Shown here: one piece after another, positions 1 through 64,000 of the stretch
How positions within the stretch are numbered: position 1 is the stretch's first letter
Layout of the letters: every line of letters starts with the position of its first letter
NCBI GenBank assembly: GCA_037892935.1
Contig: JAYXKI010000017.1
Location: 186,001 to 250,000 of the forward strand
Direction of reading: 5' to 3'
Length of the DNA stretch: 64,000 bases
DNA from: Phlebopus portentosus
Lineage: Eukaryota; Basidiomycota; Agaricomycetes; Boletales; Boletinellaceae
Notes under the pieces: model-generated
What the model was told of the DNA's origin: nothing
What the model saw: the letters and a program-made list of their open reading frames with translations, nothing else
The model's database searches: none
Made by a program: the position numbers and the translations under genes

Positions 1-636
1 ATGAGCCTGAAGAAGACCGAATGCATAGTTGAGATGCACGTCCCATAGTTCGCCTTCTCGCCTGGCGTCTGCATTGACTGCCTCTGCGACCTGATCCCCG
101 ACGTGTCTCTGAATGTGAGCCAGAAATTCCCCCAGTGTCTGTCCTTCTACAGTAAGGTTCTCAGAGTACTGAGAGCCCATGTTGTAGAGTCGAGCGACAG
201 TAGCTATGAGAGTTTGGAGGGACTGATCAACGCTTGTAAGTCGGTTATCGAGATCGATGACGGCGTGTCGCAGGGCGGAGACAACTTCGTTGGGTTGCCC
301 GTTAGCACTGACCATTCTGTCCAGGCATCCGTGTAGACTGTCGAGTCGTTCTCCAATGTGTGCCAGAGCGGATTCCATATGTTCTCCAGGTCCGGGTTGA
401 GGAACTGCCAGTCGTTGAGTCTGGAGTAGAAATCTCCGACCGGCACAATGGAATGGGGAACTTCCTTCGTTGTCTTGCCGTTCCACCCACGTCTGTAACG
501 TTCCAAAGCCTCAAAGAAGGCTGATTCGACCTCGGAGTTGTTGAGCAACGATGAATACCAGGGAAGAAAACCAGATGACGCAGAGTGTAAGCCAGAGACC
601 AGACCAACCAACTTGCCACAGTTCTATCAGTGACAT
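1..636 (-). CDS. Partial membrane-anchored coiled-coil protein of element A (runs off the left edge; one in-frame TGA)
   Basis: I read this frame directly: ATG at 636-634, open to base 1 except for a TGA at 513-511 (codon 42) that a CGA to TGA change would explain. Residues about 7-35 form one strongly hydrophobic segment rich in Trp, Leu, Ile and Phe, followed by Arg-Gly-Arg, which fits an N-terminal signal anchor. After a Pro/Gly-rich stretch, roughly residues 95-160 show a regular a/d heptad pattern of Leu, Val and Ile, so a long coiled coil is likely. The ATG lies 10 nt inside the end of the upstream ORF (627-1064), a compact overlap typical of viral or retroelement genes. The position downstream of gag in an LTR element makes an envelope-like or membrane-associated accessory role conceivable, but no family is recognised. 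Competing frames on this stretch (204-611, 302-619) look like shadows. Confidence 0.5.
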
Positions 637-1064
637 AGTTGTTTCGCTAGCATGTAGTTGCCTTGATAGACTTGTAGGAGGACTTGGTGGAGGAAATCAG
701 AATGTTCAAGTAGGGTGTATTTGAATGCTTTATATTCTTGACACAGAGCGAGTAGTTCTTCTTCAACCGGTGTCGGACCTCTGAGTGCCTCCCAGTTGAA
801 ACTGTGTCCATTCAATAGGTTGTCCACGTGTACCAGCAAGAACTTCCTTCCAACTCTTTCATGTCTTTCGGTGGTGATTCGAAGCTCCAGGGCGGATAGT
901 ATAACCGACCGGTAGGGTTCTAAGATAGGGGTGTTTGAGTGCTTCTTACCTCGATAGAAGCTTTTCGTGCGAAATGCCGAATTGACTTCTTCTTCGAATG
1001 TACGGAGCACTCTAACAAAACTCCGATGGAGTGTGTAAGCCTGCTTTAGCCATCGATGATACGC
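627..1064 (-). CDS. Unrecognised helical ORF of element A, no ATG start
   Basis: An open frame of 145 codons starts just after a TAA at 1067-1065 and ends at TGA 629-627. No ATG lies near its beginning, so it is either an exon, a frame whose start was lost, or the tail of a longer broken frame. The product is rich in Glu, Leu, Arg and Lys and predicted largely helical, with the C-terminal portion (about residues 95-140) alternating acidic and leucine-rich segments. The stop overlaps the ATG of the membrane/coiled-coil ORF by 10 nt, which suggests the two were expressed from one transcript. I do not recognise a family, and no protease, RT or integrase motif is visible. Confidence 0.4.
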   Translation of the reverse strand, partial: AYHRWLKQAYTLHRSFVRVLRTFEEEVNSAFRTKSFYRGKKHSNTPILEPYRSVILSALELRITTERHERVGRKFLLVHVDNLLNGHSFNWEALRGPTPVEEELLALCQEYKAFKYTLLEHSDFLHQVLLQVYQGNYMLAKQLCH

Positions 1065-1067
1065 TTA

Positions 1068-1799
1068 TCAGTGATCAGCTGACTGTATTAACAGGCATAG
1101 AAGAAACCCTCCCAGGGCAGAGCAATACTTACTGATCAATAGTGGGTATTGCACTATGAAACAGCAAGATTGATTATCCCGGGATTGGAGCAAAATTATA
1201 ATGTTAGGACCGGCGTTTTCAGACGAGGTGGTCAGTCCGAGCGTACCGGAACAAGTCCCTGCTTCCTCCTTCTGACAATGAATGATTGGAGAGTAGAGTA
1301 GCAAAGGTTAGATGTACTACTTAAGAAGCGAGCTATAGGCTCAAGCTTAACTTAGTAGTAGAGCAGAGGTTCAATCAAAGGGGTACAGTTATGATTGAAG
1401 GTACAAACTAATTGTGCTGAGGGACAACACCCCGCTCAGCTGGTGCCTTAAATAAAGTTTCTACTAAATACTACCAACTACCAACTACTACCGACCATGC
1501 CTTGCCATTAGTTGGGACAATATGTTTCAGCTGGTGTCACCACCACTTTCTTGAGTCGGTGGTACCACTGACAACTCTGGTGGTGCTGCTGAAACTCCTG
1601 GTAGCACCACCAACTACTTCCTTTCCTATTAGGCAGGCCTTAATCTACCTCCATTCCGAAGAAGCTTTCCTCAGGCTTCTATCGATCTCTGTTCCTATCA
1701 CATGTTAATCCTTAGTGCTAATCCTCCCACGAGAGACTTCTTCCATGTGCCGCGATCTTGCTTTGCCGACGCTCCGTTACTCCGGCCGAGCTTCTGCCG
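1068..1799. other. Stretch without a supported gene, inside element A
   Basis: Between the end of the gag-type frame (1800) and the next minus ORF (1064) I find only short, composition-driven frames on both strands. The part near 1430-1500 holds a run of repeated CTACCAACTACTAC-like units and a TTAAATAAAGT motif, but nothing that identifies a gene, LTR or tRNA. It may be a second insertion or an untranslated spacer. Confidence 0.4.
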
Positions 1800-4700
1800 T
1801 TAGTCTTCCATCATGGGGCTGACCATTATCTCGGGATTTGAAATCGGCAACCCCTCCTGATCATCGGAGACTAACCTTGGCGGCTGTGTAAATCTGGCAG
1901 ATACCCTTCTGTGCCTTGCCGCTATATCGATGTCAGAGAATTGTAGTCTGGTACCCGATGTTAACCTGAATCTTCTTCCCAGGTGATTCATCTCACGCCA
2001 TTCGTCAACTGTAATAACCCCTTCTTCCGATTGTTCCCATGCTTCTAGCATGCGGTCTGTTGCTTCTTCGATAAGACTTTCGATGTCCGATGGCGCTCTG
2101 TAATAGATTGGCCAATTGACTTTCACTGCAGTGTTTTGACACAAGGTCTGGTGACGATGCTGATTGATCCAAGCTCTCACGCCGACCTTCAGTGCATAGA
2201 TATCTCTATCGCCGAGCCATATGGACACTTCGTGATTGTATGCGCTCATTCCGCGGTTCAGTAATGGTTGGTCAAATGTTCGTTCCGAGGGTCTGGGCTT
2301 ATGCCGAATCTTGACATCAGCTCCCTCCCTGGTTACTAAGCGCTCTACGAAGTTCTTGAGGAGCCACTCCAAAAGAACCCAACTCCTTTGGTATGCCAAA
2401 TAGCAGTTTGTACAAACCAGGCTTTCGTGAACAAAGCGTCTGGTTGCACTATGTCGATATCATCTCTTCTGCAGGAGTTCTACATATCTCGCAATGTTCC
2501 ATTCCTCCATCTGCACGTAGCTTCGCTTGGGTGGAGGAGTATGTCCAATGTGCATTTCAGCTAGTCCTCCCTGCAAATTGTATGGGTCCTCCCTCTCGTT
2601 GCATTTGTCTTCGTAATATCGTCGATCAGGTTCCTCTTGTGCAGCTACCTCCTCAGGTCCTTGCTGCATTAGTGGGTGAGAATTGCCTCCACTATTCTGT
2701 CCTTGAAGCCTTTCGAAATGCTCTTGATTAGGCTGCATGATTCGGTGTGTAAAGTGTCTGATTCCACACCGCATTGTATATCCACAATTTTCGTAACAAT
2801 AGTGTTTAGCTTTGCTGCAGAAGTTGCAAACTGGGTTCCATGGGGTTTCACTGCATTCCACCCCTGGTTGATGTGGAACATTCCCCTTGCTCAGGGCATC
2901 GAGCATAACCTGAAAACTCTTCAATGTATTCATTACCTTGGCCAAATCTACTTCTTCTTTCTTTATGATACTTGTCGAAGCTTCTCCGGTAGCTGGGGGT
3001 GGAAAGTTACTGCCAAAACTGCCCACAATCTTTCCTTCCAGCACAAAATTCGAATGTTCAAGCACATCCTTAATCTTGTAAGGTGTAGATGAATCATGGT
3101 CTGGTAGCTTGATCTCAATATGATGAATGAGTGCCTCTCTAAGGTCTCCTATAATTTCCATCAGGAACATCTCGTCAGCTTGGGACTCCAAGATCTTTCT
3201 GTTTGTTATAAGATACTTAGAGCGCCTGACGAATTCTTGATGATATTTGCCTAGGTCTTCTCAGTTCTTGATCCCTTTCTTCACCCATTCTACAACCAAA
3301 TGCTCTAGTTCTCCCTTGGAGTAGCATTTCCCTGTCGTGAGACTCAGATATAGAGCTATAATCTCTCTCTTCACTGTCTCCACATCAGGGTTCGGGTTGT
3401 TAATCTGGTCGGTAGTCTCCCAAAGTTCTGCGATGTCAGTCTTTGCATAGTACAAGAACTTCTGGATGTGATCTCTATCATTTCATGTGGCCTGTCTTGC
3501 AATCTCTGCAACGTTGAAGAGTAAGTCTGAAGCTTGGGAACGTACGGAGTCGTTACGACCAGTTCCGCGGTGTTCCGACTGGTTTCGCTCGGTTTTGACT
3601 GGTTTCGCTCAAACGAGTAGACTTAGCAAGAACGCCATAGTCCAGATGGCACGTGCACCATTCTTTGATCAGCCATCAAGACGGGAGAATCACGGCATCG
3701 AGTTTGCACGCGTCGATCACAAGTCTCCGGACCTCGGATCCGCATTCCAGACAAAGAGATTTGACCCTGCAACCTCGTCCTCAGTCCCTCTCCTTTGTTA
3801 AACATCGCAGACTTACTTTGTCAGGCTATCCAGAGCCCTTCCGAGTCGTTTTCCCGAGTTCCGCTTCGTTCCGCTCAAAGAGACCCAGTTCCGAAGGTTT
3901 CGCACGTATTCTGACCTTTCTATATGCGTCCCCTTTAATCTATTATGCTCTCGTTCCAGACATGCTTAGTATTGTTCCTTTTGACCTATGTGTCCCTTAA
4001 ACCATTCATATGCACTCCTCTCCTTTGTAGATAGCGATATGCGTTCCCTTTTCTTTATGACATAGGTTCTCTGACCACTGGGAGGCTCAGCCTTGGACGT
4101 TTTGTATAAATATAGCACAACTCTCATAGTAGAGGAGAGCTTAGTTGGAGCTGAGTGGGAGCTTAGCTTACAGTTCTCACATCGTCTCAAAGTCCCTCGA
4201 CCTCCAGTCTACTTATTCGTAGTGGACTCTCTCGTCTCTATAGTCTAATATACGATATTTCGTGTTCTGTACAGTCGATCGGTGATCTCTCTTTGTAGCG
4301 GAGCTGTTCGTACGTTCGTATAGTTTGCTGTGATTGTACAAAGGCTTCTCTTACTTCTCTTACCCGAACTGAAACCTCCTTATGTGTTCCGAACCGTTTT
4401 GCCCAGTTTCGCTCGTAACCCAGTTACTCTGCATGCCGCTCGCATTTGGTCTCGCAACACCTTCTCCTCTCCATAGTCATCGGGAAAGGACACCATATCA
4501 CCCCTTTCCTCTTGACATTCCACTCTCCGCTTCCTCAAGTCCAGCCCGGTGTTGTTCCGCATCGTTTCGATTGGAAACAGTCGGTTCCATCGTCCCACAC
4601 ATATCCTTCGATTATCTCAGTCCCCTTCCGTCATCGTTTTGCACCTCCATCCCTCGCATCACATTACGACACACTCAGCTATTGTCCTTCATCCATCGTA

Positions 4701-5525
4701 TCGCGTTTCAAATTGTTACGCCACGTTCTGACACTTAAGACTACAAGTGAGATCGACTGCAGTTGCTTACCAGTGTGTTAGCACAGTCGATTAGTCACAT
4801 TTCGGGTTGGTGGTTCGACTAGCGTAGCTTAGTTAGTTTAGTTCTTGTGCCTTGGGTCAGTCAGCTTTAGTCCAGAGCTCGCAGCTGAGCCGGAGAGTTG
4901 ATTTAGCCTTTGCACCACCACCGTCGATCTTGGGAGAAGCCTACCCTCGGAATTCTTCCTCGAGCGCTTCCCTCATATCCCCGGTTCTCACCAAGCCCTT
5001 CCATTGTATATCTCTATTTCCCTCCACTCCTTCGTGCCCTTAGCTCGGGTGTAATTCTCTGCTGACCGTTTGAAGGTATTCTAGGGCAGCCCCTCGAACT
5101 ATACACTCCCTGTCCGGCATCAGAACATCCACAGGAGTTTCAACGTCTTCGAAGAACCTAGGGAGTTCCTTTGGTTCTGAGCTATCAAACGTAGGGGCAC
5201 ATTTATCCCCATGCAAGGGCAGTTGGTACGCCATTGCAGTTTGTCGATTTGTAAGTTGTTATAATACATTAGCGTTAGCAGACAGACGAGCTATTACTGC
5301 TGCATTGCTGGCTAAGATCTGTTGAGTTCTGGTAGGTAGTTGGTAATTGGTAGGCGGGCTAGCTGGTCTGCTCAGTGATCCTGGGGTGGAAACTGGCATG
5401 GATGAGAGGTTGGGAAGTTCTGAATTGGCGATGGTAGATGGGAAATGATCTAGGGAATCGGTGTTGGAAGGAATGGCACTAATGGATTGTCGCAAGGGTA
5501 TTTCGCTGTGTTCCATGTTTTCCAT
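1800..5525 (-). pseudogene. gag: Broken gag of element A with unusual C-terminal domain; interrupted by a solo LTR
   Basis: One minus-strand frame runs from ATG 5525 to TAA at 1800 once the solo LTR (3515-5142) and one copy of its ACGT duplication are set aside. In order: a Ser/Pro-rich head (5525-5260); a TAA at about 5260 that was probably CAA; then a basidiomycete Gypsy gag signature after Met 5234 (APTFDSSEPKELPRFFEDV), split by the LTR; the capsid-like continuation (3510-2900, including KYHQEFVRRSKYL); and a CX2CX4HX5C knuckle (CNFCSKAKHYCYENC, near 2810). After another TGA the frame continues into about 200 residues (2399-1800) that are not protease. This tail weakly resembles the 246-aa ORF at 10355-11095 (shared DRDxxAL/DKRDYLM, PIYYR/PYRR and helix patterns). 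In-frame TGAs near 3480, 3258 and 2460 all fit lost CGA codons. Confidence 0.65.
3515..5142 (+). mobile_element. Solo LTR of the element A family, inverted relative to its host
   Basis: This 1,628-bp block starts TGAAGAGTAAGTC and ends CAGGAGTTTCA, the same termini as the element A 5' LTR at 5696-7326, but lies on the opposite strand. It is flanked by a 4-bp direct repeat ACGT (3511-3514 and 5143-5146), so it is a clean insertion reduced to one LTR by LTR-LTR recombination. It splits the gag frame in the middle of a conserved FFEDV motif. Frames on it such as 3487-3801 also occur in the other LTR and are not genes. With the 5' LTR it forms a large inverted repeat about 550 bp apart. Confidence 0.85.
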
Positions 5526-5676
5526 AGTGGAATGTAAGTTGCAATTGACAATCCTCAGCCTTCAAGTCAGTGGCAAAACCTGATGTTCTACAGGGACTTG
5601 AGCGGATTGGCTACATGTAACTCGTCTGCTAGACGAATTTGGCAGGGTATTCATAATGGTTGGACAGTGAAATCCC

Positions 5677-5693
5677 CCTCACCGTGGGCTCCA
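5677..5693 (-). promoter_or_regulatory. Primer binding site of element A
   Basis: Two bases inside the 5' LTR end (5696) the minus strand reads TGGAGCCCACGGTGAGG. It starts with TGG, the complement of a tRNA CCA tail, and nearly matches the PBS of the giant element (TGGAGCCCACCGCGAGG at 61336-61320). Both Gypsy families therefore probably use the same tRNA 3' end. The tRNA itself cannot be named from this window. Confidence 0.7.
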
Positions 5694-5695
5694 CT

Positions 5696-7326
5696 TGAAA
5701 CTCCTGTGAACGTTCTGATGCCAGACAGGGAGTGTATAGTTCGAGGGGCTGCCCTAGAATACCTTCAAGCGGTCAGCAGAGAATTACACATGAGCTAAGG
5801 GCATAAAGGAATGGAGGGAAATAGGGATATATAATGGATGGCTTGGTGAGAACTGAGGGATGTGAGGGAGGTGCTCAAGGAAGAATTCCAAGGGTGAACT
5901 TCTTCCAAGATTGATGGTGGCAGTGCAAAGGCTAAATTGACTCTCCAGCTCAACTGCGAGCTCTGGACTAAAGCCGACTGACCCAAGGCACAAGAACTAA
6001 ACTAACTAAGCTACGCTAGTCAAACCACCAACTTGAATGTGACTAATTGACTGTGCTAACACACTAGTAAGTGACTGCAGTCGATCTCACTCGTAGTCTA
6101 AAGTGTCAGAACGCGGTGTAACAATTTGAAATGCAATACGATGGATGAAGAACAATTGCTGAGTGTGTCGAAATGTGATGCGAGGGATGGAGGTGCAAAA
6201 CAATGATGGAGGGGGACTGAGAGAATCGAAGGATATGTGTGGGATGATGGAACCAACCGTATTCGATTGAAACGATGCAGAATAGCACCGGGCTGGACTT
6301 GAGGAAGCGGGGAGAGGAATGTTAGGAGGAAAGGGGCAATATGGTGTCCTTTCCTGATGACACTAGAGAGGAGAAGGTGTTGCGAGACCGAATGCAAGTG
6401 ACATGCAGAGTAACTGGGTTACGAGCGAAACTGGGCGAAACAGTTCGGAACACGTATGAAGGTTTCAATTCGGGTGAGAGAAGTAAGAGGAGCCTTTATA
6501 CAATCATAGCGAACTATACGAACGTACAAATGGCTCTGCTGTGAAGAGAGATCACCGATCAACTGTACAGAACACAAAATATTGTATATTAGACTTTAGA
6601 GATGAGAAAGTCCACTACAAACAAGTAGACTAGAGGATGAGGGACTTTGAGACGATGTGAGAACTGCCTAGCTAAGCTCCAACTAAGCTCCAACTAAGCT
6701 GTCCCTCTACTACAAGAGTCATGCTATATTTATACTAAACGTCCAAGACTGAGCCTCCCAGCGGTCAGAGAACATACATCATAAAGAAAAAAAGGAATGC
6801 ATATCACTATCTACAAAGGAGAGGAGTGCATATGAATGGTTTAAGGGACACATAAGTCAAAAGAAACAATGCTGAGCATGTCTGGAACAAGAGCATAATG
6901 GATTAAAGGGAACGCATATAGAAAGGTCAGAATATGAGCAAAACCTTCGGAACTGGATCTCTTTGAGCGGAATGAAGCAGAACTTGGGGAAGCGACTCGG
7001 AAGGGCTTTGGCTAGCCTGACAAAGTAAGTCTGCAAGGTTTTACAAAGGAGAGGGACTGAGGACAAGGTTGCAGGGTCAAATCTCTTTGTCTGGAATGCA
7101 GATCCGAGATCCAGAGACTTGTGATCAACGTGTGCAAACTTGATGCCGTGATTCTCCTGCCTTGATGGCTGATCAAAGAATGTTGCACGTGCCATCTGGG
7201 CTATGGAGTTCTTGCTAAGTCCACTCGTTCGAGCAAAACCAGTTGAAACTGAGCAAAACCAGTCAGAACACCACAGAACTGGTTGTAATGACTCCATACA
7301 TTCCCAAGCTTCAGACTTACTCTTCA
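5696..7326 (-). repeat. 5' LTR of element A
   Basis: 1,631 bp; on the minus strand it begins TGAAGAGTAAGTC at 7326 and ends GGAGTTTCA at 5696, with TG/CA ends and short TGAA/TTCA inverted termini. It is followed inward by a PBS and gag leader, which fixes it as the 5' LTR. It is similar along its whole length to the solo LTR at 3515-5142, with scattered, mostly transition differences. Outward, 7327 onward is homologous to the giant element near 49888. ORFs here (for example 6857-7333) are repeated in the solo LTR and are not credible genes. Confidence 0.8.
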
Positions 7327-7336
7327 CTGCCACATC

Positions 7337-8949
7337 TTATTGAAGTATGTTGTTGAGGTATGGGTGATGTTCGATGGATTTCTGAAGCTCAGCAAGGTGC
7401 TCTTTGATGTCCTGGGTGGCTGCAATTGCTGAGAGGGAATACTGTTGTGCTTGGAGTATAATGGCAATGATGTTGGCAGCACAGTTACATATATCATCAT
7501 TGCCGCGCTCATCAAAGAGGCGTAAGACTTGAATTATGGCATTGTGGGATAGTTTTGAGGCGGCATTGGAGTAAATGACAGCATTTTCAAGTGCAATAGG
7601 CCCTTCTCTGAGGATAACAAGGGGTGCATTGGGTAATATGCCATCGCCGAGTGGTGCGCTAAGAATTATGGGGACAGTAGTGAGGGCGCTGCCGATGCAG
7701 AGCATTTCTTGGATGTGGCAAATGAGTGTTACTTTATCGGCAGGTGTCAGTTGGTGTCTGGCGAAGAGATCAGGGATGATTTGAAGCATCACGGGGACGT
7801 GTCTGGGGGGGCACGGCATCGCCGCAGGAAACACGTTGGCGAGGAGGTCGCAAAATGATCCTCAGTTTCTGCCGGCGAGGTGTGGGTCTTGACAGAGGAG
7901 TTGCTGGGTGTCCGGCGAGGCCTAAATGTACAGGAGGAAGATTAGAGTCGCCGTGTCGGGGCAGGGGTGATGAAAACTGCAAAGGGCGGCAATGAGAATA
8001 TTTGGTATAGTGGTGTAATCAGGGTGCCATGGGTAAAGGAGCATGGGGTGTCTGGGAAGTGTGATTAATTAGGCGAAGTTGAAATTTAACAGGTGTTGGG
8101 CATGGTGGGGGAAGTGGACTGGGTGCGAGACTTGGAGTAGTGGTGTCACTGGTGTGAATGGAAATGCTTCGGCAAGGCTGGGAAACGGCTGGGGCATATT
8201 GGAAGAGGAGCCAATAGTATTTGTAGTCTGTAGGGTAGATGTTTTTGGGGCAGCGTGTAGGTTGCCGATCGCTTTATATATTTTCGGCAAGTGTATTCAG
8301 GGTTGGCCGGAGGGTATGACAGTTTTTGGTGAGGTGAAGTTGCCGGTATTCGTAGTGTAGAGGCCAATATAGGCAAAGGCCGAAGTAGTGTTCTAATAGA
8401 AGAGGGCCTAGGCGAAGGTGTTTTATGTAGGCAGATCGTCGGTGTGACAGGTAATTGGGCTGGGTGTCTTGCAGTGAGGCTAGTTTGCTGGACTTTTGGG
8501 TATAGTGGCCTGTATAGGATTGGGGCGAAGCGATCTTCAAATGGAAGGGGGCCTGGGCAAAGGAGTTTTGTATAGGCGGGTCTTCAGCAGGATGAGTAAG
8601 AGGAATGGGAGGCTAGCAGCGAGGCTGATTCACTGGTAGTTCAGGTATAGAGGCCTGTAGAGGCATGGGGTGAAGTGATCTTCAAATGGAAGGGGGCCTG
8701 GGCGAAGGAATTTTGTATAGGCGGGGCGTCGGCGGGACAAGTAAGAGAGATGGGAGGCTAGCGGCGAGGCTGGTTCGCCAGTAGTTCAGGTATAGAGGCC
8801 TGTAGAGGCATGGAGCAAAGTGATCTTTGAATGGAAGGGGGCCTGGGCAAAGAAATTTTGTATAGGTAGGGCGTCAGCGGGATGGGCTTCGATTTAGAAG
8901 GGAGTTTGGAAGTAAAGTTTAAATGGTTAATTATGGAAGGTGTCGTCAT
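7337..8949 (-). pseudogene. Broken copy of the giant element's 513-aa accessory ORF
   Basis: Homologous to 49812-51353 in the giant element; the equivalent ATG is at 8949-8947. Pieces are recognisable in several frames, for example 7834-7337 (matching the helical C-terminal half, IREGPIALENAVIYS-type region) and 8376-8146, so frameshifts and stops break it. The extreme C-terminus with the SUMO-interaction-like motif is missing because element A's LTR lies there. It has four rather than three units of the 145-bp tandem repeat. Function unknown; its value is showing that this ORF belongs to the element. Confidence 0.7.
8402..8860 (-). repeat. 145-bp tandem repeat, about four units (copy B)
   Basis: The landmark GGGGGCC recurs at 8547, 8692 and 8837 with exact 145-bp spacing, and a diverged unit precedes them near 8402. 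The giant element has three units with the same period at 50951, 51096 and 51241. The array lies in the N-terminal coding part of the 513-aa ORF. Because 145 is not a multiple of three, each added unit shifts the reading frame. Confidence 0.8.
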
Positions 8950-9073
8950 ATCATGATCTTGATCTGGTACCAGATATGGATACAACGGGGTTGTAGTCAG
9001 GGGTAGCGGTACATTGGAAATACAATTTGGCAGGCTTTTGGTGGTCCAGGAACTAGTTGGGGATGCCTGGTAG

Positions 9074-9484
9074 TTAACTAGGGCGGTGTAGATAGTAGCA
9101 TATATGTTGAGAATTGACTATTGGGTGTGAGTAAGGCTGGGGTAGGGTGTGCAGTGATATTTGATAATTGGTGGGGGGGATCAGTGTAGAATGTTGTATC
9201 GGCTGGCTTGGTAGGGGTGTACAAGTTGAGGCTATATTGTGGTGAGGTTCAGCAGATTGTTCCAGTGAGTTTTGGAGGGGGAAGAGTTGCTGAGGAGTCT
9301 GTGGAGGTTGAGTGGAGATTGCAGCAGAGCCGTGGGGAAGATTTGGTAATTGATTGATAAAATGGGGGCAGGTAGGTCGCATGTATGGAGGGCTGAAGTC
9401 AGAGTTTGAATTAGGTGCAGCAAAGATATAGATGACAGGGACTCGTGTCTGAGTTCCCCATTTCTCTTTGTCTCTTTCCACCAT
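9074..9484 (-). CDS. Small divergent ORF of the giant element, copy B (136 aa)
   Basis: An ATG at 9484-9482 shares the tetranucleotide CATG with the antisense gene's ATG at 9483. The frame is open for 136 codons to a stop at 9074 and matches the 122-aa ORF at 51522-51890 (shared VEREKEK/VERDKEK, GTQTRVP and AAPNSN blocks) before the C-termini diverge by frameshift. The product is Pro/Ser/Thr/His-rich and looks disordered. It may be an N-terminal exon of the larger downstream ORF. That the frame stays open in a copy where the antisense gene is broken is mild support for coding. No family recognised. Confidence 0.35.
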   Translation of the reverse strand: MVERDKEKWGTQTRVPVIYIFAAPNSNSDFSPPYMRPTCPHFINQLPNLPHGSAAISTQPPQTPQQLFPLQNSLEQSAEPHHNIASTCTPLPSQPIQHSTLIPPTNYQISLHTLPQPYSHPIVNSQHICYYLHRPS

Positions 9485-9644
9485 GGTGCCGATGATTGTC
9501 AGCATCAGCAGCAGCAACAATAGCAGAGAGGGGTCAGAGGCTCTCTCCAACCAGATGGAGGTGGATGCTGAAGCAGCGACAGGGGCTCCTGCCGTGGGCG
9601 GGATGTCGTGAGCCCCCAGCAGGCAGGAGGTCCCACCAGAGTTG

Positions 9645-11151
9645 TGTTAGAATCAGAGTAAGAAGAGTAATATGTATGGCTTACTACTGAAGCAAGTGTC
9701 TCACACTGCTGATTAATAAGCGATGTCAAAGAATCAGGCAAAGACAAGTATCAGGCTAGTGTTTGTATGAGAGAAAGCTCCAACTCGCTTGAGGGGCATT
9801 TGGAGAGATGAATTGAACTGCTACTCAGGATGGCTTGTTTGGCCTCCTTTTATACTCTACAGGTGTAGCTATGCTAGGCTACTACTATAACTATCTACCT
9901 CAGTCTTTCTACTGACCATGTATACCTTCTAGCGCCTTCTACAAGGTGCTCCACTTGCTCCACCCTTTCCTTGTCAATTCTGTGCATTCCTTGTCAATTC
10001 CGATCATACTGTATGTTCTAGTTTGTTCCACTAGTTTCTTGCTGTGTACTTCAATGTCTGAGCTCTACTGTTATGGTCTAATGACTCTAGCACTTTCTGG
10101 TGCATACTTACTATCCTCAGCTATTCTGCTGGCATCTATACTGGTTCTGAGCTCCACTGATTTATTCTCTACTGTTCTATGGCCTTCTCTCCTTGGAGTT
10201 AGGACTTATGTTCTTCTTCCGACTCGGATGGCTGACTGATGCTGCTACTTTGCCTGAGCTAGTTGTAAAAGCTTTCCTCTCGTCTACTACTCCTATGGAT
10301 GCGTACGCATCACTTCCCTTCTTATCACCTTCCTGATTAGATTAACTTTCCTTATCAGTGATCGTCGATCTCCATGGCTTCCGAGGTTCGGTGCCTGTGG
10401 GGTACTACATCTTCTTCTAGAAGTCCTGGGGTTTTTCCCACTGGCGTTCTATCATCTACCAGAAAGCTTCTCTTGTGGAGATATGTCATCATTCTTGTGA
10501 ATCCTTCTTCCGGTGGCATTGGAATCTTAATTGGACCAATCACGAACTTGATCCTATGTTCTATTGATATCTCTGTGACTCGTTCGTCCATAACTGATAC
10601 TCCTTCTGCATCGATGAGTCTAATGAATTCTTTAACTCTAGTTATTGTATTTTCTGCTATACGCCTTACTATTTCATTAGCTCCCCTTCTGTATGGTATG
10701 TCAATATTAATATGAATAAATTGACATTCTTCTTTATGTTTCCACTTTGGGAATTTAATCTGTACTCCTGCGTTCATTAGATAGTCTCGTTTGTCATGTG
10801 AGAATACTGCTACCATATGTTCAAATGTCACATAATTCGTATTAGGCTGTTGTATGCCTTCTTGAGTAACGTATCCTGGAAATACTCTATGCATCCCTCG
10901 TATGTCGAAGTTCATTGCTAATACCTCTGTCATCAAGAGTGATGAGATTATTGTACAATAAATGTCCCATCCTATCTGCTGTGCTTGTTTGTATTTCTCG
11001 CAGTCATCCTTGACTTCTGGCCATTGACTGGCTCGTCCTTGGTTAACTATTCTCTTTAATGTAGTTTCCAGCGTTCTTGCTTGTCGTATGAACATCTTGG
11101 TTATATGCTGTCACGTGCACGCTATACTGCTGACTAAAGCAATTTCTAACA
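9645..11151 (-). mobile_element. Unclassified 1,507-bp TG...CA insertion with one ORF
   Basis: Comparison with the uninterrupted copy at 52060-52075 defines the insert exactly: it starts TGTTAGAATCAGAG, ends GCAATTTCTAACA, has 8-bp inverted termini (TGTTAGAA/TTCTAACA) and is flanked by the 5-bp duplication AGTTG (9640-9644 and 11152-11156). The ends and duplication size are those of an LTR element; it could be a solo LTR or a small non-autonomous element. It contains one good ORF on the minus strand (10355-11095) whose ATG is only 56 bp from the right end. The remaining 9645-10354 shows no convincing gene. Confidence 0.75.
10355..11095 (-). CDS. 246-aa protein of unknown function in the 1.5-kb insertion
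   Basis: Intact ATG-to-stop frame of 246 codons, the only substantial ORF in the insertion. The sequence is mixed alpha/beta in appearance: helix-rich N-terminus (about 1-60), a central segment with the motif DKRDYLMNAGVQIKFP (about residues 105-120), then PYRRGANEIV and a helical run, ending in an acidic/His tail. The central part can be lined up by eye with the C-terminal tail of element A's gag frame (1800-2399: DRDIYALKVGV, then PIYYRAPSDI), suggesting a shared retroelement domain. There is no zinc knuckle, protease or RT motif. Retention of a full frame in a heavily mutated neighbourhood suggests a recent insertion. I cannot name the family. Confidence 0.5.
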   Translation of the reverse strand: MFIRQARTLETTLKRIVNQGRASQWPEVKDDCEKYKQAQQIGWDIYCTIISSLLMTEVLAMNFDIRGMHRVFPGYVTQEGIQQPNTNYVTFEHMVAVFSHDKRDYLMNAGVQIKFPKWKHKEECQFIHINIDIPYRRGANEIVRRIAENTITRVKEFIRLIDAEGVSVMDERVTEISIEHRIKFVIGPIKIPMPPEEGFTRMMTYLHKRSFLVDDRTPVGKTPGLLEEDVVPHRHRTSEAMEIDDH

Positions 11152-12917
11152 AGTTGCAGGGGGAGACAGAGGAGGAGGGTGGGGAGGGGATTGATGTGGC
11201 CGTATGGGTGGCCATTACAGCAGTGAGGGGGTGGATCAAGTGGGCCCGAAATGATGAGGGGCCCGCTGCTGATGAGCTCGATGGGCTCTTGATAAATTTG
11301 TGTTCCCTTGATAATAACCGTGTGAGCTGACAATCTGGTTTACTTTTTCAGAAGGAGCTTGGGGAGCACTTCCCCACACTATCCAATGATACGAGAGCTG
11401 AAAAGCCTGAATATTATTGCATGGGGAGGTGGTTGGTGAACTGGGCGACGGTAGTGCGGATGGCCCCCGGGGAGGCTAAGGACACCACCGAGGCATTGGA
11501 CAAGGCTGCCTAGTCAGAGGTGAATCGCCTCTGATATGTCGCGGAGAGGCTGGCCAAGCGCCAGGAGGAGGAGGCTCGTGAGGAGGCGAAGTGGAGCACG
11601 GCAAAGGTGGCCAAGGAGGCGAAAGCCTCCTTCCTCAAGATGCTCACCACCCTGCGAGTTGGGGGCCCGGAGGTCATCGAGGCCTTCTGTAGGTCCTTAG
11701 GGCGCGATGAGATGGGAAACCTAGTAAGTCGTTGTCTTGAATCTTGTTTTTCACTGTCTCTGATAATATCTTCTTAGGTCATGGTGCCTAAAACAAGCAT
11801 CAAAGTGAAGGTGCAGGCGCGTCCTGTGGCCAGGCCGGCGATAAGAAAGATGATTACTCTTCCTGGGTTGTCGATCTCTGGTCTTGAGGTGGCGGGTTTA
11901 TCCAGTGAGATGCTCAAGGGGGAGAGTGGTCGAGTGATGCAAGGGGGACACTCAGGGATGGTCATGGGAAAGACCATCACTCTTGAGGTTGAGTCTGATG
12001 AGGAGTCAACGCGAGCAAAAAGGTCGAGTGGAAAGGAGATATATATTGATGTGTGTTTTATGTCCTGGATCTTATTCTTCACTGACATGTTTCATTTCTA
12101 GGTGCCTCCCCTTCTGAAGTGCGTACATGAGCTGGTGGTCAAGCTGCCAGCAAAATGAGCAAGAGCGCCGGGAGCAGTGGCCTTGGGTGGGGGAAAGGTG
12201 AAGGAAGAGGCAACAGGAAGAAGGGATGGGGCAGTGAGTGCTGTCTTGGGTTTTGTTCCTGACACTCTCTGACTATAATATTCAGAGGGAGAAGGGGGGT
12301 TAGGAGTTCGAGAGAGTGGGGCAGCTCCCCAGGGGTCAGAGCCACTGCCTCCTCAAGTTTGTGTCACTGGGGTGCGAGCAGTGCATCGGGCGTGGGAAGA
12401 TGTGCACAAGGTGCCCGCTGGCACTCCTGTATCAGGCTTGCTGGGTATCGCACCAGTGGTGCGATATCTTGGAGTCAGACGTGACCTTCCTGGTGCAGCA
12501 GGAGGTCCTCACTCTCCGCCGGCAGCTGGAGGGGATGGAGTCGACATTGGTGAGAGAGAGTGCGGGTGGGGGGGTGAAGGAAAAGGCCCAGGGTGAATGC
12601 TGTGGATAGGCAGTGAGCCAAATGACGCAAACAGCATCGGCTTGTGGTCTTCGGCGACCATGAGGCACCCTTAGGCCAAAAAAAAAAAAAAAAAATAGGA
12701 AAAATATCAAAGTACAAAAAAAATGTATTTTTCTTTTTCTTGTGTACTATAGTGGCTTGTAATAATAAGCCAAATGTTTTTCTTGTGAGAATGGTTCTTT
12801 GTGAGATTAGGGAATGTAAGATTGAGATAGGCTGAAGTGAAATAGGGAGGATAGGTGCCCTACAAATAGTGCCAAGGCCAAAAGAATGACTTGAGTAAAG
12901 TGAAAATGTGGAAGGGG

Positions 12918-13169
12918 TGTTAGATCACACAAATCCAGCAAGGGACCACTGAGTCCAGTGGTGAGTACACTTGATGTATATTAGCAGTCTAACTACATAC
13001 CTGAGTCCAGTGGTGAGTACACTTGATGTAGAGTACTCACCAATGGACTGTGCCGCTTTTACAGGAGATTACATAAGCATCACATGATCAAGAAAGCGGA
13101 CATAAGGAAGAATATAAACAGAACAATAAACTACAAAATACTAAGAGTGTCAGAATCACACTTCTAACA
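12918..13169 (-). repeat. 3' LTR of copia C1
   Basis: 252 bp, TGTTAGATCACAC...CTTCTAACA on the plus strand. It contains two copies of a unit built on CTGAGTCCAGTGGTGAGTAC about 70 bp apart, which subfamily B LTRs lack. Inward, the minus strand has a G-rich polypurine tract (TCAGGCGGGAG) directly against the LTR. Confidence 0.9.
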
Positions 13170-13196
13170 CTCCCGCCTGATCTGACACTTCTTCCT

Positions 13197-16100
13197 TCAA
13201 CATAATCCCAGCATCTTACACATCTCCTGCACCTTTACTCTGCTTAGTGCTTTGGTCATAATGTCTGCTGGCATGGTCTGAGTGGGCAAGTAATGCACTT
13301 TGATATGACCAGCCTCTACAACATCTCTCAACCAGTAGAAGCGCAGATCTAGGTGTTTCATGCGTCCATGATGCTCAGGATTGTTTGCCACAGATAGAGC
13401 AGACTGGTTATCAATGTATAGGGAAGAGGGTGCATCAAATTTGTAGCCAAACTCTGTAAAGAGATTTCTCAGCCACATAATCTCTTGTCCTGCACTAACA
13501 GCAGCAATGTATTCTGACTCAGTGGTAGATAGAGTCACAAAGGGCTGCAACTTGCTAGCCTAGCTGATAGCACCAGTTCCCATCTTGACAACCATCCCAC
13601 TTGTGGACCGTCTGTTATCCTCATTTCCTCCATGGTCAGCATCACAGAAGGTAGTGAACAGCTCAGAGGACTTAGGATCAGGTGCATAAGTCAACCTGAA
13701 ATCCTTTGTACCCTGCAAATAGCGACATAGATGCTTTGCTGCCTTCCAATGAGCTGGACCAGGATTAGAACTGAAGTGTCCCAAGACACCAACTGCATAG
13801 GCAATATCTGGCCTAGTAGCAATAGCTAAGTACATGAGTGCACCAACCAATTGCTTGTAGGGCACCTGCTTCATGTATTCAGTTTCTGCAGGGGTCTTAG
13901 GAGCCATGTCCTTGCTGAGCTTATGCTCAGGGAGAGGAGTAGTAACAGTGCCACAGTTGCTCATGCTGAAGCACTCTAGCACATCAATAATATACTGTCT
14001 CTGTGACAGACTGATAGAGTGCTTGGAGCAGTCTCTCTGAATATGGACTCCTAGCAGGAATGAGGTTGGGCCCAACTCATGCAGTTTAAAGTGCTTGGCC
14101 AGTTCATCTCTGACAGACTCATACTGCTGCTTAGACTTTACAGCAATAGTCATGTCATCAACATAGACTGGAATGATGATATGCACTTCATCTCTGCTGT
14201 ACACCCAAATGCTGTAATCACAGCGCACTAACTTGAAGCCCATGCTCTTCATCACTGAATCAAGCTTCTTGTGCCATTGGTGGCCAGCCTGCTTAAGGTC
14301 ATAAATTGACTTGATCAGCTTGAGAACAAATCCAGAGCCAAAGTAGTCCTCAAATCCTTCAGGCTGGGTCATGTAGACATCATGCTCCATCTCACCATTG
14401 AGGAAAGCAGTAGAGATATCAACACTATACAGCTCAAGGTCTTCAAATGCAGCTAATGCCAGGATGGCTCTAAGTGCAGCCCACTTGGCTGTAGGGGCAA
14501 ACACCTGAGAGAACTCAAGACCTGATTGCTGAGAGAAGCCCTTGGCTACCAGCCTTGCCTTGTACCTGTCTACAGATCCATCTGCCTTGCGCTTGAGCTT
14601 GAACACCCATCTGCATCCAATGGGCTTTCTGCCAGAAGGTAGTCTGACTGGTTCAAATGTGCCATTCTCAATCAGACTGATAAATTCCTCCATGGCTGCT
14701 TTCTCCCAGAGGTCTGCATCAGGACGTCCTTTGATGTCCTTCCACTGATAGGGTTCAGGACTGATGTGTTGCACATCTTGTGCAGAGAACACATGCTCAG
14801 TGCAATTAGATGACTGGAATGCATATTCTAGAGCATCTTCATAAGACAGATAGATGTCCTCTAGTCCTGCATTAGCACCAAAATCCATTAGGCCAGCAAA
14901 CATCAGTGCTTCAGCTTGCAACTCCTCTTCTGACATGATGTCCAGTTCATCAGGTGAGTCACTGTCCATCTCAACATCCTGCTCTGGCTGCTCTACAACA
15001 TCTGGCTGAGCTGCAGAATCAGTATTAGAAGCAGTGTCAGGTGCAGTATCAGATACAGTTGGCTCTGCTGAGTTGAAGTTGAAGCACTGTGGTGGAGTAG
15101 GGGAGCCTGGCACACGTCTGGGAAGGCGCTGTCCAACATAGTTCACATCCTACTAGCCAGTGGTATGACGTCTAATAGGTCTCCACATTGGATCTGGCCA
15201 CCAGGGAGAAGTAGGCCTTTATTTTTTTAAGGCCTGCTCAGATAGCAGTGGTGAAGTAGTGTGTTCACGCTTTGGTGGATGAGTGGCTGGTGAAGGAGGA
15301 TGATGTGGGTGACTGTGTGAAGGAGGACTAGGTGATGGATTAGGTAGAGGACTAGGTGTAGGTGTAGGTGTAGGCATAGGAGGATCTGCTGGATGCATAG
15401 AAGCAGATGGTGGAGGAGAAGCTGGCAGAACATCAATAGCATCCTCTACTTCCCCCTGTTCTGGCAGGTCTTCTGTCTGTGTAGGCACATTTACCCTCAA
15501 GTCAACTGGGTTTCTAGATGTACCAGGGAAGACTCTCTTATCAAATTGAGCAGAGTCACTAATGACTTCCTTCCTGGTAAGTGGATTCCAGAACAACCAG
15601 CCTTTATAGTTAGAGGGATAGCCGAGGAACACACATTTCTGTGTGTGGGACTGCAGCTGCTTATGTTGATCTTTCTTCACAAGCATATAAGAGGTGCATC
15701 CAAATACACGCAAGTGAGAGACATCTGGCTTTGACTAGAACCAGAGCTCATAGGGTGTACTGGCAGACACAGCAGAGGTGGGAGAGCGGTTGTGTACATG
15801 TACAAATGCTGCCACTGCATCCCACCAGAAGCTAGAAGGCAGGTGTGCTTCATTAAGCATAGTAGTAATGCCCTCTGCAAGTGTCCTGTTAGCACGCTCT
15901 GCAACACCATTCTGATGAGGTTCATCTCTAATAGTGTGCTGTCTGTGGATGCCTACAGTAATACAGAACTGGTCCCATTCCTTAGACACATATTCTCCAC
16001 CTTTATCATCACGAGTGGCTTTGATCTTCACTCCTAACTGGTTCTCTGCATAGGCCTTAAATTGCTTGAAGGCAGCAAATGCATCACTCTTCTTCTTCAA

Positions 16101-17738
16101 TGGGAGAACAGCCCAGTAGCGGCTGTAATCATCAATGAAGGTGATCCAATATTTAAAGCCATGTCTAGATTGAACAGGCAATGGACCATGAACATTAGAG
16201 TGAACCAATTGGAGGAGACCAGAAGCTCTGTGAGATGCAAGTTTGGAGATATTAGACCTGTGCTGCTTGCCAGCAATGCAAGGTTCACAGATAGGATCTG
16301 AAGTGCTCTTGGATTTGACAACCATTCCTTTGACTAGCTTCTCAGTCATCAACCTGTTTACATCACCATGATTGAGATGTGCAAAGCGCCTGTGCCAAAG
16401 TGTAGTGTCAAGTGGACAGGTGCTGGTGAATGCAGCATAAGCAATGGTAGGGACAATGTGGCCATTGAGAGTTGCTGCATTGTAAGAGGTGATGTTTGCA
16501 GTGAAAAGAACTGTTCCATGACGATGGAAAAGCATCTTGTTATGGTGAATGGTGACAACATATGATTTGGAACGAGTCAAATACAGAACTGAGAGGAGAT
16601 TGTTTCTGAGATCAGGAACATGAAGTACACGCTCAAATTCAAGTAACTGTTCAGGTTTGCCACCAACTACAGGCTGAAAGCGCACTGTACCAATGCCAAC
16701 TGAATAAATAACTTGGTTGTTGGCTAAACGAATAGGGGTGTGATTTGTTGAGTATTTGGTGAACCAATGACGATGTGGAGTCATGTGGCAAGTGGCACCT
16801 GTGTCAGCAATCCAGTCAGTTCCTGCATCTGGGATAAAAGGTGAATGGGGATTGGTGTAGTCAAGAGCACTTACATTGCCAGCAAATTCAGCAGATTCAG
16901 CAGATTCATCTTGTTGAGCAATATGGGCCTTCTGGCCCTTTCTGCCCTTCCTCCTCTTCTCTTCCCTGTTCTTCTTAGCCCTGACATGTGCATCCTTAGA
17001 AGCTGCCTGCTTCATATAGCAGTTCTCCTCTGTGTGCTTAGGAATACCACAGAAGGTGCAAGTGACACCTTGAGAGGAGATAGGCTTTACAGCACTACTA
17101 GTGGATGTGAACATGACCTGGGGCTGAAGCTGAATGCGCTCTTGACGGTTCTGCTGCTCTTGGGCAAATGCCTCCTTAAGGTTATTCCACTTGAATTCCT
17201 TCATAAGGAGCACTGCAGAGCGAAAGGAAGCATAGTCCTCAGGAAGAGCACGAATCAGACATGCACATGCAAGCTCATTCTCAAACTCCTCAAGTTTGAG
17301 GGTGCTAGAACGAGTGCTTCTGATCTTGTGCAGTGCTAGCTCAACCCTGCTCACCAGATTGGTGAGGGACTCATCTTCCTTCTTGGTGATGTTGAAGAAC
17401 TCATCATAGGCATTAAAGCGCGCAGCTGGGTTGTCCTGCTCATTGATCTTCTGAAGCTCAGTCCACATCTTGACTGGATTATCCATGTAGTCCTGCACCA
17501 TAACCTGCATGCTATGCTCAATTCTCTGATAGATCAGGCCTGCAGCTTGCTCAGCCTTCTCTTCCCAGAGCTGGACAGCCTCTGCTGGAGCACTAGGCTT
17601 AGCTTCCTGACCAGAGGTCAGGCGCCACAACTTCTTGACTTGAAGTGCAGCACGCATATCATGCTTTTAGACAGAGTAATTGCTGTCATTGAGCTTGGTG
17701 ATAGTGGATAGCGTCTCAGAGGTGACAGGATTAGACAT
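13197..17738 (-). pseudogene. gag-pol: Copia C1 gag-pol polyprotein, near-intact with a few stops
   Basis: ATG at 17738. Domains in order: copia-type gag with a CX2CX4HX4C knuckle (CTFCGIPKHTEENC), protease with DTGA (WIADTGATCHM), GAG-pre-integrase His/Cys motif (about 16380-16260), integrase with the D, D and E residues (TFIDDYS, RDDKGGEY, NGVAERANR), a proline-rich linker, RT with YVDD (near 14150) and RNase H ending at 13197. The frame is broken by few stops: near 17668, at the end of the segment closing near 15733, near 15219 and 15147, and at 13560 (GAIS-stop where sisters have Trp). Every one fits CAG/CAA or TGG mutated to TAG/TAA. All coding domains are otherwise present, so this could be a donor for trans-complementation but is not itself functional as read. 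Confidence 0.85.
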
Positions 17739-18923
17739 GATAGTTGAAATGAGGTGTGGATGAGAGTGAACAGATGATGCTTAGAAGAAATAAGTAATGA
17801 GGGAGCAATGAGGGAGAGAGCACTAACAAATTTATGCCTGGAGGTGACAGATCAATGCCAACCAGTACAGTCTTCTATAGTCACTGAAGTATACACAGAT
17901 TTGCCACAAGACAGTGCTGGTCTGTTGGTCTGCTAAGACCCCACAGGCACCGCTAACTGAGAGAGGCTCTAGGCTTAAGTAGACACTTAAAGAATGACTA
18001 CAACCAGCGAACTAAGGCTGGGCAGGCAAGCTTCACAGTCTGTAGGCTAGGCTGATCCAACAATAGTGTGGAGCCACATACTAATTAACACCAGAGCTGC
18101 CAGACACAAAATGCAGCACAGAGAGGGAACGGATAGGCGGAACGGTGCGCAAATTGGCGCGCAGATAGAGAACGACAAGTGGAATCGAACGGTGCAAAGA
18201 GCACGCGGATCGGATCAGCGGATCGGCAGCAATCGACGATTTCCGTCGGCACAAGAATAGCCCACAGCGCAGTTAAACCGCGGCCGCTCAGGCTGAAACT
18301 TGGTGGAAGTATGCACAGGTATGGGAGCCGTATGCACACCAAAGGGTGTTCGGATCGGATCAGCGGTTGCAGAGAAAATCGAAAGTTGCCAAAATGGGGT
18401 GCAAAACAAAGATCCTTCAATAAGTCAGCGAGTTCTTGACCGATTTGGCTGAAACTTCGCGACAGGGGATGTGAAAATAGGCCAAATAGACGTGCCAAAT
18501 TTCGTGAGAAACGGATCAGCGGTTCACCCGGGATAGGCAATGCAACTTCGAAAATAGCCAAAAGTGATAGGTCTATAGCGGTGTCAAATCGCAACGGATC
18601 AAGCTGAAACTCGGCAGGACAGTAGGCCTATATGGGACGAGTAAATGTGCCAAAGGGCGTTGAAAACGGCTGGACAGTTGTGGAGCAATCAAGCGGCGGA
18701 GTTTAGCGGAGATTTAGCACTAATAAAGGCCAAAGAAGAAGGCAGAGGGCTCTGGGACTGTGGAAACTGCACAGAAGGGTGCAGAAGATGATGGGAACAC
18801 TAGGAACACACCAAAAGACTAGTCCAGAACACCAAAAGCTTCTCTGACAACAGTAACAGCTCTCCAAACCCAAAAACTCAAAAATGCGGCAGTGCAGACA
18901 GCTAGAGCTCAAGGCTCATAACC
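17739..18923 (-). other. Copia C1 5' leader, non-coding
   Basis: About 1.2 kb between gag and the 5' LTR, unusually long compared with the 252-bp LTRs. The same leader is found in C3 (25801-26985), E (36521-37706) and the fragment 38242-39427. Frames on it are short and begin at non-ATG codons, so I see no gene. Its conservation in length suggests packaging or dimerisation functions. Confidence 0.7.
18905..18923 (-). promoter_or_regulatory. Copia PBS resembling the anticodon arm of initiator tRNA-Met
   Basis: The base following the 5' LTR starts GGTTATGAGCCTTGAGC on the minus strand. Its complement contains GGCTCATAACC, the anticodon-arm sequence of eukaryotic initiator tRNA-Met (CAT anticodon). 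It does not begin TGG as a 3'-end PBS would. Drosophila copia is known to prime from a half tRNA-iMet; this looks the same. The site is identical in C3 (up to 26985), E (up to 37706) and the copy ending at 39427. Confidence 0.65.
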
Positions 18924-19175
18924 TGTTAGATCACACAAATCCAGCAAGGGACCACTGAGTCCAGTGGTGAGTACACTTAATGTATATTAGCAGTCTAATT
19001 ACATACCTGAGTCCAGTGGTGAGTACACTTGATGTAGAGTACTCACCAATAGACTGTGCCGCTTTTACAGGAGATTACATAAGCATCACATGATCAAGAA
19101 AGCGGACATAAGAAAGAATATAAACAGAACAATAAACTACAAAATACTAAGAGTGTCAGAATCACACTTCTAACA
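18924..19175 (-). repeat. 5' LTR of copia C1
   Basis: 252 bp, same ends as the 3' LTR and the same internal duplication. Differences from 12918-13169 are G-to-A or C-to-T. Next to the PBS on its left side and to foreign copia sequence on its right. Confidence 0.9.
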
Positions 19176-20007
19176 GCAGTCTCTCTAAATATGAACTTCT
19201 AGCAGGAATGAGGTTGGGCCCAACTCATGCAGTTTAAAGTACTTAGCCAGTTCATCTCTGACAGACTCATACTGCTGCTTAGACTTTACAGCAATGGTCA
19301 TGTCATCAACATAGACTGGAATGATGATGTGCACTTCATCTCTGCTGTACACCCAAATGCTATAATCACAGCGCACTAACTTAAAGCCCATGCTCTCATC
19401 ACTGAATCAAGCTTCTTATGCCATTGGTGGCCAGCCTGCTTAAGGCCATAAATTGACTTGATCAGCTTGAGAACAAATCTAGGGCCAAAGTAGTCCTCAC
19501 ATCCTTCAGGCTGGGTCATGTAGACATCATGCTCCATCTCACCATTGAGGAAAGCAGTAGAGATATCAACACTATAAAGCTCAAGGTCTTCAAATGCAGC
19601 TATTGCCAGGATGGCTCTAAGTGCAGCCCACTTGGCTGTAGGGGCAAACACCTGAGAGAACTCAAGACCTGGTTGCTGAGAGAAGCCCTTGGCTACCAGC
19701 CTTGTCTTGTACCTGTCTACAGATCCATCTGCCTTGCGCTTGAGCTTGAACACCCATCTGCATCCAATGGGCTTTCTGCCAGGAGATAGTCTGACTGGTT
19801 CAAATGTGCCATTCTCAATCAGACTGATAAATTCCTCCATAGCTGCTTTCTCCCAGAGGTCTGCATCAGGACGTCCTTTGATGTCCTTCCATTGATAGGG
19901 TTCAGAACTGATGTATTGCACATCTTGTGCAGAGAACATATGCTCAGCGCAATTAGATGACTGGAATGCATATTCTAGAGCATCTTCATAAGACAGATAG
20001 ATGTCCT

Positions 20008-20224
20008 TGTTAGGATTATATAATCCTCAGCTTACTCAGACTATGAGTTAACCTAGGATCTCCTAGATATAGCAGATACTTGGATCCCTGAACTCTAGGC
20101 TGGTAATCAATCTAAAGTGATTAACCTGGCTAGATAGCTTAGTGGTGAAAGTATCTGGTATATACTCAGGAGATCCTAGGTTCAATCCCTAGTCTGGCCG
20201 GTCACCTGTTTTCAACTCTTAATA
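20008..20224 (+). mobile_element. tRNA-bearing mini-element, copy 1
   Basis: 217 bp, TGTTAGGATTATATAATCC at one end and CTCTTAATA at the other, flanked by GTCCT (20003-20007 and 20225-20229). The uninterrupted copia site (14858 region) shows GTCCT once, proving insertion with a 5-bp duplication. It carries a 14-bp palindrome GGATTATATAATCC near the start and a complete tRNA-like cloverleaf at 20128-20200. Confidence 0.85.
20128..20200 (+). tRNA. tRNA-like cloverleaf inside mini-element copy 1
   Basis: 73 nt fold as a tRNA: acceptor GGCTAGA/TCTGGCC (7 pairs, one G-U), TA at 8-9, D stem GCTT/AAGT, anticodon stem TCTGG/TCAGG, 5-nt variable loop, T stem CTAGG/CCTAG with loop TTCAATC, discriminator G. 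Box A (TAGCTTAGTGG) and box B (GGTTCAATCCC) are both good RNA polymerase III promoter matches. Positions 34-36 would be TAT, but position 33 is A rather than T, so decoding function is doubtful. It is part of a repeat, so more likely a tRNA-derived element head than a cellular tRNA gene. Confidence 0.6.
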
Positions 20225-20975
20225 GTCCTCTAGTCCTGCATTAGCACCAAAATCCATTAGGCCAGCAAACATCAGTGCTTCAGCTTGCAACTCCTCTTCT
20301 GACATGATGTCCAGTTCATCAGGTGAGTCACTATCCATCTCAACATCCTGCTCTGGCTGCTCTACAACTCTGGCTGCTCTACAACATCTGGCTGAGCTGC
20401 AGAGTTAGTATCAGAAGCAGTGTCAGGTGCAGTGTCAGATACAGTTGGCTCTGCTGAGTTGAAGTTGAAGCGCTGTGGTGGAATAGGAGAGCCTGGCACA
20501 CGTCTGGGAAGGCGCTGTTAATGACTTCCTTCCTGGTAAGTGGATTCCAGAACAACCAGCCTTTATAGTTAGAGGAGTAGCCTAGGAACACACATTTCTG
20601 TATGTGGGACTGCAGCTGCTTATGTTGATCTTTCTTCACAAGCACATAGGAGGTGCATCCAAATACATGCAAGTGAGAGACATCTGGCTTTGACTGAAAC
20701 CAAAGCTCATAGGGTGTACTGGCAGACACAGCAGAGGTGGGAGAGCGGTTGTGTACATGTACAAATGCTGCCACTGCATCCCACCAGAAGCTAGAAGGCA
20801 GGTGTGCTTCATTAAGCATAGTAGTAATGCCCTCTGCAAGTGTCCTGTTAGCATGCTCTGCAACACCATTCTGATGAGGTTCATCTCTAATAGTGTGCTG
20901 TCTGTGGATGCCTACAGTAATACAGAACTGGTCCCATTCCTTAGACACATATTCTCCACCTTTATCATCACGAGT

Positions 20976-21227
20976 TGTTAGATTACACAAATCCAGCAAG
21001 GGACCACTGAGTCCAGTGGTGAGTACACTTGATGTATATTAGCAGTCTAACTACATACCTGAGTCCAGTGGTGAGTACACTTGATGTAGAGTACTCACCA
21101 ATGGACTGTGCCGCTTTTACAGGAGATTACATAAGCATCACATAATCAAGAAAGCGGACATAAGGAAGAATATAAACAGAACAATAAACTACAAAATACT
21201 AAGAGTGTCAGAATCACACTTCTAACA
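20976..21227 (-). repeat. 3' LTR of copia C3
   Basis: 252 bp, TGTTAGATTACAC...CTTCTAACA on the plus strand, with the duplicated CCAGTGGTGAGTACACTTGATGTA unit. The polypurine tract on the minus strand next to it is TCAGGGGGGAG. Confidence 0.9.
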
Positions 21228-21254
21228 CTCCCCCCTGATCTGACACTTCTTCCT

Positions 21255-24200
21255 TCAACATAATCCCAGCATCTTACACATCTCCTGCACCTTTACTCTG
21301 CTTAGTGCTTTGGTCATAATGTCTGCTGGCATGGTCTGAGTGGGCAAGTAATGCACTTTGATATGACCAGCCTCTACAACATCTCTCAACCAGTAGAAGT
21401 GCAGATCTAGGTGTTTCATGCGTCCATGATGCTCAGGATTGTTTGCCACAGACAGAGCAGACTGGTTATCAATGTACAGGGAAGAGGGTGCATCAAATTT
21501 GTAGCCAAACTCTGTAAAGAGATTTCTCAGCCACATAATCTCTTGTCCTGCACTAACAGCAGCAATGTATTCTGCTTCAGTGGTAGATAGAGTCACAAAG
21601 GGCTGCAACTTGCTAGCCCAGCTGATAGCACCAGTTCCCATCTTGACAACCATCCCACTTGTGGACCGTCTGTTATCCTCATTTCCTCCATGGTCAGCAT
21701 CACAGAAGGTAGTGAACGGCTCAGAGGACTTAGGATCAGGTGCATAAGTCAACCTGAAATCTTTTGTACCCTGCAAATAGCGACATAGATGCTTTACTGC
21801 CTTCCAATGAGCTGGACCAGGATTGGAACTAAAGCGTCCCAAGACACCAACTGCATAGGCAATATCTGGCCTAGTAGCAATAGCTAAGTACATGAGTGCA
21901 CCAACCAATTGCTTGTAGGGCACCTGCTTCATGTATTCAGTTTCTGCAGGGGTCTTAGGAGCTATGTCCTTGCTGAGCTTCTGCTCAGGGAGAGGAGTAG
22001 TAACAGTGCCACAGTTGCTCATGCTGAAGCGCTCTAGCACATCAATAATATACTGTCTCTGTGACAGACTGATAGAGTGCTTGGAGCGGTCTCTCTGAAT
22101 ATGGACTCCTAGCAGGAATGAGATTGGGCCCAACTCATGCAGTTTAAAGTGCTTGGCCAGTTCATCTCTGACAGACTCATACTGCTAGCAGCTTAGACTT
22201 TACAGCAATGGTCATGTCATCAACATAGACTGGAATGATGATATGCACTTCATCTCTGCTGTACACCCAAATGCTGTAATCACAGCGCACTAACTTGAAG
22301 CCCATGCTCTTCATCACTGAATCAAGCTTCTTGTGCTATTGGTGGCCAGCCTGCTTAAGGTCATAAATTGACTTGATCAGCTTGAGAACAAATCCAGGGC
22401 CAAAGTAGTCCTCAAATCCTTCAGGCTGGGTCATGTAGACATCATGCTCCATCTCACCATTGAGGAAAGCAGTAGAGATATCAATACTATACAGCTCAAG
22501 GTCTTCAAATGCAGCTAATGCCAGGATGGCTCTAAGTGCAGCCCACTTAGCTGTAGGGGCAAACACCTGAGAGAACTCAAGACCTGGTTGCTGAGAGAAG
22601 CCCTTGGCTACCAGCCTTGCCTTGTACCTGTCTACAGATCCATCTGCCTTGCGCTTGAGCTTGAACACCTATCTGCATCCAATGGGCTTTCTGCCAGGAG
22701 GTAGTCTGACTGGTTCAAATGTGCCATTCTCAATCAGACTGATAAATTCCTCCATGGCTGCTTTCTCCTAGAGGTCTGCATCAGGACGTCCTTTGATGTC
22801 CTTCCACTGATAGGGTTTAGGACTGATGTGTTGCACATCTTGTGCAGAGAACATATGCTCAGTGCAATTAGATGACTGGAATGCATATTTTAGAGCATCT
22901 TCATAAGACAGATAGATGTCCTCTAGTTCTGCATTAGTACCAAAATCCATTAGGCCAGCAAACATCAGTGCTTCAGCTTGCAACTCCTCTTCTGACATGA
23001 TGTCCAGTTCATCAGGTGAGTCACTGTCCATCTCAACATCCTGCTCTGGCTGCTCTACAACATCTGGCTGAGCTGCAGAGTCAGTATCAGAAGCAGTGTC
23101 AGGTGCAGTGTCAGATACAGTTGGCTCTGCTGAGTTGAAGTTGAAGCGCTGTGGTGGAATAGGGGAGCCTGGCACACGTCTGGGAAGGCGCTGTCCAACA
23201 TAGTCCACATCCCACCAGCTAGTGGTATGACGTCTAATAGGTCTCCACATTGGATCTGGCCACCAGGGAGAAGCAGGCCTTTGTTTCTTTGAGGCCTGCT
23301 CAGATAGCAGTGGTGAAGTAGTGTGTTCACACTTTGGTGGATGAGTGGCTGGTGAAGGAGGATGATGTGGGGGACTGTGTGAAGGAGGACTAGGTGATGG
23401 ATTAGGTGGAGGACTAGGTGTAGGTGTAGGTGTAGGCATAGGAGGATCTGCTGGATGCATAGGAGCAGGTGGTGGAGGAGGAGCTGGCAGAACATCAATA
23501 GCATCCTCTACTCCCCCCTGTTCTGGCAGGTTTTCTGTCTGTATAGGCATATTCACTCTCAAGTCAACTGGGTTTCTAGATGTACCAGAGAAGACTCTCT
23601 CATCAAATTGAGCAGAGTCACTAATGACTTCCTTCCTGGTAAGTGGATTCCAGAACAACCAGCCTTTATAGTTAGAGGGATAGCCTAGGAACACACATTT
23701 CTGTGTGTGGGACTGCAGCTGCTTGTGTTGATCTTTCTTCACAAGCACATAGGAGGTGCATCCAAATACACGCAAGTGAGAGACATCTGGCTTTGACTGG
23801 AACCAGAGCTCATAGGGTGTACTGGCAGACACAGCAGAGGTGGGAGAGTGGTTGTGTACATGTACAAATGCTGCCACTGCATCCTACCAGAAGCTAGAGG
23901 GCAGGTGTGCTTCATTAAGCATAGTAGTAATGCCCTCTGCAAGTGTCCTGTTAGCACGCTCTGCAATACCATTCTGATGAGGTTCATCTCTAATAGTGTG
24001 CTGTCTATGGATGCCTACAGTAATACAGAACTGGTCCCATTCCTTAGACACATATTCTCCACCTTTATCATCACGAGTGGCTTTGATCTTCACTCCTAAC
24101 TGGTTCTCTGCATAGGCCTTAAATTGCTTGAAGGCAGCAAATGCATCACTCTTCTTCTTCAATGGGAGAACAGCCCAGTAGCGGCTGTAATCATCAATGA

Positions 24201-25800
24201 AGGTGATCCAATATTTAAAGCCATGTCTAGATTGAACAGGCAATGGACCATGAACATTAGAGTGAACCAATTGGAGGAGACCAGAAGCTCTGTGAGATGC
24301 AAGTTTGGAGACATTAGACCTGTGCTGCTTGTCAGCAATGCAAGGTTCACAGATAGGATCTGGAGTGCTCTTGGATTTGACAACCATTCCTTTGACTAGC
24401 TTCTCAGTCATCAACCTGTTTACATCATCATGATTGAGATGTGCAAAGCGCCTGTGCCAAAGTGTAGTGTCAAGTGGACAGGTGCTGGTGAATGCAGCAT
24501 AAGCAATGGTAGGGACAATATGGCCATTGAGAGTTGCTGCATTGTAAGAGGTGATGTTTGTAGTGAAAAGAACTGTTCCATGACGATGGAAAAGCATCTT
24601 GTTATGGTGAATGGTGACAACATATGATTTGGAACGAGTCAAATACAGGACTGAGAGGAGATTGTTTCTGAGATCAGGAACATGAAGTACACGCTCAAAT
24701 TCAAGTAACTGTCCAGGTTTGCCACCAACTACAGGCTGAAAGCGCACTATGCCAATGCCAACTGAATAAATAACTTGGTTGTTGGCTAAACGAATAGGGG
24801 TGTGATTTGTTGAGTATTTAGTGAACTAATGACGATGTGGAGTCATGTGGCAAGTGGCACCTGTGTCAGCAATCCAGTCAGTTCCTGCATCTGGGATAAG
24901 AGGTGAATGAGGATTGGTGTAGTCAAGAGCACTTGCATTGCCAGCAAATTCAGCAGATTCAGCAGATTCATCTTGTTGAGCAACATGGGCCTTCTGGCCC
25001 TTTTTGCCCTTCCTCCTCTTCTCTTCCCTGTTCTTCTTAGCCCTGACATGTGCATCCTTAGAAGCTGCCTGCTTCATATAGCAGTTCTTCTCTGTGTGCT
25101 TAGGAATACCACAGAAGGTGCAAGTGACACCTTGAGAGGAGATAGGCTTTACAGCACTACTAGTGGATGTGAACATGGCCTGGGGCTAAAGCTGAATGCG
25201 CTCTTGACGGTTCTGCTGCTCTTGGGCAAATGCCTCCTTAAGGTTATTCCACTTGAATTCCTTCATAAGGAGCACTGCAGAGCAAAAGGAAGCATAGTCC
25301 TCAGGAAGAGCACGAATCAGACATGCACATGCAAGCTCATTCTCAAACTCCTCAAGTTTGAGGGTGCTAGAACGAGTGCTTCTGATCTTATGCAGTGCTA
25401 GCTCAACCCTGCTCACCAGATTGGTGAGGGACTCATCTTCCTTCTTGGTGATGTTGAAGAACTCATCATAGGCATTAAAGCGCGCAGCTGGGTTGTCCTG
25501 CTCATTGATCTTCTGAAGCTCAGTCCACATCTTGACTGGATCATCCATGTAGTCCTGCACCATAACCTGCATGCTATGCTCAAGTCTCTGATAGATCAGG
25601 CCTGCAGCTTGCTCAGCCTTCTCTTCCCAGAGCTGGACAGTCTCTGCTGGAGCACTAGGCTTAGCTTCCTGACCAGAGGTCAGGCGCCACAACTTCTTGA
25701 CTTGAAGTACAGCACGCATATCATGCTTCCAGACAGAGTAATTGCTGTCATTGAGCTTGGTGATAGTGGATAGCGTCTCAGAGGTGACAGGATCAGACAT
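21255..25800 (-). pseudogene. gag-pol: Copia C3 gag-pol, several stops and a frameshift
   Basis: ATG at 25800 starts a 204-codon gag segment, stopped at 25186 where sisters have a Gln codon. Then follow the knuckle (CTFCGIPKHTEKNC), protease DTGA, a stop at 24826 (a Trp in sisters), integrase 24747-23884 and linker/RT 23877-22768, a stop at the Trp before 22768, RT 22668-22336, an insertion of a few bases near 22185 (TGCTAGCAGCTT) that shifts the frame by the YVDD region, and RNase H 22133-21255. Catalytic residues visible elsewhere in the family are preserved. Most stops are TGG or CAG changed to TAG. Confidence 0.85.
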
Positions 25801-26985
25801 GATAGTTGAAATGAGGTGTGGATGAGAGTGGACAGATGATGCTTAGAAGAAATAAGCAGTGAGGGAGCAATGAGGGAGAGAGCGCTAACAAATTTATGCC
25901 TGGAGGTGACAGATCAATACCAACCAGTGCAGTCTTCTACAGTCACTGAAGTATACACAGATTTGCCGCAAGACAGTGCTGGTCTGTTGGTCTGCTAAGA
26001 CCCCGCAGGCACCGCTAACTGAGAGAGGCTCTAGGCTTAAGTAGACACTCAAAGAGTGACTACAACTAGCGAACTAAGGCCGGGCAGGCAAGCTTCACAG
26101 TCTGTAGGCTAGGCTGATCCAACAACAGTGATGGAGCCACACACCAATTAACACCAGAGCTGCCAGACACAAAATGCAGCACAGAGAGGGAACGGATGGG
26201 CGGAACGGTGTGCAAATTGGCACGCAGATAGAGGACGACAAGCGAAATCGAACGGTGCAAAGAGCACACGGATCGGATCAGCAGATCGGCAGCAATTGAC
26301 AATTTTTGTCAGCACAAGAATAGCCCACAGCGCAGTTAAACCGTGGCCGCTAAGCTGAAACTTGGTGGAAGTATGTACAGGTATGAGAGCCATATGCACA
26401 CCAAAGGGTGTCCGGATCGGATCAGCGGTTGCTGAGAAAATCGAAAGTTGCCAAAATAGGGTGCAAAACAAAGATCCTTCAATAAGTCGGCGAGTTCTTG
26501 ACCGATTTGGCTGAAACTTCGCGACAGGGGACGCGGAAATAGGCCAAATAGACGTGCCAAATTTTGTGAGAAACGGATCAGCGGTTCACCCGGGATAGGC
26601 AATGCAACTTCGAAAATAGCCAAAAGTGATAGGGCTATAGCGGTGTCAAATCGCAACGGATCAGGCTGAAACTCGGCAGAACAGTAGGCCTATATGGGCC
26701 GAGTAAACGTGCCAAAGGGCGTCGAAAACGGCTGGATGGTTGTGGAGCAATCAAGCGGCGGAGTTTTAGGGAGATTTGGCACTAATAAAGGCCAAAGAAG
26801 AAGGCAGAGGGCTCTGGGACTGTGGAAACTGCACAGAAGGGTGCAGAGGATGATGGGAACACTAGGAACACACCAAAAGGCCAGTCTAGAACACCAAAAG
26901 CTTCTCTGACAACAGCAGCAGCTCTCCAAACCCAAAAACTCAAAAATGCGGCAGTGCAGACAGCTAGAGCTCAAGGCTCATAACC
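25801..26985 (-). other. Copia C3 leader with PBS, non-coding
   Basis: Same leader as C1. The PBS (GGTTATGAGCC) abuts the 5' LTR at 26985. The Cys-rich frame at 26690-26974 begins at TTG and is repeated in the other leaders; I do not accept it as a gene. Confidence 0.7.
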
Positions 26986-27237
26986 TGTTAGACCACACAA
27001 ATCCAGCAAGGGACCACTGAGTCCAGTGGTGAGTACACTTGATGTAAATTAGCAGTCTAACTACATACCTGAGTCCAGTGGTGAGTACACTTGATGTAGA
27101 GTACTCACCAATGGACTGTGCCACTTTTACAGGAGATTACATAAGCATCACATGATCAAGAAAGCGGACATAAGGAAGAATATAAACAGAACAATAAACT
27201 ACAAAATACTAAGAGTGTCAGAATCACACTTCTAACA
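26986..27237 (-). repeat. 5' LTR of copia C3
   Basis: 252 bp, TGTTAGACCACAC...CTTCTAACA on the plus strand. It is followed on the right by an unrelated plus-strand copia fragment beginning in the integrase gene. Confidence 0.9.
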
Positions 27238-30100
27238 GTATTTGCTGCCTTCAAGCAATTTAAGGCCTATGCAGAGAACCAGTTAGGAGTGAAGATCAAA
27301 GCCACTCGTGATGATAAAGGTGGAGAGTATGTGTCTAAGGAATGGGACCAGTTCTGTATTACTACAGGCATCTACAGACAGCACACTATCAGAGATGAAC
27401 CTCATCAAAATGGTATTGCAGAGTGTGCTAACAGGACACTTGCAGAGGGCATCACTACTATGCTTAATGAAGTACATCTGCCTTCTAGCTTCTGGTGGGA
27501 TGCAGTGGCAGCATTTGTACATGTACACAACCGCTCTCCCACCTCTACTGTGTCTGCCAGTACACCCTATGAGCTCTGGTTCCAGTCAAAACCAGATGTC
27601 TCTCACTTATATGTATTTGGATGCACCTCCTATGTGCTTATAAAGAAAGATCAATACAAGTAGCTGCAGTCCCACACACAGAAATGTGTGTTCCTAGGCT
27701 ACCCCTTTAATTATAAAGGCTAGTTGTTCTGGAATCCACTTACCAGGAAGGAAGTCATTAGTGACTCTGCTTAATTTGATAAGAGAGTCTTCCTTAGTAC
27801 ATCTAGAAACCCAGTTGACTTAAGGGTGAATGTACCTACACAGACAGAAGACCTATCAGAATAGAGGGAAGTAGAGGATACTATTGATATTCTGCCAGCT
27901 CCTCCTCCTCCACCTGCTCCTATACATTCAGCACATCCTCCTATGCCTACACCTACACCTACACCTAGTCCTCCATCTAATTCATCATCTAGTCCTCCTT
28001 CACACAATCCTCCTTCACCAGCTACTCATCCACCAAAGCGTGAACATACTACTTCACCACTGCTATCTGAGCAGACCTTAAAGAAACAAAGACCTGTCTC
28101 TTCCTAGTAGCCAGATTCAATGTGGAGACCTATTAGATATCACACCACTGGCTAGTGGGATGTGAACTATGTTGGATAGTGCCTTCTCAAACATGTGCCA
28201 GGCTCCCCTATTCCACCACAGCACTTCAACTTCAACTCAGTAGAGCCAACTGCACCTGACACTGCTTCTGATACTGACTCTGCAGCTCAGCCGGATATTG
28301 TAGAGCAGCCAGAGCAGGATATTGAGATAGACAGTGACTCACCTGATGAACTGGACATCATATTAGAAGAGGAGTTGCAAGCTGAAGCACTGATGTTTGC
28401 TAGTCTAATAGATTTTAGTGCTAATGTAGGACTAGAGAACATCTATCTGTCTTATAAAGATGCTCTGGAATATGCATTCCAGTTATTTAATTGCTCTAAG
28501 CATGTGTTCTCTGCATAAGATGTGTAACACATTAGTCCTGAACCCTATCAGTGGAAGGACATCAAAGGACACCCTGATGCAGATCTTTAGAAAAAGGCAG
28601 CCATGAAGGAATTTGTCAGTCTGATTGAGAATGGCACTTTTGAGCCAGTTAGGCTCTCTCCTAGTAGAAAGCCTATTAGATGCAGATGGGTGTTCAAGCT
28701 CAAGCGTAAGGCAGATAGATCTGTAAACAGGTACAAGGTAAGGCTGGTAGCCAAGAGCTTCTCATAGCAACCAAGTCTTGAGTTCTCTCAGGTATTTGCT
28801 CCTACAGCCAAGTAGGCTGCACTTAGAGTTATCCTGGCATTAGCTGCATTTGAAGACCTTGACCTGTATAGTATTGATATCTCTACTGCTTTCCTCAATG
28901 GTGAGATGGAGCATGATGTCTACATGACCCAGCCTGAAGGATTTGAGAACTACTTTAGCCCTGGATTTGTTCTCAAGCTGATCAAGTCAATTTTATGGCC
29001 TTAAGTAGGCTGGCCATCAATAGCACAAAAAGCTTGATTCAGTGATGAAGAATATGGGCTTAAAGTTAGTATGTTGTGATTACAGTATTTGGGTGTACAG
29101 CAGGGATAAAGTGCACATCATCATTCCAGTCTATGTTGATGATATGATTATTGCTGCAAAGTTTAAACAGCAATATGAGTCTGTCAGAGATGAGCTGGCT
29201 AAGCACTTTAAACTGCATAAGTTGGGCCCAACCTCATTCCTACTAGGAGTCTATATCTAGAGAGACTGCTCCAAGCACTCTGTCAATCTGTCACAGAGAC
29301 AGTATATTATTAATGTGCTAGAGTGCTTTAGCATGAGCAATTGTGGTACTGTTACTACTCCTCTCCCTGAGCAGAAGCTCAGCAAGGACATAGCTCCTAA
29401 GGCCCCTGCAAAAACTAAATACATGAAGCAGGTGCCCTACAAGCAATTAGTTAGTGCACTCATGTATCTAGCTATAGCTACTAGGCCAGATATTGCTTAT
29501 GCAGTTAGTGTCTTGGGACGCTTTAGTTCCAATCCTGGTCTAGCTTATTGGAAGGCAGTAAAGCATTTATGTTACTATCTGCAGGGCACAAAGAATTTCA
29601 GGCTAACTTATGCATCTGATCCTAAGTCATCTGAGCTGTTCACTACCTTCTGTGATGCTGACCATAGAGGAAATGAGGATAACAGATACTCTATAAGTAG
29701 GATAGTTGTCAAGATGGGAACTGGTGCTATTAGCTGAGCTAGCAAGTTACAGCCCTTTGTCACTCTATCTACCACTGAAGCAGAGTATATTGCTGCTGTC
29801 AGTGCAGGACAAGAAATTATGTGGCTGAGAAATCTGTTCACAGAAATTGGCTATAAGTTTAATGCACCTTCCTCTCTGTACATTGATAACCAGTCTGCTC
29901 TGTCTGTGGCAAACAATCCTGAGCATCATGGATGCATGAAACACCTAGATCTGTGCTTTTACTGGTTAAGAGATGTTGTAGAGGCTGGCCATATTAATGT
30001 GCATTACTTGCTTGCTCAGATCATATCAGCTGACATCATGACCAAGGTACTTAGTAGAGTGAAGGTGCAGGAGATGTGTAAGATGCTAAGATTGAAATGA
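27238..30100 (+). pseudogene. pol: Copia subfamily B fragment, plus strand: integrase to RNase H
   Basis: Starts abruptly in the integrase core (FAAFKQF-equivalent) and runs through the D/E region (DDKGGEY, NGIAECANR), the Pro-rich linker, RT (the YVDD box reads YVDDMIIAA near 29130) and RNase H, ending with a stop near 30100. Stops are many (for example 27661, 27721, 28518, 29730), nearly all TAG/TAA where subfamily A has CAG, CAA or TGG. Gag and protease are absent on this side of the junction. This is an older and more mutated lineage than C1, C3 and E. Confidence 0.8.
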
Positions 30101-30175
30101 GGTGTGTCACACTGTGTGATATACATTGTCATATATGTGACATATATGTGATAGAAGTGTCAGATCAGGAGGGAG
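30101..30175 (+). promoter_or_regulatory. Palindrome-rich tail upstream of the subfamily B 3' LTR
   Basis: Between the stop codon and the LTR lie repeated TGTCA-N-TGACA type palindromes (GTCATATATGTGAC), missing from subfamily A elements, where the same interval is only about 25 bp. The equivalent in the other subfamily B copy is longer (44100-44214). Confidence 0.55.
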
Positions 30176-30374
30176 TGTTAGAAGTGTAATCCTGACACTG
30201 TTACTATTCTTTATTTATTGTTCTGTTTATATTCTTTGTTATGTCCGCTTTTTTGATCATGTGATGCTTATGTAATCTTCTATAAAATCGGCACAGTCCA
30301 TTGGTAAGTACTCTATATTAAGTGTACTCACTACTGGACTCAGTGGTCCCTTGCTGGATTTGTGTGATCTAATA
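30176..30374 (+). repeat. 3' LTR, copia subfamily B (199 bp)
   Basis: TGTTAGAAGTGTAATCC...GTGATCTAATA, the same family as the 252-bp LTRs but without their internal duplication. TATAAAAT at 30282-30289 is a plausible TATA box, with the transcript leader following. The final CA has become TA. The right flank GCAAC is copia DNA of the opposite strand. Confidence 0.85.
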
Positions 30375-31539
30375 GCAACACCATTCTGATGAGGTTCATC
30401 TCTAATAGTGTGCTGTCTGTGGATGCCTGCAGTAATACAGAACTGGTCCCATTCCTTAGACACATACTCTCCACCTTTATCATCACGAGTGGCTTTGATC
30501 TTCACTCCTAACTGGTTCTCTGCATAGGCCTTAAATTGCTTGAAGGCAGTAAATACATCACTCTTCTTCTTCAATGGGAGAACAGCCCAGTAGCGGCCGT
30601 AATCATCAATGAAGGTGATCCAGTATTTGAAGCTATATCTGGACTGGACAGGCAATGGACCATGAACATCAGAGTGAACCAATTGAAAGAGACTAGAAGC
30701 TCTGTGAGATGCAAGTTTAAAGATATTAGACCTGTGCTACTTGCCAGCAATGCAAGGTTCACAGATAGGATCTGAAGTGCTCTTGGATCTGACAACCATT
30801 CCCTTGACTAGCTCCTCAGTCATCAACCTGTTCACATCATCATGATTGAGATGTGCAAAGTGCCTATGCCAAAGTGTAGTGTCAAGTGGACAGGTGCTGG
30901 TGAATGCAGCATAAGCAATAGTAGGGACAATATGGCTATTGAGAGTTGCTGCATTGTAAGAGATGATGTTTGCAGTGAAAAGAACTGTTCCATGACGATG
31001 GAAAAGCATCTTGTTATGGTGAATGGTGACAACATATGATTTGGAACGAGTCAAATACAGGACTGAGAGGAGATTGTTTCTGAGATCAGGAACATGAAGT
31101 ACACGCTCAAATTCAAGTAACTGTCCAGGTTTGCCACCAACTACAGGCTGAAAGCGCACTGTGCCAATGCCAACTGAATAAATAACTTGGTTGTTGGCTA
31201 AACGAATAGGGGTGTGATTTGTTGAGTATTTGGTGAACCAATGACGATGTGGAGTCATGTGGCAAGTGGCACCTGTGTCAGTAATCCAGTCAGTTCCTGC
31301 ATCTGGGATAAGAGGTGAATGGGGATTGGTGTAGTCAAGAGCACTTGCATTGCCAGCAAATTCAGCAGATTCAGCAGATTCATCTTGTTGAGCAACATGG
31401 GCCTTCTGGCCCTTTTTGCCCTTCCTCCTCTTCTCTTTCCTGTTCTTCTTAGCCCTGACATGTGCATCCTTAGAAGCTGCCTGCTTCATATAGCAGTTCT
31501 CCTCTGTGTGCTTAGGAATACCACAGAAGGTGCAAGTGA
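30375..31539 (-). pseudogene. gag-pol: Copia fragment, minus strand: gag knuckle to integrase
   Basis: Contains the knuckle (TFCGIPKHTEEN) near 31520, protease (ITDTGATCHM; Ala changed to Thr before DTGA), GAG-pre-integrase and the integrase core up to HQNGVA at 30375. It is open for most of its length (31489-30737 and 30682-30257 frames) with one stop near 30737. It is truncated left by the subfamily B LTR and right by a mini-element. Confidence 0.8.
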
Positions 31540-31616
31540 TATTAAGAGTTGAAAACAGGTGACCGGCCAGACTAGGGATTGAACCTAGGATCTCCTAAGT
31601 ATATACCAGATGCTTT
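31540..31616 (-). mobile_element. tRNA-bearing mini-element, copy 4, truncated
   Basis: Starts TATTAAGAGTTG after AGTGA in the copia knuckle region and matches copies 1-3 up to the D arm of the tRNA-like part (TGCTTT at 31611-31616), where copia E's LTR begins. The missing rest (CACCACTAAGC...) is not found at the far side of E. Confidence 0.75.
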
Positions 31617-31868
31617 TGTTAGATCACACAAATCCAGCAAGGGACCACTGAGTCCAGTGGTGAGTACACTTGATGTATATTAGCAGTCTAACTACATACC
31701 TGAGTCCAGTGGTGAGTACACTTGATGTAGAGTACTCACCAATGGACTGTGCCGCTTTTACAGGAGATTACATAAGCATCACATGATCAAGAAAGCGGAC
31801 ATAAGGAAGAATATAAACAGAACAATAAACTACAAAATACTAAGAGTGTCAGAATCATACTTCTAACA
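31617..31868 (-). repeat. 3' LTR of copia E
   Basis: 252 bp with the duplicated CCAGTGGTGAGTAC unit; the adjacent purine tract on the minus strand is TCAGGGGGGAG. It cuts mini-element copy 4. Confidence 0.9.
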
Positions 31869-33477
31869 CTCCCCCCTGATCTGACACTTCTTCCTTCAAC
31901 ATAATCCCAGCATCTTACACATCTCCTGCACCTTTACTCTGCTTAGTGCTTTGGTCATAATGTCTGCTGGCATGGTCTGAGTGGGCAAGTAATGCACTTT
32001 GATATGACCAGCCTCTACAACATCTCTCAACCAGTAGAAGTGCAGATCTAGGTGTTTCATGCGTCCATGATGCTCAGGATTGTTTGCCACAGACAGAGCA
32101 GACTGGTTATCAATATACAGGGAAGAGGGTGCATCAAACTTGTAGCCAAACTCTGTAAAGAGATTTCTCAGCCACATAATCTCTTGTCCTGCACTAACAG
32201 CAGCAATGTATTCTGCTTCAGTGGTGGATAGAGTCACAAAGGGCTGCAACTTGCTAGCCTAGCTGATAGCACCAGTTCCCATCTTGACAACCATCCCACT
32301 TGTGGACCGTCTGTTATCCTCATTTCCTCCATGGTCAGCATCACAGAAGGTAGTGAACAGCTCAGAGGACTTAGGATCAGGTGCATAAGTCAACCTGAAA
32401 TCCTTTGTACCCTGCAAATAGCGACATAGATGCTTTGCTGCCTTCCAACGAGCTGGACCAGGATTAGAACTAAAGCGTCCCAAGACACCAACTGCATAGG
32501 CAATATCTGGCCTAGTAGCAATAGCTAAGTACATGAGTGCACCAACCAATTGCTTGTAGGGCACCTGCTTCATGTATTCAGTTTCTGCAGGGGTCTTAGG
32601 AGCTATGTCCTTGCTGAGCTTCTGCTCAGGGAGAGGAGTAGTAACAGTGCCACAGTTGCTCATGCTGAAGCGCTCTAGCACATCAATAATATACTGTCTC
32701 TGTGACAGACTGATGGAGTGCTTGGAGCGGTCTCTCTGAATATGGACTCCTAGCAGGAATGAGGTTGGGCCCAACTCATGCAGTTTAAAGTGCTTGGCCA
32801 GTTCATCTCTGACAGACTCATACTGCTGCTTAGACTTTACAGCAATGGTCATGTCATCAACATAGACTGGAATGATGATATGCACTTCATCTCTGCTGTA
32901 CACCCAAATGCTGTAATCACAGCGCACTAACTTGAAGCCCATGCTCTTCATCACTGAATCAAGCTTCTTGTGCCATTGGTGGCCAGCCTGCTTAAGGCCA
33001 TAAATTGACTTGATCAGCTTGAGAACAAATCCAGGGCCAAAGTAGTTCTCAAATCCTTCAGGCTGGGTCATGTAGACATCATGCTCCATCTCACCATTGA
33101 GGAAAGCAGTAGAGATGTCAACACTATACAGCTCAAGGTCTTCAAATGCAGCTATTGCCAGGATGGCTCTAAGTGCAGCCCACTTGGCTGTAGAGGCAAA
33201 CACCTGAGAGAACTCAAGACCTGGTTGCTGAGAGAAGCCCTTGGCTACCAGCCTTGCCTTGTACCTGTCTACAGATCCATCTGCCTTGCGCTTGAGCTTG
33301 AACACCCATCTGCATCCAATGGGCTTTCTGCCAGGAGGTAGTCTGACTGGTTCAAATGTGCCATTTTCAATCAGACTGATAAATTCCTCCATGGCTGCTT
33401 TCTCCCAGAGGTCTGCATCAGGACGTCCTTTAATGTCCTTCCACTGATAGGGTTCAGGACTGATGTGTTGCACATCT

Positions 33478-33686
33478 TATTAAGAGTTGAAAACAGGTGA
33501 CCGGCCAGACTAGGGATTGAACCTAGGATCTCCTGAGTATATACCAGATGCTTTCACCACTAAGCTATCTAGCCAGGTTAATCACTTTAGATTGGCATTA
33601 CCAGCCTATGAGTTCAGGGTCCATATTGCTACTAAGCAGGGAATAACTCATAGTCTGAGTAAGCTGAGGATTACATAATCCTAACA
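33478..33686 (-). mobile_element. tRNA-bearing mini-element, copy 2
   Basis: 209 bp, TATTAAGAGTTG...ATAATCCTAACA on the plus strand, flanked by CATCT (33473-33477 and 33687-33691). The empty site in C1 near 14775 has CATCT once. It contains the cloverleaf at 33502-33574 on the minus strand. Confidence 0.85.
33502..33574 (-). tRNA. tRNA-like cloverleaf inside mini-element copy 2
   Basis: 73 nt, the best-preserved copy: acceptor GGCTAGA/TCTGGCC, D stem GCTT/AAGC perfectly paired, anticodon stem TCTGG/TCAGG, T stem CTAGG/CCTAG with TTCAATC. Box A and box B are intact. The anticodon loop reads TATATAC, which would give TAT at 34-36 but lacks T33. No CCA is encoded; GTCACC follows. Confidence 0.6.
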
Positions 33687-36520
33687 CATCTTGTGCAGAG
33701 AACACATGCTCAGCACAATTAGATGACTGAAATGCATATTCCAGAGCATCTTCATAAGACAGATAGATGTCCTCTAGTCCTGCATTAGCACCAAAATCCA
33801 TTAGGCCAGCAAACATCAGTGCTTCAGCTTGCAACTCCTCTTCTGACATAATGTCCAGTTCATCAGGTGAGTCACTGTCCATCTCAACATCCTGCTCTGG
33901 CTGCTCTACAACATCTGGCTGAGCTGCAGAGTCAGTATCAGAAGCAGTATCAGGTGCAGTGTCAGATACAGTTGGCTCTGCTGAGTTGAAGTTGAAGCGC
34001 TGTGGTGGAGTAGGGGAGCCTGGCACACGTCTGGGAAGGCGCTGTCCAACATAGTCCACATCCCACCAGCTAGTGGTATGACGTCTAATAGGTCTCCACA
34101 TTGGATCTGGCCACCAGGGAGAAGCAGGCCTTTGTTTCTTTAAGGCCTGCTCAGATAGCAGTGGTGAAGTAGTGTGTTCACGCTTTGGTGGATGAGTGGC
34201 TGGTGAAGGAGGATGATGTGGGGGACTGTGTGAAGGAGGACTAGGTGATGGATTGGGTGGAGGACTAGGTGTAGGTGTAGGTGTAGGTGTAGGCATAGGA
34301 GGATCTGCTGGATGCATAGGAGCAGGTGGTGGAGGAGGAGCTGGCAGAACATCAATAGCATCCTCAAGTCAACTGGGTTTCTAGATGTACCAGGGAAGAC
34401 TCTCTCATCAAATTGAGCAGAGTCACTAATGACTTCCTTTCTGGTAAGTGGATTCCAGAACAACCAGCCTTTATAGTTAGAGGGATAGCCTAGGAACACA
34501 CATTTCTGTGTGTGGGACTGCAGCTGCTTGTGTTGATCTTTCTTCACAAGCACATAGGAGGTGCATCCAAATACATGCAAGTGAGAGACATCTGGCTTTG
34601 ACTGGAGCCAGAGCTCATAGGGTGTACTGGCAGACACAGCAGAGGTGGGAGAGCGGTTGTGTACATGTACAAATGCTGCCACTGCATCCCACCAGAAGCT
34701 AGAGGGCAGGTGTGCTTCATTAAGCATAGTAGTAATGCCCTCTGCAAGTGTCCTGTTAGCACGCTCTGCAACACCATTCTGATGAGGTTCATCTCTAATA
34801 GTGTGCTGTCTGTGGATGCCTGTAGTAATACAGAACTGGTCCCATTCCTTAGACACATATTCTCCACCTTTATCATCACGAGTGGCTTTGATCTTCACTC
34901 CTAACTGGTTCTCTGCATAGGCCTTAAATTGCTTGAAGGCAGCAAATGCATCACTCTTCTTCTTCAATGGGAGAACAGCCCAGTAGCGGCTGTAATCATC
35001 AATGAAGGTGATCCAATATTTAAAGCCATGTCTAGATTGGACAGGCAATAGACCATGAACATCTGAGTGAACCAATTGAAAGAGACTAGAAGCTCTGTGA
35101 GATGCAAGTTTAAAGATATTAGACCTGTGCTACTTGCCAGCAATGCAAGGTTCACAGATAGGATCTGAAGTGCTCTTGGATCTGACAACCATTCCCTTGA
35201 CTAGCTCCTCAGTCATCAACCTGTTCACATCATCATGATTGAGATGTGCAAAGTGCCTATGCCAAAGTGTAGTGTCAAGTGGACAGGTGCTGGTGAATGC
35301 AGCATAAGCAATAGTAGGGACAATATGGCCATTGAGAGTTGCTGCATTGTAAGAGGTGATATTTGCAGTGAAAAGAACTGTTCCATGACGATGGAAAAGC
35401 ATCTTGTTATGATGAATGGTGACAACATATGATTTGGAACGAGTCAAATACAGGACTGAGAGGAGATTGTTTCTGAGATCAGGAACATGAAGTACACGCT
35501 CAAATTCAAGTAACTGTCCAGGTTTGCCACCAACTACAGGCTGAAAGCGCACTGTGCCAATAAATAACTTGATTGTTGGCCAAACGAATAGGGGTGTGAT
35601 TTGTTGAGTATTTGGTGAACCAATGACGATGTGGAGTCATGTGGCAAGTGGCACCTGTGTCAGCAATCCAGTCAGTTCCTGCATCTGGGATAAGAGGTGA
35701 ATGGGGATTGGTGTAGTCAAGAGCACTTGCATTGCCAGCAAATTCAGCAGATTCAGCAGATTCATCTTGTTGAGCAACATGGGCCTTCTGGCCCTTTCTG
35801 CCCTTCCTCCTCTTCTCTTCCCTGTTCTTCTTAGCCCTGACATGTGCATCCTTAGAAGCTGCCTGCTTCATATAGCAGTTCTCCTCTGTGTGCTTAGGAA
35901 TACCACAGAAGGTGCAAGTGACACCTTGAGAGGAGATAGGCTTTACAGCACTACTAGTGGATATGAACATGGCCTGGGGCTGAAGCTGAATGCGCTCTTG
36001 ACGGTTCTGCTGCTCTTGGGCAAATGCCTCCTTAAGGTTATTCCACTTGAATTCCTTCATAAGGAGCACTGCAGAGCGAAAGGAAGCATAGTCCTCAGGA
36101 AGAGCACGAATTAGACATGCACATGCAAGCTCATTCTCAAACTCCTCAAGTTTGAGGGTGCTAGAACGAGTGCTTCTGATCTTGTGCAGTGCTAGCTCAA
36201 CCCTGCTCACCAGATTGGTGAGGGACTCATCTTCCTTCTTGGTGATATTGAAGAACTCATCATAAGCATTAAAGCGCGCAGCTGGGTTGTCCTGCTCATT
36301 GATCTTCTGAAGCTCAGTCCACATCTTGACTGGATCATCCATGTAGTCCTGCACCATAACCTGCATGCTAAGCACTAGGCTTAGCTTCCTGACCAGAGGT
36401 CAGGCACCACAACTTCTTGACTTGAAGTGCAACATGCATATCATGCTTCCAGACAGAGTAATTGCTGTCATTGAGCTTGGTGATAGTGGATAGCGTCTCA
36501 GAGGTGACAGGATCAGACAT

Positions 36521-37706
36521 GATAGTTGAAATGAGGTGTGGATGAGAGTGGGCAGATGATGCTTAGAAGAAATAAGCAGTGAGGAAGCAATGAGGGAGAG
36601 AGCGCTAACAAATTTATGCCTGGAGGTGACAGATCAATGCCAACCAGTGCAGTCTTCTACAGTCACTGAAGTATACACAGATTTGCCGCAAGACAGTGCT
36701 GGTCTGTTGGTCTGCTAAGACCCCACAGGCACCGCTAACTGAGAGAGGCTCTAGGCTTAAGTAGACACTCAAAGAGTGACTACAACCAGCGAACTAAGGC
36801 CGGGCAGGCAAGCTTCACAGTCTGTAGGCTAGGCTGATCCAACAACAGTGATGGAGCCACACACCAATTAACACCAGAGCTGCCAGACACAAAATGCAGC
36901 ACAGAGAGGGAACGGATGGGCGGAACGGTGCGCAAATTGGCACGCAGATAGAGGACAACGAGCGGAATCGAACGGTGCAAAGAGCACGCGGATCAGATCA
37001 GCGGATCGGCAGCAATCGACAATTTTCGTCGGCACAAGAATAGCTCACAGCGCAGTTAAACCGCGGCCGCTCAAGCTGAAACTTGGTGGAAGTATGCACA
37101 GGTATAAGAGCCGTGTGCACACCAAAAGGCGTCCGGATCGGATCAGCGGTTGCCGAGAAAATCGAAAGTTGCCAAAATAGAGTGCAAAACAAAGATCCTT
37201 CAATAAGTCGGCGAGTTCTTGACCGATTTGGCTGAAACTTCGCGACAAAGGACGACAAAATAGGCAGAATAGACGTGCCAAATTTCGTGAGAAATGGATC
37301 AGCGGTTCACCCGGGATAGGCAATGCAACTTCGAAAATAGCCAAAAGTGATAGGGCTATAGCGGTGTCAAATCGCAACGGATCAGGCTGAAACTCGGCAG
37401 GACAGTAGGCCTATATGGGCCGAGTAAACGTGCCAAAGGGCGTCGAAAACGGCTGGATGGTTGTGGAGCAATCAAGCGGCGGAGTTTTAGGGAGATTTGG
37501 CACTAATAAAGGCCAAAGAAGAAGGCAGAGGGCTCTGGGACTGTGGAAACTGCACAGAAGGGTGCAGAGGATGATGGGAACACTAGGAACACACCAAAAG
37601 GCCAGTCTAGAACACCAAAAGCTTCTCTGACAACAGCAGCAGCTCTCCAAACCCAAAAACTCAAAAATGCGGCAGTGCAGACAGCTAGAGCTCAAGGCTC
37701 ATAACC
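36521..37706 (-). other. Copia E leader with PBS, non-coding
   Basis: Same 1.2-kb leader as C1 and C3, ending at the PBS GGTTATGAGCC next to the 5' LTR. No supported gene. Confidence 0.7.
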
Positions 37707-37958
37707 TGTTAGATCACACAAATCCAGCAAGGGACCACTGAGTCCAGTGGTGAGTACACTTGATGTATATTAGCAGTCTAACTACATACCTGAGTCCAGT
37801 GGTGAGTACACTTGATGTAGAGTACTCACCAATGGACTGTGCCGCTTTTACAGGAGATTACATAAGCATCACATGATCAAGAAAGCGGACATAAGGAAGA
37901 ATATAAACAGAACAATAAACTACAAAATACTAAGAGTGTCAGAATCACACTTCTAACA
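37707..37958 (-). repeat. 5' LTR of copia E
   Basis: 252 bp, nearly identical to 31617-31868. The right flank begins inside gag of another minus-strand copia copy. Confidence 0.9.
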
Positions 37959-39427
37959 GCTCAGTCCACATCTTGACTGGATCATCTATGTAGTCCTGCA
38001 TCATAACCTACATGCTATACTCAAGTCTCTGATAGATCAGGCCTGCAGCTTACTCAGCCTTCTCTTCCCAGAGCTGGACAGCCTCTACTGGAGTACTAGG
38101 CTTAGCTTCCTGACTAGAGGTCAGGCACTACAACTTCTTAACTTGAAGTGCAGCATGCATATCATGCTTCCAAATAGAGTAATTGCTGTCATTGAGCTTG
38201 GTGATAGTGGATAGCATCTCAGAGGTGATAGGATCAGACATGATAGTTGAAATGAGGTGTGAATGAGAGTGAACAGATAATGCTTAGAAGAAATAAGCAG
38301 TGAGAGAGCAATAAGGGAGAGAGCGCTAACAAATTTATGCCTGGAGGTGACAGATCAATGCCAACCAGTACAGTCTTCTACAGTCACTGAAATATATACA
38401 GATTTGCCACAAGACAGTACTGGTCTGTTGGTCTGCTAAGATCCCGCAAGCACTGCTGACTGAGAGAGGCTCTAGGCTTAAGTAGACACTCAAAGAATGA
38501 CTACAACCAGTGAACTAAGGCCAGGCAGGCAAGCTTCACAGTCTGTAGGCTAGGCTGATCCAACAATAGCAATGGAGCTACACACTAATTAACATCAGAG
38601 CTGCTAGACACAAAATGCAGCACAGAGAGGGAACAGATAGGTAGAATGGTGTGCAAATTGGCACGCAGATAGAGGGGAATAAACTAAATTTAACAGTGTA
38701 AAGAGCATGTGGATCAGATCAGCAGATTGGCAGCAATCAACAATTTTTATCAGTACAAGAACAGCTTACAGCAGAGTTAAACTGCAGCTGATGAAACTGG
38801 AACTGGGTAAAAGTATGCACAGGTATGGGAGCCATATGCACACTAAAGGGCATCTGGATTGGATGAGCAGTTGCTGAGAAAATTAAAAGTTGCTAAAATA
38901 GGGTACAAAATAAAGATCCTTCAATATGTTAGGAAGTTCTTGACCAATTTAACTAAAACTTTGCGACAGAGAACGTGGAAATAGGCCAAATAGCTGTGCC
39001 AAATTTTGTGAGAAACAGATTAGCAGTTCACCCAAAATAGGCAATGCAACTTTAAAAATAGCTAAAAGTGATAGGGCTATAGCAGTGTCAAATTGCAACA
39101 GATCAGGCTGAAACTCAGCAGGACAGTAGGCCTATATGGGCCAAGTAAACGTGCCAAAGGGCGTCGAAAACGGCTGGATGGTTGTGGGGCAATCAAGCAG
39201 CAGAGTTTTGAGAAGATTTGGCACTGATAAAGGCCAAGGAAGAAGGCAAAGGGCTCTGGGACTGTGGAAACTGCACAGAAGGGTGCAGAAGATGATAGGA
39301 ACACTAGGAACACACCAAAAGGCTAGTTCAGAATATCAAAAGCTTCTCTGACAATAGTAGCAGCTCTCCAAAACTAAAAACTCAAAAATGTGACAGTATA
39401 GACAGCTAGAGCTCAAGTCTCATAACC
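37959..39427 (-). pseudogene. gag: Copia 5' fragment: leader and start of gag, minus strand
   Basis: From the 5' LTR at 39428 the minus strand reads PBS, leader (39427-38242), the gag ATG at 38241 and gag up to the KMWTEL region at 37959, where copia E begins. Stops within gag (for example near 38010 and 38050) are TAA/TAG at CAG or TGG positions. The leader is more diverged than in C1, C3 and E, so this is an older copy. Confidence 0.75.
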
Positions 39428-39678
39428 TGTTAGATCACACAAATCTAGCAAGGGACCACTGAGTCCAGTGGTGAGTACACTTGATGTATATTAGCAGTCT
39501 AACTATATACCTGAGTCTAGTGGTGAGTACACTTGATGTAAAGTACTTACCAATGGACTATGCCGCTTTTACAGAAGATTATATAAGCATCACATGATCA
39601 AGAAAGTGGACATAACAAAGAATATAAATAGAACAATAAATAAAGAATAGTAACAGTGTTAGGATCACACTTTTAACA
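39428..39678 (-). repeat. 5' LTR of an older copia copy
   Basis: 251 bp, TGTTAGATCACAC...CTTTTAACA on the plus strand with the duplicated unit, several transitions away from the young LTRs. The right flank CAACCCAGCTGC is gag of a plus-strand copia. Confidence 0.85.
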
Positions 39679-40306
39679 CAACCCAGCTGCACACTTTAAT
39701 GCCTATGATGAGTTCTTTAACATTACCAAGAAGGAAGATGAGTCTCTCACCAATCTGGTGAGCAGGGTTGAGCTGGCATTACACAAGATCAGAAGCACTC
39801 ATTCTAGCACCCTCAAACTTGAGGAGTTTGAGAATTAGCTTGCGTCTGATTCGTGCTCTTTCTGAGGACTATGCCTCCTTTCACTCTGCAGTGCTCCTTA
39901 TGAAAGAATTCAAGTGGAATAACCTCAAGAAGGCATTTGCTCAAGAGCAGCAGAACTGTCAAGAGTGCATTCAGCTTCAGCCCCAGGCCATGTTTACATC
40001 TACTAGTAGTGCTGTAAAGCCTATCTTCTCTCAAGGTGTCACTTGCACCTTCTGTGGCATTCTTAAGTACACAGAGGAGAACTGCTATATGAAGCAGGCA
40101 GCCTCCAAGGATGCACATATCAGGGCTAAGAGAGACAGAGAAGAGAAGAGGAGGAAGAGCAGGAAGGGCCAGAAGGCCCATATTGCTCAATAAGATGAGT
40201 CTGCTGAATCTGCTAAATTTGCTAGCAATGCAAGTGCTCTTGACTATACCAATCCCTATTTACCTCTTATCCCAGATGCAGGAACTGACTGGATTGCTGA
40301 CACAAG

Positions 40307-40515
40307 TGTTAGGATTATGTAATCCTCAGCTTACTCAGACTATAAGTTATTCCCTGCTTAGTAGCAATATGGACCCTAAACTCATAGGCTGGTAATGCCA
40401 ATCTAAAGTGATCAACCTGGCTAGATAGCTTAGTGGTGAAAGTATCTGGTATATACTCAGAAGATCTTAGGTTCAATCTCTAGTCTGGCCGGTCACCTGT
40501 TTTCAACTCTTAATA
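40307..40515 (+). mobile_element. tRNA-bearing mini-element, copy 3
   Basis: 209 bp, TGTTAGGATTATGTAATCC...CTCTTAATA, flanked by ACAAG (40302-40306 and 40516-40520). It sits in the protease-coding region of a copia copy. It contains the cloverleaf at 40419-40491. Confidence 0.85.
40419..40491 (+). tRNA. tRNA-like cloverleaf inside mini-element copy 3
   Basis: 73 nt; acceptor GGCTAGA/TCTGGCC intact. Two T-stem pairs have become G-U (TTAGG/TCTAG) and the D stem has one G-U, so the fold is kept although bases changed. Box B reads GGTTCAATCTC. Probably a decayed repeat rather than a working tRNA gene. Confidence 0.5.
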
Positions 40516-43500
40516 ACAAGTACTACTTGTCACATGACTTCACATCGTCATTAGTTCACCAAATACTTAATAAATCACACCCTTATTTGTTTAGCCAACA
40601 ACCAAGTTATTTATTCAGTTAGCATTGGCACAGTGTGCTTTCAGTCTGTAGTTAGTGACAAATCTGGACAGTTACTTGAATTTGAGCATGTACTCCATGT
40701 TCCTGATCTTAGAAACAATCTCCTCTCAATCTTGTATTTGACTTGTTCTAAATTATATGTTGTCACCATTCACCATAATAAGATACTTTTCCACCATTGT
40801 GGAATAGTCCTTTTCACTGCAAACATCACTTTTAACAATGCAGCAACTCTCAATGGCCATATTGTCCCTACTATTGCTTATGCTACATTTACCAGCACCT
40901 GTCCACTTGACACTACACTTTTGACATAAACACTTTGCACATCTCAATCATGGTGATGTGAACAGGTTGATGACTGAGGAGCTAGTCAAGGGAATGGTTG
41001 TCAAATCTAAGAGCACTCCAGATCCTGTCTATGAACCTTGCATTACTAGCAAGCAGCATAGGTCTAATATCTCCAAACTTGCATCTCACAGAGCTTCTGG
41101 TCTTCTCTAATTAGTTCACTCTAATGTTCATGGTCTATTGCCTGTCCAGTCCAGACATGGCTTCAAATATTGGATCACTTTCATTGATGATTACAGCTGC
41201 TACTGGGCTGTTCTCCTATTGAAGAAGAAGAGTAATGCATTTGCTACCTTCAAGCAATTTAAGGCCTATGCAGAGAACTAGTTAGGAGTGAAGATCAAAG
41301 CCACTCGTGATGATAAAGGTGGAGAGTATGTGTCTAAGGAATGGGACCAGTTCTGTATTACTGTAAGTATCTATAGACAGCACACTATCAGAGATGAACC
41401 TCATCAAAATGGTGTTGCAGAGTGTGCTAACAGGACACTTGCAGAGGGCATCACTACTATGCTTAATGAAGTACATCTGCCTTCTAGCTTCTGGTGGGAT
41501 GCAGTGACAGCATTTGTACATGTGTACAACCTCTCTCCCACCTCTGCTGTGTCTGCCAGTATACTCTATGAGCTCTGGTTCTAGTCAAAACCAGATATCT
41601 CTTACTTGTATGTATTTGGATGCACCTCCTATATGCTTGTAAAGAAAGATCAATACAAGTAGCTGCAGTCCCACACACAGAAATATGTGTTCCTAGACTA
41701 CTCCTCTAATTATAAAGGCTGGCTATTCTGTAATTCACTTATTAGGAAGGAAGTCATTAGTGACTCTGCTTAATTTGATAAGAGAGTCTTCCTTAGTACA
41801 TCTAGAAACCCAGTTGACTTAAGGGTAAATATGCCTACACAGACAGAAGACCTGTCAGAACAGAGGGGAGTAGAGGATACTATTGATGTTCTGCTAGCTT
41901 CTCCTCCTCCACCTGCTCCTATACATCTAGCACATCCTCCTATGCCTACACCTACACCTACACCTAGTCCTCCACCCAATTCATCATCTAGTCCTCCTTC
42001 ACACAATCCTCCTTCACCAGCTACTCATTCACCAAAGTGTGAACATACTACTTCACCACTGCTATCTGAGCAGACCTTAAAGAAACAAAGACCTGTCTCT
42101 CCCTGGTGGCCAGATTCAATGTGGAGACCTATTAGATATCACACCACTGGCTAGTGGGATGTGAACTATATTAGACAGTACCTTCTCAAACATGTGCCAG
42201 GCTCCCCTATTTCATCACAGCACTTCAACTTCAACTCAGCAGAGCCAACTGCACCTGACACTGCTTCTGATACTGACTCTGTAGCTCAGCCGGATATTGT
42301 AGAGCAGCCAGAGCAGGATATTGAGATAGACAGTGACTCACCTGATGAACTGGACATCATGTTAGAAGAGGAGTTGCAAGCTGAAGCACTGATGTTTGCT
42401 GGTCTAATAGATTTTGATACTAATGCAGAACTAGAGGACATCTATCTGTCTTATGAAGATGCTCTGGAATATACATTCCAGTCATTTAATTGCTCTGAGC
42501 ATATGTTCTTTGCACAAGGTGTGCAACACATTAGTCCTGAACCTTATTAGTGAAAGGACATCAAAGGACGCCCTGATGCAGACCTTTAGAAAAAGGCAGC
42601 CATAGAGGAATTTATCAGTCTGATTAAGAATAGTACATTTGAACTAGTCAAACTACCTTCTGATAGAAAGCCTATTGGATGTAGATGGGTGTTCAAGCTC
42701 AGGCATAAGGCAGATGGATCTGTAGATAGGTACAAGGCAAGGCTAGTAGCCAAGAGCTTCTCTCAGCAACCAGGTCTTGAGTTCTCTCAGGTGTTTGCTC
42801 CTACAGCCAAGTGGGCTGCACTTAGAGCCATCTTAACATTAGCTGCATTTGAAGACCTTGAGCTATATAGTGTTGATATCTCTACTGCTTTCCTCAATGG
42901 TGAGATGGAGCATGATGTCTACATGACTCAGCTTGAAGGATTTGAGGACTACTTTGGCTCTGGATTTGTTCTCAAGCTGATTAAGTCAATTTATGGCCTT
43001 AAGTAGGCTAGCCATCAATGATACAAGAAGCTTGATTCAGTGATGAAGAACATAGGCTTTAAGTTAGTATACTGTAATTATAGCATTTGGGTGTACAGCA
43101 GAGATGAAGTACATATTATTATTCCAGTTTATATTAATGATATGACTATTGCTGCAAAGTCTAAACAATAATATGAGTCTGTCAGAGATGAGCCGGCTAA
43201 GCACTTTAAACTGTATGAGTTGGGCCTAACCTCATTCCTACTAGAAGTCCACATCTAGAGAGACTGCTCCAAGCACTCTATCATTCTGTCACAGAGACAG
43301 TATATTATTGATGTGCTAGAGCACTTCAGCATAAGTAATTATGGCACTGTTACTACTTCACTCCCTAAGCAGAAGCTCAGCAAGGACATAGCTCTTAAGG
43401 CATCTGCAGAGACTAAATACATGAAGCAGGTGCCCTACAAGCAATTAGTTAGTGTAATCATACATCTGGCTATAGCTACTAGGTCAGACATTGCTTATAC

Positions 43501-44214
43501 AGTTGGTGTCTTAGGATGCTTTAGTTCTAATCCTGGTCCAGCTCATTAGAAGGTAGCAAAGCATTTATGTTGTTATCTGTAAGGCACAAAGGATTTTAGG
43601 CTAACTTATGCACCTGATCCTAAGTCATCTGAGCTGTTCACTACCTTCTGTGATGCTGACCATGGAGAAAATGAGGATAACAGGTGCTCCACAAGTGGGA
43701 TAATTGTCAAGATGGGAACTGGTACTATTAGCTAGGCTAGTAAGCTACAGCCCTTTGTCACTCTATCTACCACTGAAGCAGAGTATATTGCTGCTGTCAG
43801 TGCAGGATAAGAAATTATGTGGCTGAGAAATCTATTTACAGAAATTGGCTATAAGTTTGATGCACCTTCCTCTCTGTACATTGATAACCAGTCTGCTCTG
43901 TCTGTGACAAATAATCTTAAGCATTATGGATGCATGAAACACCTAGATCTGCACTTTTACTAGTTAAGAGATGTTGTAAAGGCTGGCCATATTAATGTGC
44001 ATTACTTGTCTGCTCAGATTATGTCAGCTAACATCATGACCAAGGTACTTAGTAAAGTGAAGGTGCAGAAGATGTGTAGGATGCTAGAATTGAAATGAGG
44101 TGTGTCATACTGTGTGACATATGTCACACACATGGATGCATATATATTAGTGATATGTCACACATCGTCACATATGTGACATATATGTGACAGAAGTGTC
44201 AGATCAGGGGGGAG

Positions 44215-44376
44215 TATTAGAAGTGTGATCCTAACACTGTTACTATTTTTTATTTATTGTTTTATTTATATTCTTTATTATATTCGCTTTCTTGATCATG
44301 TGATGCTTATGTAATCTTCTATAAAAGCAGCACAGTTCATTGGTGAGCACTCTATATCAAGTGTACTTATCAGTCT
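44215..44376 (+). repeat. Truncated subfamily B copia LTR shared by two tandem copies
   Basis: Starts TATTAGAAGTGTG (TG changed to TA) and follows the 199-bp LTR until GTGTACTTA, then jumps into copia leader sequence (TTAGTTCACTGGTTGTAG). TATAAAAG near 44322 is a candidate TATA box. It serves as the 3' LTR of the upstream copy and the 5' LTR remnant of the downstream copy, which fits recombination between LTR and leader. Confidence 0.75.
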
Positions 44377-47028
44377 TAGTTCACTGGTTGTAGTCATTCT
44401 TTGAGTGTCTACTTAAGTCTAGAGCCTTTCTCAGTTAGTAGTATCTGTAAAGTCTTAGCAGATCAACAGACCAGCACTGTCTTGCAGTAAATCTGTGTAT
44501 ACTTCAGTGACTATAGAAGACTGCACTGGTTGGTATTAATCTGTCACCTTCAGGCATAAATTTATTAGCACTCTCTCTCTTACTACTCCCTCACTGCTTA
44601 TTTTCTTTTGAGTGTATCATCTGTCCACTTTCATCCACACCTCATTCTCACCATCATATCTGAACCTGCAACCTCTGAGATGCTATCTACCATCATCAAG
44701 CTCAATAACAGTAATTACTCTATCTGAAAGCATAATATGTGTGCTGCACTTTAAGTTAAGAAGTTGTGGCATCTGATCTCTAGTCAGGAAGCTAAGTCTA
44801 GTACTCCAGCAGAGGCTGTCCAGCTCTGGAAAGAGAAGGCTGAGCAAGCTGCAGGCCTAATCTATTAGAGACTTGAGTATAGCATGTAGGTTATGGTGCA
44901 AGACTATATAGATGATCCAGTCAAGATGTGGACTAAGCTTCAGAAGATTAATGAGCAGGACAACCCAGCGGTATGCTTTAATGTCTATGATAAGTTCTTC
45001 AACATCACCGAGAAGGAAGATGAGTCCCTCACTAATCTGATGAGCAAAGTTAAGCTAGCATTGTACAAGATTAGAAGCACTTGTTCTAATTCCCTTAAAC
45101 TTGAGGAGTTTGAGAATGAGCTTATATGTGCATATCTGATTTGTGCTCTTCCTAAGAACTATGTCTTCTTTCGCTCTACAGTGCTCCTTATAAAGGAATT
45201 CAAGTAGAATAATCTTAAGGAGGCATTTGCTCAAGAGCAGTAAAACTGTCAAGAGCGCATTCAGCTTCAGCCCCAGGTCATATTTATATTTACTAGTAAA
45301 GCCTATCTTCTCTTAAGATATTACTTGCACCTTCTGTGGCATTTCTAAGCACATAGAGGAGAACTGTTACATAAAGCAGACAGCCTCCAAGGATGCACAT
45401 GTCAGAGCTAAGAGAAATAAAAAAAAGAAGAGAAGGAAGAGCAGAAAGAGCTAGAAGGCTCATGTTGCTCAACAAGATGAATCTGTTAAATCTGCTGAAT
45501 TTGCTAGTAATGCAAGTGCTCTTGACTACACCAATCTCTATTCACCTCTTATCCCAGATGCAAGAACTGACTGGATTGCTGACACAGGTGCCACTTGTCA
45601 CATAACTCCACATTGTCATTGGTTTATTAAATACTTAATAAATCACACCCCTATTTATTTGGTATTGGTATAGTACACTTTCAGCCTGTAGTTGTTAGCA
45701 AATCTAGACAGTTATTTGAATTTGAGCATATACTCTATGTTTCTAAACTTAGAAACAACTTCCTCTCAGTCCTGTATTTGACTCATTTCAAATCATATGT
45801 TGTCACCATTCACCATAATAAGATGCTTTTCTATCATCATGGAACAGTTCTCTTTACAGCAAACATCACCTCTAACAATGCAGCAACTCTCAATAGCCAT
45901 ATTGTCCTTACCATTACTTATGCTGCATTTACTAGCATCTGTTCACTTGATACTACACTTTAGCACAGGCACTTTGCACACCTCAATCATAGTAATGTCA
46001 ACAGGTTGATAACTGAGGAGTTAGTTAAGGGAATAGTTATTAAGTCCAAAAGCACTCCAGATTCTATCTGTGAACCTTGCATTACTAGCAAGCAGCACAG
46101 GTTTAATATCTTCAAACTTGCATCTTACAGAGCTTCTGGTCTCCTCTAATTAGTTCACTCTGATGTTCATAGTTCATTACCTATCTAGTCTAGACATGGC
46201 TTCAAATACTAGATCATCTTTATTGATGATTATAGCCACTACTGAGCTATTCTCCTATTGAAGAAGAAGAATGATGTATTTGCTACCTTCAAGCAATTTA
46301 AGACCTATGTAGAGAACTAGTTAGGAGTGAAGATTAAAGCCACTCGTGATGATAAAGGTGAAGAGTATGTGTTTAAGGAATAGGACCAGTTCTGTATTAC
46401 TGTAAGCATCCACAGACAGCACACTATCAGAGATGAACCTTATCAGAATGGTATTGCAGAGCGTGCTAACAGGACACTTGTAGAGGGCATCACTACTATG
46501 CTTAATGAAGCACATCTGCTCTCTAACTTCTGGTGGGATGCAGTGACAGCATTTGTACATGTACACAACCACTCTCCCACCTCTGCTGTGTCTGCCAGTA
46601 TACTCTATGAGCTCTGGTATGTCTCTCACTTGCATGTATTTAGATGCACCTCCTATGTGCTTGTGAAGAAAGATCAATATAAGCAGCTACAGTCTCACAC
46701 ACATAAATGTGTGTTTCTAGGCTACTCCTCTAATTATAAAGGCTGGCTATTTTAGAATCCACTTACCAGGAAGAAAGTCATTAGTGACTCTGCTCAATTT
46801 GATGAGAGAGTTTTCTCTGGTACATCTAAAAACCCAGTTGACTTAAGGGTGAATATACCTGTACAGACAAAAGATCTGCCCAAATAGAGAGGAGTAGAGG
46901 ATACTATTGATGTTCTGCCAGCTTCTCCTCCTCTACCTGCTCTTGTGCATCCAGTAGATTCTCCTATGCTTACACCTATACATACATCTAGTTCTCTATC
47001 TAATCTATTATCTAGTCCTCCTCTACAT

Positions 47029-47065
<37 letters not shown>

Positions 47066-47727
47066 CTCCTTCACCAGCTACTTATCTACCAAAGTGTAAA
47101 CATACTACTTTATCACTACTATTTAAGCAGATCTTAAAGAAATAAAGGCCTGCTTCTCCCTGATGACCAGATCTAATGTGGAGACATATTAGACATTACA
47201 CCACTGGCTAGTGAGATGTGGACTATGTTGGACAGTACCTTCTCAGACATGTGCCAAGCTCTCCTATTCCACTACAGTGCTTCAACTTCAACTTAACAGA
47301 GCTAACTACATCTGATACTGCACCTGACACTGTTTCTAATACTGACTTTGCAGCTCAGCCAGATATTGTAGAGCAGCCAGAGTAAGATGTTGAGATGGAC
47401 AGTAACTTACCTAATAAACTGGACATCATATTAGAAGAGAAGTTGCAAGCTAAAGCACTGATGTTTGCTGGCCTAATAGATTTTGGTGCCAATGCAGGAT
47501 TAGAGGACATCTATCTGTCTTATAAAGATGCTCTGAAATATGCATTTCAGTCATTCAATTGCTTTGAGTATGTGTTCTTTGCACAAAATGTGTAACATAT
47601 CAGTCCTAAACTCTATTAGTGGAAGGACATTAAAGAACACCCTGATGCAAACCTTTAAGAAAAGGCAGCTATAGAGGAATTCGTCAGTCTGATTGAGAAT
47701 AGTACTTTTGAGCCAGTTAGACTTCTG
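44377..47727 (+). pseudogene. gag-pol: Copia copy, plus strand: leader, gag to start of RT, heavily mutated
   Basis: Leader to 44655, gag start changed from ATG to ATA near 44656, gag with VQDYIDDPVKMW (44893 on), knuckle region (TFCGISKHIEENC) near 45330, protease (DTGATCH) near 45580, integrase to about 46750, linker (46800-47580), then the first part of RT up to 47727 where copia similarity ends. Stops are dense and of the CAG/CAA/TGG-to-stop type. The linker contains a run of 31 T at 47031-47061. Confidence 0.8.
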
Positions 47728-47848
47728 AAAGGATCTGCTCAAAAACTCGCATCAAGATCGACACAATTGGCAGATCAACAGGATCAACATTCTTAACACA
47801 ACTAGTAACAGTCCAACAGTCACTAGAGCCAAACTACTGTTAACGCGA
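47728..47848. other. Short non-repetitive flank left of the giant element
   Basis: 121 bp between the copia break and the giant element. No gene. The last four bases, GCGA (47845-47848), are the left target duplication of the giant element. Confidence 0.6.
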
Positions 47849-49687
47849 TGTAGACTATCAGACTCTCCTAGATAGGGACAAAGGCGGTGGCGGCGGCGTT
47901 CGACCACAGGGAGGCGATATCAAAGGTGTCGAGAGGAAAAAGGGGAGGTCCTACCAGATCTACAGACTACCTACAGGCTTTCAGAAGCAACACTCAGCTC
48001 AGATGCACAAGGATCTGGCCGTTAGGCAGATCCGCCGCGCCTTCGAATAACTCGCCGCAGCGATCTGGGCCTCGACGGCTGTATAGGGATCGCCGAGTCC
48101 GACTGAACCGGCGAAGGGGTCGCAGCGGCGGACTGGGTGTGGCGCCGGCGGAGGTTCGCACCAGTGCAATTCCGCCTGGTAGTCGGGGAGATGACGTCGG
48201 AACGACACAGAGAAGATGCGGGAGAGAGAGCGTCGACACCACTTGAAAGGGGAGTAGTGTCGGCGGTGGAACGATGTGGAGGCGGCGGAGGCGGCAAGAA
48301 GTGGGAGACTGGATTCAGTCGAAAAGGGGCGCCGGTGCCAATGGTAGCGGTGAACACAAGAAGAGTGACAGCTGCGTCGAGGCGCCGAGGAAGTATAACA
48401 GATGCCTAGAAGAGTGACGGCTGCATCGAGGCGTTGAGGAAGAATCACAAACGATCTGAACCGAGCGGCGGCGACGAAACACAAAAGGGGCGTCAGGCAC
48501 AGGGAGAAATCGAAGACCGCGGGATTGATTACTAGAGGAGTGATGGCTGCGTTGAGGCGTTGAGGAAGAATCACAAATGTTCAGGACCGAGCGGCGGCGG
48601 AGGTTAGAGAGAGAGGGACGGCGATGCAGATATGAGTGGGAAGTCCCCGGAGCGATTACTAGACGAGTGACAGCTGCGCAGAAGGGAGATGACCAGGGCG
48701 GCGAATGGGCTCAGCGGCTTCTATCCTGTGAGATCGGGGGCCACGCTGTCAGGACGGGATCGGCGAGGGCACGTGACCGGGAGTTCACCCGATCCGGCTG
48801 TCTGGTTCTCTGTATATACTGGTTTCTTGAAGGAGGCTTCTTTACTTGTGGTTGGTCTCTGGTAGCTGCGTTCTAGAGTGTATATCTGCTGCTTTTTAGG
48901 ATAGATACATGCTCTCTATATATACTATGAGTCCTTGATAAGAAATATCACTTAAAGCGGCGGGCGGCGAGGTGTGACAGGCATGCCGCAACGGTGGGGG
49001 CCGCCGCCGAGATGCGCCGCCAAGCCACCAAGACCTAGGGGCGCCCCAATCGGAACGGCGGAGTGCTGGTACGTCGTGTCGAACGTCGGGGCCATTCGGA
49101 TCGGTCAGGGCGCGCTCTATATGGTTCTGAAACGCCAAGGGTTCGAATAAAACTAAAAGGGGGAATATACGGATGGCCGCCGGGCATGCTACCGTGCTCG
49201 GCGTACAATGTGGGATGATAAGAATATGAAACAATCAACGAAATGGACCTGAGATTGGTTATCGTTCACCCAGCCAGCGCGGCGGCGGGCATACACCTCC
49301 GCGATGGCGCGATATACATCCGCCGCAGCGTGTCCAGCCGCCGTGCGAGCATTTCCGAAGCCCGGAGTCACCGGATTCGGCGGAACCGTTCTTGAGAGAG
49401 GCTGGAGAAGGGGAACTAGGATCTGGTCGAAGGGGGGACAAGGTGATCATAAGATAGGAGTGGAGGCGTCGCCGCCGGTTTGTATGGTCGGCGGCGGCGG
49501 CGGCGTGGGTGCTGTTCCCAGGCCGCCGAAGGTCCGGCGGCCGCTGAGCAGGCTGTATTATGGGTAACGGCGGCGAAGGCTGGTTTGCTGACAATAGTAC
49601 GCGGGGTGTCCTGGGTATGGCATAGGGGAGTACAGCCCTTACAGGCCTGTGCCGCTGGACCGGTACAGGTTAGTGCGGCGCACTACA
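47849..49687 (-). repeat. 3' LTR of the giant element
   Basis: 1,839 bp, GC-rich. On the minus strand a TATATATAGAG box lies near 48922-48912. It contains an internal imperfect repeat array (48357-48690). It differs from the 5' LTR by scattered transitions and a small indel near 48288. ORFs on it (for example 48577-48876) recur unchanged in the other LTR and are not accepted as genes. Confidence 0.9.
48357..48690. repeat. Imperfect repeats inside the giant LTR
   Basis: The motif AGAGTGACRGCTGCGTCGAGGCG, with GGAAGAATCACAAA and GAGCGGCGGCG further on, occurs about four times (near 48361, 48413, 48537 and 48664). The same array is in the other LTR near 61848-62170. It could be a set of regulatory or packaging repeats. 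Confidence 0.6.
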
Positions 49688-49697
49688 TCTCCTTCTG
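49688..49697 (-). promoter_or_regulatory. Polypurine tract of the giant element
   Basis: On the minus strand CAGAAGGAGA directly abuts the 3' LTR start (TGTAGTGCG). The short purine run at the LTR boundary is where plus-strand priming is expected. Upstream sequence to 49811 is a 3' untranslated spacer. Confidence 0.6.
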
Positions 49698-49811
49698 ACG
49701 AAGTAAAAAAATGATTAAAAAAAATGCTGGGTAGTGTAGGGGAGGTTTTTAGGCGAAGTTGAGCGGGGGTTGTGATGTAACTGGGTGGTATGTCTGTGAC
49801 TTGCTCCTGGA

Positions 49812-51353
49812 TTAGTCTTCGGTTGTGAGATCGATCATCGGCGGATCGTGGATTGGTGCGGCAGTGTGCGGTGGAGGGTTGGCTCTGTCTGCTGCATCTT
49901 GTTGAGGTACGTTGTTGAGGTATGGGTGATGTTCAATGGATTCCCGAAGCTCGGCAAGGTGCTCTTCGATGTCCTGGGCGGCTGCGATTGCTGAGAGCGA
50001 ATACTGTTGTGCTTGGAGTATAATGGTGATGACGTTGGCGGCGCAGTCGCGTATATCATCGTCGCCGCGCTGGTCGAAGAGGCATAAGACTTGGATTATG
50101 GCATTGTGAGATAGTTCTGAGGCGGCGTCGGAGTAAATGACGGCGTTTTCGAGTGCAATAGGCCCTTCTCTGAGGATGGTGAGGGGGGCATTGGGTAGTA
50201 CGCCATCGCCGAGAATTATGGGGATCGTAGTGAGGGCACCGCCGATGTGGAGCATTTCTCGGATGCGGCAAACAAGTGTCGCTTTGTTGGCAGGCGTCAG
50301 ATGGTGTCTGGCGAAGAGTTCGGAGATGATCTGAAGCATCGCGAGGACGTGTCTGGCGGGGAACGGCATCGCCGCAGGAAACGCGTCGGCGAGGAGGTCG
50401 CAAAATGATCCCCAGTTTCTGCCAGAGAGACGTGGGTCTTGACAGAGGAGTTGCTGGGCGTCCGGCGAGGCCCAAATGTACAGCAGGAAGATTAGAGTCG
50501 CCGTGTCGGGGCAGGGGTGCTGAAAACTGCGAAGGGCGGCAATGAGAATATTTGGTAGAGCAGTGTAATCAGGGTGCCATGGGTAGAGGAGCATGGGGTG
50601 CCCGGGAAGTGTGATTAATTGGGCGAAGTTGAAATCTAAGAGGTGTTGGGCATGGCGGGGGAAGTGGACTGGGTGCGGGACTTGGAGTAGTGGTGTCACC
50701 GGTGCGAATGGGAACGCTTCGGCGAGGCTGGGAACCAGCTGGGGCATGTTGTAAGGAGCGCCGATGGTATTCGTAATCTGTAGGGTAGATGTTTTGGGGG
50801 CGGCGAGTAGGTCGCCGACCGCTTTATATATTTTCGGCGAGTGTTTTCCGGGTTGGCCGGAGGGTATGACAGCTTTTGGCGAGGTGAAGTTGCCAGTATT
50901 ATAGTGTAGAGGCCAATATAGGCGAAAGCCGAAGTAGTGTTCTAATGGAAGGGGGCCTAGGCGAAGGTGTTTCGTGTAGGCGGATCGTCGGCGGGACGAG
51001 TAAGTGGGAGGGGAGGCTAGCGGCGAGACTGGTTCGCTGGTAGTTCGGGTATGGTGGCCTGTAGCGGCGTGGGGCAAAGCGATCTTCGAATGGGAGGGGG
51101 CCTGGGCGAAGGAGTTTCGTATAGGCGGGTCGTCTGCGGGACGAGTGAGTGGGATGGGAGGCTCGCGGCGAGGCTGGTTCGCCGGTAGTTCGGGTATGGT
51201 GGCCTGTAGCGGCGTGGGGCGAAGCGATCTTCGAATAGAAGGGGGCCTGGGCGAAGGAGTTTCGTATAGGCGGGGCGTCGGAGGGACGAGCTTCGATTTA
51301 GAAGGGAGTTCGGAAGTAAAGTTTAAATGGTTAATCATGGAAGGTGTCGTCAT
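49812..51353 (-). CDS. 513-aa accessory protein of the giant element, unknown function
   Basis: Sense-strand ORF between the antisense gene and the 3' LTR; first ATG at 51353, but the frame is open further up to a TGA near 51508 and might be joined to the ORF at 51522-51890 by splicing. The N-terminal third (about 1-150) is Pro/Ser/Arg-rich and encoded by three 145-bp tandem repeats read in three different frames. Residues about 190-450 look globular and helical (AEAFPFAPVTPLLQVP, LRSFQHPCPDTATLIF, LREGPIALENAVIYSD). The tail ends PMIDLTTED, which matches the SUMO-interacting motif form hydrophobic-Asp-Leu-Thr followed by acids. No retroviral enzyme motif. A broken homologue is at 7337-8949. 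It is intact here although pol is not. Confidence 0.6.
   Translation of the reverse strand: MTTPSMINHLNFTSELPSKSKLVPPTPRLYETPSPRPPSIRRSLRPTPLQATIPELPANQPRREPPIPLTRPADDPPIRNSFAQAPSHSKIALPHAATGHHTRTTSEPVSPLASPPTYSSRRRSAYTKHLRLGPLPLEHYFGFRLYWPLHYNTGNFTSPKAVIPSGQPGKHSPKIYKAVGDLLAAPKTSTLQITNTIGAPYNMPQLVPSLAEAFPFAPVTPLLQVPHPVHFPRHAQHLLDFNFAQLITLPGHPMLLYPWHPDYTALPNILIAALRSFQHPCPDTATLIFLLYIWASPDAQQLLCQDPRLSGRNWGSFCDLLADAFPAAMPFPARHVLAMLQIISELFARHHLTPANKATLVCRIREMLHIGGALTTIPIILGDGVLPNAPLTILREGPIALENAVIYSDAASELSHNAIIQVLCLFDQRGDDDIRDCAANVITIILQAQQYSLSAIAAAQDIEEHLAELRESIEHHPYLNNVPQQDAADRANPPPHTAAPIHDPPMIDLTTED
50945..51300 (-). repeat. 145-bp tandem repeat, three units
   Basis: GGGGGCC landmarks at 50951, 51096 and 51241 are exactly 145 bp apart; the units share CGAAGCGATCTTCGAAT and GGAGTTTCGTATAGGCGGG blocks. 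They lie within the N-terminal coding part of the 513-aa ORF. Copy B has four units. Confidence 0.85.
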
Positions 51354-51521
51354 ATCATGATCTTGATCTGGTACCAGATATGGATACAATGGCCTTGTAG
51401 TCAGGGGTAGTGGTACATCGGAAATACAATTCGGCGGGCTTTTGGCGGTCCGGGAACCAGTCGGGGATGCCTGGTAGTTAACTAGAGCGGTGTAGGTCGT
51501 AGCATATAGGTTGAGGATTCA

Positions 51522-51890
51522 TTAATGGGTGTAGGTACAGCTAGGGTAGGGTGTGCGGCGATATTTGATGATCGGCGGGGGGGGATCGGCGTAGAATGTT
51601 GTATCGGCCGGCTTGGCAGGGGTCTGGAAGGTTGGGGCTGTGTTGTGGCGAGGTTCGGCGGATTGTTCCGGCAAGTTTTGGAGGGGGGAGAGTCGCCGAG
51701 GGGTTTGTGGAATTTGAGTGGAGATTGCGGCGGAGCAGTGGGGAGGATTTGATAATTGATTGGTAAAAAGGGGGCGGGGAGGTCGTGTGTATGGAGGGCT
51801 GAAATCGAAGTTTGAATTGGGTGCGGCGAGGATATAGACGGCGGGGACTCGTGTCTGAGTTCCCCGTTTCTCTTTTTCTCTTTCCACCAT
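51522..51890 (-). CDS. 122-aa Pro/Ser-rich ORF divergent from the antisense gene
   Basis: ATG at 51890-51888 shares the palindromic CATG with the antisense gene's ATG at 51889. The product starts VEREKEKRGTQTRVP and is rich in Pro, Thr, Ser and His, without recognisable domains. The frame could also be taken from an ATG at 52142, but the extra 84 residues are only the reverse complement of antisense exon 1 (poly-Leu and poly-Ser-Pro from CAG and GGA repeats), so I prefer 51890. The frame is kept in copy B. It may be a first exon of the 513-aa ORF: GT at 51532 with an AG 57 bp later would join the frames, but the donor is not conserved in copy B. Confidence 0.4.
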   Translation of the reverse strand: MVEREKEKRGTQTRVPAVYILAAPNSNFDFSPPYTRPPRPLFTNQLSNPPHCSAAISTQIPQTPRRLSPLQNLPEQSAEPRHNTAPTFQTPAKPADTTFYADPPPPIIKYRRTPYPSCTYTH

Positions 51891-53518
51891 GGCGCCGACG
51901 ATTCTCAGCGTCAGTAGCAGCAGCGACAGCAGCAGCAACAACAGCAGGGAGGGGTCGGAGGCTCCCTCCGACCAGATGGAGGTGGACGCCGGGGCGGCAA
52001 CGGGGGCTCCTACTGCGGGCGGGATGTCGCGGGCCCCCAGCGGGCAAGAGGTCCCGCCGGAGTCGCAGGGGGAGATGGAGGAGGAGGGTGGGGAGGGGGG
52101 GGAGGGGGGGGAAGAACTGGACGCGGCCGTGTGGGCGGCCATTACGGTAGTGAGGGGGTGGATCGAGCGGGCCCGAAACGATGAGGGGCCCGCTGCTGAT
52201 GAGCTCGATGGGCTCTTGGTAAATTTGCGTTCCCTTGATAATAACCGTGTGAGCTGACGATCTGGTTTACTTTTTCAGAAGGGGCTTGGGGAGCGCTTCC
52301 CCGCGCTATCCGACGACGCGAGGGCTGAAAAGCCCGAATATTATTGCGCAGGGAGGTGGTTGGTGAACCGGGTGACGGTGGTGCGGATGGCCGCCGGGGA
52401 GGCTAAGGACGCCGCTGAGGCGTTGGACAAGGCCGCCCAGTCGGAGGTGAATCGCCTCCGACGCGTCGCGGAGAGGCTGGCCGAGCGCCGGGAGGAGGAG
52501 GCTCGTGAGGAGGCGAAGCAGAGCGCGGCGAAGGTGGCCGAGGAGGCGAAAGCCTCCTTCCTCAAGACGCTCGCCACCCTGCGAGTTGGGGGCCCGGAGG
52601 TCGTCGAGGCCTTCTGTAGGTCCTCAGGGCGCGATGAGGCGGGGAACCTGGTAAGTCGTTGTCTTGAATTTTGTTTTTTACTGTCTCTGATAATATCTTC
52701 TTAGGTCGCGGCGCCTAAAACGAGCACCAAAGCGAAGGTGCAGGCGCGTCCCGCGGCCAGGCCGGCGACGGGAAAGACAATTACTCTTCCTGGGTCGTCG
52801 ATCCCTGGTCTTGAGGTGGCGGGTTCGTCCAGCGAGACGCTCAAGGGGGAGAGTGGTCGAGTGACGCGAGGGGGACGCTTGGGGACGGTCACGGGAAAGA
52901 CCATTACTCTTGAAGTTGAGTCTGATGAGGGGTCAACGTGAGCGAAAAGGTCGAGTGGAAAGGAGGTATATGTCGATGTGTGTTTTATATCCTGGATCTT
53001 ATTCTTCACTGACATGTTTCGTTTCTAGGTGCCTCCCCTTCCGAAGCATGTACGTGAGCCGGTGGTCGAGCCGCCGGCGAAACGAGCAAGAGCGCCGGGA
53101 GCGGCGGCCTCGGGTGGGGGAAGGGCGAAAGAGGAGGCAACAGGAAGAAGGGACGGGGCGGTGAGTGCTGTCTTGAATTTTGTTCTCGACACTCTCTGAC
53201 TATAATATTCAGAGGGAGGAGGGGGGTTGGGAGTTCGAGAGGGTGGGGCGGCTCCCCAGGGGTCAGAGCCACTGCCTCCTCGAGTTCATGTCACCGGGGT
53301 GCGAGCGGTGCATCGGGCGTGGGGAGATGTGCACGAGGCGCCCGCCGGCGCTCCTGTGCCAGGCGTGCCGGGTATCGCACCAGTGGTGCGATATCTTGGA
53401 GTCGGATGTGACCTTCCTGGCGCAGCAGGAGGTCCTCGCTCTCCGCCGGCAGCTGGAGGGGATGGAGTCGACGTTGGCGGGAGAGAGTGCGGGTGGGGGG
53501 GTGGAGGAAAAGGCCTAG
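51889..53518 (+). pseudogene. Antisense five-exon gene: coiled-coil protein with Zn2Cys6-type motif (one nonsense codon)
   Basis: ATG in a perfect CCACCATGG context after a CT-rich tract. Exons 51889-52218, 52279-52650, 52705-52965, 53029-53160, 53213-53518; introns of 60, 54, 63 and 52 bp, each GT...AG with a CTGAC or CTGAT branch site, all phase 0. About 466 aa: Ser-rich acidic head, Gly/Glu-rich stretch, VWAAITVVRGWIERAR helix, Ala/Glu/Arg coiled coil (exon 2), basic exon 4 with PPAKRARAP (possible NLS), then CX2CX6CX8CX2CX6C (CERCIGRGEMC...CQACRVSHQWC) and a short coiled coil. That spacing fits fungal Zn(II)2Cys6 clusters. TGA at 52939-52941 replaces CGA of copy B and creates a GTGAGC donor-like site; TAG at 53516 replaces CAG of copy B. 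Probably nuclear; role in the element unknown. Confidence 0.8.
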
Positions 53519-53975
53519 GGTGAACGCCGTGGATAGGCGGCGAGCCAAACGACGCAAACGGCATCGGCTCGCAGTCTTCGGCGACCATGAAGCGCCCTTG
53601 GGCCGAAAAAAAATATAAAAAAAATAGGAAAAATATAAAAGTACAAAAATATTGTATTTTTCTTTTTCTTGTGTACTATAGTGGCTTGTAATAACAAGCC
53701 GAATGTTTTTCTTGTGAGGATGGTTCTTTGTGAGATCAGGGAATGTAAGATTGAGATGGGCTGGAGTGAAATAGGGAGGATAGGTGCCCTAAAAATAGCG
53801 CCGGGGCCGAAAGAATGACTTGAGTAAGGTGAAAATGTGGGAGGGGGTGACTCGGCGTCTCGCCGCAGTCGTTTGGGTGATGATTGGAGAGTGTGAAGAT
53901 AGCGGCGGGTCCGAATAGGTGACTTAGGGAATGTGTATATAAGGGAGAGGGTGATTATGAGGCTTCGGCGGATCT
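53519..53975. other. Spacer between the convergent antisense gene and pol
   Basis: No gene. It holds A-rich and T-rich runs near 53606-53665, reminiscent of a 3' untranslated region and polyadenylation signals for the plus-strand gene. The same stretch in copy B has a 17-A run near 12676. Confidence 0.5.
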
Positions 53976-56900
53976 TCATAAGTTGGATTCGGCGTCTAGG
54001 TCATCCGCCGCGGTCTCTTGTGCTAGGTTGTCGAGTTCCGGCGTGGATTTCTGAGTGAGGTCTTCGACTGAGTCGATGATTCGAGTGCGTGCGTGGTAAG
54101 GAATAACTCTGAATGCTGCGTAACGAAGTGCTGAAATGGCGCCGTTTGCTTCGGCGAGAACGTAGGATCCTCCTTTGGTTCGCTGCACGACAATCATGGG
54201 CCCTAGGTATTTCGGCTTTGTCTTCCTGTTCAGCTCGTTTTCTATCTGGGAGTTCCTGACCAGCACAAGTGAGCTGGGGGCGAAATTGTAATCCTTAATT
54301 GTTGCGGCGTGGGTTTTCTCGAAGTCCTGTATAGATTTGAAGCGTCCCTGGATGACAGATTCCTTGACTCGTTGGAGGTCCTCGGGTCGTTTCTGGAGTG
54401 CCCTTGCTCTCGCCGCGATGAGTTGTGCGTCGGACATCTTGGAGGTGACCGCCGGCGAGATGTACGTCTGTTCGGCGAGGTCGAAGGGGAGTACTGGTTC
54501 GACGCCGTGGGCCATAAAGTATGGGCTATAGCCTGTGCGGCGTTGGATCGTGATTCGTTCAGCCCAAATAGCGTGGTATATATGCTGGGACCACTTGTCT
54601 GGGCTTGCGTCGGCGAGCTTCATTAGGGTTTCTCTAAGGTCCCGGTGTCGCTGCTCAATGATTCTGTTGGCTCTTGAGTTGTACGGCGAGATTCGGATGT
54701 GCTGGACATTGTATTTGGCGAGAAGGCGGGGTAAGTCCTTGGAGAATGAGGCGCCGTTGTCGGTTACGATCTCCTCGACTCGTCCCCATCTTGACAAAAT
54801 ATCTTCGAAAACAAAGCGTGCTATCGAGGCGGCGTTATCTTTACGCAGCATTCGGAATTCGGGATATCCGGTGAGCGAGTCTTGGGCCTGAACGATATAC
54901 TTGAATCCGCCGGAGGGCGGCATTAACATCACGTCTATATGCACCCTGGAGAATAGCGGCGCGGGCGTCGGGCTTTGCGGCGTGGTATATATTTTCGTAA
55001 ACTGCCTCGTTTGGCATCGGTGGCAGGTTCTGATATACCATTTGATGTCCTGATGCATTCCTGGCCACCAGAATCGGTCTTGGATCGTTGTTCTGACAGA
55101 GAAGAAGCCTTTGTGGCCGAGTTCATCGTGGGCAGTTCTGATAATGGACATTCGGCGTTCCGGTGGAATAGCGAGAGCAGCGTGACCTTTGTCGTTCTTT
55201 CTGTAGAGTTCGCCGTGCTGTAGGAAGAAACGAGTGGCTCGGCGTACAAACTGTTTGAATTGGGCATCTGAAAGATCGGCGGGGCGGGATGGGGCGGCGA
55301 GAAATTTCTTGATACAATCGAGGTCTTTGAATCCTTTTTGGGAGGCTTTGTGATCGGGGAGTTGTACGGGTTCGCTGTTTGGGGTATAGGCCGTGTCGGA
55401 AAGGTCTTGGTTTAGGAAGGAGTATTGATGGTCGATCCATTCTTCGAAGCCTTTGTCTCGCGGCGGGTCGGTTTGTGCGGCGCCGCGGCGTGATAGGCCG
55501 TCTGGGCCGAGGTGTTTGGGCGCCGGCGTATGAATGATCGTGAAATTGAAAAGTAAGATGCCGGCGATCTATCTATTGATAGTGGCATTGGGTTGGAGGT
55601 CTGGGTTGTTAATCATGCCTTTAATATAGCTGGCGTCGACTTCGACAAAAAAGTGATCGATGCCGACGAGGTATATGCGCGCCTCATATAGAGCTCTGAA
55701 GAGGCCGAAGAGTTCTAGCTTCGCCTGGGAGTAGTTTCGTTCTCTGTTGTTCCAGGTTCCGGACATGAAACGAGATGGGACCCTTTCACCGTTTTCGCCG
55801 AGCTGTAACAAGATGGTGCCGTAGCCATGAACGGAGGAGTCTACACAGAAATGAACAGGTTGTCCTGACTCGTAGTCAATAGAATGAATGGCGCCGGAGG
55901 ATGCTACGGCGTGTTTTAGTAGATCCATAGATCGGCGGGTGTCTTCGTCGAATAGGAAGGGCTGGTCTTTGCAGAGTAGTTTGTTGAGACCGGCGGATAG
56001 TCTGGCGTAGTTCTTCACGAAGTGTCTAAGGACGCCGGCCGTACCTAAGAATGCCCGAATATCGTGGACATCCCGCGGCGGCGGCCAATCCATTATCGCC
56101 TTGACCCTGGATGCGTCTGGGACTCGGCCGGCGTAATTACAGGTGTGTCCTACAATGACTGCTTCTGGTGCAGCAATGATGAGTTTCTTACCCGAGACAG
56201 TGGCGCCGACTACTTTAAGGCGTTGGAGAACGCGGTTGACGTCGTTGAGGTGTTCCCAGATGAAGCGGCGGATGTTCGGGTTCCCCGGAATGCTTTCGTA
56301 TTTTCCGGCGGCGAGCTCGTAAGATACAGGAAGTATAAACTCGACTACCCGTGATGCGCGTCACGAGACCCTGACTTACCTCATTCAGTACCACAACACA
56401 ACACCTTAATTCTGCCTCTCATGTTGCACAAACATAGAATTAGACTCCACAGATATCTTCAGACTGAAATTAGCTACACATCTACAGTTTTAATTTTCGA
56501 AAATATTGGGAATTGGCTTCCCAATTATGGAAATAAAACCTTTTGTGCCAAACAACCCAGAATTTATTTTCCAGCCTTCTGGCAAAGTTTCGGAAAATTT
56601 TGAAATTCTCAAACCAAGATTTTTGCCGCTTCCGGCTGTTACTGGATGACTAATTTAATTCATATATAGTAACTTAAGATATTACTAAGTACAATTAAGT
56701 AAGCAATACTTCCAATGGGTCTCAAGAGTGCTTCAAACAATACAATAAGGGTGTAAACTGCATAGAGATTCTATATTCACCCTTCTAAGTGCCTCCACAT
56801 GAACTACAAGTGGTTTTCAAGCATTCGGAAAATTCAACCTTGAGATTTTTGCCACAGGGTCCTTCCTAATTGGGTTAGTACAGGGTCCATCAGGGTCATC

Positions 56901-58085
56901 AGGTCACGCGTGATGGGTAGTTGAGTTTATACTTCCTGTATCTTATCGGGATTTAGGGCCTTTTACAGGAATATCGTCGATGTATGGGATACAGACATGG
57001 GGTATCTCATCTTTGAGGACGAACATGACGTCAGCGTGCATAATTTGTTGCGAGTTGGTGTATCCCATAGGAATCGAGGTGAGGCGAAATGCGCCGAGAG
57101 GTGTTTGGAATGTTGTGAGGTCGTGGGATCGTACGTCGAGCTTTCTCTGGTCGAAGGCGACGAATAGATCGAGTGTGGTGTAGCAGGCATGGCCGCCGAA
57201 GGTCTCGGCGATGTGTTCTGTGGGGTAAGGGACGGAGGGGTCGCGTATGGAGACTTTGTTGAGTGGCTGGAGATCGTGTACAAGCCGAAGGGATTTTCCA
57301 TCCTTTTTAACGACGCAGAACCATCGGGAGCGGTAAGAGGAATTGGACGGCTCGTAGACGCCGGAGTTAATTTTGTCTTTGATTATGCGAACCACTTCGT
57401 TGAAGATCCCCGGCGGAATAGGGATGTTTTTCATTACCCACGGCGTATGGTCGACAGTAGGAATTAGAACCGGCGCGAAGTATTGATAGTCGAGGGAGCC
57501 CTTTTCTGTTTCGTCCCAAGCTAGGCCGTCTTCATATTGTAGAAGGGTCCAGTAGGCGAGGTTCTTTTCTTCCTCACTGAGGAAGCCAGTTGGGTCGATG
57601 TCTAGGGCGTCGAAGCGTTCTTGTGTAAAGCGGCGTCCTGGAATGAACTCCGGCGGATCGATAGGGAGCTTCGGTAGATCTGTGAGCGGCTGTGGGTGTG
57701 ATTTGCATATGATGCGGTAGTCCTCTGGAAGGGTCGCCGATATAGGTTTGGTTCATTGGGCGACCTTTTTGTACTTGTAGGCGTGCCCGGCCAGTTGAGC
57801 GGCCTTGGTATTAAGAGTGCTGTTGGAGCGGGGTATTCGGTTGCGTACGGGGAGTGATTCATCGTCGAAAATAGAGTTAATGAAGAAGGCTGGATGTTTT
57901 TGGGCTTTGTTCTGGGCTGTGAAACCCTTTTCGGCGGATTGATCAGAAAATGAGGTGGAGATATCTATGGTGCGGGGACTGAAGGCGATATTTACAGTCG
58001 CCGGGCCGTGATGGAGCACATATGCATCGGGTATGGTTGGGGGTATACGCCGCATATGTTCCGGCGGACGCCGCTGGGACATCAT
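53976..58085 (-). pseudogene. pol: Giant element pol: RT, RNase H, integrase; two stops and a MITE-like insertion
   Basis: ATG at 58085 overlaps the gag stop as ATGA. The frame runs with a TGA at 57755-57753 (CGA expected), then RT fingers and palm (VVKKDGKSLRLVHDLQPLN, TTLDLFVAFDQ) to the YIDD box (PYIDDIPVKGPKSR near 56970). There a 622-bp insertion (56322-56943) splits it; across it the RT thumb/connection continues (RAFLGTAGVLRHF). RNase H follows (VDSSVHGYG near 55840; VDASYIKGM near 55630), TAG at 55571-55569 (probably Trp), then integrase: HHCC zinc motif (HDELGHKG...CHRCQTRQ), catalytic D, D, E (HIDVMLMP, VTDNGASF, NRIIEQRH) and a C-terminal basic domain ending at 53976. No chromodomain seen. 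Element order RT-RH-IN identifies Ty3/gypsy. Confidence 0.9.
56322..56943. mobile_element. 622-bp MITE-like DNA element inserted in RT
   Basis: AT-rich insert in GC-rich DNA with inverted ends AGATACAGGAAGTATAAACTC (one mismatch in the first 29 bases) and TA on both sides (56320-56321, 56944-56945). Removing it with one TA restores the RT frame exactly (KSR-Y-ELAAG). No transposase ORF. TA duplication and short terminal inverted repeats fit a non-autonomous Tc1/mariner-type element. Confidence 0.85.
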
Positions 58086-60334
58086 TGTCTAGGGGGGCGC
58101 TGTTTTTCTGTCCCGGCGCCGCGCTGAATCGTCGGGATCGACATGGTTTCGTTCGTATCGGGATGAGTAAGGTATAGCGTCTGTTCGCCGTCGGCCTCGT
58201 CTATGACCTGCGCCCTAGTGTGTACGAAAAACGGCCGGCCTAATAGTAACTGAAAGGGGGCCTTTTCGACGACCTGGACTTGGACAACAATAGAGAAGGC
58301 GCCTATGGTGAGTCTGACGCGAGGGATGAGTCCCGCCGAGCGTGAGGTTTGTCTGTCGGCGGTTTCTACTGTGATTGCTTGGCTCATTATCGTCGGGGAC
58401 CCGAGGTCCTTCCATACCTCTTTTGGCACGGCGATAAATGTCGACCCCAAGTTGAGCAAAGCTTTTACTTCGAATTTATCATCGAGCCAGACCTCGATTT
58501 CGCAGAGGGGAATGTTCGGCGGGGCGACAGAAGGATCTTTGTCACCGAAGTTAACCGGCGAGGTGGGCCTCGGGATTGAGGCGTACATTGCCATCTTGTG
58601 ATCAGGATTTTCCCTAATTAGTTCTCGGCGCCCCGTGACAAATTCTTTACACTTCTTTCTGATTTCGGGAGAGGCGGCAAGCAGGCTTCGGATCGGCAGG
58701 GTGACTTCCGAGTCCAGAATCTTGTCGAAAACATTTGATACCGCGGCGTTATCGTATGCTGGTACGGTGGTTCGGTATTGTGGCTTCGGATCCGCCGCGT
58801 CGTCCCTGTGTGGCGCCGAGGGCATCGGCGGTGGGGCCGGGCGTAGTCCGAGTGGTTTCCCTTTCTTGCTGTTATCTCCCCATTTCGGGTTGGGGTCTCG
58901 AGGCGGCTTTCTGGTGGGGATTTCGATTCCATCGAAAACTTCTCTGGGGCCTGGCCGTCTTCCAGCGGCGGCGAAGGCATTCTGCAGTTGTTCGGTGGAT
59001 TCTTCTTGTTCAAAAAGGAGCGTGACTCCGTCGCAGGCATCGTCGTCTGGGGGGTCTTCTGGGGTGATAGCCTCGAAGTAGTTCGATTCCTGGATTCGCG
59101 GCGGCAGGCCGTTCGGCGGATTTGTATTGTAGGCTAAGGGAGGCGGTGCCCGGTTGAGGCCCTGGTACATAGATTCCTGTGATGGAGGGTGTGACTGATA
59201 CATAGATTGTTGAGTCGGTGGTTGTCCCTGATATGTAGGATCCTGCCTCGGCGGAGCGATCCTTGGCGGTGTGTCGGATACGGGCTGAATGGGGAGCTGG
59301 ACGCCAACTGGTGCGTAGTTTGGATTCTCTATGAAGAGCTTATTAATCCTATCCAGTACTGACATCCCCGGTTCTCCCTGAGGAAGTCGGCCATTGGAGG
59401 GGTACAAGTACCCTTTGGCATCGGCGAGCATGATTCCCCTCTGGATCAGGGAGATCTTGGTGGGACAGTCGTGGGTAGAGTGCGTTACACTGGCGCATAC
59501 GGCGCATTTTCCGTTAAATCTGGCTTGTCGGGGCTGCGGCGGGGCTCCTGCGGTTGGCGGCGGAGCGCGGCGGTTTGACTTCTCGGTGGCTTCACGGAGG
59601 GCGCGCATTTCCTGGATTAGGAGGGACACCCACGGTTCTTCTTGCTTGACCTGGGGTTGGTTGATGACTCTATAGGCCGGAGCACTGGGTTGTGGCGGCG
59701 GCGTGTATGTCGTAACTTGTGTATAGGTGGGCATGGCCGCTGTCGCCGCATACATCAGTGGTTGGTCGGCGGTTGTGAGGCAGCCGCCGGTTAGGATGCG
59801 TTCTAGTTCTCTTACAACTGTGTCGATGTCCCAGGGCACGCCGGTAGGGTGGTCGTGCTTGACAAACCGCAAATTAAGATCCAGCTCTCTGTTTAGCGTT
59901 GGGTGGAGGCCTTCTCTGAACATACGCTTCTGTTCGAACTCTGATAGCATGCCGGCGTCGATAAGATACGAGGAGACGGTGATAAAGTTCCTATGGTATT
60001 CGCCGAGAGCGGCGGTGTTCAGCATAATTTGGTTGCGGCTTATGTTAATAAGGTTGTGGAGGTCACCGAGTGTGTACTGGGTCATAGCGTTTGGGTAGTA
60101 CTTTAGGATAGCGTCTTTGAATGCCATAAAGTCGTTTCCTCTCGTTTCGGGCCTTTTGCACCATAGCTGATCGTCTTTAGCGTCGGCGTAGCATCTTGCC
60201 CAAGCGATCATTTGTGCATCTGTTAGGCCGGCGCTTCGTCCAAATAGCCGGACTCTGTTAAAGAAGATGGGGATTTCCGCGGGGTCACCGGAGGCGTTGA
60301 ACTTCAGCGCGCGGCGGTCTCCCGGGTAGGGCAT
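58082..60334 (-). CDS. gag: Giant element Gag-protease, 750 aa
   Basis: The first ATG is at 60334 (the frame also has an upstream GTG). Residues about 10-200 are a Gypsy-type capsid region (GDPAEIPIFFNRVRLFG, FKDAILKYYPNA, YHRNFITVSSYLIDAG). A CCHC knuckle lies at about 276-289 (CAVCASVTHSTHDC, CX2CX4HX4C). A long Pro/Gln-rich linker follows, with QSMYQ-type repeats. The aspartic protease lies near residues 610-740: the active-site segment reads ALLNLGSTFIAV, where Asp is expected before the loop, and the flap and LLLGRPFFV strand are present. Asn (AAC) would come from GAC by one transition at a CpG. The frame is complete and ends at TGA 58084-58082, overlapping pol's ATG (ATGA). Gag and protease without RT in one ORF is a less usual split. 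Confidence 0.85.
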   Translation of the reverse strand: MPYPGDRRALKFNASGDPAEIPIFFNRVRLFGRSAGLTDAQMIAWARCYADAKDDQLWCKRPETRGNDFMAFKDAILKYYPNAMTQYTLGDLHNLINISRNQIMLNTAALGEYHRNFITVSSYLIDAGMLSEFEQKRMFREGLHPTLNRELDLNLRFVKHDHPTGVPWDIDTVVRELERILTGGCLTTADQPLMYAATAAMPTYTQVTTYTPPPQPSAPAYRVINQPQVKQEEPWVSLLIQEMRALREATEKSNRRAPPPTAGAPPQPRQARFNGKCAVCASVTHSTHDCPTKISLIQRGIMLADAKGYLYPSNGRLPQGEPGMSVLDRINKLFIENPNYAPVGVQLPIQPVSDTPPRIAPPRQDPTYQGQPPTQQSMYQSHPPSQESMYQGLNRAPPPLAYNTNPPNGLPPRIQESNYFEAITPEDPPDDDACDGVTLLFEQEESTEQLQNAFAAAGRRPGPREVFDGIEIPTRKPPRDPNPKWGDNSKKGKPLGLRPAPPPMPSAPHRDDAADPKPQYRTTVPAYDNAAVSNVFDKILDSEVTLPIRSLLAASPEIRKKCKEFVTGRRELIRENPDHKMAMYASIPRPTSPVNFGDKDPSVAPPNIPLCEIEVWLDDKFEVKALLNLGSTFIAVPKEVWKDLGSPTIMSQAITVETADRQTSRSAGLIPRVRLTIGAFSIVVQVQVVEKAPFQLLLGRPFFVHTRAQVIDEADGEQTLYLTHPDTNETMSIPTIQRGAGTEKQRPPRQ

Positions 60335-60366
60335 TGTAGCTCCTGGCACTGGTGGGTTGGGACCAC

Positions 60367-61338
60367 TTAATGGATGGGTATCTGGGTCACTGAGGTCTGG
60401 AAGAGGGGGAAAGGCGCCCGTGGGGGGTGGTGCTGGTGCGGCATAGGCTGGTGCGGCGGGGGACGGCTGTTGGGGGGCGGCGGGGTCGATCCTGAGGCTG
60501 TGGGGGGCGCGGCGGAAATGCCGGTATGGGTGCTGGTCATTGTTGGTATCGAGGCCGTCTTAGGAGGTGTACTGGGGGTGGGTGGTTGGGCGTTGTCAAT
60601 TGGGGAGAGCCGCGGCCTCTGAGCTGGGGTCAGCGGCGTAAGAGGGGGGGGTGGGGAGAGCCTCGCCGATCGCTCTTCTTCGACGGGGGATAGTGGAGAG
60701 TCGGGGGTGATTGCGTGGCCGTGTACGAGGGAGTCGGGGACGTAAAGGTTGTCGTCCTCCTGTTCTTCTGCGGCGGAGTATAACTGTAGGCCGGTGCGGC
60801 GGTGGAGATCTGGGGGGTTGTCTATGTCGGAGAAGAGGTCGGTTTTGATGGGGCCGGTGGCTGGAGGTTCCTGGAGGGATATTGACAGGTCCTCGATGCC
60901 GCCGGGGACACGAACGTGAGTACTGGGGCGAATTTCGGATTCGCGGAGGTCTTTAGGAACGTGGATGAAACGAGGGGGAATTATAGGCGATATAGGGCGT
61001 GCGGCGGCGGTGCTTGCGCTTTCGCCAGGCGGTGGGTTGCGTGTAAAAGGAGTGATAGATGCTCTTCTGGGACGCCGGGTGGGTGGGTCGTCTGCGGCGA
61101 TGGACGCGCGTCGACGGTTCGGCGCGGACGGAGATCTGGGTGCGGTGGGACGTGGTTCTTCTGTTCGGCCTCTTGTAAAGAGTGTGGAATAATGGTATGG
61201 TTGGCCGGCGGTTGTAGTTGAGGCTGTTTGACTGTTTTCCGCCCTTCTTTGCAGCCTTAGTGAGTATCGTGTGCCCTTGGAAGGGCCTGAGATCGGTTGG
61301 AACGACACCTTTTTACCTCCCTCGCGGTGGGCTCCAAA
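60367..61338 (-). CDS. Pro/Ser-rich frame upstream of gag (no ATG)
   Basis: An open frame of more than 320 codons runs from the LTR/PBS junction to TAA at 60367, 33 bp before the gag ATG and in a different frame. No ATG is found at its beginning; the frame continues into the LTR, where the first candidate is GTG. The product is rich in Pro, Ser, Thr, Arg (RRASITPFTRNPPPGES, SPPPPLTPLTPAQRPRLSP) and appears disordered. It could be translated from a spliced or non-ATG start, be an N-terminal extension of Gag after frameshift, or be a structured leader that is merely open. No domain recognised. Confidence 0.4.
   Translation of the reverse strand, partial: FGAHREGGKKVSFQPISGPSKGTRYSLRLQRRAENSQTASTTTAGQPYHYSTLFTRGRTEEPRPTAPRSPSAPNRRRASIAADDPPTRRPRRASITPFTRNPPPGESASTAAARPISPIIPPRFIHVPKDLRESEIRPSTHVRVPGGIEDLSISLQEPPATGPIKTDLFSDIDNPPDLHRRTGLQLYSAAEEQEDDNLYVPDSLVHGHAITPDSPLSPVEEERSARLSPPPPLTPLTPAQRPRLSPIDNAQPPTPSTPPKTASIPTMTSTHTGISAAPPTASGSTPPPPNSRPPPHQPMPHQHHPPRAPFPLFQTSVTQIPIH
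61320..61336 (-). promoter_or_regulatory. Primer binding site of the giant element
   Basis: Minus strand TGGAGCCCACCGCGAGG, three T after the 5' LTR end (61340). It begins with TGG as expected for a tRNA 3' CCA end and closely matches element A's PBS. Confidence 0.75.
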
Positions 61339-61339
61339 A

Positions 61340-63169
61340 TGTAGACTATCAGACTCTCCTAGATAGGGACAAAGGCGGCGGCGGCGGCGTTCGACCACAG
61401 GGAGGCGATGTCAAAGGTGTCGAGAGGAAAAAGGGGAGGTCCTACCAGATCTACAGACTACCTACAGGCTTTCAGAAGCGACACTCAGCTCAGATGCACA
61501 AGGATCTGGCCGTTAGGCAGATCCGCTGCGCCTTCGAATAACTCGCCGCGGCGATCCAGGCCTCGACGGCTGTATAGGGATCGCCGAGTCCAACTGAACC
61601 GGCGAAGGGGTCGCAGCAGCGGACTGGGTGCGGCGCCGGCGGAGGTTCGCACCAGTGCAATTCCGCCTGGTAGTCGGGGAGATGACGTCGGAACGACACA
61701 GAGAAGATGCGGGAGAGAGAGCGTCGACACCACTTGAAAGGGGAGTAGTGTCGGCGGTGGAACGACGCGGAGGCGGCGAGAAGTGGGAGACTGGATTCAG
61801 TCGAAAAGGGGCGCCGGTGCTGACGGTAGCGGCGAACACAAGAAGAGTGACAGCTGCGTCGAGGCGTCGAGGAAGTATAACAGATGCCTAGAAGAGTGAC
61901 AGCTGCATCGAGGCGTTGAGGAAGAATCACAAACGATCTGAACCGAGCGGCGGTGACGAAACACAAAAGGGGCGTCAGGCGCAGGGAGAAATCGAAGACC
62001 GCGGGATTGATTACTAGAGGAGTGACGGCTGCGTCGAGGCGTTGAGGAAGAATCACAAATGTTCAGGACTGAGCGGCGGCGGAGGTTAGAGAGAGAGGGA
62101 CGGCGATGCAGATATGAGTGGGAAGTCCCCGGAGCGATTACTAGACAAGTGACAGCTGCGCAGAAGGGAGATGACCAGGGCGGCGAATGGGCTCAGCGGC
62201 TTCTATCCTGTGAGATCGGGGGCCACGCCGTCAGGACGGGATCGGCGAGGGCACGTGACCGGGAGTTCACCCGATCCGGCTGTCTGGTTCTCTGTATATA
62301 CTGGTTTCTTGAAGGAGGCTTCTTTACTTGTGGTTGGTCTCTGGTAGCTGCGTTCTAGAGTGTATATCTGCTGCTTTTTAGGATAGATACATGCTCTCTA
62401 TATATACTATGAGTCCTTGATAAGAAATATCACTTAAAGCGGCGGGCGGCGAGGTGTGACAGGCACGCCGCAACGGTGGGGGCCGCCGCCGAGATGCGCC
62501 GCCAAGCCACCAAGACCTAGGGGCGCCCCAATCGGAATGGCGGAGTGCTGGTACGTCGTGTCGAACGTCGGGGCCATTCGGATCGGTCAGGGCGCGCTCT
62601 ATATGGTTCTGAAACGCCAAGGGTTCGAATAAAACTAAAAGGGGGAATATACGGACGGCCGCCGGGCGCACTACCGCACTCGGCGTACAATGTGGGATGA
62701 TAAGAATATGAAACAATCAACGAAATAGACCTGAGATTGGTTATCGTTCACCCAGCCAGCGCGGCGGCGGGCATACACCTCCGCGATGGCGCGATATACA
62801 TCCGCCGCAGCATGTCCAGCCGCCGTGCGAGCATTTCCGAAGCCCGGAGTCACCGGATTCGGTGGAACCGTTCTTGAGAGAGGCTGGAGAAGGGGAACTA
62901 GGATCTGGTCGAAGGGGGGACAAGGTGATCATAAGATAGGAGTGGAGGCGTCACCGCCGGTTCGTATGGTCGGCGGCGGCGGCAGCGTGGGTGCTGTTCC
63001 CAGGCCGCCGAAGGTCCGGCGGCCGCTGAGCAGGCTGTATTATGGGTAACGGCGGCGAAGGCTGGTTTGCTGACAATAGTACGCGGGGTGTCCTGGGTAT
63101 GGCATAGGGGAGTACAGCCCTTACAGGCCTGTGCCGCTGGACCGGTACAGGTTAGTGCGGCGCACTACA
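61340..63169 (-). repeat. 5' LTR of the giant element
   Basis: 1,830 bp, TGTAGTGCGCC...GATAGTCTACA on the minus strand. Collinear with 47849-49687, 9 bp shorter. The right border is followed by GCGA (63170-63173). Confidence 0.9.
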
Positions 63170-63173
63170 GCGA

Positions 63174-63498
63174 CCAAGACAACAGTCACGGGCATCAACG
63201 GCAATATATGGGCGCCTAAGAAGCACGCCACAAGTATGTAACCCCGCGGACTACTTAACACTGCTGGCCGGTAATTACCACTGCTGATTTATTACTGCCG
63301 ACCGTCACCTTAACACCGTCGACCAAACTCCCAATCCGACCTAATCAAAAGAAGTCAAGAAGCGATCAAAACTACTAAAAGCCCGAGAAGTCTAGAACAC
63401 GACTACTAAAGTCTAACACCTAAAGTCTAAAGGCTAATCTGAGCCCAATGGAGACATCACTGGCATTCCAGCACTGTCAGACTTGTGCCTGAGTGTAC
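63174..63498. other. Right flank of the giant element, no gene seen
   Basis: No open frame of note. A short direct run of CTAAAGTCTAA-like units occurs near 63405-63435. It may be the continuation of the sequence at 47728-47848, separated by the giant element. Confidence 0.4.
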
Positions 63499-64000
63499 AT
63501 GGTCCTTTATGAGATATACTTCACAGTATGTCATGCTACAAGCAAAACGCATAACTGCCAGATCGAAGTCCAACATCATACACAAGAAGCATTACATGCC
63601 AATCCACTAAATCCTATAATACCCAAGCGACATGAGGAACTCATTGTTACAACTCAAACCCCTCAAGCTGCAGACCTGATAACTTGGAGGATACTAGGAT
63701 GGTACAAGCTAGAGCTGCACAACTCATGTCCAGCCTCTGCAGTACAAGCGAACCTTTATTTACCAAAGAACGCGAACCTGAACACCAAGCAATTACAACT
63801 GGTACTCCAACGAAGGATATGACAATACATTTGCGATGTTAGACTCCCAGACAAAGCATGGCTAGTCACTCAAACACAACTGCATCCCCCAGCAGAACTC
63901 ATACAGTTCATAGTATGCATTGGACTATACTCTACACCAACCCGACATCATAATACCGATGTGCGAGTTGTGCTTACACCCTTCGGACTACAAGATGAAC
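63499..64000 (+). pseudogene. Unknown ORF, one TGA, running off the right edge
   Basis: ATG at 63499 (a GTG two codons earlier is the longer reading). The frame is open to a TGA at 63820-63822, where CGA is likely ancestral, then open again to the end of the window. The protein is Thr/Gln/Leu-rich with few charged residues (LITWRILGWYKLELH, then HPPAELIQFIVCIGLY). No domain recognised; it may belong to another mobile element. Confidence 0.35.

Follow-up and report, generated by a model that had tools for sequence, protein, structure and literature searches.

Several Gypsy families of Phlebopus portentosus carry an antisense, multi-exon gene whose predicted protein ends in a Zn2Cys6-like cysteine cluster

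A Gypsy-type LTR retrotransposon of the basidiomycete Phlebopus portentosus carries, antisense to its gag-pol genes, a gene of five exons whose predicted product ends in a cluster of six cysteines, and two other Gypsy families of the same genome have genes with introns in the corresponding position, likewise antisense. The antisense gene is genuine and is found throughout its family rather than as a one-off, and the protein is, as judged from its sequence, most likely a nuclear DNA-binding regulator. The window, by which we mean the entire 64,000-nucleotide stretch of DNA that was analyzed, is located on contig C17 of the genome searched (38.4 Mb; 23 contigs).

A first-pass annotation had placed five plus-strand exons inside an element that reads on the minus strand. 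These coordinates were borne out, and the element surrounding the exons is a 15.3-kb Gypsy retrotransposon with LTRs and a TSD, whose parts are arranged in the window as follows.

47849..63169, minus strand: Gypsy-type LTR element over its full length of 15,321 bp, with the TSD GCGA on either side (LTR alignment and flanks)
61340..63169, minus strand: 5' LTR, 1830 bp, with TG..CA ends (LTR alignment)
60370..61338, minus strand: 5'-most long open frame, without a Pfam match; putatively gag-like, a name given by position alone
58085..60559, minus strand: open frame with DUF4100 and an aspartyl protease (Pfam)
56946..57752, minus strand: reverse transcriptase piece (RVT_1), E 8.7e-6, 26 bits and hence below the Pfam cut-off of 29.6
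55572..56360, minus strand: RNase H piece of pol (Pfam)
53979..55568, minus strand: integrase (H2C2 and rve; Pfam)
49688..51888, plus strand: stretch from the 3' LTR to the start of the antisense gene, a candidate promoter region
47849..49687, minus strand: 3' LTR, 1839 bp (LTR alignment)

The element has the attributes of the Gypsy (Ty3) group, namely two LTRs with TG..CA ends (1839 and 1830 bp), a 4-bp TSD (GCGA), and the domain order protease, reverse transcriptase, RNase H and integrase, as seen with Pfam in the minus-strand frames. Alignment of its two LTRs over 1830 positions shows 39 mismatches, of which 27 are CpG-type, and the pol frame is broken in this copy. A 145-bp tandem repeat (2.4 copies; 50940-51290) is positioned just 5' of the start of the antisense gene; it is spanned by a 568-codon sense frame (49815-51518, minus strand) in the stretch that separates the 3' LTR from the antisense gene, a candidate further gene for which Pfam gave no match. 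The element is adjoined by a pair of direct repeats (40014-42547 and 45296-47616) that are 83-88% alike and lie about 5 kb apart.

The antisense gene is located on the plus strand between the integrase and the 3' LTR, tail to tail with the integrase, and comprises the following parts.

51889..52218, plus strand: exon 1, 330 nt, with the ATG in CCACCATGG
52279..52650, plus strand: exon 2, 372 nt, coiled-coil-like by eye
52705..52965, plus strand: exon 3, 261 nt, interrupted in the window's copy by a stop codon at 52939-52941
53029..53160, plus strand: exon 4, 132 nt, with basic stretches that are NLS-like by eye
53213..53536, plus strand: exon 5, which encodes the Cys6 cluster; the window's copy has a premature stop here (TAG, 53516-53518)
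53300..53389, plus strand: Cys6 cluster C-x2-C-x6-C-x8-C-x2-C-x6-C, whose six positions code for Cys in every one of the 26 near-complete copies

Four introns of 60, 54, 63, and 52 nt, all of them phase 0 and bounded by GT-AG, separate these exons, in agreement with the standard introns that had been proposed. The genome contains 39 matches to the gene, of which 26, the window's copy included, are near-complete, and GT..AG is kept at each of the 104 introns present in these 26 copies (four per copy). While the gene structure first assigned to 51889..53518 is correct, the intactness of this particular copy is not: its frame is interrupted by the stop in exon 3 and by the early TAG, which ends the reading frame 18 nt short of the family's usual stop codon (53534-53536). 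Six of the 26 near-complete copies are open, and the remainder contain frameshifts, stops or, in one copy, no ATG. By eye, changes in the length of a G-rich run in exon 1 (52083-52112) accompany frameshifts in copies L010 and L013, and some of these length changes may be assembly errors.

The equal exon lengths in a second copy in the window, copy B (approximately 9483-12609), had been offered as additional support for the gene. We rejected copy B as an independent line of evidence; it belongs to the window's own family, as an old copy that has decayed at CpG sites, and the equal exon lengths are consequently not independent support. Some 1.5 kb of inserted DNA (9643-11151) interrupts its first exon, and the donor of intron 1 is lost (read by eye). 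Inspected by eye, this insert has ends resembling TGTTAGAA..TTCTAACA and what looks like a 5-bp duplication (AGTTG), and is perhaps a solo LTR or a small non-autonomous element. Copy B is adjoined by a Copia-type element (13560-17657, minus strand) with gag, integrase and reverse transcriptase domains.

A search with the integrase scored 106 places among 501 candidates. Thirty-two of these were at least 92% identical and represent the window family, and the antisense gene is present within 3 kb in 31 of them; the other 74 places fall between 43 and 53% identity. At nine of the places in this lower range whose DNA was read, long antisense frames are found 3' of the integrase. They define two further families, p43 and p44, whose integrases are about 50-52% identical to that of the window family in most alignment rows. 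The p44 gene, as modeled at locus L044, consists of exons of 261, 375, and 1560 nt separated by phase-0 introns of 52 and 47 nt, and specifies a protein of 731 amino acids; for the p43 gene (locus L043), the model comprises exons of 246, 351, and 1206 nt with phase-0 introns of 64 and 54 nt, and the predicted product has 600 amino acids. GT-AG was found at every covered intron in 13 loci (seven of p43 and six of p44, in one of which intron 2 alone is covered), and 20 of the 40 rows covering query positions 1-519 represent stop-free, full-length p44 last exons (counted by eye). Runs of poly-Q, poly-N, poly-D, and poly-S are present in the L043 and L044 proteins, and some of these homopolymer runs differ in length among copies and species.

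When all three families are considered, the antisense gene is present at most 3 kb downstream of the integrase in 102 of the 106 scored copies (window family, 31; p43, 18; p44, 53), with median distances between integrase and gene of 461 (window family), 645 (p43), and 535 bp (p44); the exceptions are one gene in the sense orientation and three integrase copies without a gene. The first-pass annotation had named a preponderance of homologues outside LTR elements as the outcome that would speak against its proposal. Instead, 110 of 151 gene matches are antisense to a scored integrase that is no more than 6 kb away (window family, 34 of 38; p44, 58 of 78; p43, 18 of 35), the remaining 41 having no scored integrase nearby. 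These numbers bear on the idea that a regulatory gene of the host was captured a single time and has since been carried as passive cargo. The introns are of the ordinary host type, and capture in the antisense orientation would have preserved them; however, diverged versions of the gene reside in three families and accompany nearly all of the scored integrases (102 of 106), and no clear host gene was met, with the 41 matches lacking a nearby scored integrase to be kept in mind. We consider this explanation very improbable.

Zn2Cys6 domains obey the spacing rule C-x2-C-x6-C-x5-12-C-x2-C-x6-8-C. Each of the three antisense proteins has a C-terminal Cys6 cluster that conforms to it, with spacings of x2, x6, x8, x2, x6 in the window family, x2, x6, x7, x2, x7 in p43, and x2, x6, x7, x2, x6 in p44. 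None of the three proteins matched PF00172 in a Pfam listing extended to an E-value of 5, and we hence refer to the cluster as Zn2Cys6-like and not as a member of PF00172; no other Pfam family exceeded its cut-off for the antisense proteins, and bZIP was not among the Pfam matches. The Cys6 motif suggested in the first-pass annotation is upheld by its spacing, and in a fold comparison all seven Foldseek matches in the PDB (E up to 10) were Zn2Cys6 domains, each of them a weak match (HAP1 twice, Pho7 twice, PUT3, PPR1, and GAL4). The structure model of protein P0005 had a mean pLDDT of 41. A profile compared with PDB sequences identified Pho7 (E 0.008), the ethanol regulon factor (0.046), and PUT3 (0.11), while the C-terminal part of p44 gave no match to PDB chains by sequence up to an E-value of 10, and hhalign assigned a probability of 2.8, an uninformative value, to the Cys6 alignment when set against a single GAL4 segment. 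Enrichment of CGG/CCG, as a hint to binding sites of the protein on its own element, was seen in the LTR only (z 3.2 among 24 tests), which is no firm hint.

The antisense proteins of p43 and p44 match each other in blastp with an E-value of 6e-10 (31% identity over 115 amino acids, comprising the Cys6 cluster and the coil that follows it). In a six-frame control with the last exons of these two genes, the E-value was 4e-5 for the antisense frame, against 0.024 for the best of the sense frames. At the sequence level, these matches establish p43 and p44 as homologues. The window protein matches p43 with an E-value of 0.045 in the Cys6 part only, and with 0.95 when the last exons alone are compared; although this score is no proof, homology of the window gene to p43 and p44 is likely because the genes are alike in position and orientation, have phase-0 introns, and encode proteins with a Cys6 end. 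When six proteins from the three families were aligned (window exon 5, P0001, P0009, P0006, P0005, and P0008), the six cysteines were invariant, and in seven Cys6 segments both these cysteines and the proline of the loop are invariant; P0002, P0003, P0004, and P0007 were left out of the alignment, the models of P0002, P0003, and P0007 being without an intact cluster.

All nine protein matches to the three antisense genes come from species of Sanghuangporus. Among the candidates that were scored (the best 7994, the best 7988, and 5127) in a search that requires shared 5-letter words, no relatives outside this genus were detected, and none of 600 pattern-matching stretches in viral contigs codes for a relative. 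Protein P0005 of S. weigelae corresponds to p44 over its full length (731 amino acids; 79% identity) and agrees by eye with the p44 splice model, and P0008 of S. baumii is a partial p44 protein (64% identity over 61%) in which the Cys6 region is covered; among the p44 relatives, the cluster and the basic region are nearly identical, while the linkers are variable. P0003 of S. vaninii is 54% identical to the window protein over 70%, and the joins between exons 2 and 3 and between exons 3 and 4 coincide (by eye). The P0003 model is devoid of the Cys6 part, as is P0002 of S. sanghuang, whose end is read in another frame, and the model of P0007 is without part of the cluster; we attribute these incomplete clusters to faults of gene prediction or to decay.

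Comparison of dN/dS between copies had been proposed as a check. Within the window family it gives no selection signal and has no power, because nearly all of the variation is CpG decay, but diverged p43 copies proved informative: the non-CpG N/S rate ratio was below 1 in 12 of 12 copies (0.31-0.91; 0.31-0.36 in the three best-covered ones), as measured on tblastn alignments, which lean to the protein frame, and with some overlapping stretches (L061). A blastn-based test of transitions only, pooled over nine of the 12 copies (L058, L061, and L064 left out), yielded an N/S of 0.61 in the frame of the gene, with a p-value of 9e-6 that is too small since the copies are related to each other. On the same strand, the two remaining frames gave 0.97 and 2.48, and the three frames of the opposite strand gave 0.87, 2.52, and 0.56. 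Each of the three p43 exons shows a codon-position bias (p 7e-6, 0.01, and 4e-9), with positions 1 and 3 of exon 1 being about equal and position 2 alone being low. These substitution patterns establish protein-level constraint on p43.

The same data can be held against the suspicion that there is no antisense gene at all, and that a GC-rich overlapping frame mimics one while the true coding frame is env-like and lies on the sense strand. The last exon is indeed overlapped by sense frames, of 342 codons in p43 and about 233 codons in p44, and one sense frame, that with the N/S of 0.56, is also low in p43. However, the third positions of this frame coincide with those of the gene, and it contains seven stops (p43) and 17 stops (p44) in the last exon, so that it is not the coding frame; the long sense frames fall in a different one, for which the N/S is 0.87. 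The antisense frame, for its part, runs without a stop through 600 codons in p43 and 731 in p44, gives the stronger match across families, and is the one for which public annotation of other species provides a protein. A sense-strand origin of the signal is hardly credible in our view.

Another possibility is that the antisense transcript acts as RNA, through double-stranded RNA, silencing, or interference with gag-pol, and that its reading frame is a by-product. The convergent, tail-to-tail layout of the gene and pol would suit such a function, and the accessible text of PMC7264820 mentions that double-stranded RNA may form from antisense transcripts. A role as RNA is nevertheless improbable in the light of the retained splice sites, the invariance of the Cys6 cluster in proteins of three families that otherwise share little, the N/S below 1 in every one of the 12 diverged p43 copies, and the codon-position bias in each of the three p43 exons.

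From what the analysis provides, namely the gene structure, its place and orientation in three families, the conservation of the Cys6 cluster, and the constraint on p43, we infer transcription of the gene, nuclear entry of the protein, DNA binding, and a target. With modest confidence, we favor the view that this is an accessory gene of Gypsy elements, which would be transcribed in the antisense direction and spliced to yield a nuclear, DNA-binding dimer of the Zn2Cys6 type that most likely adjusts transcription. A promoter in the 49688-51888 stretch or in the 3' LTR would drive a transcript antisense to gag-pol, which would be spliced and then translated into a nuclear protein, and the C-terminal Zn2Cys6-type cluster together with a coiled coil would allow the protein to sit on DNA as a dimer. 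The most likely task of this dimer would be to tune transcription of the element itself (LTR feedback), or else silencing or other host loci; LTR feedback is our leading guess because HBZ acts in this manner and because regulatory roles have been proposed for plant antisense genes.

Introns in the sense strand are stripped by splicing before reverse transcription. The antisense gene can keep its introns through retrotransposition because it is antisense to the genomic RNA, as the first-pass annotation had argued for the window's element, and this orientation is found in three families. The genomic RNA would carry the complement of the gene, in which the introns read CT..AC; they would hence stay in and would be copied into each new insertion.

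The protein might alternatively not be a regulator but serve the part of the cycle that follows reverse transcription, for example by aiding nuclear import of the pre-integration complex or by helping to select target chromatin, where the zinc cluster and the basic stretch would tether it to nucleic acid or chromatin. Basic stretches beside the Cys6 cluster (by eye) and the presence of the gene at 102 of 106 integrase copies are compatible with this, and the accessible text of PMC7264820 considers functions of this kind for antisense proteins of plants. In contrast, all of the fold matches and most of the profile matches, weak as they are, point to DNA-binding domains of sequence-specific transcription factors, and we regard a helper of this kind as unlikely, although it deserves to be taken seriously.

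An antisense multi-exon gene with the same zinc-cluster ending and position in three families amounts to a stable way round the limit that intron loss imposes on retrotransposons, and offers a test case for element-encoded control of transcription in fungi. It would also serve as a warning for annotation: in the gene sets of mushrooms, genes of this kind are listed as hypothetical proteins (P0001 to P0009), although in the genome studied here they are owned by retrotransposons.

Antisense extra genes of Gypsy elements, as far as the accessible sources go, are already known from plants and from brtn of the fungal element Boty. The statement in the first-pass annotation that no described fungal Gypsy element has such a gene has to be withdrawn: Boty of Botrytis cinerea contains brtn in antisense orientation to gag-pol, between pol and the 3' LTR (PMC7264820, PMC8365987, and PMC4227169, citing Zhao et al. 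2011; accessible parts). Boty thus resembles the window's element in being a fungal LTR element with an antisense gene at this position, but it differs in its ascomycete host, and the comparison is by published description only. In the literature searched, a scope outside which most subscription papers fall, no fungal LTR element was found with a multi-exon, spliced antisense gene for a zinc-cluster protein; what appears to be new is a multi-exon antisense zinc-cluster gene that is common to several Gypsy families.

The positional class to which we compared the gene is that of antisense aORFs between pol and the 3' LTR (aORF-3R). In the accessible text of PMC7264820 and PMC11963269, plant examples are gene23 of maize Grande, rice RIRE2, and TRP28 of Silene Retand, and regulatory roles are proposed for such genes; tandem repeats occur in the corresponding region of plant Retand elements (PMC11963269, accessible text). 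Introns are unmentioned in the main text of PMC7264820 and PMC11963269, and a zinc cluster is unreported in the accessible parts of both. No protein family in common with the plant aORFs was seen, the antisense proteins described here being without a Pfam match. With the Zn2Cys6 factors GAL4, HAP1, PUT3, PPR1, and Pho7, the antisense proteins have in common the spacing of the cysteines, the loop proline, and a helix after the cluster, but they differ from them in the missing PF00172 match, the location of the cluster near the C-terminus, and their residence in a retrotransposon.

Most of the coding part of HBZ, the antisense gene of HTLV-1, lies in one exon. Like its relatives APH-2, APH-3, and APH-4, HBZ is an antisense gene with spliced transcripts, and its product acts in the nucleus, where it dampens the 5' LTR of its own virus (PMC10186651, accessible text). 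HBZ is a bZIP protein of an exogenous animal retrovirus and not a zinc-cluster protein, so that the likeness concerns the way of working only. On a broader reading that we put forward tentatively, and whose truth we rate as possible rather than probable, the three families would belong to an old Gypsy lineage defined by a spliced antisense zinc-cluster factor that controls its own LTRs, a counterpart of HBZ of independent origin, and antisense placement would be a general route by which retroelements acquire multi-exon regulators.
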